Positions 1 to 52,547 of a stretch of 52,547 nucleotides of DNA are shown piece after piece (the stretch's first letter is position 1; the number at the start of each line of letters is the position of its first letter). A program made the position numbers and the translations under genes. Under the pieces are notes generated by a model. That model was not told where the DNA came from. It saw only the letters and a program-made list of their open reading frames with translations, and did not search any database. The DNA is taken from assembly GCA_903907925.1 (NCBI GenBank), contig CAIVQB010000078.1, forward strand, positions 1-52,547, given 5' to 3'. The DNA comes from an uncultured Verrucomicrobiota bacterium (GTDB taxonomy: Bacteria > Verrucomicrobiota > Verrucomicrobiia > Limisphaerales > UBA9464).

Positions 1-1
1 A

Positions 2-136
2 CTCTACGTCAGGCAAGGCCTCGAAGACTACGAGCGCAAATACCGCGAAAGAATGCTCCATCACCTCAACAAAACCGCCGCCAATCTCGGCTTCATGCTT
101 ACTCCCCAACCGCCATCCACACTCGCAGTTTCTTAG
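2..136 (+). CDS. Probable transposase C-terminal end (partial)
   Basis: An open frame enters from the left edge and stops at TAG 134-136, giving 44 residues. It is rich in charged and aromatic residues (DYERKYRERMLHHLNK, then AANLGFMLTP). This pattern resembles the C-terminal tails of some transposases, where a Tyr/Arg-rich helix precedes a conserved 'A..LG..L' ending. I cannot assign an IS family. The start and catalytic domain lie outside the window. A purine-rich inverted-repeat arm begins within about 10 nt of the stop, as might be expected beside an element end. It could also be the tail of an unrelated cellular gene. Confidence 0.4.
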   Translation, partial: LYVRQGLEDYERKYRERMLHHLNKTAANLGFMLTPQPPSTLAVS

Positions 137-144
137 AAGGAGGA

Positions 145-350
145 GCGGGAACTGGAAAACGGGAAGACGAGAAAACGAGTGGGTCAGTGCGGCGGCCGTT
201 TCCACATGGAGTCCTACGTTCACGCGGGACTCCGCGCGGAAATGCAATGGAACTCGAATCGGGCCCGTAGCCTCCGGAACGCTCCTTCACCCGCTCGTTT
301 TCTCGTCCTCCCGTTTTCCCGCCTTCAACCCTCCTGCTTTCCTGCTTTCC
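145..350. repeat. Composite inverted polypurine/polypyrimidine repeat, copy 1
   Basis: A purine-rich arm (about 150-182, containing ggaaaacgggaagacgag) is followed by a core with cgggactccg at about 225-234. A pyrimidine arm (about 291-350) closes the unit; its start is the reverse complement of the left arm with about 27 of 29 positions matching. The right arm uses short words (cgttttc, cccgttttccc, cctgctttcc) that recur in the same order at 15102-15159. It lies between the left-edge gene and the 3' end of the DUF2203 gene. It may act as a fold-back terminator or be a non-autonomous mobile repeat; neither is proven. Confidence 0.6.
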
Positions 351-382
351 AAATTACCCCATCCGCCCCTTCCGCTCGAAGT

Positions 383-772
383 TCAGACCGGCTTCCGCCC
401 TGGATATCCGGATTCGAGGTCGTGCCAGAATTCGATATCGTCCTCACCTTCTTCCCAGCAGAGGAGGACTTCGCGATCTCCGCGCAGGGATGGGAAATCC
501 ACCAGACCGCGGTCGAGATCCTTCACCTGGATTTGGAGGGCATTGATCTCCCGAATGATCTCCTGGAGCCGGGTCAGCGTTCTGAGGTGTTCATCGACCC
601 GTTCGCCACCGAGGTCCCGTCCTTCGGCGAGCAGCGGGGCGTTGCGTTCCTCGGCACGTCCCACTGCTTTTCCCAGACGTCGGATGTCCGGAAGCCAGCG
701 GCGGACCTTCGGCAGAAGGGCCCGGGCTTCGTCGAGCGTGTAGTGCTTGGAAAAGTGACGCTCGGCACTCAT
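383..772 (-). CDS. DUF2203 family protein
   Basis: A 129-residue soluble protein when started at ATG 772-770. That start overlaps the stop of the preceding TPR gene (TGA 771-769) as ATGA, with GGTGG just upstream. The frame stays open further upstream, but that would lie inside the TPR gene. Features fitting DUF2203 are the N-terminal 'YTLDEARALLPKVRRWL' helix, a charged coiled-coil middle, and the C-terminal run 'VKDLDRGLVDFPS' then 'REVLLCWEEGEDDIEFWHD'. The biochemical role of the family is unknown. It is the last gene of the long minus-strand train. Confidence 0.85.
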   Translation of the reverse strand: MSAERHFSKHYTLDEARALLPKVRRWLPDIRRLGKAVGRAEERNAPLLAEGRDLGGERVDEHLRTLTRLQEIIREINALQIQVKDLDRGLVDFPSLRGDREVLLCWEEGEDDIEFWHDLESGYPGRKPV

Positions 773-2571
773 TTGCCACCGTCGATCTTGCGCTGCACGG
801 CGTCGCTCTTTTCGACCTTTACCGACTGAACCCAAGCCTCGTGCGCCTCGGACTTTCGGCCGACCGCAGCGAGAACATCCCCGAGGTGGTCGAGGACGGT
901 GGCATCGGGTTCATTGAGCAACCGCACGGCTTTTTGCAATGGGGCCACGGCTTCCTTGGCGCGCCCCAGGCGGAACAGCACCCAGCCGAGGCTGTCGAGA
1001 TACGCTGGATTCTCGGGGTCCGCCTTCACCGCTCGGCGGATCATGTCGTGGGCTTCCTCAAGGCGAACGCCTTTGTCGGCCCACATGTATCCCAGGTGGT
1101 TCAGCGCCTCGTCGAAGTCTGGTTTGAGTTTCAGGGATTTTTGAAGGTACTCGACCGATCGCTCCTCCTGACCGGCTTTTTCGAGCATCGCACCAATCTG
1201 AAAATAGAAATGGTGGTCCAGAAGTTCCGGCTGTTTTTCCTGGGCCGCGGTCTCCGCCGCCAGGAATCGGGTCATGGCCGCGTCATAGCGAAGCAGACGG
1301 CTGTTGGCCAGCGCCGCGAGGTATTCCCGGCGGAACTCGGGTTTAAACTGGCGCGCGGCCTTGTCGAGAATGACGAGTGCTTCCTCCGGTTTTTCCAGGC
1401 TGAGACGCGCGGCGGCAAGATCGGCGTAGATCGGTTCAAAATCGGGATTCAGCAGGACGGCACGCTCAAAATGCGAAGCGGCGCGAACGTAGTCCTTCGC
1501 CTCGTAAGCCAGCAATCCGAGGTAATAGAACGGAACCGGATTGGACGGATTCTCGCGCTTCAGGGCCTCCAATTGTTCACCGGCCTCCTTGTTCTTCCCG
1601 ATCCGAAGATAGAGTTCGGCCAGTTTGGCGGTCGGGCGCGGATCGCGCGGAAACCGCGTGCGCAGGCCCTGATAGATCGCCTCCGCCTTTTCTGGCAAAC
1701 CCACTCCTTCGTAGCGTTCGCCCATGCGTTGAAGGACGCCCGGATCGTCGGGATTCAGTCCGGCCGCCTTCTCCAACGCGGATCGGGCGGCGGCGATGGA
1801 TCGGGGTGCGGCGTTGGTGTCCTGCACCGCGTGTTGGCGGAACAATTCTGCCAGATCGACCCAGTACGCGGGCTCGGTGACGGTCACCGAGGCGGCCTGC
1901 TCCAGCGTGGACAACACCTGGGTTCGATGGCCGGAACCGGCCTGAAGTTCCGCCAGCGCCTTGTAGTTGGCCAGGTTCTCCGGTGACAGCCGAATGGCGT
2001 CCCGGTAGGCTGCCATCGCTTCATCCTTTTTGCCCAACTGACCGAGGGTCACCGCGAGGAGAGATTGGATGGTCCCTGCCAGTTCGGAACCGGTTGAACG
2101 GGCCGCGGAGCGTCGAAGGATTTCCAGAGCGGCCTCCGCTTCCTTGCGTTCGAGGAATCGCCGTGCGAGGTCGATCGCCAGTGAAAGATTGTCGGGATCG
2201 TTGGCGAGGGATTTGCGGAACAGGTCGAGGGCGCCAGTGGTGCCCTCCTCGTCCTGCCGGATCATGGCCGCCGCAAATGCCGCATGCGCCTCGGCGCGGC
2301 GCTCGATCTCCGCCTCGGATTCGGCCGCCTTTGGATCCGTCACCCGTCGTGTCGATGACCGTGCCTCCGATCGAACCGGCTTGGGCGCATCGGTCGGCGG
2401 CGTAGGCCGGTGAATCGGGACACGGGCGCACCCGTGGAAGAAGATCCCGGCGAACGCAAGGATCAACGCCACACGGCATCCGGTTGAACCAGGACGTGAA
2501 ATTGGAGGCTGCACGGGCAAATGACAACGCGGCTCCACCGAGGCGGAGCCGCGCCTTGAAAAAAGTGCCAT
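769..2571 (-). CDS. TPR-repeat lipoprotein
   Basis: A 600-residue protein made mostly of tetratricopeptide repeats, at least ten units from about residue 90 to 590 (for example 'NHLGYMWADKGVRLEEAHDM' and 'DSLGWVLFRLGRAKEAVAPL'). The N-terminus has a hydrophobic stretch ending in FFHGC, with Cys48 a likely lipobox, so the protein is probably membrane-anchored on the periplasmic side. TPR arrays are protein-interaction scaffolds; the partner is unknown. The first 30 codons look weakly coding and include a DNA hairpin (2529-2552), so the true start may be a later non-ATG codon. It lies 30 nt after the AURKAIP1-like gene and overlaps the DUF2203 gene by 4 nt. Confidence 0.85.
   Translation of the reverse strand: MALFSRRGSASVEPRCHLPVQPPISRPGSTGCRVALILAFAGIFFHGCARVPIHRPTPPTDAPKPVRSEARSSTRRVTDPKAAESEAEIERRAEAHAAFAAAMIRQDEEGTTGALDLFRKSLANDPDNLSLAIDLARRFLERKEAEAALEILRRSAARSTGSELAGTIQSLLAVTLGQLGKKDEAMAAYRDAIRLSPENLANYKALAELQAGSGHRTQVLSTLEQAASVTVTEPAYWVDLAELFRQHAVQDTNAAPRSIAAARSALEKAAGLNPDDPGVLQRMGERYEGVGLPEKAEAIYQGLRTRFPRDPRPTAKLAELYLRIGKNKEAGEQLEALKRENPSNPVPFYYLGLLAYEAKDYVRAASHFERAVLLNPDFEPIYADLAAARLSLEKPEEALVILDKAARQFKPEFRREYLAALANSRLLRYDAAMTRFLAAETAAQEKQPELLDHHFYFQIGAMLEKAGQEERSVEYLQKSLKLKPDFDEALNHLGYMWADKGVRLEEAHDMIRRAVKADPENPAYLDSLGWVLFRLGRAKEAVAPLQKAVRLLNEPDATVLDHLGDVLAAVGRKSEAHEAWVQSVKVEKSDAVQRKIDGGK
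2529..2552. other. GC-rich hairpin at the 5' end of the TPR gene
   Basis: The arms gcggctcc (2529-2536) and ggagccgc (2545-2552) form a perfect 8-bp stem with an 8-nt loop. In the minus-strand transcript the T-run (from the plus-strand a-run 2559-2564) comes before the stem, so it does not look like a standard intrinsic terminator for the minus-strand operon. It lies in the first codons of the TPR reading frame. It could restrain translation initiation or be a repeat incorporated into the leader. Confidence 0.5.
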
Positions 2572-2601
2572 GCCCGGAAGGCGGCCTGAGAGACAGACCG
2601 G

Positions 2602-2703
2602 CTACTTCTGCCAGGTCCGCTTCTTATGGCGGTTCTGCCGAAGCTTCTTCCGCCGCTTGTGCTTGTTGATCTTTGCCTTCCGACGCTTCTTAAGTGAACC
2701 CAT
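2602..2703 (-). CDS. AURKAIP1/COX24-domain small basic protein
   Basis: A 33-residue, extremely Lys/Arg-rich protein that begins MGSLKKRRKAKINKHKRR and ends RHKKRTWQK. ATG is at 2703-2701 and TAG at 2604-2602. The sequence matches the bacterial AURKAIP1/COX24-domain proteins, whose eukaryotic relatives are mitochondrial small-ribosomal-subunit proteins, so a ribosome-associated role is likely. It lies 28 nt after hisG and 30 nt before the TPR gene on the same strand. Short length and basic composition make such genes easy to miss. Family recognition is from sequence pattern; ribosome binding in this organism is inference. Confidence 0.8.
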   Translation of the reverse strand: MGSLKKRRKAKINKHKRRKKLRQNRHKKRTWQK

Positions 2704-2731
2704 AGCTCGTGTGTTTCTGCGATGTGTCCGT

Positions 2732-3631
2732 TCAGTACACCACTTTGTTGAGCGGATACTCGATGATTCCCTCCGCACCGGCGGCTTTTAGTTGTGGGAT
2801 AAATTCACGCACCACCGATTCGTCGATGATGGTTTCCACAGCCACCCAGCCGGAGAGACTCAAACTGGACACCGTGGGATTACGCAATGCCGGAAGCGAT
2901 TGCAACAACTTCGGCAGGTCCGCCTCGCGAATATTCATCTTGAGACCGACCTTGGCCTCGGCCTCGATGGCTCCGCGGAGCAGCAATGCGAGGGTCTCCA
3001 CCTTGGTCCGTTTCCAGGAATCCTTCCAGGCGGTGTGATTGGCGATCAACCGCGGCGTCGACACCAGAAGCGTCTCAACGATGCGCAGTTTGTTGGCCCG
3101 GAGCGAGGAACCGGTCTCGGTGACCTCGACGATGGCGTCGACCAATTCGCGGGCTTTCACCTCGGTGGCACCCCAGGAGAATTCGACCTCCGCCTTCACG
3201 CCATTTTTGCGGAGCCAGCGCTTGGTCAATCCCACCACCTCGGTGGCGATGCGGCGGCCTTCGAGATCCTTGACCGATTTGATGGGCGATTCCTCGGGAA
3301 CCGCCAGCACCCAGCGGGTCGGTTGACGCGTGGATTTGCTGAACAGAAACTCACCCACCTCATGGACGTCGCTGTGGTTTTCCTGGATCCAGTCGAGTCC
3401 GGTGATGCCGGCGTCCAGATAGCCCAGTTCCACGTAACGGCTGATTTCCTGGGCCCGGATCAGGCGGATCTGCAGCTCCGCATCGTCCACGTACGGCTCA
3501 TAACTGCGCGAGGAGACCGTGATGTTCCAGCCGGCCTTGGCCATCTTTTCGATGGTGGCGTCCTGGAGCGATCCCTTGGGCAGCCCCAGCTTCAGCGTGG
3601 GCGGCTTCTTATCCGGAGTGGTCCTGCTCAT
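2732..3631 (-). CDS. hisG: ATP phosphoribosyltransferase, long form
   Basis: A 299-residue cytoplasmic enzyme for the first step of histidine biosynthesis (ATP + PRPP to phosphoribosyl-ATP). Visible features are N-terminal '[20 protein letters not shown]', '[17 protein letters not shown]', and the PRPP-site region '[14 protein letters not shown]'. The region from about residue 210 to the end matches the regulatory C-terminal domain of the long HisG_L form, which is feedback-inhibited by histidine and needs no HisZ. No other his gene is in the window. It overlaps the end of the preceding 53-aa gene by 23 nt, suggesting translational coupling. Confidence 0.95.
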
Positions 3632-3770
3632 CTTTGGAAAGCGTTCGATTCTCCGCGCGGAGCCGGGGTCTCGAAAACACCTTCGACGATTCCTTCACCC
3701 GCGTGGACGGGTTGACCTGCCAGAGAACTCGGGGTCGGGCGATCTTTTTCTGACGCGACTTGCGGGCCAT
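3609..3770 (-). CDS. Small basic protein, unknown function
   Basis: A 53-residue frame starting [20 protein letters not shown] and ending KDEQDHSG. The ATG (3770-3768) lies 4 nt after the stop of the large VWA gene, and the 3' end overlaps hisG by 23 nt. The tight placement in an otherwise gap-free operon supports translation. The N-terminal half is strongly basic, as in nucleic-acid-binding or ribosome-associated small proteins, but I do not recognise a family. A longer in-frame extension to 3956 lies inside the VWA gene and looks like shadow coding. Confidence 0.6.
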
Positions 3771-3774
3771 GGGA

Positions 3775-6666
3775 TTACTGACGGCGCGCACGGCGCTTGG
3801 CTTCGAGCAACCTGCTGGTGGTGCCGGTGCGCGGATCGGCAGCCGCTGGATCCGCTGCCGGTTGGGCCGCGGAATCCGCGCCGGGTGCGGGTGCCGCGCC
3901 AGCCGGGGACGCTCCCGATCCGGCACCCGACGGCGGAATCGGCGTGGCCGGTCCACCGCGGGGTAGGAACAGGCGTTCGTCGACCGCGGGTGCCGTGGTG
4001 GCCCGGGTTTCGCGAACCTGATCGCGTCGATTCAACAAGGCACCGAGCGATTCCTGACCGGCCACCGCCCGTTGGACATCACCCAATCCCACCGCCGCCC
4101 GAAGCTTCCGCCAGGCCTTGGCCCATTCTTCACGATCGATGTCGACCCGCCGCACCGCGACATCGAGGACAAACAGGATCACGAACCACTTGAGTAACAC
4201 CTCCCAAAGATCGCGGGGCTGAAAGGTTTTGAGCCGGTTGAGGGTGAACGGATTGTCCACCAACGGATCCAGGAGTTTGCCCGCGCCCGCTTCCGCCAGG
4301 CGCCGAAGCAGATTGAGGTTGGGCTCGACCGCGGCAAATTCCGGCGAATAGTTCACACTGGCTCCGACCACCTGCGACCCGACCGGTTTTCCGTCGCGCA
4401 GTTCCATCAGGTTGAGCAGATAGGCACCGACTTCCCGGGTAGGAAATTTCGCTTCGTAGCGTCCCGGACCAGTCTGCTCCAAAGCCACGTTGATCCGCTG
4501 TCCCTTGGGACTGACGACTGCCGTTTGAAGGTTGAGAAAGTTTCGGAAATTGCCCTGCGGATCGAGCGCTTCGACGGACAGGATCCCCTGCCCGTTTTCC
4601 ACCGACACCTCGGTGTTGAAATCGGCGGTGTCGACCCGGCGCAACGCCCAGTTGGCGGTCTGCGACCAGAACTGACGGAACCGGTCCCAGGCCATCCAAT
4701 CCTGCGCCCACTTCGGTCGCGCATCACTGGTGAAGGCCACTGCCCGGCCCAGTCCATACTGCCAGTGTGCGAGCACCGGATCGCCCTTGTCACTGACCAG
4801 CGGCGTCTCCGCCCGCGGACGGCTGGTGGTTGCCACATAGCCGCGCAACACCGGCAACTCGCCACCGCCGATGCCGCGAAGCAGCTCGCTGGAGGCCGCC
4901 ACCTGCGGACGGAACGGTTCCTCGATGATGGCGGACTTGAGGATGACCGAGGCCTCTTTGATGAAGATCTGCGGCAGTTCAGCCGCGGATTTCACATCAT
5001 AGAACCGGCCCCTGCCCTGCTCCGCCATCTGGACCATGGTGGTCGGCTGGACATGCGCGCCGATCATCACGGTGGTGATGGTGATCTTGTGATTGACGAT
5101 GTCCTGCATCAACTGCGGCGTCGGTGCGTTTGGATCCCCATCGCTGAACACGACCATGTGTTTGAGATTGGCCGAGGACTTCTGCAGCGCGGTATTCGCC
5201 AGAGACATCAATCCTTGAAAGCTCGGAAGATCCCCCTGGTTCATGCCAGCGATCGCCGCCGCCAATTTCTGTTTGGTGCCGACCGGTTGGAGATCAAACA
5301 GCGCATGTTCCGTCCCGTCCCATAACCACACGCCCAATTCATCCTGCGGCCCCAGGGCATCCAGTGCGGCGATTCCGATTTCGCGCGCCACCTGGTTTCC
5401 GTTGGCGAATTCCATGCCGTGCATAATCAGGCCCAAAGCGCCCTTCGGCAGGACCTTCTTGGAACTCAATTCCATGTCCACCGGCAACGCCTCTTCCAGC
5501 GCGGTACCCCGGTATCCTCCAGCGCCAAACGCCTGGTCCCCGCCAATCACCACCAGGCCGATGCCGAAATCCCGCACCGCACTTTGCAACAATTGCATCC
5601 GGTCGCGCCCCAGATCGCCGGCCGACACGTTGCTCAGCAGGATCTCATCGTAGCTCTGCATCTCCGCCAGCGTGGCCGGGAGGCGGTCCAGACCGGCGAG
5701 TTCGACCTCCAGCTTCCCACTGCGCAAGGCCGCGGCGAGGGTTCGGTCCTGCGTGGGATCGGACGACAGCAGCAACACCCGTGGATCGCCCCGCACATTG
5801 ACGAAGCTGGCCGCCTTGTTGTTCTGCGGAACGGTATCGCCGTCCGCCTCCACCTGGACCTGATAGGAATAGAATCCCGCCTCCGGCAGGGTCTGCGGGA
5901 AGGTGAACAGATTCTTACCAGCTTCGAGGTGCACCTTTTGTTCGCCGAGCAATTGATCGTTCCGGAACAGCCGGACCCGGGCATCGCGAACCCGGTCCGA
6001 GGTCGCGAAGATCTTCGCATCGAAGGTCTGGCCCTTCTTGATCGTCGACGGAAGCCCGAGCTTCTGGACCGCGACATCATCACTCCGTGAGACGCCGAGG
6101 GGAACGATGTCCAACGTGACCCCGAGCGGCCGGGCCGCGAGCAATGCCGCCATGGAATCGCCCACGTTTTCATTGCCATCGGAAAAGAGAACCAACCGCT
6201 TCTGTCCCGCCTCGGGGAATGCGGCAGTCCCCAGGCGGATGGCCCCGGCGATGTCAGTCCGTTCACCGGCCACCACCGCCTGAATCTTCTCCGCCTCCGC
6301 GACCGCGGTGGCCGTGGTCTCAAGCGCCGCATCGGTGCCGAAAACCAGAAAGCCGGCCTTGTCGACCGGTCGCTTGGCCTTCGACCAGCGATTGGCCCAA
6401 TCACGAGCCTGTTCCTGCTGGCCGGACGGAATCGAATCCGAACGATCGAGCAGGAAGAAGGCGTTCATGCCCTCCTGCGGTTTCTTCCACTGGATTCCGG
6501 CGATCCCAAGAATGAGGAGAATCACCACAAGAACCCGGAGTCCAGTGGAGCCCCAGCGTCGCCACGCCACGAGTGAGACGTCGGATTTCCAGGCGAGCCC
6601 CAGCGTCCAGATCCCCGCCGGGATGAGCAGGAACAACCAGGCGGGATGAGTGAACTGAAAGCTCAT
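3775..6666 (-). CDS. Large VWA / glutamine-amidotransferase-like membrane protein
   Basis: A 963-residue membrane protein. Two N-terminal helices (about 10-26 and 43-60) lead to a VWA domain with a MIDAS-type D-x-S-x-S at residues 74-78 (DRSDS). A class I glutamine-amidotransferase-like fold follows at about 290-400 ('VLLLSSDPTQDRTL', 'GLVVIGGDQAFGAGGY'). A second, degenerate VWA-like part lies at about 405-570. A C-terminal helix at about 836-856 is followed by an Ala/Pro-rich tail. This layout is typical of the large partner in bacterial MoxR/DUF58/VWA clusters; its function is not known. The start ATG overlaps the upstream permease::NHL stop as ATGA. Confidence 0.85.
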   Translation of the reverse strand: MSFQFTHPAWLFLLIPAGIWTLGLAWKSDVSLVAWRRWGSTGLRVLVVILLILGIAGIQWKKPQEGMNAFFLLDRSDSIPSGQQEQARDWANRWSKAKRPVDKAGFLVFGTDAALETTATAVAEAEKIQAVVAGERTDIAGAIRLGTAAFPEAGQKRLVLFSDGNENVGDSMAALLAARPLGVTLDIVPLGVSRSDDVAVQKLGLPSTIKKGQTFDAKIFATSDRVRDARVRLFRNDQLLGEQKVHLEAGKNLFTFPQTLPEAGFYSYQVQVEADGDTVPQNNKAASFVNVRGDPRVLLLSSDPTQDRTLAAALRSGKLEVELAGLDRLPATLAEMQSYDEILLSNVSAGDLGRDRMQLLQSAVRDFGIGLVVIGGDQAFGAGGYRGTALEEALPVDMELSSKKVLPKGALGLIMHGMEFANGNQVAREIGIAALDALGPQDELGVWLWDGTEHALFDLQPVGTKQKLAAAIAGMNQGDLPSFQGLMSLANTALQKSSANLKHMVVFSDGDPNAPTPQLMQDIVNHKITITTVMIGAHVQPTTMVQMAEQGRGRFYDVKSAAELPQIFIKEASVILKSAIIEEPFRPQVAASSELLRGIGGGELPVLRGYVATTSRPRAETPLVSDKGDPVLAHWQYGLGRAVAFTSDARPKWAQDWMAWDRFRQFWSQTANWALRRVDTADFNTEVSVENGQGILSVEALDPQGNFRNFLNLQTAVVSPKGQRINVALEQTGPGRYEAKFPTREVGAYLLNLMELRDGKPVGSQVVGASVNYSPEFAAVEPNLNLLRRLAEAGAGKLLDPLVDNPFTLNRLKTFQPRDLWEVLLKWFVILFVLDVAVRRVDIDREEWAKAWRKLRAAVGLGDVQRAVAGQESLGALLNRRDQVRETRATTAPAVDERLFLPRGGPATPIPPSGAGSGASPAGAAPAPGADSAAQPAADPAAADPRTGTTSRLLEAKRRARRQ

Positions 6667-9134
6667 GATCGCGGCCCTTCGCCGTTCTCCGCGGTCGCCG
6701 CCAGCCGTTGTCCGGTGCCACCACCCCTGGCGATCAGCTTCTGGACCCGGTGATTCTGCGAGTCGGCCACGTAAAGATTGCCGTGGGAATCGAAGGCAAT
6801 GGCCCAGGGATTGGCAAACCGGCCGGGATCCGAACCGGCAGATCCGATCACTTCGATCAAACGGTCGTCTGAGCCAAAGATACTGATGCGCGAATTGCCG
6901 AACTCACACACGAATTGGCGACCCGACGCATCCACTCGAATGTCGTACGGATAGCTCAACCCGCCGGGATCAGAGCCCGCCGTTCCGTGGGCCCGCACGA
7001 AAACCCCTTCCCGGGAAAACACCTGAATGCGGTGATTACAGGAGTCAGCGACGAACACCTGTCCCGCGCCGTTGATGCAGACTCCTTCCGCCCGGTTGAA
7101 GTGACCCGGTTCAACACCCGGGGCACCGCAGGTCATTTCAAAAACACCGGCGGGCGAAAACCGCTGCACGCGGTCAACCACCGTGTATTCGCTCACGAAG
7201 TACCGGCCATCGGCTCCCACCGCAATCGAGCGCGGCAGGATCATTTCTCCAGGGGCGGTGCCCTTCACACCCCATTGCCGGACCAACCGGCCGGTGGTCG
7301 TAAAATGGTTCACTCGCTGATAGTGGGGTTCCACCACGATGATGTTGCCATCGGGATCCAGGGACATGCCCTTGGGCTTTCCCAGATCGGTCTGCGGCAT
7401 CTGCCATTGCAGGAGCCAGCGTCCTTCGGAATCAAATTTCTGGATCCGACCGGTGATATCCGCCACGTAGAGATTGTCTTCACGATCACAGACCAGCGAG
7501 CGCGGCTTGTTGAATTGTCCCGGAGCCACCCCGCGGCCGCCGATCACTCGGACGCCGGTAAAAACCTTGGATTGGATCGGGAACTCACGGCTCGCTCCAA
7601 CCGCGGTCGTCGCCTCGCTCTCACCACTTCCCGAACAACCGCCGACCAGCAACGTTCCGAACAGCAGAATCCCCAATCCCGCCGCGCGCGTCCGGGTCGG
7701 ATGAACGCGACCCAGCCGTGTCCGCAGGGCGCGGATCAGTCCATACCCGATTCCTGGAGCGAGTGCCATGATCAGCAACACCACGCAGAGCGCGTTCACC
7801 TGGGTGCCGTGCCCGTAGTGCAGCAGATTGAAGACCCGCAGGGCGAGCGTTTCACCCCCGGGAGGTTGGATCAAAACGATCGTCTCCACATCCCACAGGC
7901 AGAGCAAATAGACGGCGTACCAGGCAAACCCGGCCGAGTGCCGGAGCTGGGGCCATTGCACGTCGCGAAACACCCGCCATTCGCCTGCGCCGCTGGATCG
8001 GGCGGCGTCCGCCTGATCGCGATCCAGGGTTCGCCATCCTTCGCCGATCACCATCCACGCCGGAGCGAGATAGCGGATCACCAATGCCAGCAGAAGAATT
8101 CCAACGCTTTGATACACAGGTCGTGCCCAACCCTGATTCAACACGCGGATCAACAACACGCCTTCAAACACGCCCGGCAACAGGAACAACACCCATGCCG
8201 GAATCAGCGCCCATTTCAGGACCCGCCTCAACCCACGCGACGTTCCGCCGCCGCCACGATTCCACCCTGCCAGCGCAAGCGCGAGCGCAACCACCGCCGT
8301 CGCGGACACTCCTGCGGTGAAGAGCGATTGGCGCATCGCACTACCACCTGCGGCGATGGCACCCGACAATTCGGTCCAAGTCCGGCCCGCGACCGACAGT
8401 TGGGTCAGCGGAAAAACCAACGCCACGCACCACCACAACGCCATCCACGCGGACGCCGCGGACGTCACAGGTCCGAGATGCTGCCGAAAGACGGCGGGAT
8501 CCAGAGCGGGGACAAGACGCGGCCACGAAATGCGCTGTCGACCCACCCAGAGCAGGACCGCCGGCGGCAGGAGCAGCAACGGCCACGCGGCGAGGAGGGC
8601 GCCGGCCAGGTCGAACTGGGTGTTGAACCGGACCCAGAATTCCTCGGTGAACACCCGGACTTGAAACAGCGTGGGCACCGTAAAGTTGGCCAGTGCAAGG
8701 GCAAAGGTCACTGCAACGGCCACCCGTAATTCACCACTCGCCGCCGGCAGCAGCAGCCTTCGGAACAACAGGAAGCCCCGCCCGGCGACGCCCGACTCCA
8801 GATGCTCGGTCTGCACCCGACTCCATCCGCCGAGAACCAGGAACAACGTGATCGGCCACAGCCCGGTGGCCAGCACCAGAGCGACCAACGGCAGCGTCGC
8901 GAAGGCCACCCATTCCGGCGCTTCGACTGCACGCCACGTCGCCGTGACCTCCAGCCACGCGTTGGCCGCCAGGAACGGCGGCAACGCCAGGCTCAGGATT
9001 CCAGAAACCAGAATCCAGCGACGCCATCGCCGCGTGGACATCGCCACCACCGCCGCCGCAACGCCCGAGGCCACGGCCAGCATCGTGGCCAGCACGCCAA
9101 CCCCGATCGAAGGGAGGAGGAGCGTCGGGTTCAC
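6663..9134 (-). CDS. ABC permease (iron(III) type) fused to six-repeat NHL propeller
   Basis: An 823-residue protein. Residues 1 to about 485 are very hydrophobic, with around 11-12 predicted helices resembling two-copy FbpB/HitB-type permeases (two halves, each with an 'EAA-like' loop; the second includes 'RSSGAGEWRVFRDVQWPQL'). A basic linker is followed by a hydrophobic helix ending LLVGGC at Cys500, which looks exactly like a lipoprotein signal. Residues about 515-810 contain six NHL repeats ('NLYVADSQNHRVQKL', 'QVFVADSCNHRIQVF'). The frame is continuous, with no internal ATG near the junction; a TTG just before the helix is the only plausible separate start. It follows the binding-protein gene with a 4-nt overlap. 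No ABC ATPase is nearby. Confidence 0.85.
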   Translation of the reverse strand: MNPTLLLPSIGVGVLATMLAVASGVAAAVVAMSTRRWRRWILVSGILSLALPPFLAANAWLEVTATWRAVEAPEWVAFATLPLVALVLATGLWPITLFLVLGGWSRVQTEHLESGVAGRGFLLFRRLLLPAASGELRVAVAVTFALALANFTVPTLFQVRVFTEEFWVRFNTQFDLAGALLAAWPLLLLPPAVLLWVGRQRISWPRLVPALDPAVFRQHLGPVTSAASAWMALWWCVALVFPLTQLSVAGRTWTELSGAIAAGGSAMRQSLFTAGVSATAVVALALALAGWNRGGGGTSRGLRRVLKWALIPAWVLFLLPGVFEGVLLIRVLNQGWARPVYQSVGILLLALVIRYLAPAWMVIGEGWRTLDRDQADAARSSGAGEWRVFRDVQWPQLRHSAGFAWYAVYLLCLWDVETIVLIQPPGGETLALRVFNLLHYGHGTQVNALCVVLLIMALAPGIGYGLIRALRTRLGRVHPTRTRAAGLGILLFGTLLVGGCSGSGESEATTAVGASREFPIQSKVFTGVRVIGGRGVAPGQFNKPRSLVCDREDNLYVADITGRIQKFDSEGRWLLQWQMPQTDLGKPKGMSLDPDGNIIVVEPHYQRVNHFTTTGRLVRQWGVKGTAPGEMILPRSIAVGADGRYFVSEYTVVDRVQRFSPAGVFEMTCGAPGVEPGHFNRAEGVCINGAGQVFVADSCNHRIQVFSREGVFVRAHGTAGSDPGGLSYPYDIRVDASGRQFVCEFGNSRISIFGSDDRLIEVIGSAGSDPGRFANPWAIAFDSHGNLYVADSQNHRVQKLIARGGGTGQRLAATAENGEGPRS

Positions 9135-10123
9135 GGGCGAAACAGTTTCCGAATCTGGACGGTGGCCCGGTCCAGATCAACGAGCAGCGCCGGCCAGTTG
9201 GGCTGAAGGCTCGGGCCAAAAACCGCACCGGCTTCCAGGGCGTCGGCGGCGATCAACCGCTCCTGGACTCCCGGCCGCGAGAGAAAGTTGAACAACGCCT
9301 CCGCGGCCTCCGGATGCGGGCACTCGCGGACAACTCCGACGGTGTTCGGCAGCATCAACATCTCAGGCCCGGCAGGGAGCGCGGCCACACTCCATCCTTC
9401 GCGGCGTCCGGCGGCGATGTCATCGGAATCCGTCAGCCCCACCCAGGCTTCCCCGCGCGCGACGCGGCGCACGACCTGCGAATTTCCCTCCTCGATGAAC
9501 GGCCGGTTGGCGGCGAGCGCGCGGCACCATTGCAGCCATCGGGCTTCACCCCAGGCCTGCCGGAGCGCCATGAAGTGAGTGGCCGTGGTCCCAAACCCCG
9601 GGAAGGCGAAGGAGATTTTTCCGCGCCATGCCTGATTCGTCAGCTCCACCAGCGATTGAGGTGCCGCGGCGGTCGCGAGGCGCTGAGGGTTGATGACCAT
9701 TCGGCGCGATCGATGACCGAAGGCGATCCAGCTGTTCGTCTCCCGGAAGACGCCGGCCGCGGCCAGTTGGCGGCAGCGAAATTCCTCGTTGCCCCAGAAC
9801 ACGTCACCAACCGGATGCCGGCGTTCCGCCAACAACCTGTTCGCCAAACCCACAGTCTTGACGGCTTCACTATCAAAGACCGGCAACACCCGAATCCCGG
9901 TCGACTGATGAAACTCCGCAAGGATCGGTTCCGCGAACACCTGATCCTGCGCGCAATACAGATGAACCACGGGTGCCGATTCGGCCACAACCGGGATCGG
10001 TCCCGCCAACGACAGAATGAGGCCGGCCACTAGGCTGAAAATGCCGCACAGGATCTGGCTCGAAGAACTGAACCCGGGGTTCCCGGCTGTCGACGGCGTC
10101 CGCGCTGGAAGTTTCATTTTCAT
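9131..10123 (-). CDS. Iron(III)-type ABC transporter substrate-binding protein
   Basis: A 330-residue exported protein from ATG 10123-10121. The signal peptide has a hydrophobic core at about 24-41 and a likely cut near VVAES. The mature part 'VVHLYCAQDQVFAEPILAEF', 'GDVFWGNEEF', 'TNSWIAFGHRSRRMVINP' matches the FbpA/AfuA extracellular-binding family, which binds Fe3+ or other small anion/metal ligands. An alternative GTG at 10135 overlaps the upstream stop as GTGA and adds four residues. The 3' end overlaps the permease::NHL start by 4 nt, so the two are surely co-translated. The actual ligand cannot be read from the sequence. Confidence 0.85.
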   Translation of the reverse strand: MKMKLPARTPSTAGNPGFSSSSQILCGIFSLVAGLILSLAGPIPVVAESAPVVHLYCAQDQVFAEPILAEFHQSTGIRVLPVFDSEAVKTVGLANRLLAERRHPVGDVFWGNEEFRCRQLAAAGVFRETNSWIAFGHRSRRMVINPQRLATAAAPQSLVELTNQAWRGKISFAFPGFGTTATHFMALRQAWGEARWLQWCRALAANRPFIEEGNSQVVRRVARGEAWVGLTDSDDIAAGRREGWSVAALPAGPEMLMLPNTVGVVRECPHPEAAEALFNFLSRPGVQERLIAADALEAGAVFGPSLQPNWPALLVDLDRATVQIRKLFRP

Positions 10124-10131
10124 CACGCACT

Positions 10132-10356
10132 TCACGTCGAACACGAGGTCACCAGAATTGGAACGAGAAAGGTCGTTGCGGCAATGGCCCATCCCAAGCC
10201 GCACCAGCGTCGCCAGCGGGTATGCCCGAGGCGATGCGACATCCAGCCCCCGACCATGAACAACAACATGGCCGCCGCGGCGATGTACCAGACGACGATG
10301 GCCATCCGGTACCATCCCGGGGCTGTCGAAGTGAAGGCGTTGGAATGAAATTTCAC
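10132..10356 (-). CDS. 74-aa two-helix membrane protein, unknown
   Basis: Start chosen at GTG 10356-10354, which overlaps the TGA of the upstream VWA gene as GTGA and has GGAGG five bases upstream, one of the few clear ribosome-binding sites in the window. The product has two membrane helices (about 19-38 and 52-70) joined by a basic loop 'HRLGHTRWRRWCGLGW', so the loop is probably cytoplasmic. I recognise no family. It lies between the BatA-type VWA gene and the ABC binding protein, so it may be a connector or subunit of that membrane assembly (inference). Confidence 0.7.
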   Translation of the reverse strand: MKFHSNAFTSTAPGWYRMAIVVWYIAAAAMLLFMVGGWMSHRLGHTRWRRWCGLGWAIAATTFLVPILVTSCST

Positions 10357-12218
10357 GCGGTCCTCCGGTGAAACCACCACCATTCGAACATCAGGATTCC
10401 GAGCCCGCCCAAGGCAAACCAGCGCCAGTATTCGAGATTGGCCCGCTGCACGCGGGCAGCCCCGACCGTTCCGTGGCGACCGAGGCTGAGTTCCCGGCGC
10501 GGCGCAATGTTGCTTTCCGTCGCATCCAGCAGATTGGCACAGAACTCGACCTGATTGGTGCCGTAATTCACGCGATACACGCCCTGCCGCGACGTCTCGC
10601 CAAACACGATCTCACGGGCATCCGGACCCAGCGGCAGCTTCCACACCACGCCACTGGGCACGGTCACCGTGGCCTCGACCGGATGACCCGACGCCTCGCC
10701 CAACGGCATCCGAAAGGCATCACCCGCGCGGATTTGAAACAAGTCCGACCGGGCGGTCGCCGGATTCAGCCATTCCATCGCGTTGGCAACGAAGATGGGG
10801 AAACTGATCCGCAGCGGCCACGTGCTCTGCAGCGTATCGAATCCAATCCACACAATCCGTTGCCGGCCGAATTCCCCGGCCAGGACCAGCGGTGCCGACG
10901 GCGAATCAACCAGTGAAACCGCCCAGGTCGGCGTCTTCACCGCGAGCGTTGAAGCGACCTGAACGTTGTCGAGACTGACAAAACGCAACAACGGATGAGT
11001 GTTCTTCCAATCGACCACCGGCGGTGCCTCGAGGCTCCCGATCCCCTCGGGAAACCAGTTGGTCGTGCCCACGTGGATGGCCAGGACGTTGCCCGACGGC
11101 ATTGTCTGGGGGAGGACATCGTCCAGAATCACGACGTCGGCATGCTGCGTCGCCGCTCCCAGATCGGTGGCTGTTGAGACCTCCACGTTGGGTCCGGACG
11201 CTGCGACCGCGCGTTCGAGAAAACGATTACCACGACTGATCAGCAGGACGCGGATGGGTTCTGGAAGCCGGCTGACGATGCTTGCCTGATTGTCCGCGGC
11301 CAGATCGTCCTTCGAGTTGAGCCGGACGGAGAAGATCCCGTTGCGCGGTTGCGCCGCCGCGAACACCACCGGCGTGGAATTGGTGGCCGCAACGGAAACA
11401 GATTTCGATTCAATCACCTGGCCGTCGAACAACAACTCCAGCGTGGTTTCGGCAGACTCCGCGGAAAAATTGGCGACATTGACAAACACCGCGCGGCGGG
11501 ACGGATCCTCGGGATTCAGTTTCACGTCCAGCGACACGATGCCCAAGTTCGACGAACGGATCCCGACCGGATGATAGACCAGCCGCAAATCCTTGGTTTC
11601 AAACTCGGTCAGATCCACGCCGGCACCGTCGGAAAACAGATGAATCTCGGCACCCGGCTTGTCACGGGTCAGCGTCTCCGCCACCCGCAACGCCTCCGCC
11701 AATCGTGTCGGAGCATCGGTGACTTCGGCGGCCAGCAGTGCCCGGCGCAGCGCCGATTTCTCCGAAGTGGCCGATTGTTTCACCTCGGCCGCCGCGCCGG
11801 CGACCATCAGCAACATCTGTTGATTCCCGTCGCCCATGCCCGTCTTGAGGCCGTCCACGAGGGTCAACGCCTCCTTCCGCGCCCGCTCAAATCGACTGGG
11901 CGATTCATCCGTCGCCTGCATCGAGGCACTGGCGTCCAGAATCACGACCTGCAGCGTCGCCTCACCGGTGGTTCCGGAAAAATAGGGGCGAGCCAGGGCG
12001 AGAACCACCAGCAGCAGGAGCAGCAATTGGAGCAAAAGAAGCCAGTTCCGACGCAGCTTCTGGAACGGCGCGCTCGCCTGGTTCTCGGCCAGGAACCGCT
12101 GCCAGAGGACAGTCGAAGGAACCAGCCGGACGACCCGCTTGCGTTTGAGCAGGTAGAACACCACCACCACCGGCAATGCGATGGCGAAGAGAAAGGCGAT
12201 GGGAGACAGGAAACTCAT
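10353..12218 (-). CDS. BatA-type VWA membrane protein
   Basis: A 621-residue protein. An N-terminal BatA region has helices at about 6-24 and 58-77 ('LPVVVVFYLLKRKRVVRLVP', then the 'FQKLRRNWLLLLQLLL' segment). A VWA domain follows with MIDAS motif DASAS at 95-99 and 'IHLFSDGAGVD'. The middle is a periplasmic beta-rich part with an amidotransferase-like segment ('IRVLLISRGNRFLERAV'). A final helix near residue 600 is rich in Trp. BatA-type proteins typically act with MoxR ATPases and DUF58 proteins, often in maturation of envelope or metallo-enzymes. The start overlaps the cytochrome gene stop (ATGA), and the end overlaps the 74-aa gene. Confidence 0.88.
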   Translation of the reverse strand: MSFLSPIAFLFAIALPVVVVFYLLKRKRVVRLVPSTVLWQRFLAENQASAPFQKLRRNWLLLLQLLLLLLVVLALARPYFSGTTGEATLQVVILDASASMQATDESPSRFERARKEALTLVDGLKTGMGDGNQQMLLMVAGAAAEVKQSATSEKSALRRALLAAEVTDAPTRLAEALRVAETLTRDKPGAEIHLFSDGAGVDLTEFETKDLRLVYHPVGIRSSNLGIVSLDVKLNPEDPSRRAVFVNVANFSAESAETTLELLFDGQVIESKSVSVAATNSTPVVFAAAQPRNGIFSVRLNSKDDLAADNQASIVSRLPEPIRVLLISRGNRFLERAVAASGPNVEVSTATDLGAATQHADVVILDDVLPQTMPSGNVLAIHVGTTNWFPEGIGSLEAPPVVDWKNTHPLLRFVSLDNVQVASTLAVKTPTWAVSLVDSPSAPLVLAGEFGRQRIVWIGFDTLQSTWPLRISFPIFVANAMEWLNPATARSDLFQIRAGDAFRMPLGEASGHPVEATVTVPSGVVWKLPLGPDAREIVFGETSRQGVYRVNYGTNQVEFCANLLDATESNIAPRRELSLGRHGTVGAARVQRANLEYWRWFALGGLGILMFEWWWFHRRTA

Positions 12219-12655
12219 GGGGCGCTACCGGGTCCGCGGGGCGCTGTGGTTTCCGATTTTTCCGCGACGAGGACATCCACCAGAACGGGCACCCGGTTGG
12301 TGGGAATCACCGCGCCAAACTTTCCCTGCATCTTCCCGACAATGGCCGTCCACTGCGCGCGGGTCAGCACGGGCTGGGTGGTCACGTAGTCCATCGAATG
12401 ACACAGCAGACAATTTCCGCGAAGCGCCTCGGCACCCGGCCGGCTCGACGCCACGACCACTTCCGTCGGCAGTTCCCAAACGTCGCTAGCGAAGGGATTT
12501 CGGACCGGTTCCACGGGTTGTCCCGCGAGGTCTGCGAACGCGGCGACCAGGGAAACAATCAGGGCAGTCACGACGGCAACCCTCCCCGACGTACGTCGTC
12601 GTCGATCCTCCGTCGGAGGTAACGTTTTCAACGATGTCGAATCCGGGTGTTTCAT
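12215..12655 (-). CDS. Sulfite dehydrogenase cytochrome c subunit (SorB-like)
   Basis: A 146-residue exported monoheme cytochrome. Hydrophobic segment about 25-45, then heme motif CLLCH at 82-86 in the context 'NCLLCHSMDYVTTQPVLT', and a likely axial Met in 'IVGKMQGKFGAVIP' (Met108). These match the SorB subunit of SorAB-type sulfite dehydrogenases, which passes electrons from the molybdenum subunit to the respiratory chain. It directly follows the SorA-like gene with an ATGA overlap, which supports the pairing. After the heme domain the C-terminus is short and Pro-rich. Confidence 0.85.
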   Translation of the reverse strand: MKHPDSTSLKTLPPTEDRRRRTSGRVAVVTALIVSLVAAFADLAGQPVEPVRNPFASDVWELPTEVVVASSRPGAEALRGNCLLCHSMDYVTTQPVLTRAQWTAIVGKMQGKFGAVIPTNRVPVLVDVLVAEKSETTAPRGPGSAP

Positions 12656-13896
12656 GTCGCGCGCACGTGGACCGATTCAACGCAGTTCCGCATGTAACCC
12701 GCCGGATTCCACAGCGGCTTGAGCGGCTGCGATTCTCCAAGCCGGTTGATGGCCCGGGCCATCAGGGTCATCGGTCCGACTTGTTGCGGCTGGATCGCAG
12801 TCGTCCATTCGCGAAAGGCAAACCGTCCCAGCGATGGCGACAGATCGGTCCCGGACCAGGTTCGCCCCGCGTCCGACGAGACCAAAACCTCGGAAATCCC
12901 TGCTCCGCCGTCAAAGGCCATGCCGCGGATCCGCGTCTCGCGACCCACCGGAATCGCATCGCCGGCAGCCAGGCTGGTGATGAACGAACGAACGTTGAGT
13001 CGCGTGATCGGAATCGTCCGCTTCGGCGTCGTGCCAGGCTCGATCGCCGCGCAGGGTTCATCCGGAATGCGGTAGCCGGGATTCATCCAGAACCCTTTGA
13101 ACTCATCGTCCACCACGGTGATCTCATGGACATGCTTCACCCAGTAGGTCCCGTAGTATCCGGGCACCACAAGACGCAGTGGAAACCCGTTCAACCACGG
13201 CAACGGCTCACCGTTCATCTCGAACGCCAGCAGAAGCTCGGGATCAAGAGCTCGATCGATTTCCAGCGCCTTGATGAAATCCGGCGTCTGCGGCAACAGC
13301 GGTGCATCCAGGCCGTTGAACAAAACCTGTCGCGCACCGGCCTGCAGTGCGGCCGCCTTCAACACGTCGGCCAGCCGCACGCCCCGCCAGCGGGCGCAAC
13401 CCATCGCGCCGTTTCCCAATTGCCCACCCGGCACACGCGGTTGGAAAAATCCGCGCCCGTTTCCGGCGCATTGATTCACCGCAACGACTTCGGCGACTTC
13501 AAACCGGGTCTTCAATTCCGCCACGGAAAAGATCAACGGCGTCTGCACCCGACCGGCGATTGTCAGCCGAAACGAGTCGGGCTCCAGCAGGGCGCGACGG
13601 GGCGGCGATTGCGTCAGATGGTATCGAACGAAAAACGCGTCGTTCGGCGTCAGCAGGCTTTCGTTGAACACCGCCATCGGTGTTTCCAATTGCGGCGGTC
13701 GCGTGGTGAGACGGATGAGTGGACGCTTCTGCGGATACTTAACCAGAGGCCGGATCCCATGTTCAAACGCCTGCTCGATCACCTCGCCCGCTAAGATGGG
13801 ACGCACGCCGGCAATCCCGGCACCAACCCCCGCCGCCCAAGCCGAGGTGGCGCGGAGAAACGAGCGACGGGATCCGCGCAGCGGGTCGAGGCTCAC
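12652..13896 (-). CDS. Sulfite oxidase family molybdopterin subunit (SorA-like)
   Basis: A 414-residue protein started at GTG 13896-13894, which overlaps the DUF58 stop as GTGA with GGAGGT eight bases upstream. The frame is open to 13992, but that part lies inside the DUF58 gene. A twin-arginine signal (SRRSFLRA, Arg10-Arg11) implies folded export with cofactor. The oxidoreductase molybdopterin domain carries the Mo-ligating Cys143 in 'VVAVNQCAGNGR', with 'FNGLDAPLLPQTPDFIKAL' and 'LRLVVPGYYGTYWVKHV'. A C-terminal Mo-co dimerisation domain starts around residue 300. Sulfite is the likely substrate given the SorB partner, but a related methionine-sulfoxide or other substrate cannot be excluded. 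Confidence 0.88.
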   Translation of the reverse strand: MSLDPLRGSRRSFLRATSAWAAGVGAGIAGVRPILAGEVIEQAFEHGIRPLVKYPQKRPLIRLTTRPPQLETPMAVFNESLLTPNDAFFVRYHLTQSPPRRALLEPDSFRLTIAGRVQTPLIFSVAELKTRFEVAEVVAVNQCAGNGRGFFQPRVPGGQLGNGAMGCARWRGVRLADVLKAAALQAGARQVLFNGLDAPLLPQTPDFIKALEIDRALDPELLLAFEMNGEPLPWLNGFPLRLVVPGYYGTYWVKHVHEITVVDDEFKGFWMNPGYRIPDEPCAAIEPGTTPKRTIPITRLNVRSFITSLAAGDAIPVGRETRIRGMAFDGGAGISEVLVSSDAGRTWSGTDLSPSLGRFAFREWTTAIQPQQVGPMTLMARAINRLGESQPLKPLWNPAGYMRNCVESVHVRAT

Positions 13897-14801
13897 GCCC
13901 ACACCTCCGCAGTCCGCAATTGTTTCAGCAGCAGTTCGCCCAGGTCTGTCGAACTCGCCACCGTCGCGAACCGAATGCCCCGTCCGGTGCAATACTCGCG
14001 TAAACGTTCCAAATAATTGGCCACCGATTGCCGGTAGGCCGACATCCGGTATTTGCCGAAGGTCACCTCGGTTTCCGCGCCCGACTCGGAATCCACCAAC
14101 CGCAGGTCGCCGAACGTCGTTGGGTCGAGTTCCTCGGGAGCGAGGATTTGAATGGCCGTCACCTGAAATCCGCGACCGATCAGCGCCGTCAAGCCCGCCT
14201 CGTATCCGGCCGGATCGAGAAAATCACTCAGCACCAGCGCGGCTCCGGTCTGACGGGCCTCCATCGCGCCCCGTTTCACCGAAGCATTGAAATCGGCCGC
14301 ACCGCCAGCCGTGAGCTGCGACAGACTCTTGAAAAAGGTGAGCGACGACGTCTTGCCACGGACGGATCGCAGCGCCCCGCGAGCCGCGGCCTCCGGCGGT
14401 TGAAGAGTCGCGCCCGGCTCGGGAAAACACTGAATGGAAACGCGGTCGAATCCGCAGAGCGCGACATAACCCACCGCGGCGGCGACCCGGCGTGCAAAGT
14501 CGAACTTCGACGGGGAGCCGAAGTTCATGCTTTCACTGCAATCAAGGAAGATGCGCAGCGGCAGTTCGCGCTCTTCCTCGTAGAGTTTGAGGAAGAGTTT
14601 GTCGAGACGGCCAAAGAGGTTCCAATCGAGGTAACGGAGATCGTCGCCGAGGACGTAGTTCCGGTGATCGGCGAATTCCACGCTGAGGCCGCGAGCGCGA
14701 CTGCGGCGTTCACCCTTGAGTGAGCTCTTGGCACGCCGGGCCGCCAGCAGTTGTAACTGCTCCAGTCGGCGCAAGAGATCCGGCGGCAAAAGGGCGTTCA
14801 C
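13893..14801 (-). CDS. DUF58 protein (VWA-like)
   Basis: A 302-residue cytoplasmic protein beginning at GTG 14801. The DUF58 signature 'GLSVEFADHRNYVLGDDLRY' is at residues 38-57, and a MIDAS-like D-x-S-x-S at 87-91 (DCSES) lies in a VWA fold. DUF58 proteins normally lie directly after a MoxR AAA+ ATPase and before BatA-type VWA genes. Here the upstream side is a 373-nt spacer and no MoxR is in the window. The gene starts the long minus-strand train and overlaps the SorA-like gene by 4 nt, so DUF58 and sulfite dehydrogenase are produced together. Confidence 0.9.
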   Translation of the reverse strand: MNALLPPDLLRRLEQLQLLAARRAKSSLKGERRSRARGLSVEFADHRNYVLGDDLRYLDWNLFGRLDKLFLKLYEEERELPLRIFLDCSESMNFGSPSKFDFARRVAAAVGYVALCGFDRVSIQCFPEPGATLQPPEAAARGALRSVRGKTSSLTFFKSLSQLTAGGAADFNASVKRGAMEARQTGAALVLSDFLDPAGYEAGLTALIGRGFQVTAIQILAPEELDPTTFGDLRLVDSESGAETEVTFGKYRMSAYRQSVANYLERLREYCTGRGIRFATVASSTDLGELLLKQLRTAEVWA

Positions 14802-15174
14802 AGGGGGAGAAAGAGATCCGCCGCCAAGCTTGTCGAAGGACCGGCGGAGAACAAGGGAATCCGGTCGGATGAATTGATTTGGAAAACATGAAAGCAGGAG
14901 GGGATCACCGCGCGACGGCAGGTCTATGCGGTCATTTCATCCATGGATTTACGAGAGTTGGCGGGCTCCCCGACCGCGTGAACACGGGACTCCGGGGAAC
15001 GGGGCGGGTCGCGACTCCCTGGGCGATGTTCACAACTGGTATGGGACCGGGGCCTTTGGCCCGCGGAACGGCGGGCGCACCTGCCTCCCTGCTGACTCAG
15101 TCGCTCGTTTTCCCGTTTTCCCGTCTTCCCGTTTTCGCCATCCTGCTTTCCTGCCTTCCAGATTCGAATCCCCC
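14802..15174. repeat. Spacer with composite inverted repeat, copy 2
   Basis: No convincing gene in this 373-nt gap. A purine-rich segment at about 14879-14900 (ggaaaacatgaaagcaggag) opposes a pyrimidine-rich arm at 15102-15159. A core with cgggactccg lies at about 14986-14995. The words and their order match the copy at 145-350, so this is a second member of the same element. The spacer also must hold the promoter of the DUF58-led operon, but I see no clear -35/-10 pair. Confidence 0.55.
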
Positions 15175-16176
15175 CTACCTAATCGCCAAATTCCTCATCG
15201 CGGAGCCGAAGGCCAACGCACGAAGGCGATCCCTCTGTTCCTCCACGTTCAAGCCGGGGCCAATTAGGACGATCACCGGATCGGGATGCGGGCGGGCCGG
15301 GAATTCCTCGATGAAGGCGTGACCGAACACCGATTGAAAAACGAACAGCCGGTCGGGCTGGCGGCTGAAGCGGACGAATCCTTTCGCCCGCACCACTTCA
15401 CGCGGATTCAAGCCGGACAAGTACGCTTCGAATCGGGAACGATCCAGCGGCACGGGCACCCGCCACGATAGACTGTGATAGCGGGTGTGAAGATGCTGGG
15501 TCGCAGTCGATCCCGCGGTGTCCTTCAATTCGGGATCAAACACCGCCTCGGCCGGCACGCCGTTCAACAACGACGCCAGGTCCGGCAGGTTGTGCGGCAG
15601 CCGGATCAATCGGGCCGATGGATTGATTTCCCGCACGGCCGCTTCCACCGCGAGAATTCGCGTCTCGTCGATCAAATCGCATTTTGAGAGGCAAACAACG
15701 TGGGCGAACTGGATCTGGCGTCGGGCAAGAATCCGCTCGGCGGGATCCATGGCCGGATCGCCGTGCCAACGGGCATCGAGAACCGTGACGACCGCCTGCA
15801 ATCGGACCTGGGTCAGCAAATCGGTGTCGGTGAGCACATCGATGACACTGTCGGGATCGGCGAGTCCGCTGGTTTCGAGAACGAGGTCATCGCAATTTCC
15901 CTCCTTCACCATCCGGGTGACCGCATTGCCGAGTTCATTGTCCGGGGCGCAGCAAACGCAGCCGCCGCTGACCTGTTCGAGGGCGAGTCCCGGACGGTTG
16001 ATGAGCTGGCTGTCCACGCTGTCAGCGCCAAACTCGTTCATCACCACACCGAGTCGACGTCCGGTGGCGGGAGCATCGGACAGCCAGCGCAGGAGGAGGG
16101 TTGTTTTCCCGGCCCCGAGAAAGCCGGTGAGCAGGATGACCGGCAGACGTTCCGACGTGGCCACCGGGGTATTCAC
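15175..16176 (-). CDS. COG0523 (CobW-type) GTP-dependent metallochaperone
   Basis: A 333-residue protein started at GTG 16176-16174, overlapping the peptidase stop as GTGA. Walker A GFLGAGKTT is at residues 18-26, the metal-binding CxCC is at 73-76 (GGCVCCA), and the G4-like 'CLSKCDLID' supplies the guanine contact. The CobW C-terminal domain starts near residue 240 and contains 'GFVRFSRQPDRLFVFQSVFG'. COG0523 GTPases deliver zinc, cobalt or iron to client enzymes. Co-translation with an M20 metallopeptidase makes that enzyme a plausible client (inference). No adjacent Zur-like operator is evident. Confidence 0.92.
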   Translation of the reverse strand: MNTPVATSERLPVILLTGFLGAGKTTLLLRWLSDAPATGRRLGVVMNEFGADSVDSQLINRPGLALEQVSGGCVCCAPDNELGNAVTRMVKEGNCDDLVLETSGLADPDSVIDVLTDTDLLTQVRLQAVVTVLDARWHGDPAMDPAERILARRQIQFAHVVCLSKCDLIDETRILAVEAAVREINPSARLIRLPHNLPDLASLLNGVPAEAVFDPELKDTAGSTATQHLHTRYHSLSWRVPVPLDRSRFEAYLSGLNPREVVRAKGFVRFSRQPDRLFVFQSVFGHAFIEEFPARPHPDPVIVLIGPGLNVEEQRDRLRALAFGSAMRNLAIR

Positions 16177-17552
16177 GAGGCGGCCGCGGCGCAGGCGAGT
16201 TCCGGCCACAACTGCGCACTCATCCGCATTCCCGCGGCATAGGCGTCGAGCGAGAACTTCTCATTCGGCGAATGCGGGTTGTCATCGGGCAACGCCATGC
16301 CGAGCAGGAGCGTATCCGCCTTGAGGTGCTGCTTGAACGCCGAGACGATGGGAATGCTGCCACCTTCGCGTGTCAGGATCGCATCGTGACCAAAGCCCGC
16401 CTCCAACGCCCGTAAAGCCCCTTTGGCGATCGCGCTCGTGGGTGAAACCAGGTACGGCGCGCCGCCGTGACCGGAGGTGACGGTGAGCTTCACGGTGGGC
16501 GGACACAGTTTGCGGAGATGGCGCGTGACGATGGACCGGATCTTCTCCGGCGATTGATTGGGAACCAGCCGCAGGGTCAGCTTGGCACTGGCCCACGAGG
16601 GAATGATCGTCTTGCTGCCAGCGCCCTGGTAACCGCTGGTCAGTCCATTGATCTCCAGCGTCGGCCGGGCGGTGCGTTGCTCGTCCGACGTAAATCCGGC
16701 TTCACCGAACAACTGGGGCACTCCGAGGAATCGGCGATAGGCGGTGGCGTTGTACGGAACCTTCGACATCTGACGTCGCTCATACGCCGTGAGACGCACG
16801 ACATCGTCGTAGAAACCCGGAATGGTGATTCGTCCGCGGGCGTCGCGCAGTTTTCCGAGCAACTGGCAGAGGGCCATCGCTGGATTTTGCAATGATCCAC
16901 CGTAGATGCCCGAATGCAGATCGCGGGAGGGTCCGTCGATGTGCACTTCCATCGCGGTGATCCCGCGCAGCGCGTAAGTCAACGCCGGATGCTTCAACGT
17001 CGGAATCCCGTTGTCGGAAATCACGACCGCATCACACGCGAGCAAGGCTTTGTTGTGCGGAAGGAATTCATACAACGCGGTGGAACCCACCTCTTCCTCG
17101 CCCTCGATGAGAAAGGTGAGGTTGCAGGGCAGTTCGCGTCCTGACTTCAGCCAGGCCTCGACGGCATTGAGATGGGCGAGATGCTGGCCCTTGTTGTCGC
17201 TGATGCCACGGGCGAAGACATTGCGCCCCTTGATGACCGGTTCGAACGGCGGCGAGGTCCACAATTCAAACGGCTCAGGCGGCTGGACGTCGTAATGGCC
17301 GTAGACCAGAAACGTCGGTTTCCGGCGGTCGTAATTCGGTGTCCGGGCCACGACGATCGGATTGCTGGCGGTGGGATGAACCACCGTTTCGAGTCCGATG
17401 GATCGGCAGCGATCGGCGATCCAGTCCGCGCATTTCTGGAGATCGGCTGAATGTTTCGGTTGGGCGGAGACGCTCGGAAACCGGGCGTAGGTGCAAAGAT
17501 CGTCAACGAAACGACTCTCGTTTCGGGCGAGGTAGGCAAGGATGGCTTCCAT
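16173..17552 (-). CDS. M20 family dipeptidase
   Basis: A 459-residue cytoplasmic di-zinc peptidase. Metal-site motifs are visible in order: 'FLVYGHYDVQPPEPF' (His/Asp), 'GISDNKGQHLAHLNA' (bridging Asp), the catalytic/metal acidic stretch 'FLIEGEEEVGS', and 'SDNGIPTLKHPALTYALRG'. A dimerisation domain lies between about residues 200 and 370. The length and 'RDLHSGIYGGS' match the M20 dipeptidases of the CNDP/PepV-like group, which hydrolyse Xaa-His or other dipeptides. It follows the AsmA-like gene by 36 nt and overlaps the COG0523 GTPase. Confidence 0.93.
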   Translation of the reverse strand: MEAILAYLARNESRFVDDLCTYARFPSVSAQPKHSADLQKCADWIADRCRSIGLETVVHPTASNPIVVARTPNYDRRKPTFLVYGHYDVQPPEPFELWTSPPFEPVIKGRNVFARGISDNKGQHLAHLNAVEAWLKSGRELPCNLTFLIEGEEEVGSTALYEFLPHNKALLACDAVVISDNGIPTLKHPALTYALRGITAMEVHIDGPSRDLHSGIYGGSLQNPAMALCQLLGKLRDARGRITIPGFYDDVVRLTAYERRQMSKVPYNATAYRRFLGVPQLFGEAGFTSDEQRTARPTLEINGLTSGYQGAGSKTIIPSWASAKLTLRLVPNQSPEKIRSIVTRHLRKLCPPTVKLTVTSGHGGAPYLVSPTSAIAKGALRALEAGFGHDAILTREGGSIPIVSAFKQHLKADTLLLGMALPDDNPHSPNEKFSLDAYAAGMRMSAQLWPELACAAAAS

Positions 17553-17588
17553 GAGTGGGAACGAAACCCGTGACCTTCGGGTGGGGAT

Positions 17589-20500
17589 TTATTTCCGAGG
17601 CTTCGGCAGCAGATCGAGCAGCCCTGGTGCCGGCGGCGCATTGGTCTTCGGAGCGCCCGCGGGTGCGTTGGTGTTCTTGCCGCCATTGAGGGCACTGCCG
17701 ATCGAGTTCAGAAGATTGCCCACGGCGTTGGACGGCTTGGATCCGGCGGCGGCATTGGTGTCGGCTGGATGCGTTCCCCCGAGCAACGCGCCGACCGCCG
17801 TGGCGGCACCGCCAGTAGCCTTGTTCAGTGTATCACCCAAACGATTGAGCCCCGAACCCACCGCGGATCCGAGACCCGCGGGAAGCCGGGTGAGGATTCC
17901 TGGAATTGCCAGGGGATCGTAGGACGGTTCCGGTTTGGACAAGGTGCCCTTCATGGTGAGGAAATCCGGAAGTTTCTCGTACTGCCCGCCCTTGGGAACA
18001 GAGACCGAGACCGGCAGGTGCAAGGTCGATTGGCCCAATTCATCGGCCAGCGTGACCTCTCCACGCGTCGTCGCGAGGAAGGCCGCGCTGGAGACCTGCG
18101 CCGAATCGACCTGAATCACGCCCTTCGCGGCGGTGGATTTGAGTTCAATGCTGTCGATCGGTGATTTCGAGATGTTGGGCAGTTGCAATACCGTGGTCAG
18201 GACCGAGGTGAGGGTTCGCAGCAGCGGCGACTGGAGTGCGCTGATCTGGTAATCGAGGCCCTTGGCCGAAAAGGAAACATCGCCGGCGAGCGCCTTTCGC
18301 AATCCGGCCCCGGTCACGCCCGCACCGGTGATCTTGGCTCCTGCGGTAAGCTCGCCGTGGAGATCGACGAGTTCACCACTGAGAAGGCTTGCCGCCACCG
18401 GCTTCACCGGGACACGGGTGGCATCGAGGGACAGGTCATAGGTAAAACCCGGAACACCGAGATTGACGTTGGCCTTGGCGGCAATGGGCGCCCCGTTGAG
18501 CGAGAGGGAGAACGGATCGAGAACGACGCGGTCCTGATCGAGGTGCATGCGCGCGGTCAGGTTGGACACCAACACCTGGCGCAGGTAGATCCGTCCAATC
18601 TTCAGATCCGCGTCAAACTTGCGAACCGGAAGGTGAACCGCGGCGGGTTCGACCGATGGCCCGGACGGGGTCGACGACGCCTTCGGACCGGCCGTTGTCG
18701 CAGCGGCGGGCTTGGGGCCGCCGAAGAGATTGTAAAGGGGCGTGAGGTCGAGGCCGTCGCTGGTCACGCTGACCGTGCTGGCAGGGGCGTTGGCCTGGGC
18801 GAGCTGGAGTTTTCCGCTGACCACGAGTTCGTTGACGGCGTTGGTGGTGGCACCGAGCTGAACGATGAACTTTTGCAGATCCACCACGGTGCCGGCCGCC
18901 ACGGCATCCGCGGTCAATCCGAACTGCAACGGTCGGCGGCCGTCCGGAAGCCCGGGTTCGCTGACCCGCATGTTGGCCACCTTCACCACCGCGTGGGCGA
19001 CGGAATCCTGGCGCAGATCAAACCGGGCGTTGGCGGATCCGTCGATGGCGATCGATACCAGCCGGTTCGGAGCGAGCGGTCCGGCGATCCAGGGTCCGAC
19101 CCCGGCCTCGTTGACGTTCGCCAGCTTCGCCTCGAACTGGCCGTGCTGCAGCGAGGGATCAAACACCCCTTCGATTTCGATGCTGCCTCCGGGCCTGAAG
19201 CCGGATTGAAGATTCAGCGACGACCTCTGGACCTTCACCAGGCCGGGTACCAACTCGATTGTGGCATCCAACCGCGCCTGATAATCGGCAAACGACACCG
19301 ATCCGAGGGTGCCATTCACACCCAACACGCTGATCCCGGTCGAAATATTGGTTGAGCCCGGCTGGCTACGGAACTGCGACGTCACCTTGAGCGAGCCGCT
19401 GGTAAGTTGAGCGGACGCCACCGGAAATACCGACAACGCCAGGGGAAGTTCCACGTCGGCATTGAGCTGGGCGGCGGAACGATCGTTTTCCGGATCGAGC
19501 CGCCCCGATGCGGACAGACGCAGCAGCGGGACGTTGCTCCGGCGCACGTCAACAACGCAGGCATTGATGTCGAGCACCTTGAATCGGTCCAGGCCGCCAC
19601 TGAGGCGTCCGCTGGCGTTCAAATGATCGGTGGTGCCGGCACCGCCCGAAACGGTGCCGTCTTTGAGCTCCAGCGTGCCGGTCAGCGCCAGATTCCGTCC
19701 GTCGTTCTGCGCGGCGAGAGTGAGGCTCGCGTTCACCGTGCCGGTGGGGCCGTTGGTACCCAGCAGGGATTTCCACGTCGCCAAATTCAAACCGGTCAAC
19801 GCCAGCGAATAATTGGCCTCGCGGAATCCGGGCCGGGCGTCCTTCCACGAGAGATTCATCGGCCGGTCGAGAGAACCGTCCACCAGTGTGGCCCCGGCCT
19901 GGCTGACCGTGAGATTCGCACGATCCACCAGGACACTTCCCTCACCGAGGTTGAACAGCGATTGCCAGTCAAACTCCGCTTCAACCACCGGCGTGACGCG
20001 TCCCGGGAGACTCACGGAGACCTCGTGCGCGGAAAACTTTCCCGACACAACGAACACGGCACCGCCCTGCGAGATATCAACCCGGCCCGCCACCTGGACG
20101 GCGCTGCGGCCGAAATCCACACCGGCAACGCCACCCATCAGGTCCAGCACCCGGCGATCCACGCCGGAAAGTTCATAACTGATGCGGGCCTCCTGCCGGG
20201 CGAAATCGTAGGGACCGGTGAGGACAAGCCGCGCCAGATCCTCCTTTTGTCGCCGGACCACCAGCCGGATTTGGCGGATCTCCGGCGCGTGAACGTCGAC
20301 GTCCAGCGCGACCGCCACGTCGGCGAGATCCTTGAACCCTCCCGATGCACCGGACAACGTGGTGTTGACCGAGCCGCTCATCGAAACCGGACCCAGCCGG
20401 GAATCGACGGTGAAATCAATCGAACCGGCGGTCTTGAAGGAAATCCGGTTGGTCGCCGCCTGGGTTTCGGTTCCCTCAGCGGCCACCGTCAGTTTGCCCG

Positions 20501-21086
20501 AACCTCCATTTTCGAGGTGGTCCAGCCCCAACTGGATTCCCGTGATCTCCAACCCCGATGAAACCCCGTTGGTGGCGTTGCGAGTGATGCGGACCCGTCC
20601 GTCCTTCACCACCACGCCTTTGAAATGGAGGCGGGGTGCCGCGGTAGTTGCCCCGGCGGGTTTCTCCGGCGACTTGGGCAGACTGGCGAGCCAGCGGGAT
20701 AGATTGCTGGACCCGTCGGGGTGGGTGACAAGATCGACCTCGGGATTCTCCACCAGCACCTCATCCAACCGGATGTCGCCGGAAAGAATGTCGAACAGGC
20801 CGTAGCGAACCCGCAGGTGCTCGATCGTGACCAGCGGCTCGGCCCCATTCGGACGCAGCTCGACCTTGCGGAGTTCCAGGCCGGAAAACGGGCTCAGCGA
20901 AATGTCGCCCGCAGACAATGCCGCATTGAGCGTACCCCCGGCCCACGGAAGAACCACGGCACGGACGAAGACGCCACTCGTCACCACGAAATAGGCAACC
21001 ACCAGCGCGGCGGCCAGGATGCCAAAGAACTTCTGCTTCGTTTTCCGGGAGCGTCGGGTGCGGGTTCGAGTTTCAGATTGAGCCAT
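17589..21086 (-). CDS. AsmA-like envelope protein
   Basis: A 1165-residue protein started at ATG 21086-21084. An N-terminal basic tail is followed by one helix (about 20-38) and a very long beta-rich periplasmic region. Repeating patterns such as 'LRKVELRPNGAEPLVTIEHL', 'GDIRLDEVLVENPEVDLV' and C-terminal 'VSFSAKGLDYQISALQSPLL' with 'LHLPVSVSVPKGGQYEKLPD' fit AsmA/DUF748-type bridge proteins that move lipids between membranes. The C-terminus is Gly/Ala/Asn-rich low complexity. The upstream extension to 21323 lies in the FolE2 3' end and is unlikely to be coding. No Shine-Dalgarno is visible. Confidence 0.85.
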   Translation of the reverse strand: MAQSETRTRTRRSRKTKQKFFGILAAALVVAYFVVTSGVFVRAVVLPWAGGTLNAALSAGDISLSPFSGLELRKVELRPNGAEPLVTIEHLRVRYGLFDILSGDIRLDEVLVENPEVDLVTHPDGSSNLSRWLASLPKSPEKPAGATTAAPRLHFKGVVVKDGRVRITRNATNGVSSGLEITGIQLGLDHLENGGSGKLTVAAEGTETQAATNRISFKTAGSIDFTVDSRLGPVSMSGSVNTTLSGASGGFKDLADVAVALDVDVHAPEIRQIRLVVRRQKEDLARLVLTGPYDFARQEARISYELSGVDRRVLDLMGGVAGVDFGRSAVQVAGRVDISQGGAVFVVSGKFSAHEVSVSLPGRVTPVVEAEFDWQSLFNLGEGSVLVDRANLTVSQAGATLVDGSLDRPMNLSWKDARPGFREANYSLALTGLNLATWKSLLGTNGPTGTVNASLTLAAQNDGRNLALTGTLELKDGTVSGGAGTTDHLNASGRLSGGLDRFKVLDINACVVDVRRSNVPLLRLSASGRLDPENDRSAAQLNADVELPLALSVFPVASAQLTSGSLKVTSQFRSQPGSTNISTGISVLGVNGTLGSVSFADYQARLDATIELVPGLVKVQRSSLNLQSGFRPGGSIEIEGVFDPSLQHGQFEAKLANVNEAGVGPWIAGPLAPNRLVSIAIDGSANARFDLRQDSVAHAVVKVANMRVSEPGLPDGRRPLQFGLTADAVAAGTVVDLQKFIVQLGATTNAVNELVVSGKLQLAQANAPASTVSVTSDGLDLTPLYNLFGGPKPAAATTAGPKASSTPSGPSVEPAAVHLPVRKFDADLKIGRIYLRQVLVSNLTARMHLDQDRVVLDPFSLSLNGAPIAAKANVNLGVPGFTYDLSLDATRVPVKPVAASLLSGELVDLHGELTAGAKITGAGVTGAGLRKALAGDVSFSAKGLDYQISALQSPLLRTLTSVLTTVLQLPNISKSPIDSIELKSTAAKGVIQVDSAQVSSAAFLATTRGEVTLADELGQSTLHLPVSVSVPKGGQYEKLPDFLTMKGTLSKPEPSYDPLAIPGILTRLPAGLGSAVGSGLNRLGDTLNKATGGAATAVGALLGGTHPADTNAAAGSKPSNAVGNLLNSIGSALNGGKNTNAPAGAPKTNAPPAPGLLDLLPKPRK

Positions 21087-21127
21087 AGGGGAATCGGAAC
21101 GGAATCGGATTGATCCCGGGCGCGGAG

Positions 21128-21156
21128 GATAAAGCAGATCCCCGCATTTGTGGCAA
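21128..21156 (-). promoter_or_regulatory. Possible sigma-70-type promoter of AsmA-like gene
   Basis: On the minus strand TTGCCA (21156-21151) is followed after 17 bases by TTTATC (21133-21128), about 40 nt upstream of the AsmA-like start. The -35 is close to consensus and the -10 is weak. It lies in the 124-nt gap after folE2. Confidence 0.3.
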
Positions 21157-21210
21157 TTCTGGTGTTGAACCGAACCGGGAGGCCCCGTGATGCCCGCGTC
21201 CGCCCGGAGC

Positions 21211-22059
21211 CTATTCCTTCTCGATGCAGGCGTAGGCGTTGTGGTTGTGGATGCTTTCCTGGTTTTCCGCCTCCACACGGTACCAGGTGATTTCCGGCCG
21301 TTCGTTGAGCCGGACGGCCACATTGCGGACCAGATCCTCGACGAACACCGGGTTTTCGTATGCCCGTTCCGTCACCGCCTTCTCATCCTCCCGCTTGAGC
21401 AGGGAATACATCTCGCTGCTGCCGGACCGTTCGATCAACGCGATCAAATCCTCAATCCAGACGATCGTGTCGGACTTCACCACCACCGTCACCTCGCCCC
21501 GCTGATTGTGGGCACCATACCGGGCAATGGCTTTGGAACAGGGACACAGGGTCGTGACATTGACCTTCACGGTCAGCAGGAATTCGAGATCGGATCCGCT
21601 CAACGAAGCGTCGAAACGAACGGTGTAGTCCATCATTCCCTCCCGGCCGGACACCGGTGCCTTCTTTAAGAGGAAGAACGGGAATTCCATTTCCAGGTGG
21701 GCGTTGCTGGCCTTCAGCCGTTCCTGCATCGCCCGGAGGATGTCGGGAATGTTTTCGACGTGAATCACCGATCCGTGAGCATTGAGCACTTCGATAAACC
21801 GGCTCATATGGGTGCCTTTGAACTCGCGGGGAAGATCGACAAACAGGCCCACGGTCGCGACCGTGTTCTGAAGGGTGTCGCAGTTCTTGTCGCGGACCTG
21901 CACCGGAAACCGCAGGGCGCGGACCCCGACCTTGTCGATCCGCAGGTTGCGATGATCCGGCTCACTCTGCTTGTCGGTCAATGGTATGACCGCCGGGCGC
22001 GGCACAACCGGGGCGGGCGGAGGAATGCGGGGCATCGGGTTCATCGGATTTTGCTTCAT
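21211..22059 (-). CDS. folE2: GTP cyclohydrolase IB
   Basis: A 282-residue enzyme converting GTP to dihydroneopterin triphosphate for folate or queuosine-type pathways. The start chosen is ATG 22059; a second at 22044 is possible because the N-terminus is Pro-rich. FolE2 motifs are 'REFKGTHMSRFIEVLN' (about residues 78-93), 'LCPCSKAIARYGAHNQRG' (171-188, containing the metal-associated Cys) and the C-terminal 'QESIHNHNAYACIEKE'. FolE2 enzymes can use metals other than zinc and are often zinc-starvation isozymes; a COG0523 GTPase lies three genes downstream, a combination seen with zinc-limited metabolism. No Zur box was identified. Confidence 0.95.
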   Translation of the reverse strand: MKQNPMNPMPRIPPPAPVVPRPAVIPLTDKQSEPDHRNLRIDKVGVRALRFPVQVRDKNCDTLQNTVATVGLFVDLPREFKGTHMSRFIEVLNAHGSVIHVENIPDILRAMQERLKASNAHLEMEFPFFLLKKAPVSGREGMMDYTVRFDASLSGSDLEFLLTVKVNVTTLCPCSKAIARYGAHNQRGEVTVVVKSDTIVWIEDLIALIERSGSSEMYSLLKREDEKAVTERAYENPVFVEDLVRNVAVRLNERPEITWYRVEAENQESIHNHNAYACIEKE

Positions 22060-22237
22060 TTCGAAGGATCGGAAATCGTACCACGCGCCCGCCATCCCGC
22101 AAAACCTTGTTTCGAACCCACGTCCCGATGCGTCGCCAAACAAAGATCCCGGGTTTCCTCGTAACCGCAAGGCAGGGAGCCCGGTCTAGGCCAGTGTTCA
22201 TCACGCACATTCCAAACTCCATCTCCCGGTCCCACCC

Positions 22238-22840
22238 ATGAAACGATCCTCCCTCCTGCCCCTGTTGGTCGGTGCCGCAGTGCTCCTCAGCCCGGCTCTG
22301 GAACCGATTTTCGCGCAAGACACCGCTCCGGCCACTCCTCCCCCGCAGGGAAACGCCAACGGGGGTGGTCCTGGAGGTGGCGGCCCGGGCGGCGGAGGCG
22401 GGCGTGGTAACTTCGATCCCGCCCAGATGCGGCAACGCATGATGGAGCGGATCCGTGAACAACTTGGCATCAAGGATGATGCGGAATGGGCGGTCATCGA
22501 AGCCCGGGTCAACAAAATCAATGAATTCCGGTTCGCGAACATGGGTCGCGGCTTCGGCGGCGGCCGTCCTCCCGGCGGTGGTGGTGGTGGCGGACAGGGT
22601 CAGGGGCAAGGCGGACGGCGTGGCGGCGGGTTTGGTGGACCGCCCAATCCGGATGCCGAGGCCCTCCAGGCGGCACTCGATTCCGGCGCTTCCGCCGAAG
22701 ACATCAAGGCCAAGCTGACCGCCTATCGCGCCGCGACGAAGGAGAAGGAAGCCCAACTGGAAAAAGCCCAGGACGAGCTCCGTCAGTTGTTGTCGGTCAA
22801 GCAGGAGGCGAACGCCGTTCTGCTCGGACTTCTCAAGTAA
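22238..22840 (+). CDS. Gly-rich secreted protein, Spy/LTXXQ-like helical core
   Basis: A 200-residue exported protein with a signal peptide (1 to about 26, ending IFAQ). Gly-rich tracts at about 42-57 and 100-134 surround helical parts: 'MRQRMMERIREQLGIKDDAE' and the charged C-terminal helix 'TKEKEAQLEKAQDELRQLL'. The helical pattern resembles Spy/CpxP-type periplasmic proteins, though I see no exact LTxxQ motif. It lies 80 nt before gspE on the same strand, so a link with secretion is possible but not shown. The gene is divergent from folE2 across a 178-nt spacer. Confidence 0.75.
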   Translation: MKRSSLLPLLVGAAVLLSPALEPIFAQDTAPATPPPQGNANGGGPGGGGPGGGGGRGNFDPAQMRQRMMERIREQLGIKDDAEWAVIEARVNKINEFRFANMGRGFGGGRPPGGGGGGGQGQGQGGRRGGGFGGPPNPDAEALQAALDSGASAEDIKAKLTAYRAATKEKEAQLEKAQDELRQLLSVKQEANAVLLGLLK

Positions 22841-22920
22841 CCGGCCGGCTGACCGGCATCATGACTGTGGGCGGGATCCTTGGGACCCCGCACCCGAAAT
22901 CCATCGCTATCCCCCGTCCC

Positions 22921-24699
22921 ATGGCCGACGCCGTATCCTCGGATTCCCTGCTGGAGCGAATGATTGCCGACCGGCAATTGTCGACCGCCGACGCGGCCGC
23001 CTACCGACGCTTCCGCGCCTCCAACACACCGGCCTCAACTGACGGTGCAGAACCGGCCGAAACGGACGTACTCCAGTGGCTCGCCCAGGAGTACGATGTC
23101 CCGTTCCAGGCACTGGAAGAGGTCGTGACCGACCGCCAGGTGTTGGCGCTGTTCCCCGCCCGCATCCTGTTGAAGGAGGAACTGCTCCCGCTCCGCCGGG
23201 ACAATGGGACGATCGAAATCGCCACCTGCCGGCTGTTCGCCACGCGGGGTCTGGACGCCCTTCGGACGCTGACCGGTCTCCGACTGCAGCCCGTGCTGGC
23301 TCCCCGCGAGGCCATTCAGCGGGAGATGAAGAAAAACCTCGGCGTCGGCGCCGACACCATCGGCACGCTCGATGAGGAAAAAGCCATCCAGGTGGTGGAT
23401 GACAACGCCGAGGACACCAACCTCGACGCGGGTGCCGAGGACGAGGCATCCATCATCCGGTTCGTCAACCAGGTGCTCAAGGATGCCATCGAACTTCGCG
23501 CGTCGGACATTCATCTCGAACCGTTCGAGGATGAATTCCGGATCCGCTACCGCATCGACGGTGAACTTCAGGAGATTCCGGTTCCGCCCCAGTTGAAACA
23601 GTTTCAGCCGGCCATCGTCTCGCGCATCAAGATCCTCAGTCACCTCAACATCGCCGAAAAGCGGTTGCCTCAGGACGGACGCATCAAGGTCCGCATCGAC
23701 GACAACGAGGTCGACATCCGTGTCTCCATCATTCCGATGCTGCACGGTGAAGCGGTCGTCATGCGGCTCCTCCGCCAGAACTCAACGCTGCGCGGTCTGA
23801 ACGACATCGGTCTGGGTTCACGCGAATTGGAATGCTTCCGTCGCGTATTGAACCTGCCCCACGGCATCGTCCTGGTCACCGGTCCCACTGGCAGCGGCAA
23901 AACCTCGACGCTCTACACGGCGTTGAACGAGATCAATGATGCCGTCCGGAAGATCATCACCATCGAAGACCCGGTGGAATACCAGCTCAAGGGTGTCAAC
24001 CAGATCCAGGTCTCGGAAAAGGCCGGCCTGACCTTCGCCCGCGGCTTGCGATCGATTTTGCGTCACGATCCCGACGTGGTGCTGATCGGTGAAATCCGCG
24101 ATCGCGAAACCGCGCAGATCGCCGTCCAGGCTTCGCTGACCGGCCACTTGGTTTTTTCGACCCTCCACACCAACGACGCTCCAGGAGCACTCACCCGTCT
24201 GGTGGACATGGGCGTTGAACCGTACCTCGTCGCCTCGTCGCTCGAAGCGGTCCTGGCCCAACGTCTCGTCCGCGTTCTTTGCACCCAATGCAAGGTGATC
24301 GACACCTCGCCGACCGCGCGGTCGTTCAAGACACGGCTGGGCATCGACGATACCACACCGCTTTACCGGGGCGTCGGATGTCGCGAATGCCGGAACACCG
24401 GATTCTTCGGCCGGCACGCATTGTTCGAATGGATGGATACCGATGAGGAAATCCGAAGGCTGATTCTGGACAGCGCCTCGACCGACCAGATTCGCGCCGC
24501 CGCACGGGCGGGGGGGATGCGCACCCTGGCCGAGGACGGCTGGCGCCTCGTCGCGCAAGGCATCACCACGGTCGAAGAAGTGCTCGGAGTCACCACCGCC
24601 AAGGAATCGGCGCGGGCGAGCACTCCCACCACCGAGGAAGCCGCCGAGACCGCCGCGGGTGAGGCCCGCTCTGCGGCCGCCAACCGCACCCGAGACTGA
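22921..24699 (+). CDS. gspE: Type II secretion ATPase GspE
   Basis: A 592-residue cytoplasmic hexameric ATPase powering pseudopilus assembly. The N-terminal MshEN/T2SSE_N domain includes 'QWLAQEYDVPFQALEEVV'. Walker A GPTGSGKT is at 321-328, Walker B region 'RHDPDVVLIGEIRDRETA' starts at 381, and the zinc-binding pair CTQC (454-457) and CREC (487-490) is intact. ATG 22921 was preferred because the protein homology begins there; an in-frame ATG at 22861 would add 20 residues of weak coding character. It leads the T2SS operon, with gspF 9 nt downstream. Confidence 0.95.
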   Translation: MADAVSSDSLLERMIADRQLSTADAAAYRRFRASNTPASTDGAEPAETDVLQWLAQEYDVPFQALEEVVTDRQVLALFPARILLKEELLPLRRDNGTIEIATCRLFATRGLDALRTLTGLRLQPVLAPREAIQREMKKNLGVGADTIGTLDEEKAIQVVDDNAEDTNLDAGAEDEASIIRFVNQVLKDAIELRASDIHLEPFEDEFRIRYRIDGELQEIPVPPQLKQFQPAIVSRIKILSHLNIAEKRLPQDGRIKVRIDDNEVDIRVSIIPMLHGEAVVMRLLRQNSTLRGLNDIGLGSRELECFRRVLNLPHGIVLVTGPTGSGKTSTLYTALNEINDAVRKIITIEDPVEYQLKGVNQIQVSEKAGLTFARGLRSILRHDPDVVLIGEIRDRETAQIAVQASLTGHLVFSTLHTNDAPGALTRLVDMGVEPYLVASSLEAVLAQRLVRVLCTQCKVIDTSPTARSFKTRLGIDDTTPLYRGVGCRECRNTGFFGRHALFEWMDTDEEIRRLILDSASTDQIRAAARAGGMRTLAEDGWRLVAQGITTVEEVLGVTTAKESARASTPTTEEAAETAAGEARSAAANRTRD

Positions 24700-24708
24700 T
24701 CCCACGCC

Positions 24709-25950
24709 ATGCCCACCTTCCAGTACCGGGCTCTTCAGGCGGACGGTCGTATTGCCGACGGAATGCTCGACGCCGGCAGCCGGCCGGACGCGATGCGTCA
24801 GATTGAACTGCGCGGTCTGCGGCCGGTCAGTCTTTCGGAATCCAAGACCGGCACCCGCGGCGGAGCCAAGCCGGCCGCCACCGGTCGTGCGCGGTTCTCA
24901 ATCGGTCCCGCCCGCGTGACCTCGGCGGACCTCGAGAATTTCACCCGGTTGTTGTCGAGCCTTCTCGCCGCCGGCGTGCCGTTGAGCCGTGCCTTGGTGA
25001 TCCTCTGCAAGGAGGCCTCCACCCCGGTGGCCGGCGCAAAGTGGAAGGAAATCCACGGCCTTGTGGTCGACGGCATGTCCCTGGCCAATGCGATGGCCCG
25101 TTCCCCGGATACTTTTCCGAAGGTTTACACCGCGATGGTGGAGGCAGGCGAAGCGGGCGGATTCCTGGATGTCGTCCTGGCGCAGATCGCCGACTTCCAG
25201 TCCCGCGAGAAGGATCTCCGCTCCAAGGTCACCACGGCGATGATCTATCCGTGCATCCTGCTGCTGCTGGCGTTGGTGGTCCTGACCGTTCTCCTCGTCT
25301 TCTTCATTCCTAAGTTTCAAAAAGTGTTCAGCAGTGTCCACGGCTCGCTGCCGTTGATCACCCAGATCATCATCAGTGCCAGTCACATTCTCCGATCCTA
25401 CGGCCTGCTGGTTCTGGCGGGCTTCGTTCTCGCCGGATTCCTCATTCGCACCTGGTTCCTTTCGCCGGACGGACGCCGCGTCTGGGAAGGACTGACCCTT
25501 CGTGCGCCGCTGGTGGGTCCCTTGATTGCCCGTTTCGCCATGGCCCGCTTCTGCCGGATGCTCGGCACCTTGATCGGTGCGGATGTCCCGCTGGTCCAGG
25601 CCCTGAACGTTTCACGACGCTCCATCGGCAACCAGATCCTCGTCGATGCCGTGGCCCGCTCCATCGACCAGGTGCAGCAGGGCGGCCGGTTGGGGCAAAG
25701 CCTTGCCGAGTGCAAGACGCTGTTCAGCGGGTCGGTGATGGAAATGATCTCGGTCGCCGAGGAAAGCGGGCGCCTCGACGTCGAACTGGTCCGCATTGCC
25801 AATGTCACCGAGGGTGAACTCGATCGGAACCTCAAGACCGCCGTGGCCCTCGCCGAGCCGCTGATGTTGTTCCTGATTGCCGGCTTTATCGGATTCATCT
25901 TCATCGGCATGCTTCTCCCCGTCTTCTCCCTTCAAGATTACATCAAATGA
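24709..25950 (+). CDS. gspF: Type II secretion inner-membrane protein GspF
   Basis: A 413-residue polytopic protein with two T2SSF domains. The first starts near residue 75 ('LENFTRLLSSLLAAGVPLSR') and the second near 280 ('ARFCRMLGTLIGADVPLVQA'). Three membrane segments are visible: 'YPCILLLLALVVLTVLLVFF', the helix around 'LLVLAGFVLAGFLIR', and C-terminal 'PLMLFLIAGFIGFIFIGMLL'. GspF is the platform protein that couples GspE to pseudopilin extraction. The N-terminal 'MPTFQYRALQADGRIADGML' is typical. Confidence 0.95.
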   Translation: MPTFQYRALQADGRIADGMLDAGSRPDAMRQIELRGLRPVSLSESKTGTRGGAKPAATGRARFSIGPARVTSADLENFTRLLSSLLAAGVPLSRALVILCKEASTPVAGAKWKEIHGLVVDGMSLANAMARSPDTFPKVYTAMVEAGEAGGFLDVVLAQIADFQSREKDLRSKVTTAMIYPCILLLLALVVLTVLLVFFIPKFQKVFSSVHGSLPLITQIIISASHILRSYGLLVLAGFVLAGFLIRTWFLSPDGRRVWEGLTLRAPLVGPLIARFAMARFCRMLGTLIGADVPLVQALNVSRRSIGNQILVDAVARSIDQVQQGGRLGQSLAECKTLFSGSVMEMISVAEESGRLDVELVRIANVTEGELDRNLKTAVALAEPLMLFLIAGFIGFIFIGMLLPVFSLQDYIK

Positions 25951-25963
25951 CCCCACGCGTCCC

Positions 25964-26419
25964 ATGAGCCCTCTCCATTGCAACCGGTCCTCCACCCACG
26001 TTTCGCCCGCGGCGCGACGCCTTCGCCGGCGCGCCTTCACGCTGGTGGAAATGCTGCTCGTCATCACCATCATCGGCATTCTTGCCGCCCTCGTGGTTCC
26101 CAAGATGATGGGCCGAAGCGAGCAGGCGCGCCAGGCGGCCGCCCGCGCCGACATCGCCGCCATCAAGACCTCGCTCGATTCCTTCGAAGTCGACAACGGC
26201 TACTATCCCAAGAGTCTGCAGGACCTGATCCAACCACCGCGCGACGCGCGCAACTGGCACGGACCTTATCTCGACAAGCTCCCGCAGGATCCCTGGGGCT
26301 TCGACTACCTCTACGCCCAGCCCGGCCGCCACAACGCGACCTCCTATGACCTGTCGTCGGTCGGACCCGACGGCAAGGCCGGAACCGACGATGATTTTGG
26401 CAACTGGACATCCAAGTAA
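25964..26419 (+). CDS. gspG: Major pseudopilin GspG
   Basis: A 151-residue prepilin with a basic leader, cleavage motif A/FTLVEM (Ala at -1 rather than the usual Gly), and a hydrophobic N-terminal helix 'LLVITIIGILAALVVPKMMG'. The C-terminal fold has 'YYPKSLQDLI', 'DPWGFDYLY' and the calcium-binding loop 'GPDGKAGTDDDFGNW', which are GspG hallmarks. The chosen ATG 25964 is 13 nt after gspF; an open extension upstream lies inside gspF. It forms the body of the pseudopilus. Confidence 0.93.
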   Translation: MSPLHCNRSSTHVSPAARRLRRRAFTLVEMLLVITIIGILAALVVPKMMGRSEQARQAAARADIAAIKTSLDSFEVDNGYYPKSLQDLIQPPRDARNWHGPYLDKLPQDPWGFDYLYAQPGRHNATSYDLSSVGPDGKAGTDDDFGNWTSK

Positions 26420-26969
26420 CCGGAACCCCGTACGCCGGCAGGGGTTCACCCTGATCGAGATGATTCTCGTTCTGGCCCTGCTGGTGATCGCTGTTTCCAT
26501 GGTTTCTCCCCGCATCGCCGGATTCATCCGCGCACGCGCCCTCGAATCCGAGGCGCGCCGGCTGCTCGCGGTGACCCACGCCGGCCGGTCGCGGGCGGTC
26601 TCCGAGGGTACGGTGGTGGTGGTGTGGCTCGACGAATCCCAGGGGCGGTATGGTCTCGAACAGGAGGTTCCTGGACGCAACGGAGATGCGGCCGCACTGA
26701 TGTTCACGGCCGACCCCAATCTCCAGATCGCGTTCACGACCACTCCCCATTTGCTCGGACAAACCCTGACCAGTCCACTTCCGGCACGCTCGACAGGTGT
26801 CCGGCCGCAGAATCAGCGGAACATGCCCGCCATCCGTCTGTTGCCCGACGGATCGATCGACGTCGAAAGCCCGCAGGCGGTGCGGATCCTGGATCCCGAA
26901 GGCTCCACGCTATGGCTCGTCGAAGGTTCCGACAGGAAACACTATGAGATCCGGACGTCAGACCGGTAA
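26391..26969 (+). CDS. gspH: Minor pseudopilin, GspH-like
   Basis: A 192-residue prepilin with leader motif 'RRQGFTLIEMILVLALLVI' (Gly at -1, Glu5 present). The post-helix part 'ESEARRLLAVTHAGRSRAVS' and an extended beta-rich C-terminus fit GspH. ATG 26391 overlaps gspG by 29 nt, consistent with coupled translation. The minor pseudopilins form the tip complex; the assignment as H rests on order (G-H-I-J-K) and length. Confidence 0.85.
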   Translation: MILATGHPSNRNPVRRQGFTLIEMILVLALLVIAVSMVSPRIAGFIRARALESEARRLLAVTHAGRSRAVSEGTVVVVWLDESQGRYGLEQEVPGRNGDAAALMFTADPNLQIAFTTTPHLLGQTLTSPLPARSTGVRPQNQRNMPAIRLLPDGSIDVESPQAVRILDPEGSTLWLVEGSDRKHYEIRTSDR

Positions 26970-27354
26970 CCGCCGTCGCGCGGCCTACACGCTGGCGGAG
27001 ACGCTCGCCGCGTTGCTGTTTCTCGCCATCGTGATTCCGGCGGCGGTCGAGGCGCTGCACATCGCCAGCCGGGCAGGCACCGTCGCCGCCCGACGCGGTG
27101 TCGCCGCCCGGATTGCCGCGCGGGTCCTGACCGAATCGGTCCTCTATACCAACCAGGATTCCGGGAGTCAGACCGGCCTCGTTTCCGAAGGCCCCGTCGA
27201 CTACCGCTGGACCCTGACCCGACAGACGTGGATCCAGGACGCCGTCCCCCTGCTCACCGCCGAGGTCCGGTTTTCCGCGCAGGGCCAGGAGTCCGCGGTA
27301 CGGATCAGCACCTTGGGAATTCCCAACACCAACACAACGGTGAGCCTCCGATGA
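26944..27354 (+). CDS. gspI: Minor pseudopilin, GspI-like
   Basis: A 136-residue prepilin starting at ATG 26944, overlapping gspH by 26 nt. The leader ends 'RRRAAYTLAETLAALLFLAI': an A/Y-T-L-x-E cleavage site with Ala at -1 and Tyr at +1, somewhat off the canonical G/F. After the helix come 'AARIAARVLTESVLY' and a short beta domain, as in GspI. A longer open frame upstream (from 26797) lies out of frame inside gspH and is not credible. Confidence 0.8.
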   Translation: MRSGRQTGNRRRAAYTLAETLAALLFLAIVIPAAVEALHIASRAGTVAARRGVAARIAARVLTESVLYTNQDSGSQTGLVSEGPVDYRWTLTRQTWIQDAVPLLTAEVRFSAQGQESAVRISTLGIPNTNTTVSLR

Positions 27355-28055
27355 CCTGTTCCGGACAACGCGGGCGCACCGAAGATCGGGCTTTCACCCT
27401 GATCGAGCTGCTCCTCGCGATCGGCGCCGCCTCGCTCATCCTGATCGTCGCCAACTCCGCCCTCTTCTCCGCCCTGCGCCTGCGCAACACCGTTTCCGAC
27501 ACCGTGGATGCCGCCGCACCGCTCGAACTCGCGCTCGACACGCTGCGTCGTGACATCCAATGCACCGTTCCTCCGAAGGCGTCCGGGGTTCTTTCCGGCG
27601 GATTCCGTGCAGGCACGATCACCAGCATCGGCGTCGCACAGCCGGTGGGCATCGAGATCTACACCGCCACGGGCGCGTTGAACCTGATCGAACCGTGGGG
27701 CGACATCCAGCGCATCACCTACGGTCTCAAGAACTCGAGCGACGGAGCCGCCGGCATCCAGGATCTTTACCGGGGCGTCTGCCGCAACCTGCTCACCCTT
27801 TCGACCCCCGAGGTGGAGGACCAGTTGCTGCTGCACGACGTGTCGCGCATTGAGTTCCAATGCTTTGATGGAACCCAGTGGACCCCCAACTGGGACACCA
27901 CCGACACGGCGTCGGTGAGCACCAACCTGCCCATCGCCGTCCGGGTCCGGATCCAGGTCGGACATTCCACTACGCTCAATCCCAGCCTGATCGAAATGAT
28001 CGTGCCGATTGATTCGCAGTCCCGCACCAATTCCACCAGCACCGCGGGAGGCTAA
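27351..28055 (+). CDS. gspJ: Minor pseudopilin, GspJ-like
   Basis: A 234-residue prepilin with ATGA overlap on gspI. Leader motif 'EDRAFTLIELLLAIGAASLI' has Ala at -1 and Glu5. The mature part ('LALDTLRRDIQCTV', 'ISIG'-type turns, 'DVSRIEFQCFDGTQW') matches the GspJ fold, which binds GspI and GspK at the pseudopilus tip. The stop TAA overlaps the gspK start as TAATG. Confidence 0.85.
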   Translation: MTCSGQRGRTEDRAFTLIELLLAIGAASLILIVANSALFSALRLRNTVSDTVDAAAPLELALDTLRRDIQCTVPPKASGVLSGGFRAGTITSIGVAQPVGIEIYTATGALNLIEPWGDIQRITYGLKNSSDGAAGIQDLYRGVCRNLLTLSTPEVEDQLLLHDVSRIEFQCFDGTQWTPNWDTTDTASVSTNLPIAVRVRIQVGHSTTLNPSLIEMIVPIDSQSRTNSTSTAGG

Positions 28056-29419
28056 TGATGCGCATTCCACCTCCATCCCCTGCGATTGCGAATCCGGTCC
28101 GCCGGACGGCTCCCGGCGCGTCGGCGTCGGTGCTGATCGTGGTGTTGTGGGTGACCGTCGGCCTGATCAGCATCACCCTCTACTTTGCCGGATCGATGGG
28201 GCTCGAGCTGCGGGCCTCCGGCAACCGGGCCGCTGCGGTGGCCGCGGACCAGGCCGTCGAGGGAGCCGCGCGCTACGTGAACTGGGCACTGTACAACTTC
28301 GTTACCAACGGAACCCTGGTCACCAATTCCCAGTTCATTTGCGAAGCGCTGCCCATCGGTGAATCCAAGGTCTGGATCATCGGCCGCAATTCTTCAGGAA
28401 CCGTAGCCACCGAGCCCACCTTTGGCCTGTTGGACGAAGGAGCGAAACTCAACCTCAACCGCGCCAATTCCAACGCCCTGGTCGCCCTTCCGGGTATGAC
28501 CGCCGACATCGCGTCGGCGATCGTCGACTGGCGGAGCACCAACGGCACGCTGTCACTCGGCTACACCAGCCTCGGCTATTCCGCGAAGCATTCCCCGTTC
28601 GAAACCGTCGACGAATTGCGATTGGTGTATGGTGTGACGCTCGAGGATCTGACGGGCGACGATGCCAATCGCAACGGCGTCCTCGACACCAATGAACACA
28701 GTCTCACGGGCTCCCGCGAAGCCACGCCGGGATTGCTCGAAAGCACGACCGTCTTCAGCCGCGAACCGAATTTTCATTCCGACGGATCCTCGCTGACGAA
28801 CATCAACACCCGCGCCCAGATTGAGGCCCTGTTGACGGACACCTTTGGCACCACCCGCGGACGCCAGATCGTGGCCCAGTTGGGATTCACGCCACGCAAC
28901 AATCCCAACTTCCCCAGCCTGCTGCGCTTTTATCTGAGCAGCGGCCTGAGTGTCGACGATTTCATCCGCATCAATCCCAACATCAGCAACACCACCAACA
29001 CCTACACCTACGGCCGCGTGAACATCAACACCGCCAGCCGCGAGGTGTTGACCGCCCTGTTCGTCGGGGCGGGGATTTCGGCGCAGTCGGCGGACAGCGC
29101 CGCTTCCACCCTCGTCAGCTACCGGCAGCAGAATCCCACCTCGCTGGCCACCGTGGCCTGGCTGGTGACCGCGCTCGGACGGACACATCCGGTCGTAACC
29201 ACTTTGGCTGGACGCGATCTCATAACTACGCGGAGCTTCCAGTACACGGCCGACATCGTTGCGGTCGGACCGTTTGGCCGCGGATACAGCCGAGTGAAAT
29301 TCATCTTCGACCTCAGTGATGGTGCGCCCAAGATCATCTACCGACAGGATCTGAGCCGTCTCGGTTGGGCACTCGGTGAGCGGATTCGCGACCTGACCGT
29401 CGCCATGAACACCCCATGA
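28055..29419 (+). CDS. gspK: Minor pseudopilin GspK
   Basis: A 454-residue protein, much longer than other pseudopilins as expected for GspK. The leader ends 'APGASASVLIVVLWVTVGL' with no classical FTLIE, also typical of GspK, which lacks Glu5. The helix-hairpin-like T2SSK domain includes 'LNLNRANSNALVALPGMTAD' and later 'VNINTASREVLTALFVGAGI', the two half-domains that bind DNA-like HhH folds but here cap the pseudopilus. The start could be either of two adjacent ATGs at 28055 or 28058. Confidence 0.9.
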   Translation: MMRIPPPSPAIANPVRRTAPGASASVLIVVLWVTVGLISITLYFAGSMGLELRASGNRAAAVAADQAVEGAARYVNWALYNFVTNGTLVTNSQFICEALPIGESKVWIIGRNSSGTVATEPTFGLLDEGAKLNLNRANSNALVALPGMTADIASAIVDWRSTNGTLSLGYTSLGYSAKHSPFETVDELRLVYGVTLEDLTGDDANRNGVLDTNEHSLTGSREATPGLLESTTVFSREPNFHSDGSSLTNINTRAQIEALLTDTFGTTRGRQIVAQLGFTPRNNPNFPSLLRFYLSSGLSVDDFIRINPNISNTTNTYTYGRVNINTASREVLTALFVGAGISAQSADSAASTLVSYRQQNPTSLATVAWLVTALGRTHPVVTTLAGRDLITTRSFQYTADIVAVGPFGRGYSRVKFIFDLSDGAPKIIYRQDLSRLGWALGERIRDLTVAMNTP

Positions 29420-30873
29420 TCGACCTTCTTAAACTTGTTGGTAGAAACCGGCGGAATCCGCGGTCGGTTCTCGGGCTCGCCCTGGACGGGTTCCGCGTCG
29501 AGGGCGCGGTCCTCCGCCTCTCAAACGGAACTGTCGAGGTGACCGCGACGTTCGCCGCCACCCTGACGGTGAACACCGAGTCGGGTGACCCGGTGGCAGC
29601 CGGACGGGAATTGCGGGCCCAACTCGACGCTGCATCGATCCGCGAACGGGTTTGCGTCATTGCCCTGCCCTGCGCAGGTCTGCTGGTCACCCAGACGGAA
29701 CTGCCGGCGATGCCGGAGGCCGACGCCGCGAGTCTGCTGCAGATCGAGGCGGAAAAGGGATTTCACAGCGACGTGACGGGACTGCGCGTCGCTGATTCCC
29801 GCTGCGGACTTCCGGAGGGACGTACCTTTGTCACGCTCGCCGCGCTGCCGCATGCGCGGTTCACCTTTCTGGAGCAGGTGCTGGTGGCCGCGCGGCTGAA
29901 ACCCGTTGGCCTTTCACCGGCCATCACCGAACTGCAGCCGCCGGGATCTCCCGGCTCGGACGGAGTTGTGGCCATCGCGCTGTCGTCGGGATCGGGACAA
30001 GCCGGCCTTCAAGTCACCGTCGGTGGAGGAATCGCCGCACTGCGATCCATCGAAGGCGCGATCGACGCCACCGCCGAACCCCCGGCCATCCGGATCGATC
30101 CCGTTGCCCGCGAAATCCGGATCACACTGGGTCAGTTGCCGGAGTCGTTGGAGAAGAGTGTTCGACGCATCCGCATTTTCGGACCACGCGCCCTTGCTGA
30201 ATCCATGGCGGCCAGCCTCAACGCCCGGTTGGGCCCGGCGGGATTTACCGTGGAGACGGCACTTCAGCCTGCGGACGCCGGCGGCATTTCCACCCTGCCC
30301 TCGAATGCCCCATTCAATGCGGGAGTGATGGCAGCCGCCCGTTTCCTGGCTTCCACGCCAGCCCGGCTTGAATTTCTTCCGCCCCGACCTTCGGCGATGG
30401 AACGGTTCCTCGCCCGCCACACCACGGGTCCGCTCCGCACCACCTGGGTGGTCGGCGGTGCCATTGCCGCCGTGGTCGGTGGACTGTTCCTCATCCAGCA
30501 AATCCAACTCTCCCTCTACGAATCCCGCTGGTCCAAGATGTCGACCGAAGTCCGGCAATTGGACCTTATCCAGCAGGAGACCCGACAGTACCGGCCCTGG
30601 GCCACCGATTCCTTCCGGAGTCTCAGCATTCTAGAGGTGTTGACCCGTGCCTTTCCCGAAAATGGCACCGTGACCGCGAAGCTGATTGAGATCCGCGAAT
30701 CCGGCGACGTGGTCTGCAACGGCACCGCCACAGAGAGCGCCGGGCTGCTCCAAATGATGGACCGCCTCAACGCATCGCCGGGCGTCTCCAACCTGCATCG
30801 AGATCAAATCCGCGGCAAGGCACCGCTCCTGTTCAACTTCACGTTCCATTGGAGCGGAGGAGGCACCCCATGA
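29416..30873 (+). CDS. gspL: GspL/PilM-like secretion assembly protein
   Basis: A 485-residue protein. The N-terminal cytoplasmic actin-like part (about 1-330) has 'VLGLALDGFRVEGAVLRL' and 'LPAMPEADAASLLQIEAEKG', as in PilM/GspL. One membrane helix starts near residue 342 ('TTWVVGGAIAAVVGGLFLIQ'), followed by a PilN-like periplasmic ferredoxin-like part with a coiled-coil start. This is the usual GspL plan of cytoplasmic GspE-contacting and periplasmic GspM-contacting domains. ATGA overlap with gspK. Confidence 0.87.
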   Translation: MIDLLKLVGRNRRNPRSVLGLALDGFRVEGAVLRLSNGTVEVTATFAATLTVNTESGDPVAAGRELRAQLDAASIRERVCVIALPCAGLLVTQTELPAMPEADAASLLQIEAEKGFHSDVTGLRVADSRCGLPEGRTFVTLAALPHARFTFLEQVLVAARLKPVGLSPAITELQPPGSPGSDGVVAIALSSGSGQAGLQVTVGGGIAALRSIEGAIDATAEPPAIRIDPVAREIRITLGQLPESLEKSVRRIRIFGPRALAESMAASLNARLGPAGFTVETALQPADAGGISTLPSNAPFNAGVMAAARFLASTPARLEFLPPRPSAMERFLARHTTGPLRTTWVVGGAIAAVVGGLFLIQQIQLSLYESRWSKMSTEVRQLDLIQQETRQYRPWATDSFRSLSILEVLTRAFPENGTVTAKLIEIRESGDVVCNGTATESAGLLQMMDRLNASPGVSNLHRDQIRGKAPLLFNFTFHWSGGGTP

Positions 30874-31406
30874 AGATCGAAAACCGTCAGCGCTTTCTCC
30901 TCATCCTCGCCATCGCCGCGGGAGGCCTTTACCTGGCCAACCTGGTGATCATCGAACCCCTTTCCGACATCTGGTCGGTCCGGTCCAAACGGATCGCCGC
31001 CCTGCGCAAACAGGTCGATGATGGCAATCAAATGATCAGGCGGAAGGCCGCGCTGTGGAACCGCTGGGATCGGATCCGGAAGAACTCGCTTCCCGCCGAC
31101 CCGTCACTGGCAGAGCAAAAGGTTTTGAAGGCGTTGGACACTTGGTCCCGCGAGGCCGGGACGGAGATCGTGGACCGGATTCCCCAGTGGAAGGGCGAGG
31201 GTGAGGATCATCAAACGCTGAACTGCAGGGTGGAGGCGACGGGAACTCTGGGAAGCCTGACCCAGTTGCTCTATCGGATCGAAAAAGGCCCGATGACGTT
31301 GAAACTCGATTCGCTCCAGATCGGCACCCGGGACACCTCCGGGCAACAGCTCACCCTCGGAATGCAGTTGAACGGCCTGGTGCTGGCCACTTCTTCCAAG
31401 CCATGA
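30870..31406 (+). CDS. gspM: GspM/PilO-like protein
   Basis: A 178-residue bitopic protein with ATGA overlap on gspL. A short cytoplasmic tail and helix at about 8-27 ('FLLILAIAAGGLYLANLVII') precede a coiled-coil ('IAALRKQVDDGNQMIRRKA') and a small periplasmic ferredoxin-like domain ('LNCRVEATGTLGSLTQLLYR'). It fits the GspM/PilO position after GspL and is the expected partner of GspL in the inner-membrane platform. Confidence 0.83.
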   Translation: MKIENRQRFLLILAIAAGGLYLANLVIIEPLSDIWSVRSKRIAALRKQVDDGNQMIRRKAALWNRWDRIRKNSLPADPSLAEQKVLKALDTWSREAGTEIVDRIPQWKGEGEDHQTLNCRVEATGTLGSLTQLLYRIEKGPMTLKLDSLQIGTRDTSGQQLTLGMQLNGLVLATSSKP

Positions 31407-32071
31407 CCTGCTTCGCGACATTCTCTTCACTCCGCGGCACCGGAATCTGGTGGAGCCTCGGGTGCGCTGTCCTTTTGACCAGCGGTAACGCACTCGCCGC
31501 CGATCCTCCGGCCAAGGAAAAGGAGGCCTCCAGCCCGTCCACCGGAACCAACGCTCCGGCCGCAACCCCGGCCGTGATCGATTTTTCGTCGATTGCCCGG
31601 CTCATCTCGGACCGCAATATCTTCGATCCCGATCGCCAGCCCCGGACGCCGGGTGCCTCCCCCCGGCGGGTGGCTCCAAAACCCCGACAGGTGGATGCAC
31701 CGGAATTCGGTCTGGTCGGCATCATGGATTTTCCGCGGGGAACGTTTGCCTTCTTCGACGGAAACGCCGCGGAGTACAAGAAGGCGGTGGGCCCCAGCGG
31801 CACCGTCGCCGGATACACCGTGACCCGGATTGGTGGAAACACGGTGACGCTCCTCGATCCGAAACAGAAACCGCTGGAAATGAGGATTGGCACCCGGTTG
31901 CGCCGCGATGGCGACGCGGGCTGGCAGGTGTCGGCGGGGAGCACGAATGCGTTCGTCACCCGTGGCGGATCGGACGATGCGGCCACGGCCACCGGCGATG
32001 CCGGCGGCGATGCGGCGGCGAATGAGATTTTGAAGCGGCTGTTGAAAAAACGCGAACAGGAGATGAAATGA
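31403..32071 (+). CDS. GspC/PilP-like periplasmic protein
   Basis: A 222-residue exported protein with a signal peptide or anchor (about 14-33). 'IARLISDRNIFDPDRQPR' is the typical linker motif of GspC and PilP proteins, and the following small beta domain ('LVGIMDFPRGTFAFFDG', 'VAGYTVTRIGGNTVTLLD') matches the HR-type domain that docks on the secretin N0. The C-terminus is Gly/Ala-rich then strongly charged. Its place directly before the secretin, with ATGA overlap, agrees with a bridge between platform and secretin. Confidence 0.8.
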   Translation: MTCFATFSSLRGTGIWWSLGCAVLLTSGNALAADPPAKEKEASSPSTGTNAPAATPAVIDFSSIARLISDRNIFDPDRQPRTPGASPRRVAPKPRQVDAPEFGLVGIMDFPRGTFAFFDGNAAEYKKAVGPSGTVAGYTVTRIGGNTVTLLDPKQKPLEMRIGTRLRRDGDAGWQVSAGSTNAFVTRGGSDDAATATGDAGGDAAANEILKRLLKKREQEMK

Positions 32072-33333
32072 AGAACTCGATCACCCGGACGGTGACGGCC
32101 GCCTGCGCCGTCGGATGGCTGACATCGGCAGCAGCCCAGCAGGCTGCCCCGACCGAAACAACCCAACAGCCGGCCCTGGCGGTGCCCGCCGTTGCAGCTG
32201 CGACGACACCCATGCCCGCGAGCCCGGCCCGCCCGGACGAAATCCGTCTCAATTTCCGCAATGCGCCACTGGATCTGGTGCTGGAATATCTGAGCGAAGC
32301 CGCCGGATTCATCATCGTTCTCGACACGCCCGCCAAGGGCACCGTGAACATCATGAGCAACCGCGTGGTCACTCGCGATGAAGCGGTGGATCTCCTGAAT
32401 TCGGTGCTCAACAAGAACGGCCTCGCCGCAATCCGTGACGGCCGCACCCTCACCATCGTGGACCGCGTGTCGGCCAAGACGCGCGACATCCCGGTGAAGG
32501 TCAGCAATGATCCCACAGCCATTCCCAAGAACGACGAGATCGTCACCCAGATCATCCCGATCCGTTTCGTCGAGGCCGATCAATTGGTGAAGGATCTCAA
32601 TTCCTTCATCTCACCCCAGGCGACTTTCGTGGCCAATGCCGCCGGCAATTCGATCGTGATGACCGACACGCAGGCCAACATCCGGCACATGGTGGAGATC
32701 ATCAAGGCGATCGATACCAGCGCGGAATCGGAGACCCAGATCCGGGTGTTCCATCTCAAGCATGCCAGCCCGTCGGACATTGCCTCGGCCCTGTCGAGTG
32801 TCTTCCCCAGCAACACCGGAACCGGCAACAACAATAACCAGGCACCGGTCCGATTTGGCGGACAGGGCGGATTTGGTGGGTTCGGCGGCGGTGGATTTGG
32901 CGGCGGCGGTCGCGGCGGTGGTGGCGGTGCCGCAACGGCGGGCTCGGCAGCCCAGAACGACCGGATCAAACGCGCCAGCCAGGTGTTGGCGGTCGCCGAT
33001 CCCCGAACGTCGTCGGTCATTGTCACGGCGTCGAAGGACCTGATCAACCAGATCGCCAGCATGGTGCAGGAGCTCGACGTGCCCTCGCAGCGCGACCAGC
33101 AGGTGTTCGTCTTCCACATGACCAACGGCGATCCGCAGCAGGCGCTGCAGGTGCTTCAAAACATGTTCCAGACCAGCACCACCAGCCGCAGCGGTACCAC
33201 GACTTCCTCTCAAAACAGCGCGCTGATGCAGCGCCAGCAAAACAACGCCACCACAACAACAACGAGCGGAACGAGCTCAGGCTCGTTCGGCGGCAGCAGC
33301 GGCGGACGCTCGGGCGGCGGTCAGTTGTTCTGA
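32068..33333 (+). CDS. Secretin N-domain subunit (split GspD, part 1)
   Basis: A 421-residue exported protein with signal peptide (1 to about 24, ending SAAAQQ). N0 lies at about 50-130 ('LNFRNAPLDLVLEYLSEAAG'), N1 at about 155-215, N2 at about 222-335 with a long Gly-rich insert, and only the first beta-alpha half of N3 at about 343-365 ('QQVFVFHMTNGDPQQALQVL'). The rest is Ser/Thr/Gln/Gly low complexity to the stop. No secretin pore domain is present; that is in the next gene. Normal GspD proteins have all these in one chain, so this is half of a split secretin. Confidence 0.9.
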   Translation: MKNSITRTVTAACAVGWLTSAAAQQAAPTETTQQPALAVPAVAAATTPMPASPARPDEIRLNFRNAPLDLVLEYLSEAAGFIIVLDTPAKGTVNIMSNRVVTRDEAVDLLNSVLNKNGLAAIRDGRTLTIVDRVSAKTRDIPVKVSNDPTAIPKNDEIVTQIIPIRFVEADQLVKDLNSFISPQATFVANAAGNSIVMTDTQANIRHMVEIIKAIDTSAESETQIRVFHLKHASPSDIASALSSVFPSNTGTGNNNNQAPVRFGGQGGFGGFGGGGFGGGGRGGGGGAATAGSAAQNDRIKRASQVLAVADPRTSSVIVTASKDLINQIASMVQELDVPSQRDQQVFVFHMTNGDPQQALQVLQNMFQTSTTSRSGTTTSSQNSALMQRQQNNATTTTTSGTSSGSFGGSSGGRSGGGQLF

Positions 33334-33358
33334 TTCAAGGTTCGAACGAATTCTTCCA

Positions 33359-34579
33359 ATGAAAACGGATTTCTCATTTCTCAAGCGGATCCTGGCGCTG
33401 GTCTCGATCCTGATCGGCCTTGCCGGCAGCCCTCTCCTGGCGCAGCAGCGCGGTGGCGGCGGCGGCGGATTTGGTGGCGGCGGCTTCGGTGGGGGTGGCG
33501 GAGGCGGTGGGGGCAACAACAACAACAACGCCTCCAGCCTCTACAACCGGAACGGCACCGTCGGCAGCGCGATGATCTCGGTCGATCCACAGACCCATAA
33601 CATCGTGGTGATCGCCGATGCCCAGACAAGCCTGCAGATCAGCAACGTCATCGCGAACCTCGACATCCCGAAGCCCCAGGTGCTGATCAAGGTCGTGTTC
33701 ATGGAAGTGCAGCACAACAACACGTCCGACGTCGGCGTCGAAGGTGCCTGGGCCAAGAACAACATCGGCAACTCGATCGGCTCCGGCGCGGGCAGCGTCT
33801 TCGGCCTTGCCGGTCTGAACTCGGTCGCCACCAACTTGAACGGCCTAGGGCAACCCATCGGATCCGCCCTGACCCCAAGCTCAACCGGTGCCGGTGCAGG
33901 CGGCATTTATCAAATCGTCGGATCAGACTTTCAAGCCACCCTGCGGGCGGTCGCCACAGCGGGAAAAGCCCAGGTGTTGTCCCGTCCGTCCGTCATCGCC
34001 CGCGACGGGCAGCTCGCGAAGATCGTCGTCGGCCAGCAGGTCCCCCTTCCGAGCGGCGTCTCCTATGCCTCTTCCGGGGCCATCACCATTCCCATCATCA
34101 ACGTCAGCTATCAGGACGTCGGCATCATCCTGAACGTCACGCCGTTCATCGGTGCCAATGGACTGGTGGAAATGATCATTCAACCCCAGATCTCCTCGGT
34201 CTCTCCCACGGAAAAACAATCCCTCTCGGCCGACGTCTCCGCACCGTATATCAACGTGCGATCGGCAGACACCGTGGTCATCACCCCCGATTCCCAGACA
34301 GTGGTCATCGGCGGCCTGATCTCCAACACCAAGTCTTCCGCCGACAAGAAGGTACCCGTCCTCGGCGACATCCCCCTGCTCGGAAACCTGTTCAAGTCGA
34401 AGTCCAAGAGCGACGCGAAGACCGAGCTGCTGATCTTCCTGACCCCGCACATCATCCAGGCGCCGTCGCAGATGGCCATGATGTCGGGAGCCGAGACCCA
34501 GCAATCCAAACTGATCACCAATTCGGTCTCTGAAAAGGACCTGGACCGGTTCCTGGAACGGGTGCCCACCAAGCGGTGA
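33359..34579 (+). CDS. Secretin pore subunit (split GspD, part 2)
   Basis: A 406-residue exported protein starting 25 nt after part 1. It has its own signal peptide ('FLKRILALVSILIGLAGSPL', cut after LAQQ), a Gly/Asn-rich stretch, then the second half of N3 (about 66-115: 'ISVDPQTHNIVVIADAQTSL') and the secretin domain (about 150-390) with 'VLSRPSVIARDGQLAKIVVG' and 'VPVLGDIPLLGNLFKSKSK' (from about 331). It should form the outer-membrane gate together with part 1. The clean start and signal peptide make a sequencing frameshift unlikely. Confidence 0.9.
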   Translation: MKTDFSFLKRILALVSILIGLAGSPLLAQQRGGGGGGFGGGGFGGGGGGGGGNNNNNASSLYNRNGTVGSAMISVDPQTHNIVVIADAQTSLQISNVIANLDIPKPQVLIKVVFMEVQHNNTSDVGVEGAWAKNNIGNSIGSGAGSVFGLAGLNSVATNLNGLGQPIGSALTPSSTGAGAGGIYQIVGSDFQATLRAVATAGKAQVLSRPSVIARDGQLAKIVVGQQVPLPSGVSYASSGAITIPIINVSYQDVGIILNVTPFIGANGLVEMIIQPQISSVSPTEKQSLSADVSAPYINVRSADTVVITPDSQTVVIGGLISNTKSSADKKVPVLGDIPLLGNLFKSKSKSDAKTELLIFLTPHIIQAPSQMAMMSGAETQQSKLITNSVSEKDLDRFLERVPTKR

Positions 34580-34915
34580 GTCTTCGTCTCCTCGGGATTT
34601 TCCAGCGACCGGAATGCAAAAGAACGGACGGGGACGGGATTCGATGATCGTCGAGACGGAATGAACGGAATGAGCCGGATCTGATTCGGTTCATTCCGTT
34701 CATTCTGTCTGAATCTCTTGCCAGAGCGCGCTTGAAAATTGGGGCGTAACGGTCTGCCCGACTCGTGAGGGGTGCACGCACCGTGCGGAAGAGGGCTCAA
34801 GTCTTCTTAAGATTCTGCCGACCCTTAAAGGTGGCACATGCAGGATGAGGATCTCCTCCGACGAGCGGTGGAGTGGGCCTGCGCCCGGGTCCCTCCGTCC
34901 TGCAGTGTTTCCTGA
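34580..34915. other. Spacer with inverted repeat, no gene seen
   Basis: No gene is visible between the secretin and the hybrid kinase. An inverted repeat is present: gacggaatgaacggaatgag (from 34655) and its near-perfect complement ending cattctgtc at 34709, 22-nt arms with two mismatches and an 11-nt loop. No T-run follows, so an intrinsic terminator is doubtful, though the stem could still end the T2SS transcript. Similar wording occurs at 45593-45615. The kinase promoter should be downstream of the stem but is not obvious. Confidence 0.55.
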
Positions 34916-37825
34916 GTGAACACTGGCTCAAAAAAACAACCCTGGGTCGTTCCCGCGGCACTCGTGGCCACCGGATTCGGCGTCAACCTGCTTCCGGTTT
35001 CCATCCTCGCCGGATTGCACCTCTGGCTCGGTGGAACGGCCGTCGCACTGGCCGCCTTGTTCTACGGACCCGCCTGGGGCGCGATCGCCGGCCTGTTCGC
35101 TGGAACGGGTCTGGCCCTGAGCACGGGTCTATTCCCTCCGGTCGTCCTGCTCGCCGCTGAAGGGGCCGTACTCGGTTCCTATGGCCGTCGCGACCGGATT
35201 CCGGTGATCACTGACACGCTCTTTTGGTCCATCGCCGGCGTGCCCGCGGCGTGGGCTGCGTACCACCTGCTTCCGGCCGGATCGTCCAGCCCGTGGATCT
35301 CCGGGCTGGAGCTTCCCTTCAACGGCATTCTCGGAGCGGCCATCGCCGATGCCCTGACTCTTTCGCCACGGATGGTCCGGTGGTTGTCGCCCGATCGCGA
35401 TGAACCCCTGCAACCGCTCCGTCACATGCTGTTGCGGACCCTGACGCTGGTCGGGGCGATCCCGCTGCTGGCGCTCTGCCTGTTGTTCGGACGCACCCTA
35501 GCGAAACAACAATCAGACGAAGCGGCCGAACAGTTGGCCAAGTCCGCGGTGGGTGCCCGAAACATGATCGAAGAGTTCCTGCGTCAACAAAGCCTGGCGC
35601 TCACGACTCTCGCGCGACACTTCGAGACCGATTGGGATCCGACCACCGCGGCGGCACGTTCCGCCCTCAATGTCACTCATTCCCAATACCGCGCCTTCTC
35701 GCGAATGCTGGCGCTGGATCCCGAAGGCCGGGTGTTGTTGCGCAGCGGAAATCAGAGCCCCGGACCGGACCCGACGCCTGACGCCGAGTCCTTCCGCCGC
35801 GCCCTGGGTGAAGACGGTCCCCAAATCTCGGACGTGACGGTCTCCTCGGCCAACGCTGGAAATCCGTCGGTGACCATCTCGGTTCGGATCCGTCGGACCG
35901 GTGGCGGCGTGGGAGGCGTGGTGACTGGAACCCTGACGCTCGAGGGATTGACCGCGTTGCAAAAAACGTATGAGGGAATCCCCGGCGTTTCCCTGCTGGT
36001 GACCGATCATTCCAATCGCCTGATCTATTCCACCGACTCCCGGATGCCTCCGGTCCTGTCCGACGTGTCGACAGTGCCTGCCGTTCGGATGGCGGACGGT
36101 GCCGGGCGCGCGGGTATCTATCAGTTTGCCGCCGGGAACGATTCGCAATCCCGTTCCGACCCCCTGCTCGCCGCCCACACCGAAACCCTTCTGCCCGGCG
36201 GCGGACGCGGCTGGCACCTCTACGTGTGGCAACCCGTCACCCTGGTCCAGCACAACGCCCAGACCTACGTCGTCTGCAGTCTGGCCATGTCCCTGGTCAT
36301 CATCGCGCTCTGCGTTTTGATTTCTCGCACCACCGCGGCGCGCCTCACCCGTCCTCTCGAAGCACTCGTCGAAGAAGTGCGGGCGCTGAATCCTGATTTG
36401 ATTCCGAAGTCGGGGTTCCGACCGATGCCCGGCGTCCCCGAGGAAATCGCCGAGCTTCAGGCCAGTTTTGAAGCCATGGCGGGTCGGATTCATGATTCCT
36501 ACCAGGGAATGAAATCCGCATTGGAAGAGCGGAATGCCGCGAACGGAGAGTTGCAACGGATGGTGAGGACTCTCGACGAAACGGTGGAGCTGCGAACCCG
36601 GGAATTGGCAGAGGCGCGGAAACGGGCCGAGGCGGCCACCCAGGCCAAGAGCGCATTCCTGGCCAACATGAGCCACGAAATCCGCACTCCGATGAACGGA
36701 GTCCTCGGCATGTTGCAATTGCTGGACGACACCCCACTCAACCCGGATCAGCGCGAGATGACGCAGACCATCGGTGCCAGCGCGGATGCCCTCCTCACCG
36801 TGCTCAATGACATCCTGGACTTCTCCAAGATCGAGGCCGGACGCCTGGAGCTGGAGTTGATCGAATTTGACATCCGGTCCACCACCGAATCGGTGATCAA
36901 ATTGTTCAAGGGGCAGGCGCAACAGAAGCGTCTGGAACTCAAGACGCAGTTCGATTCCCGCCTCCCACGCGGCGTCACCGGAGATCCGGGCCGGCTCCGT
37001 CAGATCTTCAGCAATTTCATCAGCAACGCCCTGAAATTCACGGAACGCGGTCACGTGGAGTTGCGAATCAAGGTGCTGAATCGGGCGCACAACTCGGTTC
37101 AGGTTCGCTGCGAGGTCGAGGACACCGGCATCGGAATGGATCCCGCCCACAGCGGCCGTTTGTTCGAGGCCTTTCAACAGGCCGACGCCTCCACCACCCG
37201 TCGATTCGGTGGCACCGGTCTGGGACTGGCCATCTGCCGTCAGTTGATCGGACTGATGGGCGGCGCGATCGGCGTCACCACCGCGCCCGGAAAAGGCTCC
37301 TGCTTCTGGTTCGAGATCAGCCTCGGCACGACCGAGGTGGAGGAAAACACGCTCGACCACAACGCCCGCCAGCTCGCCGCGCAAAGGGCTCTGCGACTGT
37401 TGGTGGTCGAGGACAACGTGCCGGCCCAGCAGTTCGCCCGGCACGTTCTCGAAAAGCTGGGACACGAAGTCACCGTCGTCGCCTCCGGAGAGGAGTCCGT
37501 TGCCGGCTGGGTTCGCGGGGATCGCTTCGATGGCATTTTCATGGACTGGCACCTCGGGGGAATCGACGGCTTGGAAACCACCCGGCGAATTCGGAATCTT
37601 GAAAAGACTTCGGGATCGCGCGAACGCACCACCTACATCATCGCCCTGACCGGCCATGACGACAGCATCGCTCATTCGGCCTGTCGCGACGCCGGCATGA
37701 ACGATTTCCTCGCCAAACCGATCAAGCTCGACGAATTGCGCCGCATCCTCGGGCGCATCCCACGACTCGGCCGCCCCGTGTTTGCCGAACCGTCCTCGTT
37801 CGCGGGAGCTGCAGCCGCAGCCTGA
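34916..37825 (+). CDS. Hybrid sensor histidine kinase
   Basis: A 969-residue membrane protein starting at GTG 34916. An N-terminal region of several helices (about 10-190, with a MASE-like pattern) precedes a long periplasmic sensor of Cache-like appearance (about 205-460). A helix, a HAMP ('[16 protein letters not shown]') and a coiled-coil follow. The HisKA phospho-acceptor His587 is in '[17 protein letters not shown]'. HATPase motifs are '[14 protein letters not shown]', 'VEDTGIGMD' and '[14 protein letters not shown]'. A receiver domain near 825-950 has Asp877 and 'LAKPIKLDE'. No partner output regulator is adjacent, so it is an orphan in this window. Confidence 0.92.
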
Positions 37826-37850
37826 ACCTAAGATTGCGTCGACCGCCGGC

Positions 37851-39113
37851 TCAATCGCGGACCGCGGCGGACACCATTTCCAGAACGCGCCGAAGCCCAT
37901 CGTCACCGCCCAGGCTGCCTTCGTTGAAGGGCGTGCGCGGAACGGGCTTCCAATCGTCCCGCGAATGGTCGACCGGATCCGGCTGGGGAAGCCCGGTCAG
38001 GGTCGGATCGTATTGCCCGTTGTTGCCGCCCATTTTGTAGATGACGAGATCCAGCGACGGGACCACGAACAATCCAAAGCCACCCGCCCCGGATTTGTAG
38101 TAGGCATCGCGGGGTGCACCCGCGACATGGCCGTCGGAGTTGTTTTCGAACATCAGGCTGAACGGAGTGTGAGGATTCCAGGGCGACGGACTTCCGCAGA
38201 GCCGGACATAGTCGGCCGGCACCAACTGACGGCCGGCCCAACGCCCTTCACGCAGCAAACAGTATCCGAACCGAAGCGCATCGGTTGCATGCACCGCGAT
38301 GCTGCCGGCTCCGTTCGCGTGCGGCATCGTGAAGTCGCCTCGGTGAAGGCAGTAACCCCACGGTCCCCAGCCCATCGGCTTCGCCAGGCGGGTGTCGATA
38401 TAATCCTGCAGGTCCATTCCCGAAATGCGGCGTAGAACCATCGAAGCGATATGCGGCGCCGGAGAGGAATAGGAATACCCTGCCCCGGCATTGGTCCACA
38501 GGACGGTCCGGATCGAGGACCGGTCGAGATCCCGGATGTCCTGCCCGGAAACCGGGGTCAGCGGAACCGTTTGACCCCGCACCACTCCGGGACTGGTCCC
38601 TTCCCCATGATAACCCGCGGTCATGCACAACAATTGTCCCAAAGTGATGTCGGAGCGCCGCGGATCATCCAACGGGAACGCTTCGGGCAACAGGTCCGGC
38701 GTGAACACGCGGGTCGAAAGACCGTCCGGAAGCCGGTCCTTGAATTCGTTCAACAGGATGCCACAGGCCACGCTGGTATAGGCTTTTCCGGTTGAGGCCA
38801 TGTCGGGGTTCACGTTGCGCTGAGCCCGTCCGGCATAGCCTTCGAATACGAGATACCCACGGCGAACTACCAATAAACCAGCGTTCTGACTGCAGCGCTG
38901 GGTGAACTCCCACGCCCGTTCCAGGCGCTGGGGATCGATACCCGCCTTTTGCCGGACGGCTCGCGCATCGGTCAATGTCCTCCACCCGCCCTGACTGTCG
39001 GGCGGCGGAAAATAGTCGGCGGCGTGCACCCGACCGAACCCGGATGAACCCAATCCCAAGACTCCAACGATCATGACGGCCAGACCGGCCAGGCGGCGAA
39101 CAACGGAGAACAT
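37851..39113 (-). CDS. Secreted serine hydrolase, beta-lactamase/PBP4 family
   Basis: A 420-residue exported protein (signal peptide to about residue 31, ending VHAAD). The class C beta-lactamase/esterase fold has SxxK at 107-110 (STGK in 'DMASTGKAYTSVACG') and a Tyr motif 'GYSYSSPAPHIASMVLRR'. The C-terminal 'YYKSGAGGFGLFVVPSLDLV' replaces the KTG-type strand. Such proteins are often esterases or peptidases rather than true beta-lactamases. It lies 60 nt after the Cys/His-motif membrane protein on the same strand and is convergent with the kinase (25-nt gap, no clear terminator). Confidence 0.88.
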   Translation of the reverse strand: MFSVVRRLAGLAVMIVGVLGLGSSGFGRVHAADYFPPPDSQGGWRTLTDARAVRQKAGIDPQRLERAWEFTQRCSQNAGLLVVRRGYLVFEGYAGRAQRNVNPDMASTGKAYTSVACGILLNEFKDRLPDGLSTRVFTPDLLPEAFPLDDPRRSDITLGQLLCMTAGYHGEGTSPGVVRGQTVPLTPVSGQDIRDLDRSSIRTVLWTNAGAGYSYSSPAPHIASMVLRRISGMDLQDYIDTRLAKPMGWGPWGYCLHRGDFTMPHANGAGSIAVHATDALRFGYCLLREGRWAGRQLVPADYVRLCGSPSPWNPHTPFSLMFENNSDGHVAGAPRDAYYKSGAGGFGLFVVPSLDLVIYKMGGNNGQYDPTLTGLPQPDPVDHSRDDWKPVPRTPFNEGSLGGDDGLRRVLEMVSAAVRD

Positions 39114-39173
39114 GGGGCCGATGAAGCCATATTCACGAAAGTGGAGCCACTGAGATCGAACGCTCCGACCCTC

Positions 39174-39914
39174 TCAACGAACCAACGACAGTTCTCCCAC
39201 CTCCAACCGCGCCAATCCGTCCTGCACCGTCAGTTTTCCAACGGCGCGTACTTCCCTCGCCGCCCATTCCACGTCAAATCGAAGCCGTTCGCCGGCCGGG
39301 CCGGTCAGGAGGATGACCTGTTCTTCGCCATCGGAACTGCGAATCCGAAGGCCGGGCGGAATCCCACCGCTCAAACAACGAACCGCGCAGGCGCGATGGA
39401 CCTTCCCCGTCCCCGGCCGCATGACGCCGAGATAACATTTGGTGTCGACCAATTCGCCCACCAGCGAGACGGCCGCGGTGGTTGCGATCGTGGTATCGGC
39501 CGGAGCGGGACCCGCTGGACCCACCGAGCGAATGGATTCCGGATCGTTGACCTCGATCATCGAAACCGATCCCTTCTGAATTAAAGTCCCTTTGAACCTT
39601 ACTCGCATGCCGTGAAGCGCCATCAACGACGCCGGCGGGCCGTGCTTGCCGGAGCCGACCAAAAGATATCGAGTGACGACGCCTGAATCCGATGTCGACC
39701 GAAGCAGGGGTAAGGAAGTGGCCTCTAGCACGCCTTCGAAACTTCGCAGCTCACCGTACTCGAAGGTGCCCGATTCAGCCGGGGTCTGAAGCGCCGCCGC
39801 AACGCCGCAAACGATTAGCGCCATCAGCAGAATGGCCGCCGCAATCCACCGGGTCGAACGCGCAAGGACCGGCGGACTCGAGCGGTCATAGCCGATGTAG
39901 AATTCATCGTTCAT
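39174..39914 (-). CDS. Single-pass membrane protein with Cys/His motif
   Basis: A 246-residue protein started at ATG 39914-39912 (ATGA overlap with the Rieske gene). One helix at about 23-42 anchors an outer domain of two parts. The second part carries 'VGELVDTKCYLGVMRPGTGK' followed by 'VHRACAVRCLSGGIPP', giving Cys160, His173, Cys176 and Cys180. I have seen this Cys/His signature as a recurring domain beside Rieske/ferric-reductase genes (memory, not checked). The spacing of Cys and His would suit metal or cofactor binding. The specific role is unknown. Confidence 0.75.
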   Translation of the reverse strand: MNDEFYIGYDRSSPPVLARSTRWIAAAILLMALIVCGVAAALQTPAESGTFEYGELRSFEGVLEATSLPLLRSTSDSGVVTRYLLVGSGKHGPPASLMALHGMRVRFKGTLIQKGSVSMIEVNDPESIRSVGPAGPAPADTTIATTAAVSLVGELVDTKCYLGVMRPGTGKVHRACAVRCLSGGIPPGLRIRSSDGEEQVILLTGPAGERLRFDVEWAAREVRAVGKLTVQDGLARLEVGELSLVR

Positions 39915-40981
39915 GAGACGGGGAGTCCCTCTTTCGGATGCGCGACAAATTCCCCATGTGGAGGAGGACTGGTCGCCACCCAGACGTGTCCGTCGAAGAC
40001 CCGAACGGCATACGTTGCCAGGCGCTCGTTGAACGGCGGCGGACTGCATCCGTCCTCAGGGCGATAGTTCCATCCATGCCAGGGACAGGTGATGCAACCG
40101 TCCACGATGCACCCTTCACCCACCGGCCCGCCTTGATGCCGACACACATTGGAGGTGGCGTGGAAGCGGTCGTGATGCCGCCATACGGCAATTCGTTGCC
40201 CGGAAATGACAACGACTCGCGCCCGGCCCTCAGGGATCGCCGACGTCGATCCAGCGTCCACAAAGCCGTCGTTACGCGCCGCGACCTCGAGCCGATCCAT
40301 TCGCGCTTCCTTCCAAGCGGCCGCCAGATGAACACCGGTCACCGTGCAAAATCCCAGCCCCAGCAAAACAACATATACCGGGCTGCGTTCATCTTGCAGC
40401 GCACCCAGCCCGACGTGAACCACCAGCAGACCGTAGGCGGCATACCCCCCCAGATGCAGCGTCTTCCAGAACGCCGCGCCCAGATTCCGAAGCCAGAAAT
40501 CATGGCTGGTCACCGCCAGAACGCCCAGGATCAACAGGGCCACGACGCCAAACGGTTCGAATGGAAACTGCGCCAAGTTCCAACCCCCACCCGCGTGGAT
40601 GCGATAGTCGCGTTGATAGGCAGTCCACAGACTGACCAGCGGATTCTCGTTCCCCAGCGCGTGAAACTGGATCGTAGAAAACACGCCGTGGATCCCGGCG
40701 AGGCCGAACATCGTCACTCCAAGATGGCGCCGATTGTAGAGGAGCGGCAGCCATCGCGAATCGAGTCGGGCCAGAGGACCGATGCAAAGAATAACGTGAA
40801 GCAGCAGGAAGCCTGAGATCGAACATCCGCGGATGATCAGGGTTTCGGCGGTGGTGTTGGGTGAAAACCACAACGACACGCCTGTAAACACGGAAAGGCT
40901 CAAGACCAGCACCAACAGCAGAGTCAGATCGTAGATCCGCTTCTGTCGGTTCCAGTCCACCGGACGATAGGAAAGGCCCAT
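39911..40981 (-). CDS. Ferric-reductase-type membrane domain fused to Rieske 2Fe-2S
   Basis: A 356-residue protein started at ATG 40981-40979. About six helices form a ferric-reductase-like unit with candidate heme-ligating His62, His98, His176 and His189. A basic linker is followed by a Rieske domain with cluster ligands Cys280, His282 (CRHQGG) and Cys299, His302 (CPWHGWNY), all intact. Electron flow across the membrane between heme and a 2Fe-2S cluster is expected. The flavin reductase and the other genes of this operon are likely partners. The start gives a two-nucleotide gap (TAA-C-ATG) to the upstream gene. Confidence 0.88.
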   Translation of the reverse strand: MGLSYRPVDWNRQKRIYDLTLLLVLVLSLSVFTGVSLWFSPNTTAETLIIRGCSISGFLLLHVILCIGPLARLDSRWLPLLYNRRHLGVTMFGLAGIHGVFSTIQFHALGNENPLVSLWTAYQRDYRIHAGGGWNLAQFPFEPFGVVALLILGVLAVTSHDFWLRNLGAAFWKTLHLGGYAAYGLLVVHVGLGALQDERSPVYVVLLGLGFCTVTGVHLAAAWKEARMDRLEVAARNDGFVDAGSTSAIPEGRARVVVISGQRIAVWRHHDRFHATSNVCRHQGGPVGEGCIVDGCITCPWHGWNYRPEDGCSPPPFNERLATYAVRVFDGHVWVATSPPPHGEFVAHPKEGLPVS

Positions 40982-40982
40982 G

Positions 40983-41390
40983 TTACGGCCGCTCCTGTTG
41001 CACCGAAACGGTCGGCAACCCATTGGGGAACGGATCCACGGTGGAGCGCGTCGGCCGCCATCCCAGAATCATCGCCAGACCGATCGGCACCAAGACCGCC
41101 AACGCCTGCCACGCGTAACGATGAACCCGCCGCGCCCGGCCCGGCCACATCCGTTCAACCCAGGCTTCCGCGCGATTCGATCTCGTTCGATTTCCCCACC
41201 AGACCCACGTCAGCAATGGCCAGAGCAGGATTAATCCGGGAAACAGGATCAGCCGAAGCCCCAGACCCGTGCCGCGGACCGCCGGATCCATGCGTTCCAG
41301 CACCGACCGTTGAATCCACAACGCAAACAGGCATCCGATCCCAAGGTGGATCGCTCCCAACCCCAGCAGGATTTCCACGATCATCCTCAT
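40983..41390 (-). CDS. 135-aa multi-helix membrane protein, unknown
   Basis: Started at ATG 41390-41388 (ATGA overlap with the YHS-like gene). Three membrane helices are visible (about 3-20, 46-67 and 97-113) with a basic stretch 'ERMWPGRARRVHRYAW' in the loop. No family recognised. Its place between the YHS-like protein and the ferric-reductase/Rieske fusion suggests a structural or assembly role in the same membrane complex (inference). The frame is open upstream to 41597, but that part lies inside the YHS gene. Confidence 0.7.
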   Translation of the reverse strand: MRMIVEILLGLGAIHLGIGCLFALWIQRSVLERMDPAVRGTGLGLRLILFPGLILLWPLLTWVWWGNRTRSNRAEAWVERMWPGRARRVHRYAWQALAVLVPIGLAMILGWRPTRSTVDPFPNGLPTVSVQQERP

Positions 41391-41869
41391 CGCTGGGTCG
41401 AACCGGTTCGATGCTTCTCCGCGGCTCCTTGAAGACGTTTCCAATGGGAATCCGCCTGGGTCAGATTCCCCTGGGGATCCCGGTTGAAATCGTCCCGAAT
41501 CGAGAGGTTCTTCTGAAGCAACAGGCGTCCGTCCACGATTTGCCAGGCTTCGACCTTGATCGGAACCAGTACGCCCCGCCCGACGCCATAAGCGCAATAG
41601 CCGCCGAACTGCGGCTCGTATTTGGCGGGCGTAGCATCGAACAACGCCTTGTTTTTGGCCGAATGAAACCGGTACTTCGCCCCGTGAAACTCACTCTGCC
41701 ACTGCTCCATTCCCTTCACTGGCCCGCCGACGGTGAAAAAGGCGACCGGATCATAGCTCTGAAGCGCCACACCGGCCGAGTCGAGGTTGAGCAGACTTTG
41801 ATCTGCCCCGAAAACCGGCTGCCAAAGTCCGACCCACAACAACAGCACGCTAAAGAATCGTCGATTCAT
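41387..41869 (-). CDS. Secreted YHS-domain-like protein
   Basis: A 160-residue exported protein from ATG 41869-41867, with signal peptide to about residue 22 (VFGAD). The core 'ALQSYDPVAFFTVGGPVKG', 'GAKYRFHSAKNKALFDATPA' and 'YEPQFGGYCAYGVGRG' matches secreted YHS-like proteins, which resemble metal-binding or metal-handling domains. The Cys in GGYCAYG is a candidate ligand. It begins the overlap chain leading to the Rieske protein, so a redox or metal role for the operon is likely. Confidence 0.82.
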   Translation of the reverse strand: MNRRFFSVLLLWVGLWQPVFGADQSLLNLDSAGVALQSYDPVAFFTVGGPVKGMEQWQSEFHGAKYRFHSAKNKALFDATPAKYEPQFGGYCAYGVGRGVLVPIKVEAWQIVDGRLLLQKNLSIRDDFNRDPQGNLTQADSHWKRLQGAAEKHRTGSTQR

Positions 41870-41917
41870 TGGGGTGAGTGTCGAACGCACACCCAACCTT
41901 ACAGGAATCGCGCGGGA

Positions 41918-42472
41918 CTACTGTTTCGGGGGCACACCGTGGAATCGGCTCACGAATTCCGAGAAACCTTTGGCCTGCTGACGGAGCCGGCCCCCTAACT
42001 CGGGATCCGTCAATTGCCCAGCTTCATTCAGCAGTTTGCCGATGCCCGGCATGAAGACCCGTTCGGGGAACAAATACGCATTCCGGTAGCCGAAGATTTG
42101 CTGTAATTGCTCGACGCTGCGCAGGGCGCCCCACATCCCGGCGGCAAGACCCACAAAGCACACCGGCCGTTTCTCGAAACTTTCCGGGAATTTCAGGTGA
42201 TCGATGAAGACCTTGAGCACACCCGGCATGGAGCCGTTGTACTCCGGGGTCACGACCACCAGACCGCTGGAATCCAAAACTGCCTGCGCCATCGGAGCGA
42301 AGCTGGGTGGTTTTTCACCATAGGCGGCGGGCAAAAACAGCTCCGCTGGCAGATCTTGAAGATCCAGGATTCGCGCCGGAACGCCCAGTTCCTGGTAGAT
42401 TCCGGCCAGGATGGCGGTGATTTTTCGGGTGTTACTGCCGGGACGATTGGTCCCTGAAATCAAGGTGATCAT
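41918..42472 (-). CDS. NAD(P)H-dependent FMN reductase
   Basis: A 184-residue flavodoxin-fold enzyme from ATG 42472-42470. The flavin phosphate loop 'ISGTNRPGSNTRKI', 'VVVTPEYNGSMPGVLKVFID' and 'KPVCF'-like strand ('RPVCFVGLAAGMWGALRSVE') are typical of the SsuE/azoreductase-type family. It reduces FMN with NAD(P)H and passes electrons to flavin-dependent or membrane acceptors. It lies 48 nt before the YHS-like gene on the same strand and may feed the ferric-reductase/Rieske chain from the cytoplasm (inference). Confidence 0.92.
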   Translation of the reverse strand: MITLISGTNRPGSNTRKITAILAGIYQELGVPARILDLQDLPAELFLPAAYGEKPPSFAPMAQAVLDSSGLVVVTPEYNGSMPGVLKVFIDHLKFPESFEKRPVCFVGLAAGMWGALRSVEQLQQIFGYRNAYLFPERVFMPGIGKLLNEAGQLTDPELGGRLRQQAKGFSEFVSRFHGVPPKQ

Positions 42473-42864
42473 GGTCGCATGGGTCAAAAGTGTCGGCGGC
42501 CACCGATGGCATCCGAGGCGTTGCCGGCCTTTGTCTATCCGAGTCGGGGAGCAGAGTCTACCTTGTCCGCGAACTCTCCGGCGACACCCCCGTCGACTCC
42601 AATTGCCCGAGCGGCAGTGTGCGGTCCCCGGCGAAACCCGTAGCAACTCTTTCTCAACCCGCGTGTAAGGAATCCAGATCGACTGCGACTCTGATGCACA
42701 TGTTTGTCGCCCATCCTTCCGCCCCGTCGACCGGGTCGAGCCATTTCACCGAAGACTCACGGCTACAGGAATCCAATCGGGCAACGACACCCCTGCGATT
42801 TGGCGCTCCATTCGTGTCTCTCCCCGACCCTCCCCCGTCGGAAGTTGAAACAGCGGGCGCTCCC
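42473..42864. other. Gap between FMN reductase and DinB-like gene, no gene seen
   Basis: No convincing gene is seen. An open frame runs in from 42490 into the DinB-like gene, but its N-terminal part is Pro/Ser-rich and looks non-coding. The two genes are divergent, so this gap should hold both promoters; I see none I would name. Confidence 0.4.
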
Positions 42865-43404
42865 GTGACGGATCCATCAGCCCGAGTCGACGGGAGGATA
42901 ATCGAAGGAGCGATCGACCTCTTGCGCCAGGGTGAAACGCTTCTGGTTGTCCTTCCGGACGGCACCTACACCCAGACCGTTCCCGTCGCTTTCGGCGCGT
43001 CGATCGGAGGTCACTATCGGCATTGCCTCGATCACTTCGCGAATGTCCTCCGCGGCTTGGACACTCGTCGGATTGACTATGATGACCGGGAACGGGATCG
43101 ACGCCTGGAGACCGATCGGGAGTTCGCGGTCGGTTATTCCCGGGCAATCCGGTTGGAACTCCAAAGGATCCTTCCGGACAAACTTCAGGACCCGGTTTCG
43201 GTCCGGTGCGAAATCAGCTACCGGCCAGGCGATTCACCGGTGGTTGAGTCCACACTCGGGCGTGAACTCGTGTACGCCATCGCCCACGGCATTCATCACT
43301 ACGCCCTTATTTCAGTCATGGCCCGTCTGATGAATGCCACATTGCCCACCCATTTCGGTGTCGCACCCTCCACGGTCGATCATCGGAGTATCACGACCAA
43401 GTAG
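42865..43404 (+). CDS. DinB-like protein
   Basis: A 179-residue protein if started at GTG 42865; an upstream ATG at 42694 would add 57 low-complexity residues. It has the DinB four-helix pattern: 'IEGAIDLLRQGETLL', 'ASIGGHYRHCLDHFANVLRG' and 'AIAHGIHHYALISVMARLM'. His residues in GHYRHCLDH and HGIHHYA fit the three-His metal site of this superfamily, and the end 'ATLPTHFGVAPSTVDHR' resembles a subgroup in Bacteroidota. Family members are often thiol-dependent transferases, but no substrate can be inferred. Confidence 0.75.
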   Translation: MTDPSARVDGRIIEGAIDLLRQGETLLVVLPDGTYTQTVPVAFGASIGGHYRHCLDHFANVLRGLDTRRIDYDDRERDRRLETDREFAVGYSRAIRLELQRILPDKLQDPVSVRCEISYRPGDSPVVESTLGRELVYAIAHGIHHYALISVMARLMNATLPTHFGVAPSTVDHRSITTK

Positions 43405-43470
43405 GCGCTTCTGAATGGATTCCTTAAATGGCGGTCTATGATCTCAACTGAATCCAATCCCCGACACTGA

Positions 43471-43710
43471 ATGGAAAAGGAACGCGATAAAAACTATGTC
43501 TCGGTAGGATTCTGGTTTCTCTCAATGGTCGTCATGGCCGTACCGCTCGTGAATGTCATCATGACGCTGGTTTGGGCGTTCACCGGCGAAAACGAAACCC
43601 GCAAGAACTACTTCAAGGCCGTCATCCTGGTGTTCTTCTTGGTCATCGGGTTCACGGTTTTCTTTCTGATGCTCGGCTCGCTTCCGGGTTTTCTCAGCAG
43701 GTTCAACTAG
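43471..43710 (+). CDS. 79-aa two-helix membrane protein
   Basis: A small membrane protein with a charged start (MEKERDKNYVS) and two helices (about 11-36 and 47-71) connected by 'GENETRKNYFK'. The pattern is similar to many short, uncharacterised bacterial membrane proteins. It lies 66 nt after the DinB-like gene and 78 nt before the DedA::ATP-grasp fusion, on the same strand. Function unknown. Confidence 0.72.
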   Translation: MEKERDKNYVSVGFWFLSMVVMAVPLVNVIMTLVWAFTGENETRKNYFKAVILVFFLVIGFTVFFLMLGSLPGFLSRFN

Positions 43711-43788
43711 CTCCCAGAATGACACTCTTCACAACGCCCGCCCCCGCCTCGGAGCGAATCCGGCACGTCGGCTGCCCCTAGGAATGTC

Positions 43789-45525
43789 ATGGTGCCATTT
43801 TTCGCCTTCGGATTCGACGGGCTCGCCGGGATGTTGCCGCTTGGGACTCCTGTTTCCCAAGCGGTGACCCTCGGGCTCGCCACCTTTGTCCAGGAGGACA
43901 TCCCCACGGTAACCGCAGCGGTTTTGGCAGCGGCTGGCAGATTGTCTTGGGCGACAGCGTTTGCGGGCTGCTTTCTAGGAATCTGGTCCGGCGACGCCTT
44001 GCTGTACCTCGCGGCGCGCGGACTTGGTCGATCCGTTCTGAATCTCGCGTGGGTTCAACGACGCGCCCCAGCCGAATCGATCGCCCAGAGTGAGCGGTGG
44101 TTCGCCGAGCGCGGTTCCTGGCTCCTGGCCGGAAGTCGCTTCGTTCCCGGGACACGTCTCCCCACCTATCTCGCCGCCGGTTTTCTCCGCCTTCCCTTCG
44201 GCCGGTTTCTTTGGGTCACGGGCACCGCGGTCGCCCTCTGGACGGGGGGGCTGTTTCTCCTCGCGTGGAGTTTCGGTCCACGACTTGCCGGTTGGCTGAA
44301 GGACGGCAGTCGCGGGATCGCGATCGCAGGGATCAGCGTGGCCGGGGCGTATCTCGCGATTCGATGGATTGGAAAGACTCGCGCGACCTCCCGACGTCGC
44401 AACACACAGGGAGCCTCCGGCACCGTCCACGCCATGGGGTGCGACACGACGGCGCGGTTGGTCCAGCAATTCAGGACCCTCAGTGGACGTTGGACCCGCT
44501 GGGAGTTTTGGCCTGCGTGGCTCTTTTATGCGCCGGTCGCGTTGTACTACGTGTGGCTCTCGATCAAATACCGGAGCTTCACGTTGCCCAGTGCCGCCAA
44601 TCCCGGCATCACCACCGGCGGGTTGGTGGGCGAATCCAAGATCGAAACACTCCGGGATCTTTTCCAGACCAGCCCCGAATACACCGCTGAAGCGTGGCTG
44701 GTGGAAGCCAACACCGCCGCCGATCGATGGAACCAATTCCAAGCCATCATCGACTCGAACGGCCTCACCTACCCGCTGATTCTCAAGCCCGATCTCGGCC
44801 AACGCGGGCTCGGGGTCAAAGTTGTCCGGAACCCGGCTCAGGCCAAAACCTGCCTCGACGAGAATTCCTTTGCGATGGTGGTTCAGCGGTACATTCCCGG
44901 GCCGAACGAAGTGGGGGTTTTCTACTATCGGTTTCCGGGTGGACCGAAAGGCCACCTTTTCGCCATCACGGAAAAGCGGTTTCCCATCCTTACCGGAGAT
45001 GGAATCCATACCCTCGAGGAATTGATCCAATGCGACGACCGCGCGCGGTGGATGGCCACGCGGTATCTTCAGCGTTTCGCAAACCGCCGCAACGAAGTAC
45101 TCCCGGTTGGCGAAACCCTTCGCCTGGTCGAGGCTGGCAATCACGCCCAAGGGTGCATTTTCGAGGATGGAGGCCGGTTCGCGACACCGGAATTGGCAGA
45201 ACGCATCGACTCGATTTCAAAGAAGTTGTCGGGATTTTACATCGGACGCTACGACCTGCGGTTTTCCTCCGAGGACGATCTGCGCGCCGGCCGGAACTTT
45301 TCCATTCTCGAACTCAACGGGGCCAGCGCTGAGGCCACCAGTATCTACGACGCGCGAAACTCGGTATGGACTGCCTATCGGACGCTGTTCCGGCAATGGA
45401 AGCTCGTGTTTGCCATCGGCGATGCCAACCGGAGGCGGGGTGCCATTCCCACACCCATTTCCGATCTGATCCGAATCTGGCGGAACGCCTCCCGGCTCTT
45501 CGCCAGCTATCCGGCGGCGGACTAA
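43789..45525 (+). CDS. DedA-type membrane domain fused to ATP-grasp ligase
   Basis: A 578-residue protein. The N-terminal DedA/SNARE-associated (VTT) domain of about 200 residues has 'FVQEDIPTVTAAVLAAAG', 'LAGSRFVPGTRLPTYLAAGF' (the Arg and Pro of the DedA signature) and several helices. A second membrane segment near residue 240-265 precedes an ATP-grasp domain with 'LTYPLILKPDLGQRGLGVKV', 'VVQRYIPGPNEVGVFYYRF' and the metal-binding 'FSILELNGASAEATSIYD'. DedA proteins are lipid scramblases/transporters and ATP-grasp enzymes ligate carboxylates to nucleophiles, so a lipid- or envelope-modifying ligase is plausible; the substrate is unknown. Confidence 0.85.
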   Translation: MVPFFAFGFDGLAGMLPLGTPVSQAVTLGLATFVQEDIPTVTAAVLAAAGRLSWATAFAGCFLGIWSGDALLYLAARGLGRSVLNLAWVQRRAPAESIAQSERWFAERGSWLLAGSRFVPGTRLPTYLAAGFLRLPFGRFLWVTGTAVALWTGGLFLLAWSFGPRLAGWLKDGSRGIAIAGISVAGAYLAIRWIGKTRATSRRRNTQGASGTVHAMGCDTTARLVQQFRTLSGRWTRWEFWPAWLFYAPVALYYVWLSIKYRSFTLPSAANPGITTGGLVGESKIETLRDLFQTSPEYTAEAWLVEANTAADRWNQFQAIIDSNGLTYPLILKPDLGQRGLGVKVVRNPAQAKTCLDENSFAMVVQRYIPGPNEVGVFYYRFPGGPKGHLFAITEKRFPILTGDGIHTLEELIQCDDRARWMATRYLQRFANRRNEVLPVGETLRLVEAGNHAQGCIFEDGGRFATPELAERIDSISKKLSGFYIGRYDLRFSSEDDLRAGRNFSILELNGASAEATSIYDARNSVWTAYRTLFRQWKLVFAIGDANRRRGAIPTPISDLIRIWRNASRLFASYPAAD

Positions 45526-45838
45526 TTCACAAGAAGCGCAGAGGACACTGATTTCACGAATTCGCACGGATTCCTGAAGAACGGATCGGAATCGGTGCAT
45601 TCGGTGCATTCTGTCAAAAATCCCTGCTCTTGGGTCCCATCCTTGTCCCGTCGTCGAGATCGCCGACGAGGCAGCAACAAATGCGGATTCACCGGCGGAA
45701 TTGGATTTCGGCTTAGAGCGCGCCTGCCGGGATTGGTTTCATAGGGCCTGGGTCCACCCGGCGACCGGCTCAATTCTGGTGAACTCGGGTGTTTCCAAGG
45801 CGGACAATCTCCGTTATTGAAGCAGCACCCACCCTCCC
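45526..45838. other. Spacer with short tandem repeat, no gene seen
   Basis: No gene is seen in this 313-nt spacer. A short tandem word (cggtgcatt twice) at 45593-45609 is followed by ctgtc (to 45615), similar in wording to the inverted repeat at 34655-34709. These look like decayed members of a dispersed repeat of the type common in Verrucomicrobia and Planctomycetes spacers. Promoter elements for the following zinc-ribbon gene are not clear. Confidence 0.45.
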
Positions 45839-46312
45839 ATGGACATCGCGTTCAAGTGCCCCAACTGTCGCCAGGAACTGGAGGTCGACGCCGGTGCGTC
45901 GGGCCAGTTGCTGACCTGCCCCACCTGCGCCAAACCGGTCACCGTTCCTCCGCCGGACGCGATGAACATGAAAATTGGCGTGGCGTCAAATTCCTCGGCC
46001 GCAGCCAAGGAGGAAAAGCACTTTTCGGTGCCGGTCACGGCTTCACCGAGTGCGCCGTTGATCAAGAAATCTGCGCCGCCACTCGAAGTCGCCGCCAAGG
46101 AAGGTCACAAGCAGGTCCGCATCAAGACCATTCGCCACACCGACTGCAAGGAGGTCGGACATGACAATTTCGACAAGGTGGTTTCCGAAGCCCTGGCGAA
46201 AATCGGTGAGACTGATCTGGTCAGCATCAACACGATCAACTACAGCTACATTGAGATGGGCACACAGAAAATGCTGACCGATTTCGGCGTCCTGATTGTT
46301 TACCGTGGGTGA
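45839..46312 (+). CDS. Zinc-ribbon protein with C-terminal unknown domain
   Basis: A 157-residue soluble protein. The N-terminal zinc ribbon uses CPNC (8-11) and CPTC (about 28-31) in 'MDIAFKCPNCRQEL' and 'LTCPTCAKPVTV'. A flexible Ala/Ser/Pro linker is followed by a compact C-terminal domain ('VRIKTIRHTDCKEVGHDNFD', 'VSINTINYSYIEMG', 'DFGVLIVYRG'), which I cannot assign. It overlaps the start of the GH63-type gene (GTG at 46305 lies before the TGA at 46310), so the two are co-translated. Confidence 0.75.
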   Translation: MDIAFKCPNCRQELEVDAGASGQLLTCPTCAKPVTVPPPDAMNMKIGVASNSSAAAKEEKHFSVPVTASPSAPLIKKSAPPLEVAAKEGHKQVRIKTIRHTDCKEVGHDNFDKVVSEALAKIGETDLVSINTINYSYIEMGTQKMLTDFGVLIVYRG

Positions 46313-49118
46313 CCCGGCTCAAACCGGACCGGCCGTTCCCGAGGCGGGCGATTCACCCGTTTTCCCTCCCCTTTCGCGCGACGCCGGCGCGACCGCCGAA
46401 GGACGACGTCTCGCCTCCGAAGCCTTGGGCAGCGGCCATTGGAAGCGCTGGGGCCCCTACCTTCCCGAGCGGCAATGGGCGACCGTCCGCGAGGACTACA
46501 GCGAATGGGGCACCTGCTGGGAGGATTTTCCGCACGACCACGCCCGCAGCCGAGCCTATCGCTGGGGCGAAGACGGCCTCCTTGGTTTCTGCGATCGGCA
46601 GGGCCGCCTCTGCTTGGGCCTGGCCCTCTGGAACGGACGCGATCCGATCCTCAAGGAACGACTCTTCGGCCTCACCAGCAATGAGGGCAACCACGGCGAG
46701 GATGCGAAGGAGGAATGGTTCTACCTCGATTCGACCCCGACGCATTCGTACTCCAAGGCGCTCTACAAATACCCCCAGGCGGAGTTCCCGTACGCGCGTT
46801 TGGTGGATGAGAACCGGCGACGTGGCCGGGAGAGTCCCGAGTTCGAACTGGCGGACACCGGTGTGTTCGATACCGGTCGCTATTTCGATGTCGGCGTGGA
46901 ATACGCCAAGGCAGGTCCCAACGACATTCTTTGGCGGATCACGTTGACCAACCACGGCCCCGAGCCGGCACCGCTGCATGTGGTCCCGCAAGTGTGGTTC
47001 CGAAACACATGGTCCTGGCACAGCCCCAACGAAGGCACGGCCGCCGCGCCAGTGATTCAGGCCACCATCGGGGGCACGTTGTCGCTCAAGCACCCGAGCC
47101 TCGGCGAGTTCCAGTTTGAATCCGGACCCGGACCCGACGGCCGGCGCCCGGCACTTCTGTTCACGGACAACGAGACCAACAGCCAGCGGCTCTACGAAAA
47201 GCCGAACGCGAGCGCTTACGTGAAGGACGCGTTCCACGAACGAATCATCGGCGGCCAGAAGAGCGCGGTCCGACCGGATCAACGCGGCACCAAGGCCGGA
47301 CTTTGGTATTCGATGGTCCTGAACCCGGGACAAACCGTTCAACTGCGTCTGCGCCTTTCCGGACGGTCCCAGGAGCCGGTGGGATCCCCTTACGACGATC
47401 AGGAATCACCCGCCGCGGCGCTTCGGCAGGCACCGCCATCACCGGAACAACCCGCCGATTTCGATGCCGGATTCACCCGGTGCATCCTTGAGGCCGACGA
47501 ATTCTATGAGGCCCAGCTCCCGGCGGCGATGACCGCGGAGGAGCGGAACATCGCCCGCCAGGGCTATGCCGGCCTGCTGTGGTCGAAACAGTTTTATCAC
47601 TACGTGGTGGAGGACTGGTTGAACGGCGATCCGGGATTCAGCCCGCCGCCCGCCGGGCGTCTAACCGGTCGCAATTCCGAATGGCAGCACGTCTACGCCC
47701 GCGACGTGATCTCCATGCCCGACAAGTGGGAATATCCGTGGTTTGCCGCCTGGGACCTGGCGTTTCACACGGTGTCCTTCGCCCGCCTCGATCCGACCTT
47801 CGCCAAACAGCAGCTCAGTCTTCTGTTGCGGGAATGGTACATGCATCCCAATGGCCAGCTCCCGGCCTACGAGTTTGCCTTCAGCGACGTGAATCCGCCG
47901 GTCCACGCCTGGGCCGCGTGGCGCGTCTACAAAATGACCGGCCCGCGCGGCGAACGGGATCGTGATTTCCTCGAGAGCGTCTTCCAAAAACTGCTGCTCA
48001 ATTTCACCTGGTGGGTGAATCGCAAGGACGCCGCCGGGAAGGGCATTTTCTCGGGCGGATTCCTCGGGTTGGACAACATCGGCGTTTTCGACCGTTCCCG
48101 GCCGTTGCCGCTGGGCGGAACCCTGCAACAGGCAGACGGCACGGCTTGGATGGCCTTTTACGCGGCGACCATGCTGGCGATGGCGTTGGAACTGGCCAGC
48201 GACGGTCATCGGGTCCGGACCGCCTACGAGGACATGGCCAGCAAGTTCCTCGAACATTTTGTCCAGATCGCCGACGCGATGAATCTGCTGGGCGGGACCG
48301 GCCTGTGGAACGAGGCCGACGGATTTTACTACGACCAGGTGGATCTCGGCGAAGGTCGCCTGCCGCTGCGCACCCGCAGTCTGGTGGGGCTCCTGCCCTT
48401 GATCGCGGTCGAGGTCCTCGAAGAAGCGGAAGTCGCGCGCCTGCCGGGTTTCAAGAAGCGGCTCGATTGGTTCATCCAACATCGACGCGATCTCTCGCGC
48501 GGTGTGGCCCTCGGACGGAGCGGCAGTCGCCATCGATTGCTGCTGGCGATTCCCACCCGCGACCGCCTGCGTCGCGTGCTGGCGTACCTTTCGGACGAGG
48601 AGGAATTCCTGTCGCCGTTCGGAATCCGATCACTCTCCAAGTTCCACGCCAAAAATCCGTTCCTGCTCGACATCGGCGGCAACGAACACCGGGTGGATTA
48701 TTCGCCGGGTGAAAGTACGACGGGCCTGTTCGGCGGGAATTCGAACTGGCGCGGACCGGTGTGGTTCCCGGTGAACTACCTGCTGATCGAGGCGCTGGAA
48801 CGCTATCACCATTTTTACGGACCCGAATTCACCGTGGAGTTTCCGGCGCGTTCCGGTCGCCAGTGCACCCTCCGCGAGATCGCTGCCAACCTGGAACAAC
48901 GGCTGGTTTCACTCTTCCTTCCCGGCGTCACCGGGCAGCGTCCGTGTCATGGCGAGGAAGGGCGTTTTGCCACCGATCCCGATTGGAAGGATCTCGTCCT
49001 CTTTCACGAATACTTCCACGCCGACACCGGCAAGGGCCTTGGTGCCAGCCATCAGACCGGCTGGACAGCACTGGCCGTGCAGCATTTGGAAAACATCGCA
49101 CGCCGGCGCATGGTGTAG
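46305..49118 (+). CDS. GH63/MGH1-type glycoside hydrolase
   Basis: A 937-residue protein with no signal peptide, started at GTG 46305; a TTG at 46296 is possible. It has a beta-rich N-terminal part ('GPYLPERQWATVREDYSEWG', 'ALWNGRDPILKERLFGLTSN') and a long (alpha/alpha)6 barrel from about residue 380, with 'EWQHVYARDVISMPDKWEYP', 'WFAAWDLAFHTVSFARLDP' and 'DGFYYDQVDLGEGRLP'. These motifs match the MGH1-type glycosidases of family GH63, which act on alpha-glucosyl or mannosylglycerate-type compounds. The likely acid residue is in the 'WFAAWDLAFH' region. Substrate cannot be set from sequence alone. Confidence 0.88.
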   Translation: MGDPAQTGPAVPEAGDSPVFPPLSRDAGATAEGRRLASEALGSGHWKRWGPYLPERQWATVREDYSEWGTCWEDFPHDHARSRAYRWGEDGLLGFCDRQGRLCLGLALWNGRDPILKERLFGLTSNEGNHGEDAKEEWFYLDSTPTHSYSKALYKYPQAEFPYARLVDENRRRGRESPEFELADTGVFDTGRYFDVGVEYAKAGPNDILWRITLTNHGPEPAPLHVVPQVWFRNTWSWHSPNEGTAAAPVIQATIGGTLSLKHPSLGEFQFESGPGPDGRRPALLFTDNETNSQRLYEKPNASAYVKDAFHERIIGGQKSAVRPDQRGTKAGLWYSMVLNPGQTVQLRLRLSGRSQEPVGSPYDDQESPAAALRQAPPSPEQPADFDAGFTRCILEADEFYEAQLPAAMTAEERNIARQGYAGLLWSKQFYHYVVEDWLNGDPGFSPPPAGRLTGRNSEWQHVYARDVISMPDKWEYPWFAAWDLAFHTVSFARLDPTFAKQQLSLLLREWYMHPNGQLPAYEFAFSDVNPPVHAWAAWRVYKMTGPRGERDRDFLESVFQKLLLNFTWWVNRKDAAGKGIFSGGFLGLDNIGVFDRSRPLPLGGTLQQADGTAWMAFYAATMLAMALELASDGHRVRTAYEDMASKFLEHFVQIADAMNLLGGTGLWNEADGFYYDQVDLGEGRLPLRTRSLVGLLPLIAVEVLEEAEVARLPGFKKRLDWFIQHRRDLSRGVALGRSGSRHRLLLAIPTRDRLRRVLAYLSDEEEFLSPFGIRSLSKFHAKNPFLLDIGGNEHRVDYSPGESTTGLFGGNSNWRGPVWFPVNYLLIEALERYHHFYGPEFTVEFPARSGRQCTLREIAANLEQRLVSLFLPGVTGQRPCHGEEGRFATDPDWKDLVLFHEYFHADTGKGLGASHQTGWTALAVQHLENIARRRMV

Positions 49119-49129
49119 TGCGCCCATTC

Positions 49130-49265
49130 CCCACCCACACGCCGGTCGTGCTCAGCACCAACGGTGCGCCAACATACCAGCCCAGGGCAGCGCCCTGCGG
49201 AAATTCATTCACGGAACGATGAGGGCTGAAGGCCCGTCCCATTCCACCAGCATTCCAGCGTCTCA
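49130..49265. repeat. Dispersed intergenic repeat with small palindromes
   Basis: Between the glycosidase and the convergent HEAT-like gene, cagggc-agc-gccctg at 49183-49197 forms a perfect small stem, followed by a second stem-like 'gggctgaaggccc' and 'cgtcccattcc'. This wording ('cagcccagggc...gccctg...ggctgaaggcccgtccc') is like dispersed spacer repeats I know from Verrucomicrobia and Planctomycetes genomes (memory, not checked). It may also serve as a bidirectional terminator region. Confidence 0.45.
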
Positions 49266-49309
49266 TCGACGCCTTTCCCCGCCTCAGGACCTCCATTCAA
49301 ACCCGTCGC

Positions 49310-50749
49310 TCAATGCTGGATCAATCCGTTGCCCGCCGGTTCGTTCGTTCGTGCCCTCGCCAGTAGTGTCTGGGCCAGCTCCTGAAGAGACTGCAGTCCC
49401 CGATTGCGAGAGATGCCCACTTCCCCATCCGCAGTCCATCCCTCGGGTGACGTTCCGGCGGCCAACCGTCGCACCAACGGTTCGACATCGGTTGGAAGAC
49501 GGCCGTAAGCGACAAGCAGGCGCAGCATGGAGACCGGCATCCGCCCGGCCTGAAGCGCAGCAGCCAGGCGGGGAACCGAGTCCGGAGCTTGCGGACCGAT
49601 CCGCTCCAAAGCCTCGCCCGAGACCCGGCGCAATCCGGCGTCCGGCGAATCCAACAACGGCAGGATGGCATCGACGGCTCCCGTGGCGACGGTCGGGTAT
49701 TGAGACACGATGCGGAGAATTTCCATTTTCAGGTTTCCCAAAGGATCCCGGACCGGCGGGCGGGCGACTGAAGGATCCCATTCTGCTTTCAGGGCCAGCG
49801 CCAGCCAGGGTCCGATCTCCGGCATCGGTCGACGCCGCCCGAAGGCCATCCGGAAAAATCCGCTCACCGCCTCCATGTCCGCCGGCTTCGCGCGTGGAAG
49901 TTCCTGCGCAAAGTACCGTTCGATGGGATAGGCGAGCGGATCAAGCCGGGCCAGTGCCAGGCGGCTATCGACGCGGATACGGGGTTGCGGATGATTCACG
50001 AAATGGGCGATCCCGTGAATCACCGAAGGATCCAGCGGTGACCACTCGGCCGTCCGAAACAACAGCCCAAGCACCATGCTGTACCGCAGTCCGAGTGCAT
50101 TCGTTTTGCCGTCGATTTCGACGAGGGTCTCAACCAGACGGGCGGCGTGGGGACGCGCCAGATCGGGGGAGGACGACAGGGCCCAGACCGCCAGCAATCG
50201 GAGATCCGGATCCTGACTGCCGAGCTGCCGTTCCACCAGCGGCAGGGTGTTTTTCACCCCGGCCCGGAATCGCCCGAGATTGTGAAGCAGTTCCTTTTGA
50301 GCGTCTGTGTCCAGTTCATCAAAACCGCGACTCACCCTCTCGGCGAAATCGGGCCGCTGACATCCCCGCGCCATCAGTGAGATCGACTGCATTCGAACCT
50401 GCTCGGCCGGCACGGGTTGGGGAAACCGGGTCAGCCATTCGTCGGGAAACGTCTCCATTGCGATTTTCCAGACCGCCGCCGTCGGACCGTCGCTCATGCG
50501 CGAGGCTTTAACGAGAACCGGGAAAAACTCGGGAGGTTCGTTGGTGAGAACCCAGGTCGAGGTGCCGCGACCATTCGCGGTTTGCCAGCGCGGGAACCAT
50601 TCGCCGGCCGTCCGCCCCAGGTACCGCGGTTCCCTGAGATACGCGGCAATCCAACAGAGGATGATCGCCGCCAATCCGACGAGGGCCCCGCCGACCCACG
50701 TCCAACGACCTGCCCAACGCCGGGTCGGGACGGTGTCATCGAAGTGCAT
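49310..50749 (-). CDS. Membrane-anchored HEAT-like repeat protein
   Basis: A 479-residue protein with one N-terminal helix (about 17-37) and a large outer domain of helical repeats from about residue 60 to the end ('LRLLAVWALSSSPDLARPH', 'ILPLLDSPDAGLRRVSGEAL', 'LVRRLAAGTSPEGW'). The repeats fit HEAT/armadillo-type solenoids used for protein binding. Such anchored HEAT proteins are frequent in Verrucomicrobia and Planctomycetes; partners are unknown. It is divergent from the cytochrome-like gene. Confidence 0.8.
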   Translation of the reverse strand: MHFDDTVPTRRWAGRWTWVGGALVGLAAIILCWIAAYLREPRYLGRTAGEWFPRWQTANGRGTSTWVLTNEPPEFFPVLVKASRMSDGPTAAVWKIAMETFPDEWLTRFPQPVPAEQVRMQSISLMARGCQRPDFAERVSRGFDELDTDAQKELLHNLGRFRAGVKNTLPLVERQLGSQDPDLRLLAVWALSSSPDLARPHAARLVETLVEIDGKTNALGLRYSMVLGLLFRTAEWSPLDPSVIHGIAHFVNHPQPRIRVDSRLALARLDPLAYPIERYFAQELPRAKPADMEAVSGFFRMAFGRRRPMPEIGPWLALALKAEWDPSVARPPVRDPLGNLKMEILRIVSQYPTVATGAVDAILPLLDSPDAGLRRVSGEALERIGPQAPDSVPRLAAALQAGRMPVSMLRLLVAYGRLPTDVEPLVRRLAAGTSPEGWTADGEVGISRNRGLQSLQELAQTLLARARTNEPAGNGLIQH

Positions 50750-50889
50750 GTGAAAAAGCGAGCACCGACGCCAACGTTTGGCAAGACGCGCTCGGGAATA
50801 CCGAGGATGACGTGAGCCGGGTACCTTCCCTTTTTTCAGCCGGGGCTTTCACGGAAGGCGCACTTCATGAATTCTCCCGGGTCGTCGTC

Positions 50890-52128
50890 ATGGTGCGGAT
50901 TCCCTTCATTGCCTGTCTTCTTCTGACTGCGGGATCCATGGTCTCGCGATCGGACTCGCCTGATTTCACGGCACCGCCGCACCGGTATCATGAACGCACG
51001 CCGACCGATCGGTTCACCCGGCTCAAGGCTGTGATCGAGGCCGACCTTCCTGCGTTGGATCGTGCCAATGAAATCACGTTTGTCCGTTCCCTCCTGCGCC
51101 GTCTTGAGATTCCCGTTTCATCTCAATTGCTGGTCTTCTCCACCACCAGCCTGCAACTGAGCCTGATTTCGCCCGCCAATCCGCGCGCCATCTTCTTCAA
51201 CGAAGACACCTCGGTCGGCTACATCCCCGGCGGGCGGATCGAAGTGGTGTCCATCGATCCGGAACTCGGTGCCATCTTCTATATCTTTGACCTCCCCCGG
51301 GACACGGCGCCCATCCGGATGGAGCGATCGGGCCGGTGCATGAATTGTCATGCCGGCGAGGACACCGGATTCTTTCCCGGACTGGTTTTGAAGTCCGTGC
51401 TGCCCGGTCCCGGGGGCGGCAGCCTGGATTCCTTTCGTCACGACCTGCCAGGACACGCGATTCCGTTTGCCGATCGCTTCGGCGGATGGCACGTGACCGG
51501 GGCCGGATCATTTTCCAATCATTGGGGCAACCTCACCGGCCGCCTCGAATCCGGGAACCTGATCCGGATTTCGAATCCGCCCGGCGAACTGTTCTCCTTC
51601 TCCCGGTATCCTGCGGCGACCAGCGATTTCGTGGCTCACTGCGTCCATGAACAGCAGATTGGGTTCCTGAATCGCGCCATCGCCGCAGGATACCGGACGC
51701 GTTCGAATCTTTTCACCGACTCCGCGGGGCTGACCGCGGAACATCGCCTCGAGCTGGAACAGGACGCGGACACGCTCGTCCGTTACCTGATGTTTTCGGA
51801 GGAAGCCCCGTTTCCAACGGATGCACTGGAACCCGATTCAGGTTTCCGACGCGAGTTTCGGATGAATCGCCGTGAAGTCGCCGGTCGCTCGCTGAAGGAT
51901 TTCAATCTCCGGACCCGCCTGTTCCAGCACCGCTGCAGTTACATGATCTACTCGCCGGTGTTTGCCGCGCTGCCCGATTCACTCCGCTCGGCGGTCCTGC
52001 ATCGACTGCGGGCCGCCCTGAGATCGGAATCTCCCGCCACCGACCTGGCCCACCTGCCGGAGGACGAACGCCGAATCCTCCGCGAAATCCTGACCGCCAC
52101 ACTGCCCGAATTCGCGTCAGGAAGGTGA
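50890..52128 (+). CDS. Periplasmic CxxCH-motif protein, probable cytochrome
   Basis: A 412-residue exported protein from ATG 50890 (signal peptide about 1-22). A single heme-binding CMNCH is at residues 150-154 ('RSGRCMNCHAGEDTGFFPG'), set within a globular domain rather than a small cytochrome fold. Further features are 'GHAIPFADRFGGWHVTGAGS' and 'HWGNLTGRLESGN'. I recognise it as a family of uncharacterised periplasmic CxxCH proteins. Its function is not known; a monoheme redox or sensor role is plausible. A start at 50812 would add 26 residues and place the signal peptide inside. Confidence 0.8.
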   Translation: MVRIPFIACLLLTAGSMVSRSDSPDFTAPPHRYHERTPTDRFTRLKAVIEADLPALDRANEITFVRSLLRRLEIPVSSQLLVFSTTSLQLSLISPANPRAIFFNEDTSVGYIPGGRIEVVSIDPELGAIFYIFDLPRDTAPIRMERSGRCMNCHAGEDTGFFPGLVLKSVLPGPGGGSLDSFRHDLPGHAIPFADRFGGWHVTGAGSFSNHWGNLTGRLESGNLIRISNPPGELFSFSRYPAATSDFVAHCVHEQQIGFLNRAIAAGYRTRSNLFTDSAGLTAEHRLELEQDADTLVRYLMFSEEAPFPTDALEPDSGFRREFRMNRREVAGRSLKDFNLRTRLFQHRCSYMIYSPVFAALPDSLRSAVLHRLRAALRSESPATDLAHLPEDERRILREILTATLPEFASGR

Positions 52129-52145
52129 TTCCTCTCCACAACGAC

Positions 52146-52178
52146 AAAAAAGGCGACCCGCATTGGGTCGCCTTTGTT
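52146..52178. terminator. Bidirectional intrinsic terminator
   Basis: Arms aaaggcgaccc (52149-52159) and gggtcgccttt (52165-52175) form a perfect 11-bp stem with a 5-nt loop. An A-run precedes the stem and a T-rich run follows it, so it can end transcripts from both directions. It lies between the convergent cytochrome-like and rhodanese genes. Confidence 0.85.
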
Positions 52179-52208
52179 GAAAGGAATCAATCGAACCTGC
52201 CGAAAAGG

Positions 52209-52547
52209 TCAGTTCGCCTTTTCGGTCTTTTCCCCGGCCTGCGTCCAGCCAGAGATGCCGGCCGACATATGTTTCACGTTCTTGTAGCCCAGCTTCTTGG
52301 CAGCGTTGGCTGCGGCCCGATACGCCGTGCACTTTGGCCCGCCACAATAGGCGACAATCAGTCCGTTTTTATCCTCGGGCAGGGCCTTGGCGAACCTGGC
52401 TTCGATGGCCGAGAAATCCAGCGCGCCCGGAACATGGCCCTGAGCATAGCTCTCGGTACCATTCACATCGATGATGACGGCCTTGTGGGACTTCGCGAGG
52501 GCTCTGACTTCCGAGATGCTGATGTCGGGGAATTCACCGGCGAAGGC
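52209..52547 (-). CDS. Rhodanese-like protein (5' part outside window)
   Basis: The reading frame is open to the right edge, so the start is outside. The visible 112 residues include 'ISISEVRALAKSHKAVIIDV', 'ESYAQGHVPGALDFSAIEA' and the active-site loop 'AYCGGPKCTAYRAA' with catalytic Cys, all typical of the rhodanese fold, followed by 'KLGYKNVKHMSAGISGW'. Rhodaneses transfer sulfur to thiol acceptors or serve as thiol redox proteins. The C-terminal end is complete (TGA 52209-52211). Confidence 0.88.
   Translation of the reverse strand, partial: AFAGEFPDISISEVRALAKSHKAVIIDVNGTESYAQGHVPGALDFSAIEARFAKALPEDKNGLIVAYCGGPKCTAYRAAANAAKKLGYKNVKHMSAGISGWTQAGEKTEKAN

Follow-up and report, generated by a model that had tools for sequence, protein, structure and literature searches.

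A conserved MoxR-VWA gene cluster of Verrucomicrobiota carries an FbpB-like permease joined to an NHL propeller at a lipobox

The window, which is the whole 52,547-nucleotide stretch of verrucomicrobial DNA that was analysed, contains a train of eight genes at positions 3775-14801, all of them on the minus strand. From 5′ to 3′ along the train, the genes encode DUF58, SorA, SorB, BatA, a 74-aa ORF, a solute-binding protein (SBP), a permease::NHL fusion, and a VWA/GATase protein. The successive junctions are GTGA, ATGA, ATGA, GTGA, an 8-nt gap, GTGA, and ATGA, and the gap, between the 74-aa ORF and the SBP gene, is the only junction without an overlap. The tight coupling of eight genes that was proposed in an earlier note on this DNA is therefore borne out, with 4-nt overlaps at six of the seven junctions. 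Elsewhere in the window, 7 of 29 same-strand neighbour pairs drawn by a mechanical gene caller overlap in the same way; thus overlaps are more frequent in the train than around it, yet they are not confined to it. The earlier note had placed the beginning at position 383, but the genes at 383-3631 (DUF2203, a TPR protein, and HisG) lie outside the train, past a gap of 143 nt (3632-3774). Upstream of the train, the window carries a CobW gene.

Five members of the train belong to the core of the cluster, and three of these have MIDAS-like motifs: the DUF58 protein of 302 aa (13893..14801, minus strand, as for all features below; Pfam DUF58, 111.8 bits; DCSES), the BatA-type VWA membrane protein of 621 aa (10353..12218; Pfam BatA and VWA_2; DASAS), and the VWA/GATase1_like membrane protein of 963 aa, VWAG (3775..6666; Pfam VWA_2, VWA, and GATase1_like; DRSDS). 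The remaining two are the 330-aa SBP with an FbpA fold (9131..10123) and the 823-aa fusion (6663..9134), in which Pfam, AF2, and Foldseek together indicate an FbpB-like dual permease, a lipobox, and a six-bladed NHL propeller. The SorA sulfite dehydrogenase (12652..13896) and the SorB-like monohaem cytochrome (12215..12655) are optional members. The 74-aa hydrophobic ORF (10132..10356) is an accessory at the level of the genus, as a profile of three sequences matched only the window and loci L102, L104, and L096, all from the window's genus; a search of NCBIfam with this ORF returned no match.

Pfam recognised NHL and, weakly, BPD_transp_1 in the fusion protein. In the AF2 model (pLDDT 86.7), the permease half has twelve helices and is FbpB-like, with a Foldseek match to the FbpBC permease 9j4r (TMt 0.72), and the propeller part matches the NHL structure 6xg7 (TMt 0.90). 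The permease has two coupling-helix motifs of the EAA type. The first spans residues 113-131 (8742..8798) and the second residues 371-396 (7947..8024); E113, G120, and P130 in the first and D371, G382, P395, and Q396 in the second are invariant or nearly so in alignment A1.

A lipoprotein signature lies at the join between permease and propeller. Its hydrophobic stretch, residues 479-499 (7638..7700), is placed as an internal lipoprotein signal peptide by the model and by the n- and h-regions of 92 fused genes, and in the model a helix at 479-497 is followed by a flexible linker. The lipobox cysteine is residue 500 (LLVGGC; 7635..7637). It is invariant in the 22 fusions aligned in A1 and present in every one of the 92 fused genes (the strict pattern alone found 88; the first pick was doubtful in L047, L167, L172, and L176 and was repeated for the last three). 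The net charge of the n-region is at least +1 in 87 of the 92, and the h-region has a mean of 0.14 polar residues per ten positions. A candidate three-histidine zinc site (H604, H701, and H795 in A1) was rejected because H701 and H795 are not kept in relatives outside the order.

The order of core genes, MoxR-DUF58-BatA-SBP-permease::NHL-VWA/GATase, was found across 108 distinct verrucomicrobial loci, which remained of 141 after removal of duplicates; nearly all of the genomes are draft MAGs, and some contribute two loci because the halves are on two contigs. The DUF58 and VWA genes, the SBP, and the fusion are thus kept as the one packed unit that had been suspected from the window. BatA stands at its expected place in 65 of 71 loci and DUF58 in 60 of 71, MoxR is upstream in 37 of the 55 loci whose contigs extend 8 kb or more in that direction, and VWAG follows downstream of NHL in 78 of the 84 loci that could be judged (the position rule recognised 72, and six more that it missed are in the locus list). 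The whole-genome searches covered genomes of the window's phylum, and 13 of 96 gave no match to the fused protein. In 40 of the 96, no match reached E 1e-100 or better; since these include a genome of the window's own genus with 95% completeness (G003), the system is not essential. Neither the operon nor the fusion is described among the literature matches listed, as judged by titles, the starts of abstracts, and passages.

The window's SorA is clearly orthologous to that of Starkeya, as the earlier note's designation of a SorA-like molybdenum enzyme implied. It matched PDB 2blf, SorAB of Starkeya novella, with an E value of 2.5e-152 and the QCxGN cysteine aligned; it scored 601.3 bits against NCBIfam SorA (cut-off 600), has the molybdenum-site cysteine and the dimer domain of the family, and begins with a Tat-like signal (RRSFLR). 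The SorB-like protein has one CxxCH motif (CLLCH), but its 69.5 bits against NCBIfam SorB fall below the cut-off of 93, and, unlike the Starkeya novella pair, the window's pair sits inside a VWA operon. The earlier note had proposed that the train assembles, supplies, or controls a periplasmic sulfite-oxidising complex. In addition to the orthology of SorA, this proposal could draw on the position of SorAB, which is the same in several genera of one family, f1, where the gaps are often short, and on trees of SorA (rows with untrimmed N-termini) and BatA that hold the same four-member clade, L149/L050/L113/L070. However, of the 61 loci in which DUF58 and BatA are both seen, just 9 carry SorAB between the two (L131, which starts inside SorA, is left out of this count), all nine belong to f1, and the rest of the unit persists without SorAB across the order and partly beyond it. 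A search of verrucomicrobial neighbourhoods, as the note had suggested, recovered the core order in many genomes but mostly without SorAB; sulfite-oxidation assembly is rejected as the general function, and we consider a SorAB-dedicated system very improbable. As one part of the explanation that we favour as a whole, and with the same moderate preference, SorAB would be carried along as a passenger, or else be a client within a single family. The operon warns against taking SorAB neighbours for the operon's function.

The relatives of the SBP in the PDB (phmmer) are FbpA proteins, its Foldseek matches are HitA (6ivy) and TtFbpA (3wae), and Pfam assigned it to SBP_bac_11/6. The TDSDD motif of the SBP aligns with TNHYY of TtFbpA, and T231, D232, D234, and D235 are invariant in the 23 rows of alignment A4. 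Hence the iron(III)-type binding protein named in the earlier note holds for the fold but not for the ligands, as a conserved TD-S/T-DD motif stands where FbpA has its Tyr-Tyr iron ligands, and an iron(III) importer was rejected on this ground. The FbpABC/HitABC ferric importers resemble the cluster in the folds of SBP and permease (6ivy, 3wae, 9j4r), in the position of the SBP gene before the permease gene, and in the coupling motifs. They differ in having an ATPase in the operon and in lacking the TDSDD motif, the lipobox and NHL propeller on the permease, and the MoxR/VWA surroundings.

The fusion itself is genuine and conserved, with 92 fused genes. Permease and NHL adjoin in 96 loci and share one reading frame in 92 of them. 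It is these 92 of 96 side-by-side loci that measure openness, given that the linkers of fused genes are stop-free by definition; under neutrality, only about 54 of 92 linkers would be expected to be free of stops. In-frame ATG codons upstream of the lipoprotein part occur in 27 of the fused genes, against 24.7 in control windows, and internal starts with a Shine-Dalgarno sequence are not enriched (4 observed, 6.1 in control windows). That a stop was missed, or that the lipoprotein is made separately from an internal start, could be imagined from the separate neighbouring genes of L084-L087 (overlapping by 4 nt in L084-L086), but with linkers this open and internal starts at background level, an artefact of assembly or gene calling is hardly credible. 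An assembly error in particular is all but refuted.

In a quick tree of VWAG, which raised long-branch warnings at L203 and L205, the clade of the window's order has 83 rows: 76 were classed as fused, three as proven splits (L081, L087, and L088), and four as neither. The three splits are nested within the clade at forks with 84-90% support, so that four changes are required on the tree, a single gain plus three losses, and L203, with separate genes, is sister to the clade. L083, L092, L093, and L095 were classed neither as fused nor as split; L083 is not counted as a proven split because the contig ends within its NHL frame. The fusion thus probably arose once in the window's order, and at least three lineages have split it again. 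Outside the order, in L203 and L205, the permease, the ABC ATPase, and the NHL lipoprotein are separate neighbouring genes. L205 has the order SBP-permease-ATPase-NHL-VWAG-MoxR-DUF58-BatA, in which the permease was assigned by position and appearance, since it matched neither a Pfam family nor the permease profile. Another fusion, ATPase::NHL, occurs in L206, and here again a lipobox is present. The lipobox is also found in the NHL genes of L203, L205, and L207 and, within the order, in the separate NHL genes that were checked (L080, L081, and L084-L088, a set that excludes L083).

The reading that we find rather probable from these sequence features is that the locus encodes an Fbp-type importer or sensor module within a MoxR-VWA chaperone operon, that signal peptidase II cleaves the fused protein as a polyprotein, and that an ATPase acts in trans. 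The chain would be inserted into the membrane as one polyprotein, lipidated by Lgt, and then cleaved by signal peptidase II at Cys500; the products, in a fixed 1:1 ratio, would be the permease with its 12 helices and the propeller on a lipid anchor. The propeller would dock at the periplasmic face, the SBP would deliver or sense the ligand, an ATPase would be lent by another locus, and the MoxR-VWA set may serve as the chaperone of the SBP/permease/propeller complex. The fuller account, in which the fusion originated once, at the loss of an ATPase gene between permease and NHL, gives a polyprotein throughout the order, and makes the ATPase-borrowing complex the client of MoxR-VWA, seems to us evenly balanced between true and false.

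Alternatively, the fusion may stay whole, with the former signal peptide as a thirteenth helix that tethers the propeller as a periplasmic receptor or gate. The dominance of the fused state (76 rows against three proven splits) and the helix ahead of a flexible linker in the model are consistent with such a tether. However, a plain anchor needs no cysteine after a small residue, yet all 92 fused genes keep both, in a linker that is otherwise variable around this cysteine. The three splits in the tree, together with L084-L086 off the tree, indicate that the system can do without a tether, and the lipobox is retained where NHL is a gene of its own. An uncut protein is therefore unlikely in our view, and because of the lipobox at the join, signal peptidase II is the probable enzyme of the cleavage that we propose. 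FbcH of Bradyrhizobium, a cytochrome b/c1 polyprotein, is cut at an internal signal peptide. It likewise joins a polytopic membrane protein to a membrane-anchored periplasmic protein in one chain, but it involves ordinary signal peptidase and a respiratory complex, in contrast to the lipobox and transporter described here. We know of no other ABC transporter for which signal peptidase II would process a polyprotein, and there was none among the literature matches listed.

Within the reach of the contigs, the coding strand between -9 and +7 kb carried no ABC ATPase at any of the 101 permease loci, although the coupling motifs of the permease are conserved. The permease and SBP might therefore have given up transport and, with no ATPase, sense a ligand and pass the signal on to the MoxR-VWA machine. 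Three of 19 good fusion-bearing genomes fit this idea in having no credible TOBE_2 ATPase (no match in G054 and G059, and in G069 a single match within an 86-aa frame), as do the degenerate signatures of the ATPases in L205 (LSVGE) and L206 (LSQGE). On the other hand, both motifs that contact the ATPase are conserved, and in three genomes (G002, G017, and G023) a TOBE-type ATPase has been retained after the loss of its own SBP and permease; we hold the ATPase-free sensor to be doubtful. The comparison of ATPases included L317, L322, L323, and L324. Regarding the lender in the preferred reading, the candidate in the window's genome is an ATPase paired with a second SBP (SBP2) on C92. SBP2 occurs in 32 of 96 genomes and an orphan permease at C15 in 34 of the 96, and the two have 31 genomes in common, which indicates that SBP2, its ATPase, and the C15 permease form a split transporter of their own. 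The C92 pair tracks this permease and was rejected as the general partner of the fusion; an ATPase of this type is a possible lender only in G002, G017, and G023.

The earlier note had expected a MoxR ATPase with DUF58 and BatA. This agrees with the upstream MoxR of the other loci but not with the window, in which no MoxR gene was found; an orthologue, 83% to the MoxR of L050, stands alone at C139:11286-12272. No match was returned by PADLOC for the five proteins scanned, and an anti-phage system was rejected accordingly. The Mxa genes of methylotrophs mature a Ca2+ propeller enzyme. The Mxa operons and the Bat operons of Bacteroides, Borrelia, and Leptospira share MoxR, DUF58, a BatA-type VWA protein with MIDAS-like motifs, and a second VWA protein with the cluster, and differ from it in that here the VWA genes have an Fbp-type SBP and permease and an NHL lipoprotein between them. 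The target of MoxR-DUF58-VWA machines is an old open question. A passage of one paper describes the MoxR, DUF58, and VWA neighbours as having no clear function (PMC5700661), and another, in a passage that lists the genes of the mox operon, calls the functions of MxaJ, MxaR, and MxaS incompletely understood (PMC9728263). The operon supplies a candidate client, namely the Fbp-type permease, SBP, and propeller lipoprotein, which stays with the MoxR-VWA genes throughout the order and, with an ATPase in addition, in relatives outside it. A passage of a third paper reports bpMoxR (PF20030) ternary systems of MoxR, vWA, and beta-propeller in Verrucomicrobia among others, with the propeller fused to the VWA protein (PMC7159879). 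The cluster has the same three components as these conflict systems, but its propeller is a lipoprotein or is fused to an ABC permease. The operon MoxR of L050 scores 44.5 bits against PF20030 (cut-off 27), and its best Pfam match is AAA_3, with 212 bits.

The window is an entire contig (C78) of the draft genome G000, which totals 4.6 Mb in 148 contigs. Its train is encoded on the minus strand, between 14801 and 3775, in the order DUF58, SorA, SorB, BatA, a 74-aa ORF, a solute-binding protein (SBP), permease::NHL and a VWA/GATase membrane protein (VWAG). Overlaps of 4 nt were found at six of the seven junctions (three GTGA and three ATGA), with 8 nt between the 74-aa ORF and the SBP gene (start at 10123), and at 7 of the 29 same-strand pairs of the window outside the train. 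The earlier note had drawn the train from 383 to 14801 with near-universal overlaps; the overlaps were borne out, but the genes at 383-3631 (DUF2203, a TPR protein and HisG) lie beyond a 143-nt gap and are not part of it. A short intergenic repeat is present near both ends of the region 383-14801 (306-363 and 15138-15164; best pair 89% over 27 nt). Upstream of the train, a CobW-type protein is encoded at 15175-16209; a CobW-type gene also lies upstream of DUF58 in locus L038, and few of 60 neighbourhoods show CobW there. Type II secretion genes (T2SSE, T2SSF, T2SSK and GspD-like) lie beside the train on the plus strand at 22861-33333.

To survey the neighbourhood, the fused protein was used as query against 96 genomes, the window's own among them. 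Matches were obtained in 83 genomes at E 1e-3, many merely to other NHL propellers, and in 56 at E 1e-100 or better. Sixty neighbourhoods from these genomes, the best 80 of 259 public contigs (those 80 titled as verrucomicrobial, such as Pedosphaera, Limisphaerales or subdivision 3, or unspecifically as bacterial) and the window gave 108 distinct loci, which were analyzed with profiles built in this analysis. Where the contig extends far enough, BatA was found in 65 of 71 loci, DUF58 in 60 of 71, MoxR in 37 of 55, the complete MoxR-DUF58-BatA-SBP set in 32 of 55, and VWAG after NHL in 78 of 84 (72 satisfy the position rule, and six others appear in the gene list). The rest of the unit is maintained without SorAB across the bacterial order of the window. 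Two loci, L120 and L131 (genomes G023 and G029), are without VWAG after the fused gene and have in its place a second NHL protein, 361 aa long and Tat-like at its start, and besides it a protein some 1130-1180 aa long.

Assembly, supply or control of a periplasmic sulfite-oxidising complex had been suggested as a possible joint role of the train. SorA passes its NCBIfam cut-off narrowly (601.3 bits vs 600) and aligns with 2blf at E 2.5e-152, the QCxGN cysteine included; SorB has one haem motif and falls below its cut-off (69.5 bits vs 93). SorA stands between DUF58 and BatA in just 9 of 61 loci, with L131, whose contig starts within SorA, as a tenth case, and the source genomes of all ten bear one family label (f1). 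One clade, L149/L050/L113/L070, is common to the SorA and BatA trees, the remaining placements not being resolved alike. SorAB is thus accessory to the train and limited to one family, and the suggested role is not supported for the unit.

Structure comparison of the predicted model of the fusion (pLDDT 86.7) matched the permease half to the FbpBC permease fold (9j4r, TMt 0.72) and the second half to a six-bladed NHL propeller (6xg7, TMt 0.90). The two halves are joined by a stretch with positive charge, an apolar helix at 479-497 and the sequence LLVGGC with Cys500. This lipobox cysteine is invariant in a 22-row alignment of fused proteins; it is also present in 92 of 92 fused genes, 88 with the strict lipobox pattern, in a count whose choice of cysteine favours lipobox-like sites, a bias of which the alignment is free. 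The linker, counted from where the permease profile ends up to this cysteine, has a median length of 21.5 residues and is never longer than 99. Among 96 loci in which the two halves are neighbours, it is open in 92, and the fusion is genuine; about 54 of the 92 would be expected to be stop-free from base composition, although the genes share ancestry and no p-value applies. In-frame starts upstream of the lipobox showed no excess over control windows in the 92 fused genes (ATG, 27 vs 24.7; any start, 72 vs 74.9; start with SD, 4 vs 6.1). Because the linker is open and internal starts are no commoner than in controls, permease and NHL are probably made as one chain that contains what looks like a functional lipoprotein signal peptide, at which it would be cleaved and lipidated.

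A wider sample of the phylum comprised 240 genomes (that of the window plus 239 more; the ones listed are labelled as the same class or phylum). Five of the 239 have a true VWAG orthologue (at least 898 bits; next best 581). These five also carry the NHL lipoprotein, at 304 bits or higher; G284 is a sixth (290 bits, near a contig end), and the next best scored 152. Permease and NHL were in one frame in none of the seven other genomes of this sample matching the fused profile at E 1e-40. The order is c7-SBP-permease-ABC ATPase-NHL lipoprotein-VWAG-MoxR-DUF58-BatA in G311 (L205) and permease-ATPase-NHL-VWAG in G099 (L203). In G330 (L206:7871-9754) the ABC ATPase is fused in frame, with KGMKVSLLFIFLLILSSC at the join, to the NHL lipoprotein, in which an internal Met and a lipobox are found; here the lipoprotein has been fused a second time, independently of the permease fusion.

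In a quick VWAG tree, where L203 and L205 drew long-branch warnings, the order of the window forms an 83-row clade (SH-aLRT 100) with L203 as sister. It holds 76 fused rows, three nested proven splits (L081, L087 and L088) and four of unknown state; without the latter, four changes are required, one gain and three losses. These placements indicate that an ancestor at the base of the order probably lost the ATPase gene and that permease and lipoprotein probably fused once, then re-separated in at least three lineages. A further split, L084-L086 (genus g3), is on contigs without VWAG and so is outside the tree. The lipobox is kept in the separate NHL genes; tolerance of both states is in keeping with mature proteins that exist separately in either case. 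The system is also carried by public MAGs under the title Akkermansia muciniphila (L108, L117, L119, L124, L135 and L181); the two in the tree, L135 and L181, fall inside the order clade, and these titles are therefore probably wrong.

No ABC ATPase was detected at a threshold of 150 bits in any of 101 permease-bearing loci on the coding strand from -9 to +7 kb of the permease start, within contig reach, yet both permease coupling motifs are conserved. An ATPase may be supplied in trans. TOBE_2 had two matches in G000 at E 0.1, on contigs C130 and C92; G054 and G059 gave none. The C130 match adjoins permeases that resemble the sulfate type. The C92 ATPase forms a pair with another SBP, SBP2 (the pair at L189:7949-10332). 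SBP2 was found in 32 of the 96 genomes and the orphan dual permease of C15 (L308:7051-8769) in 34, with 31 in common; judged by this near-identical distribution, C92 and C15 encode one split ABC transporter. G002, G017 and G023 have the fusion, lack SBP2 and the C15-type permease, and retain a related ATPase, 45-60% identical and flanked by neighbours of the same kind, which makes the C92-type ATPase a candidate lender to the fusion permease.

The SBP has the FbpA fold. FbpA has Tyr-Tyr where the SBP of the train has an acidic TDSDD, so its ligand probably differs; D84, E86, K89, N112, E113, R138 and R140 are invariant in 23 aligned SBPs. MIDAS-like DxSxS motifs are kept in all three VWA-type proteins of the train. 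MoxR-VWA pairs are viewed as chaperone and co-chaperone (PMC7159879). We infer a chaperone-client relation, in which the MoxR-VWA set would assemble or switch the SBP-permease-propeller complex. G000 has five MoxR genes, four of which are paired with four further DUF58 genes, directly or at a distance of one gene (C29, C62, C85 and C143). The fifth stands alone at C139:11286-12272 and is 83% identical to the operon MoxR of L050. Of the five full-length DUF58 copies, that of the window alone lacks a MoxR nearby, so the C139 gene is likely its displaced partner.
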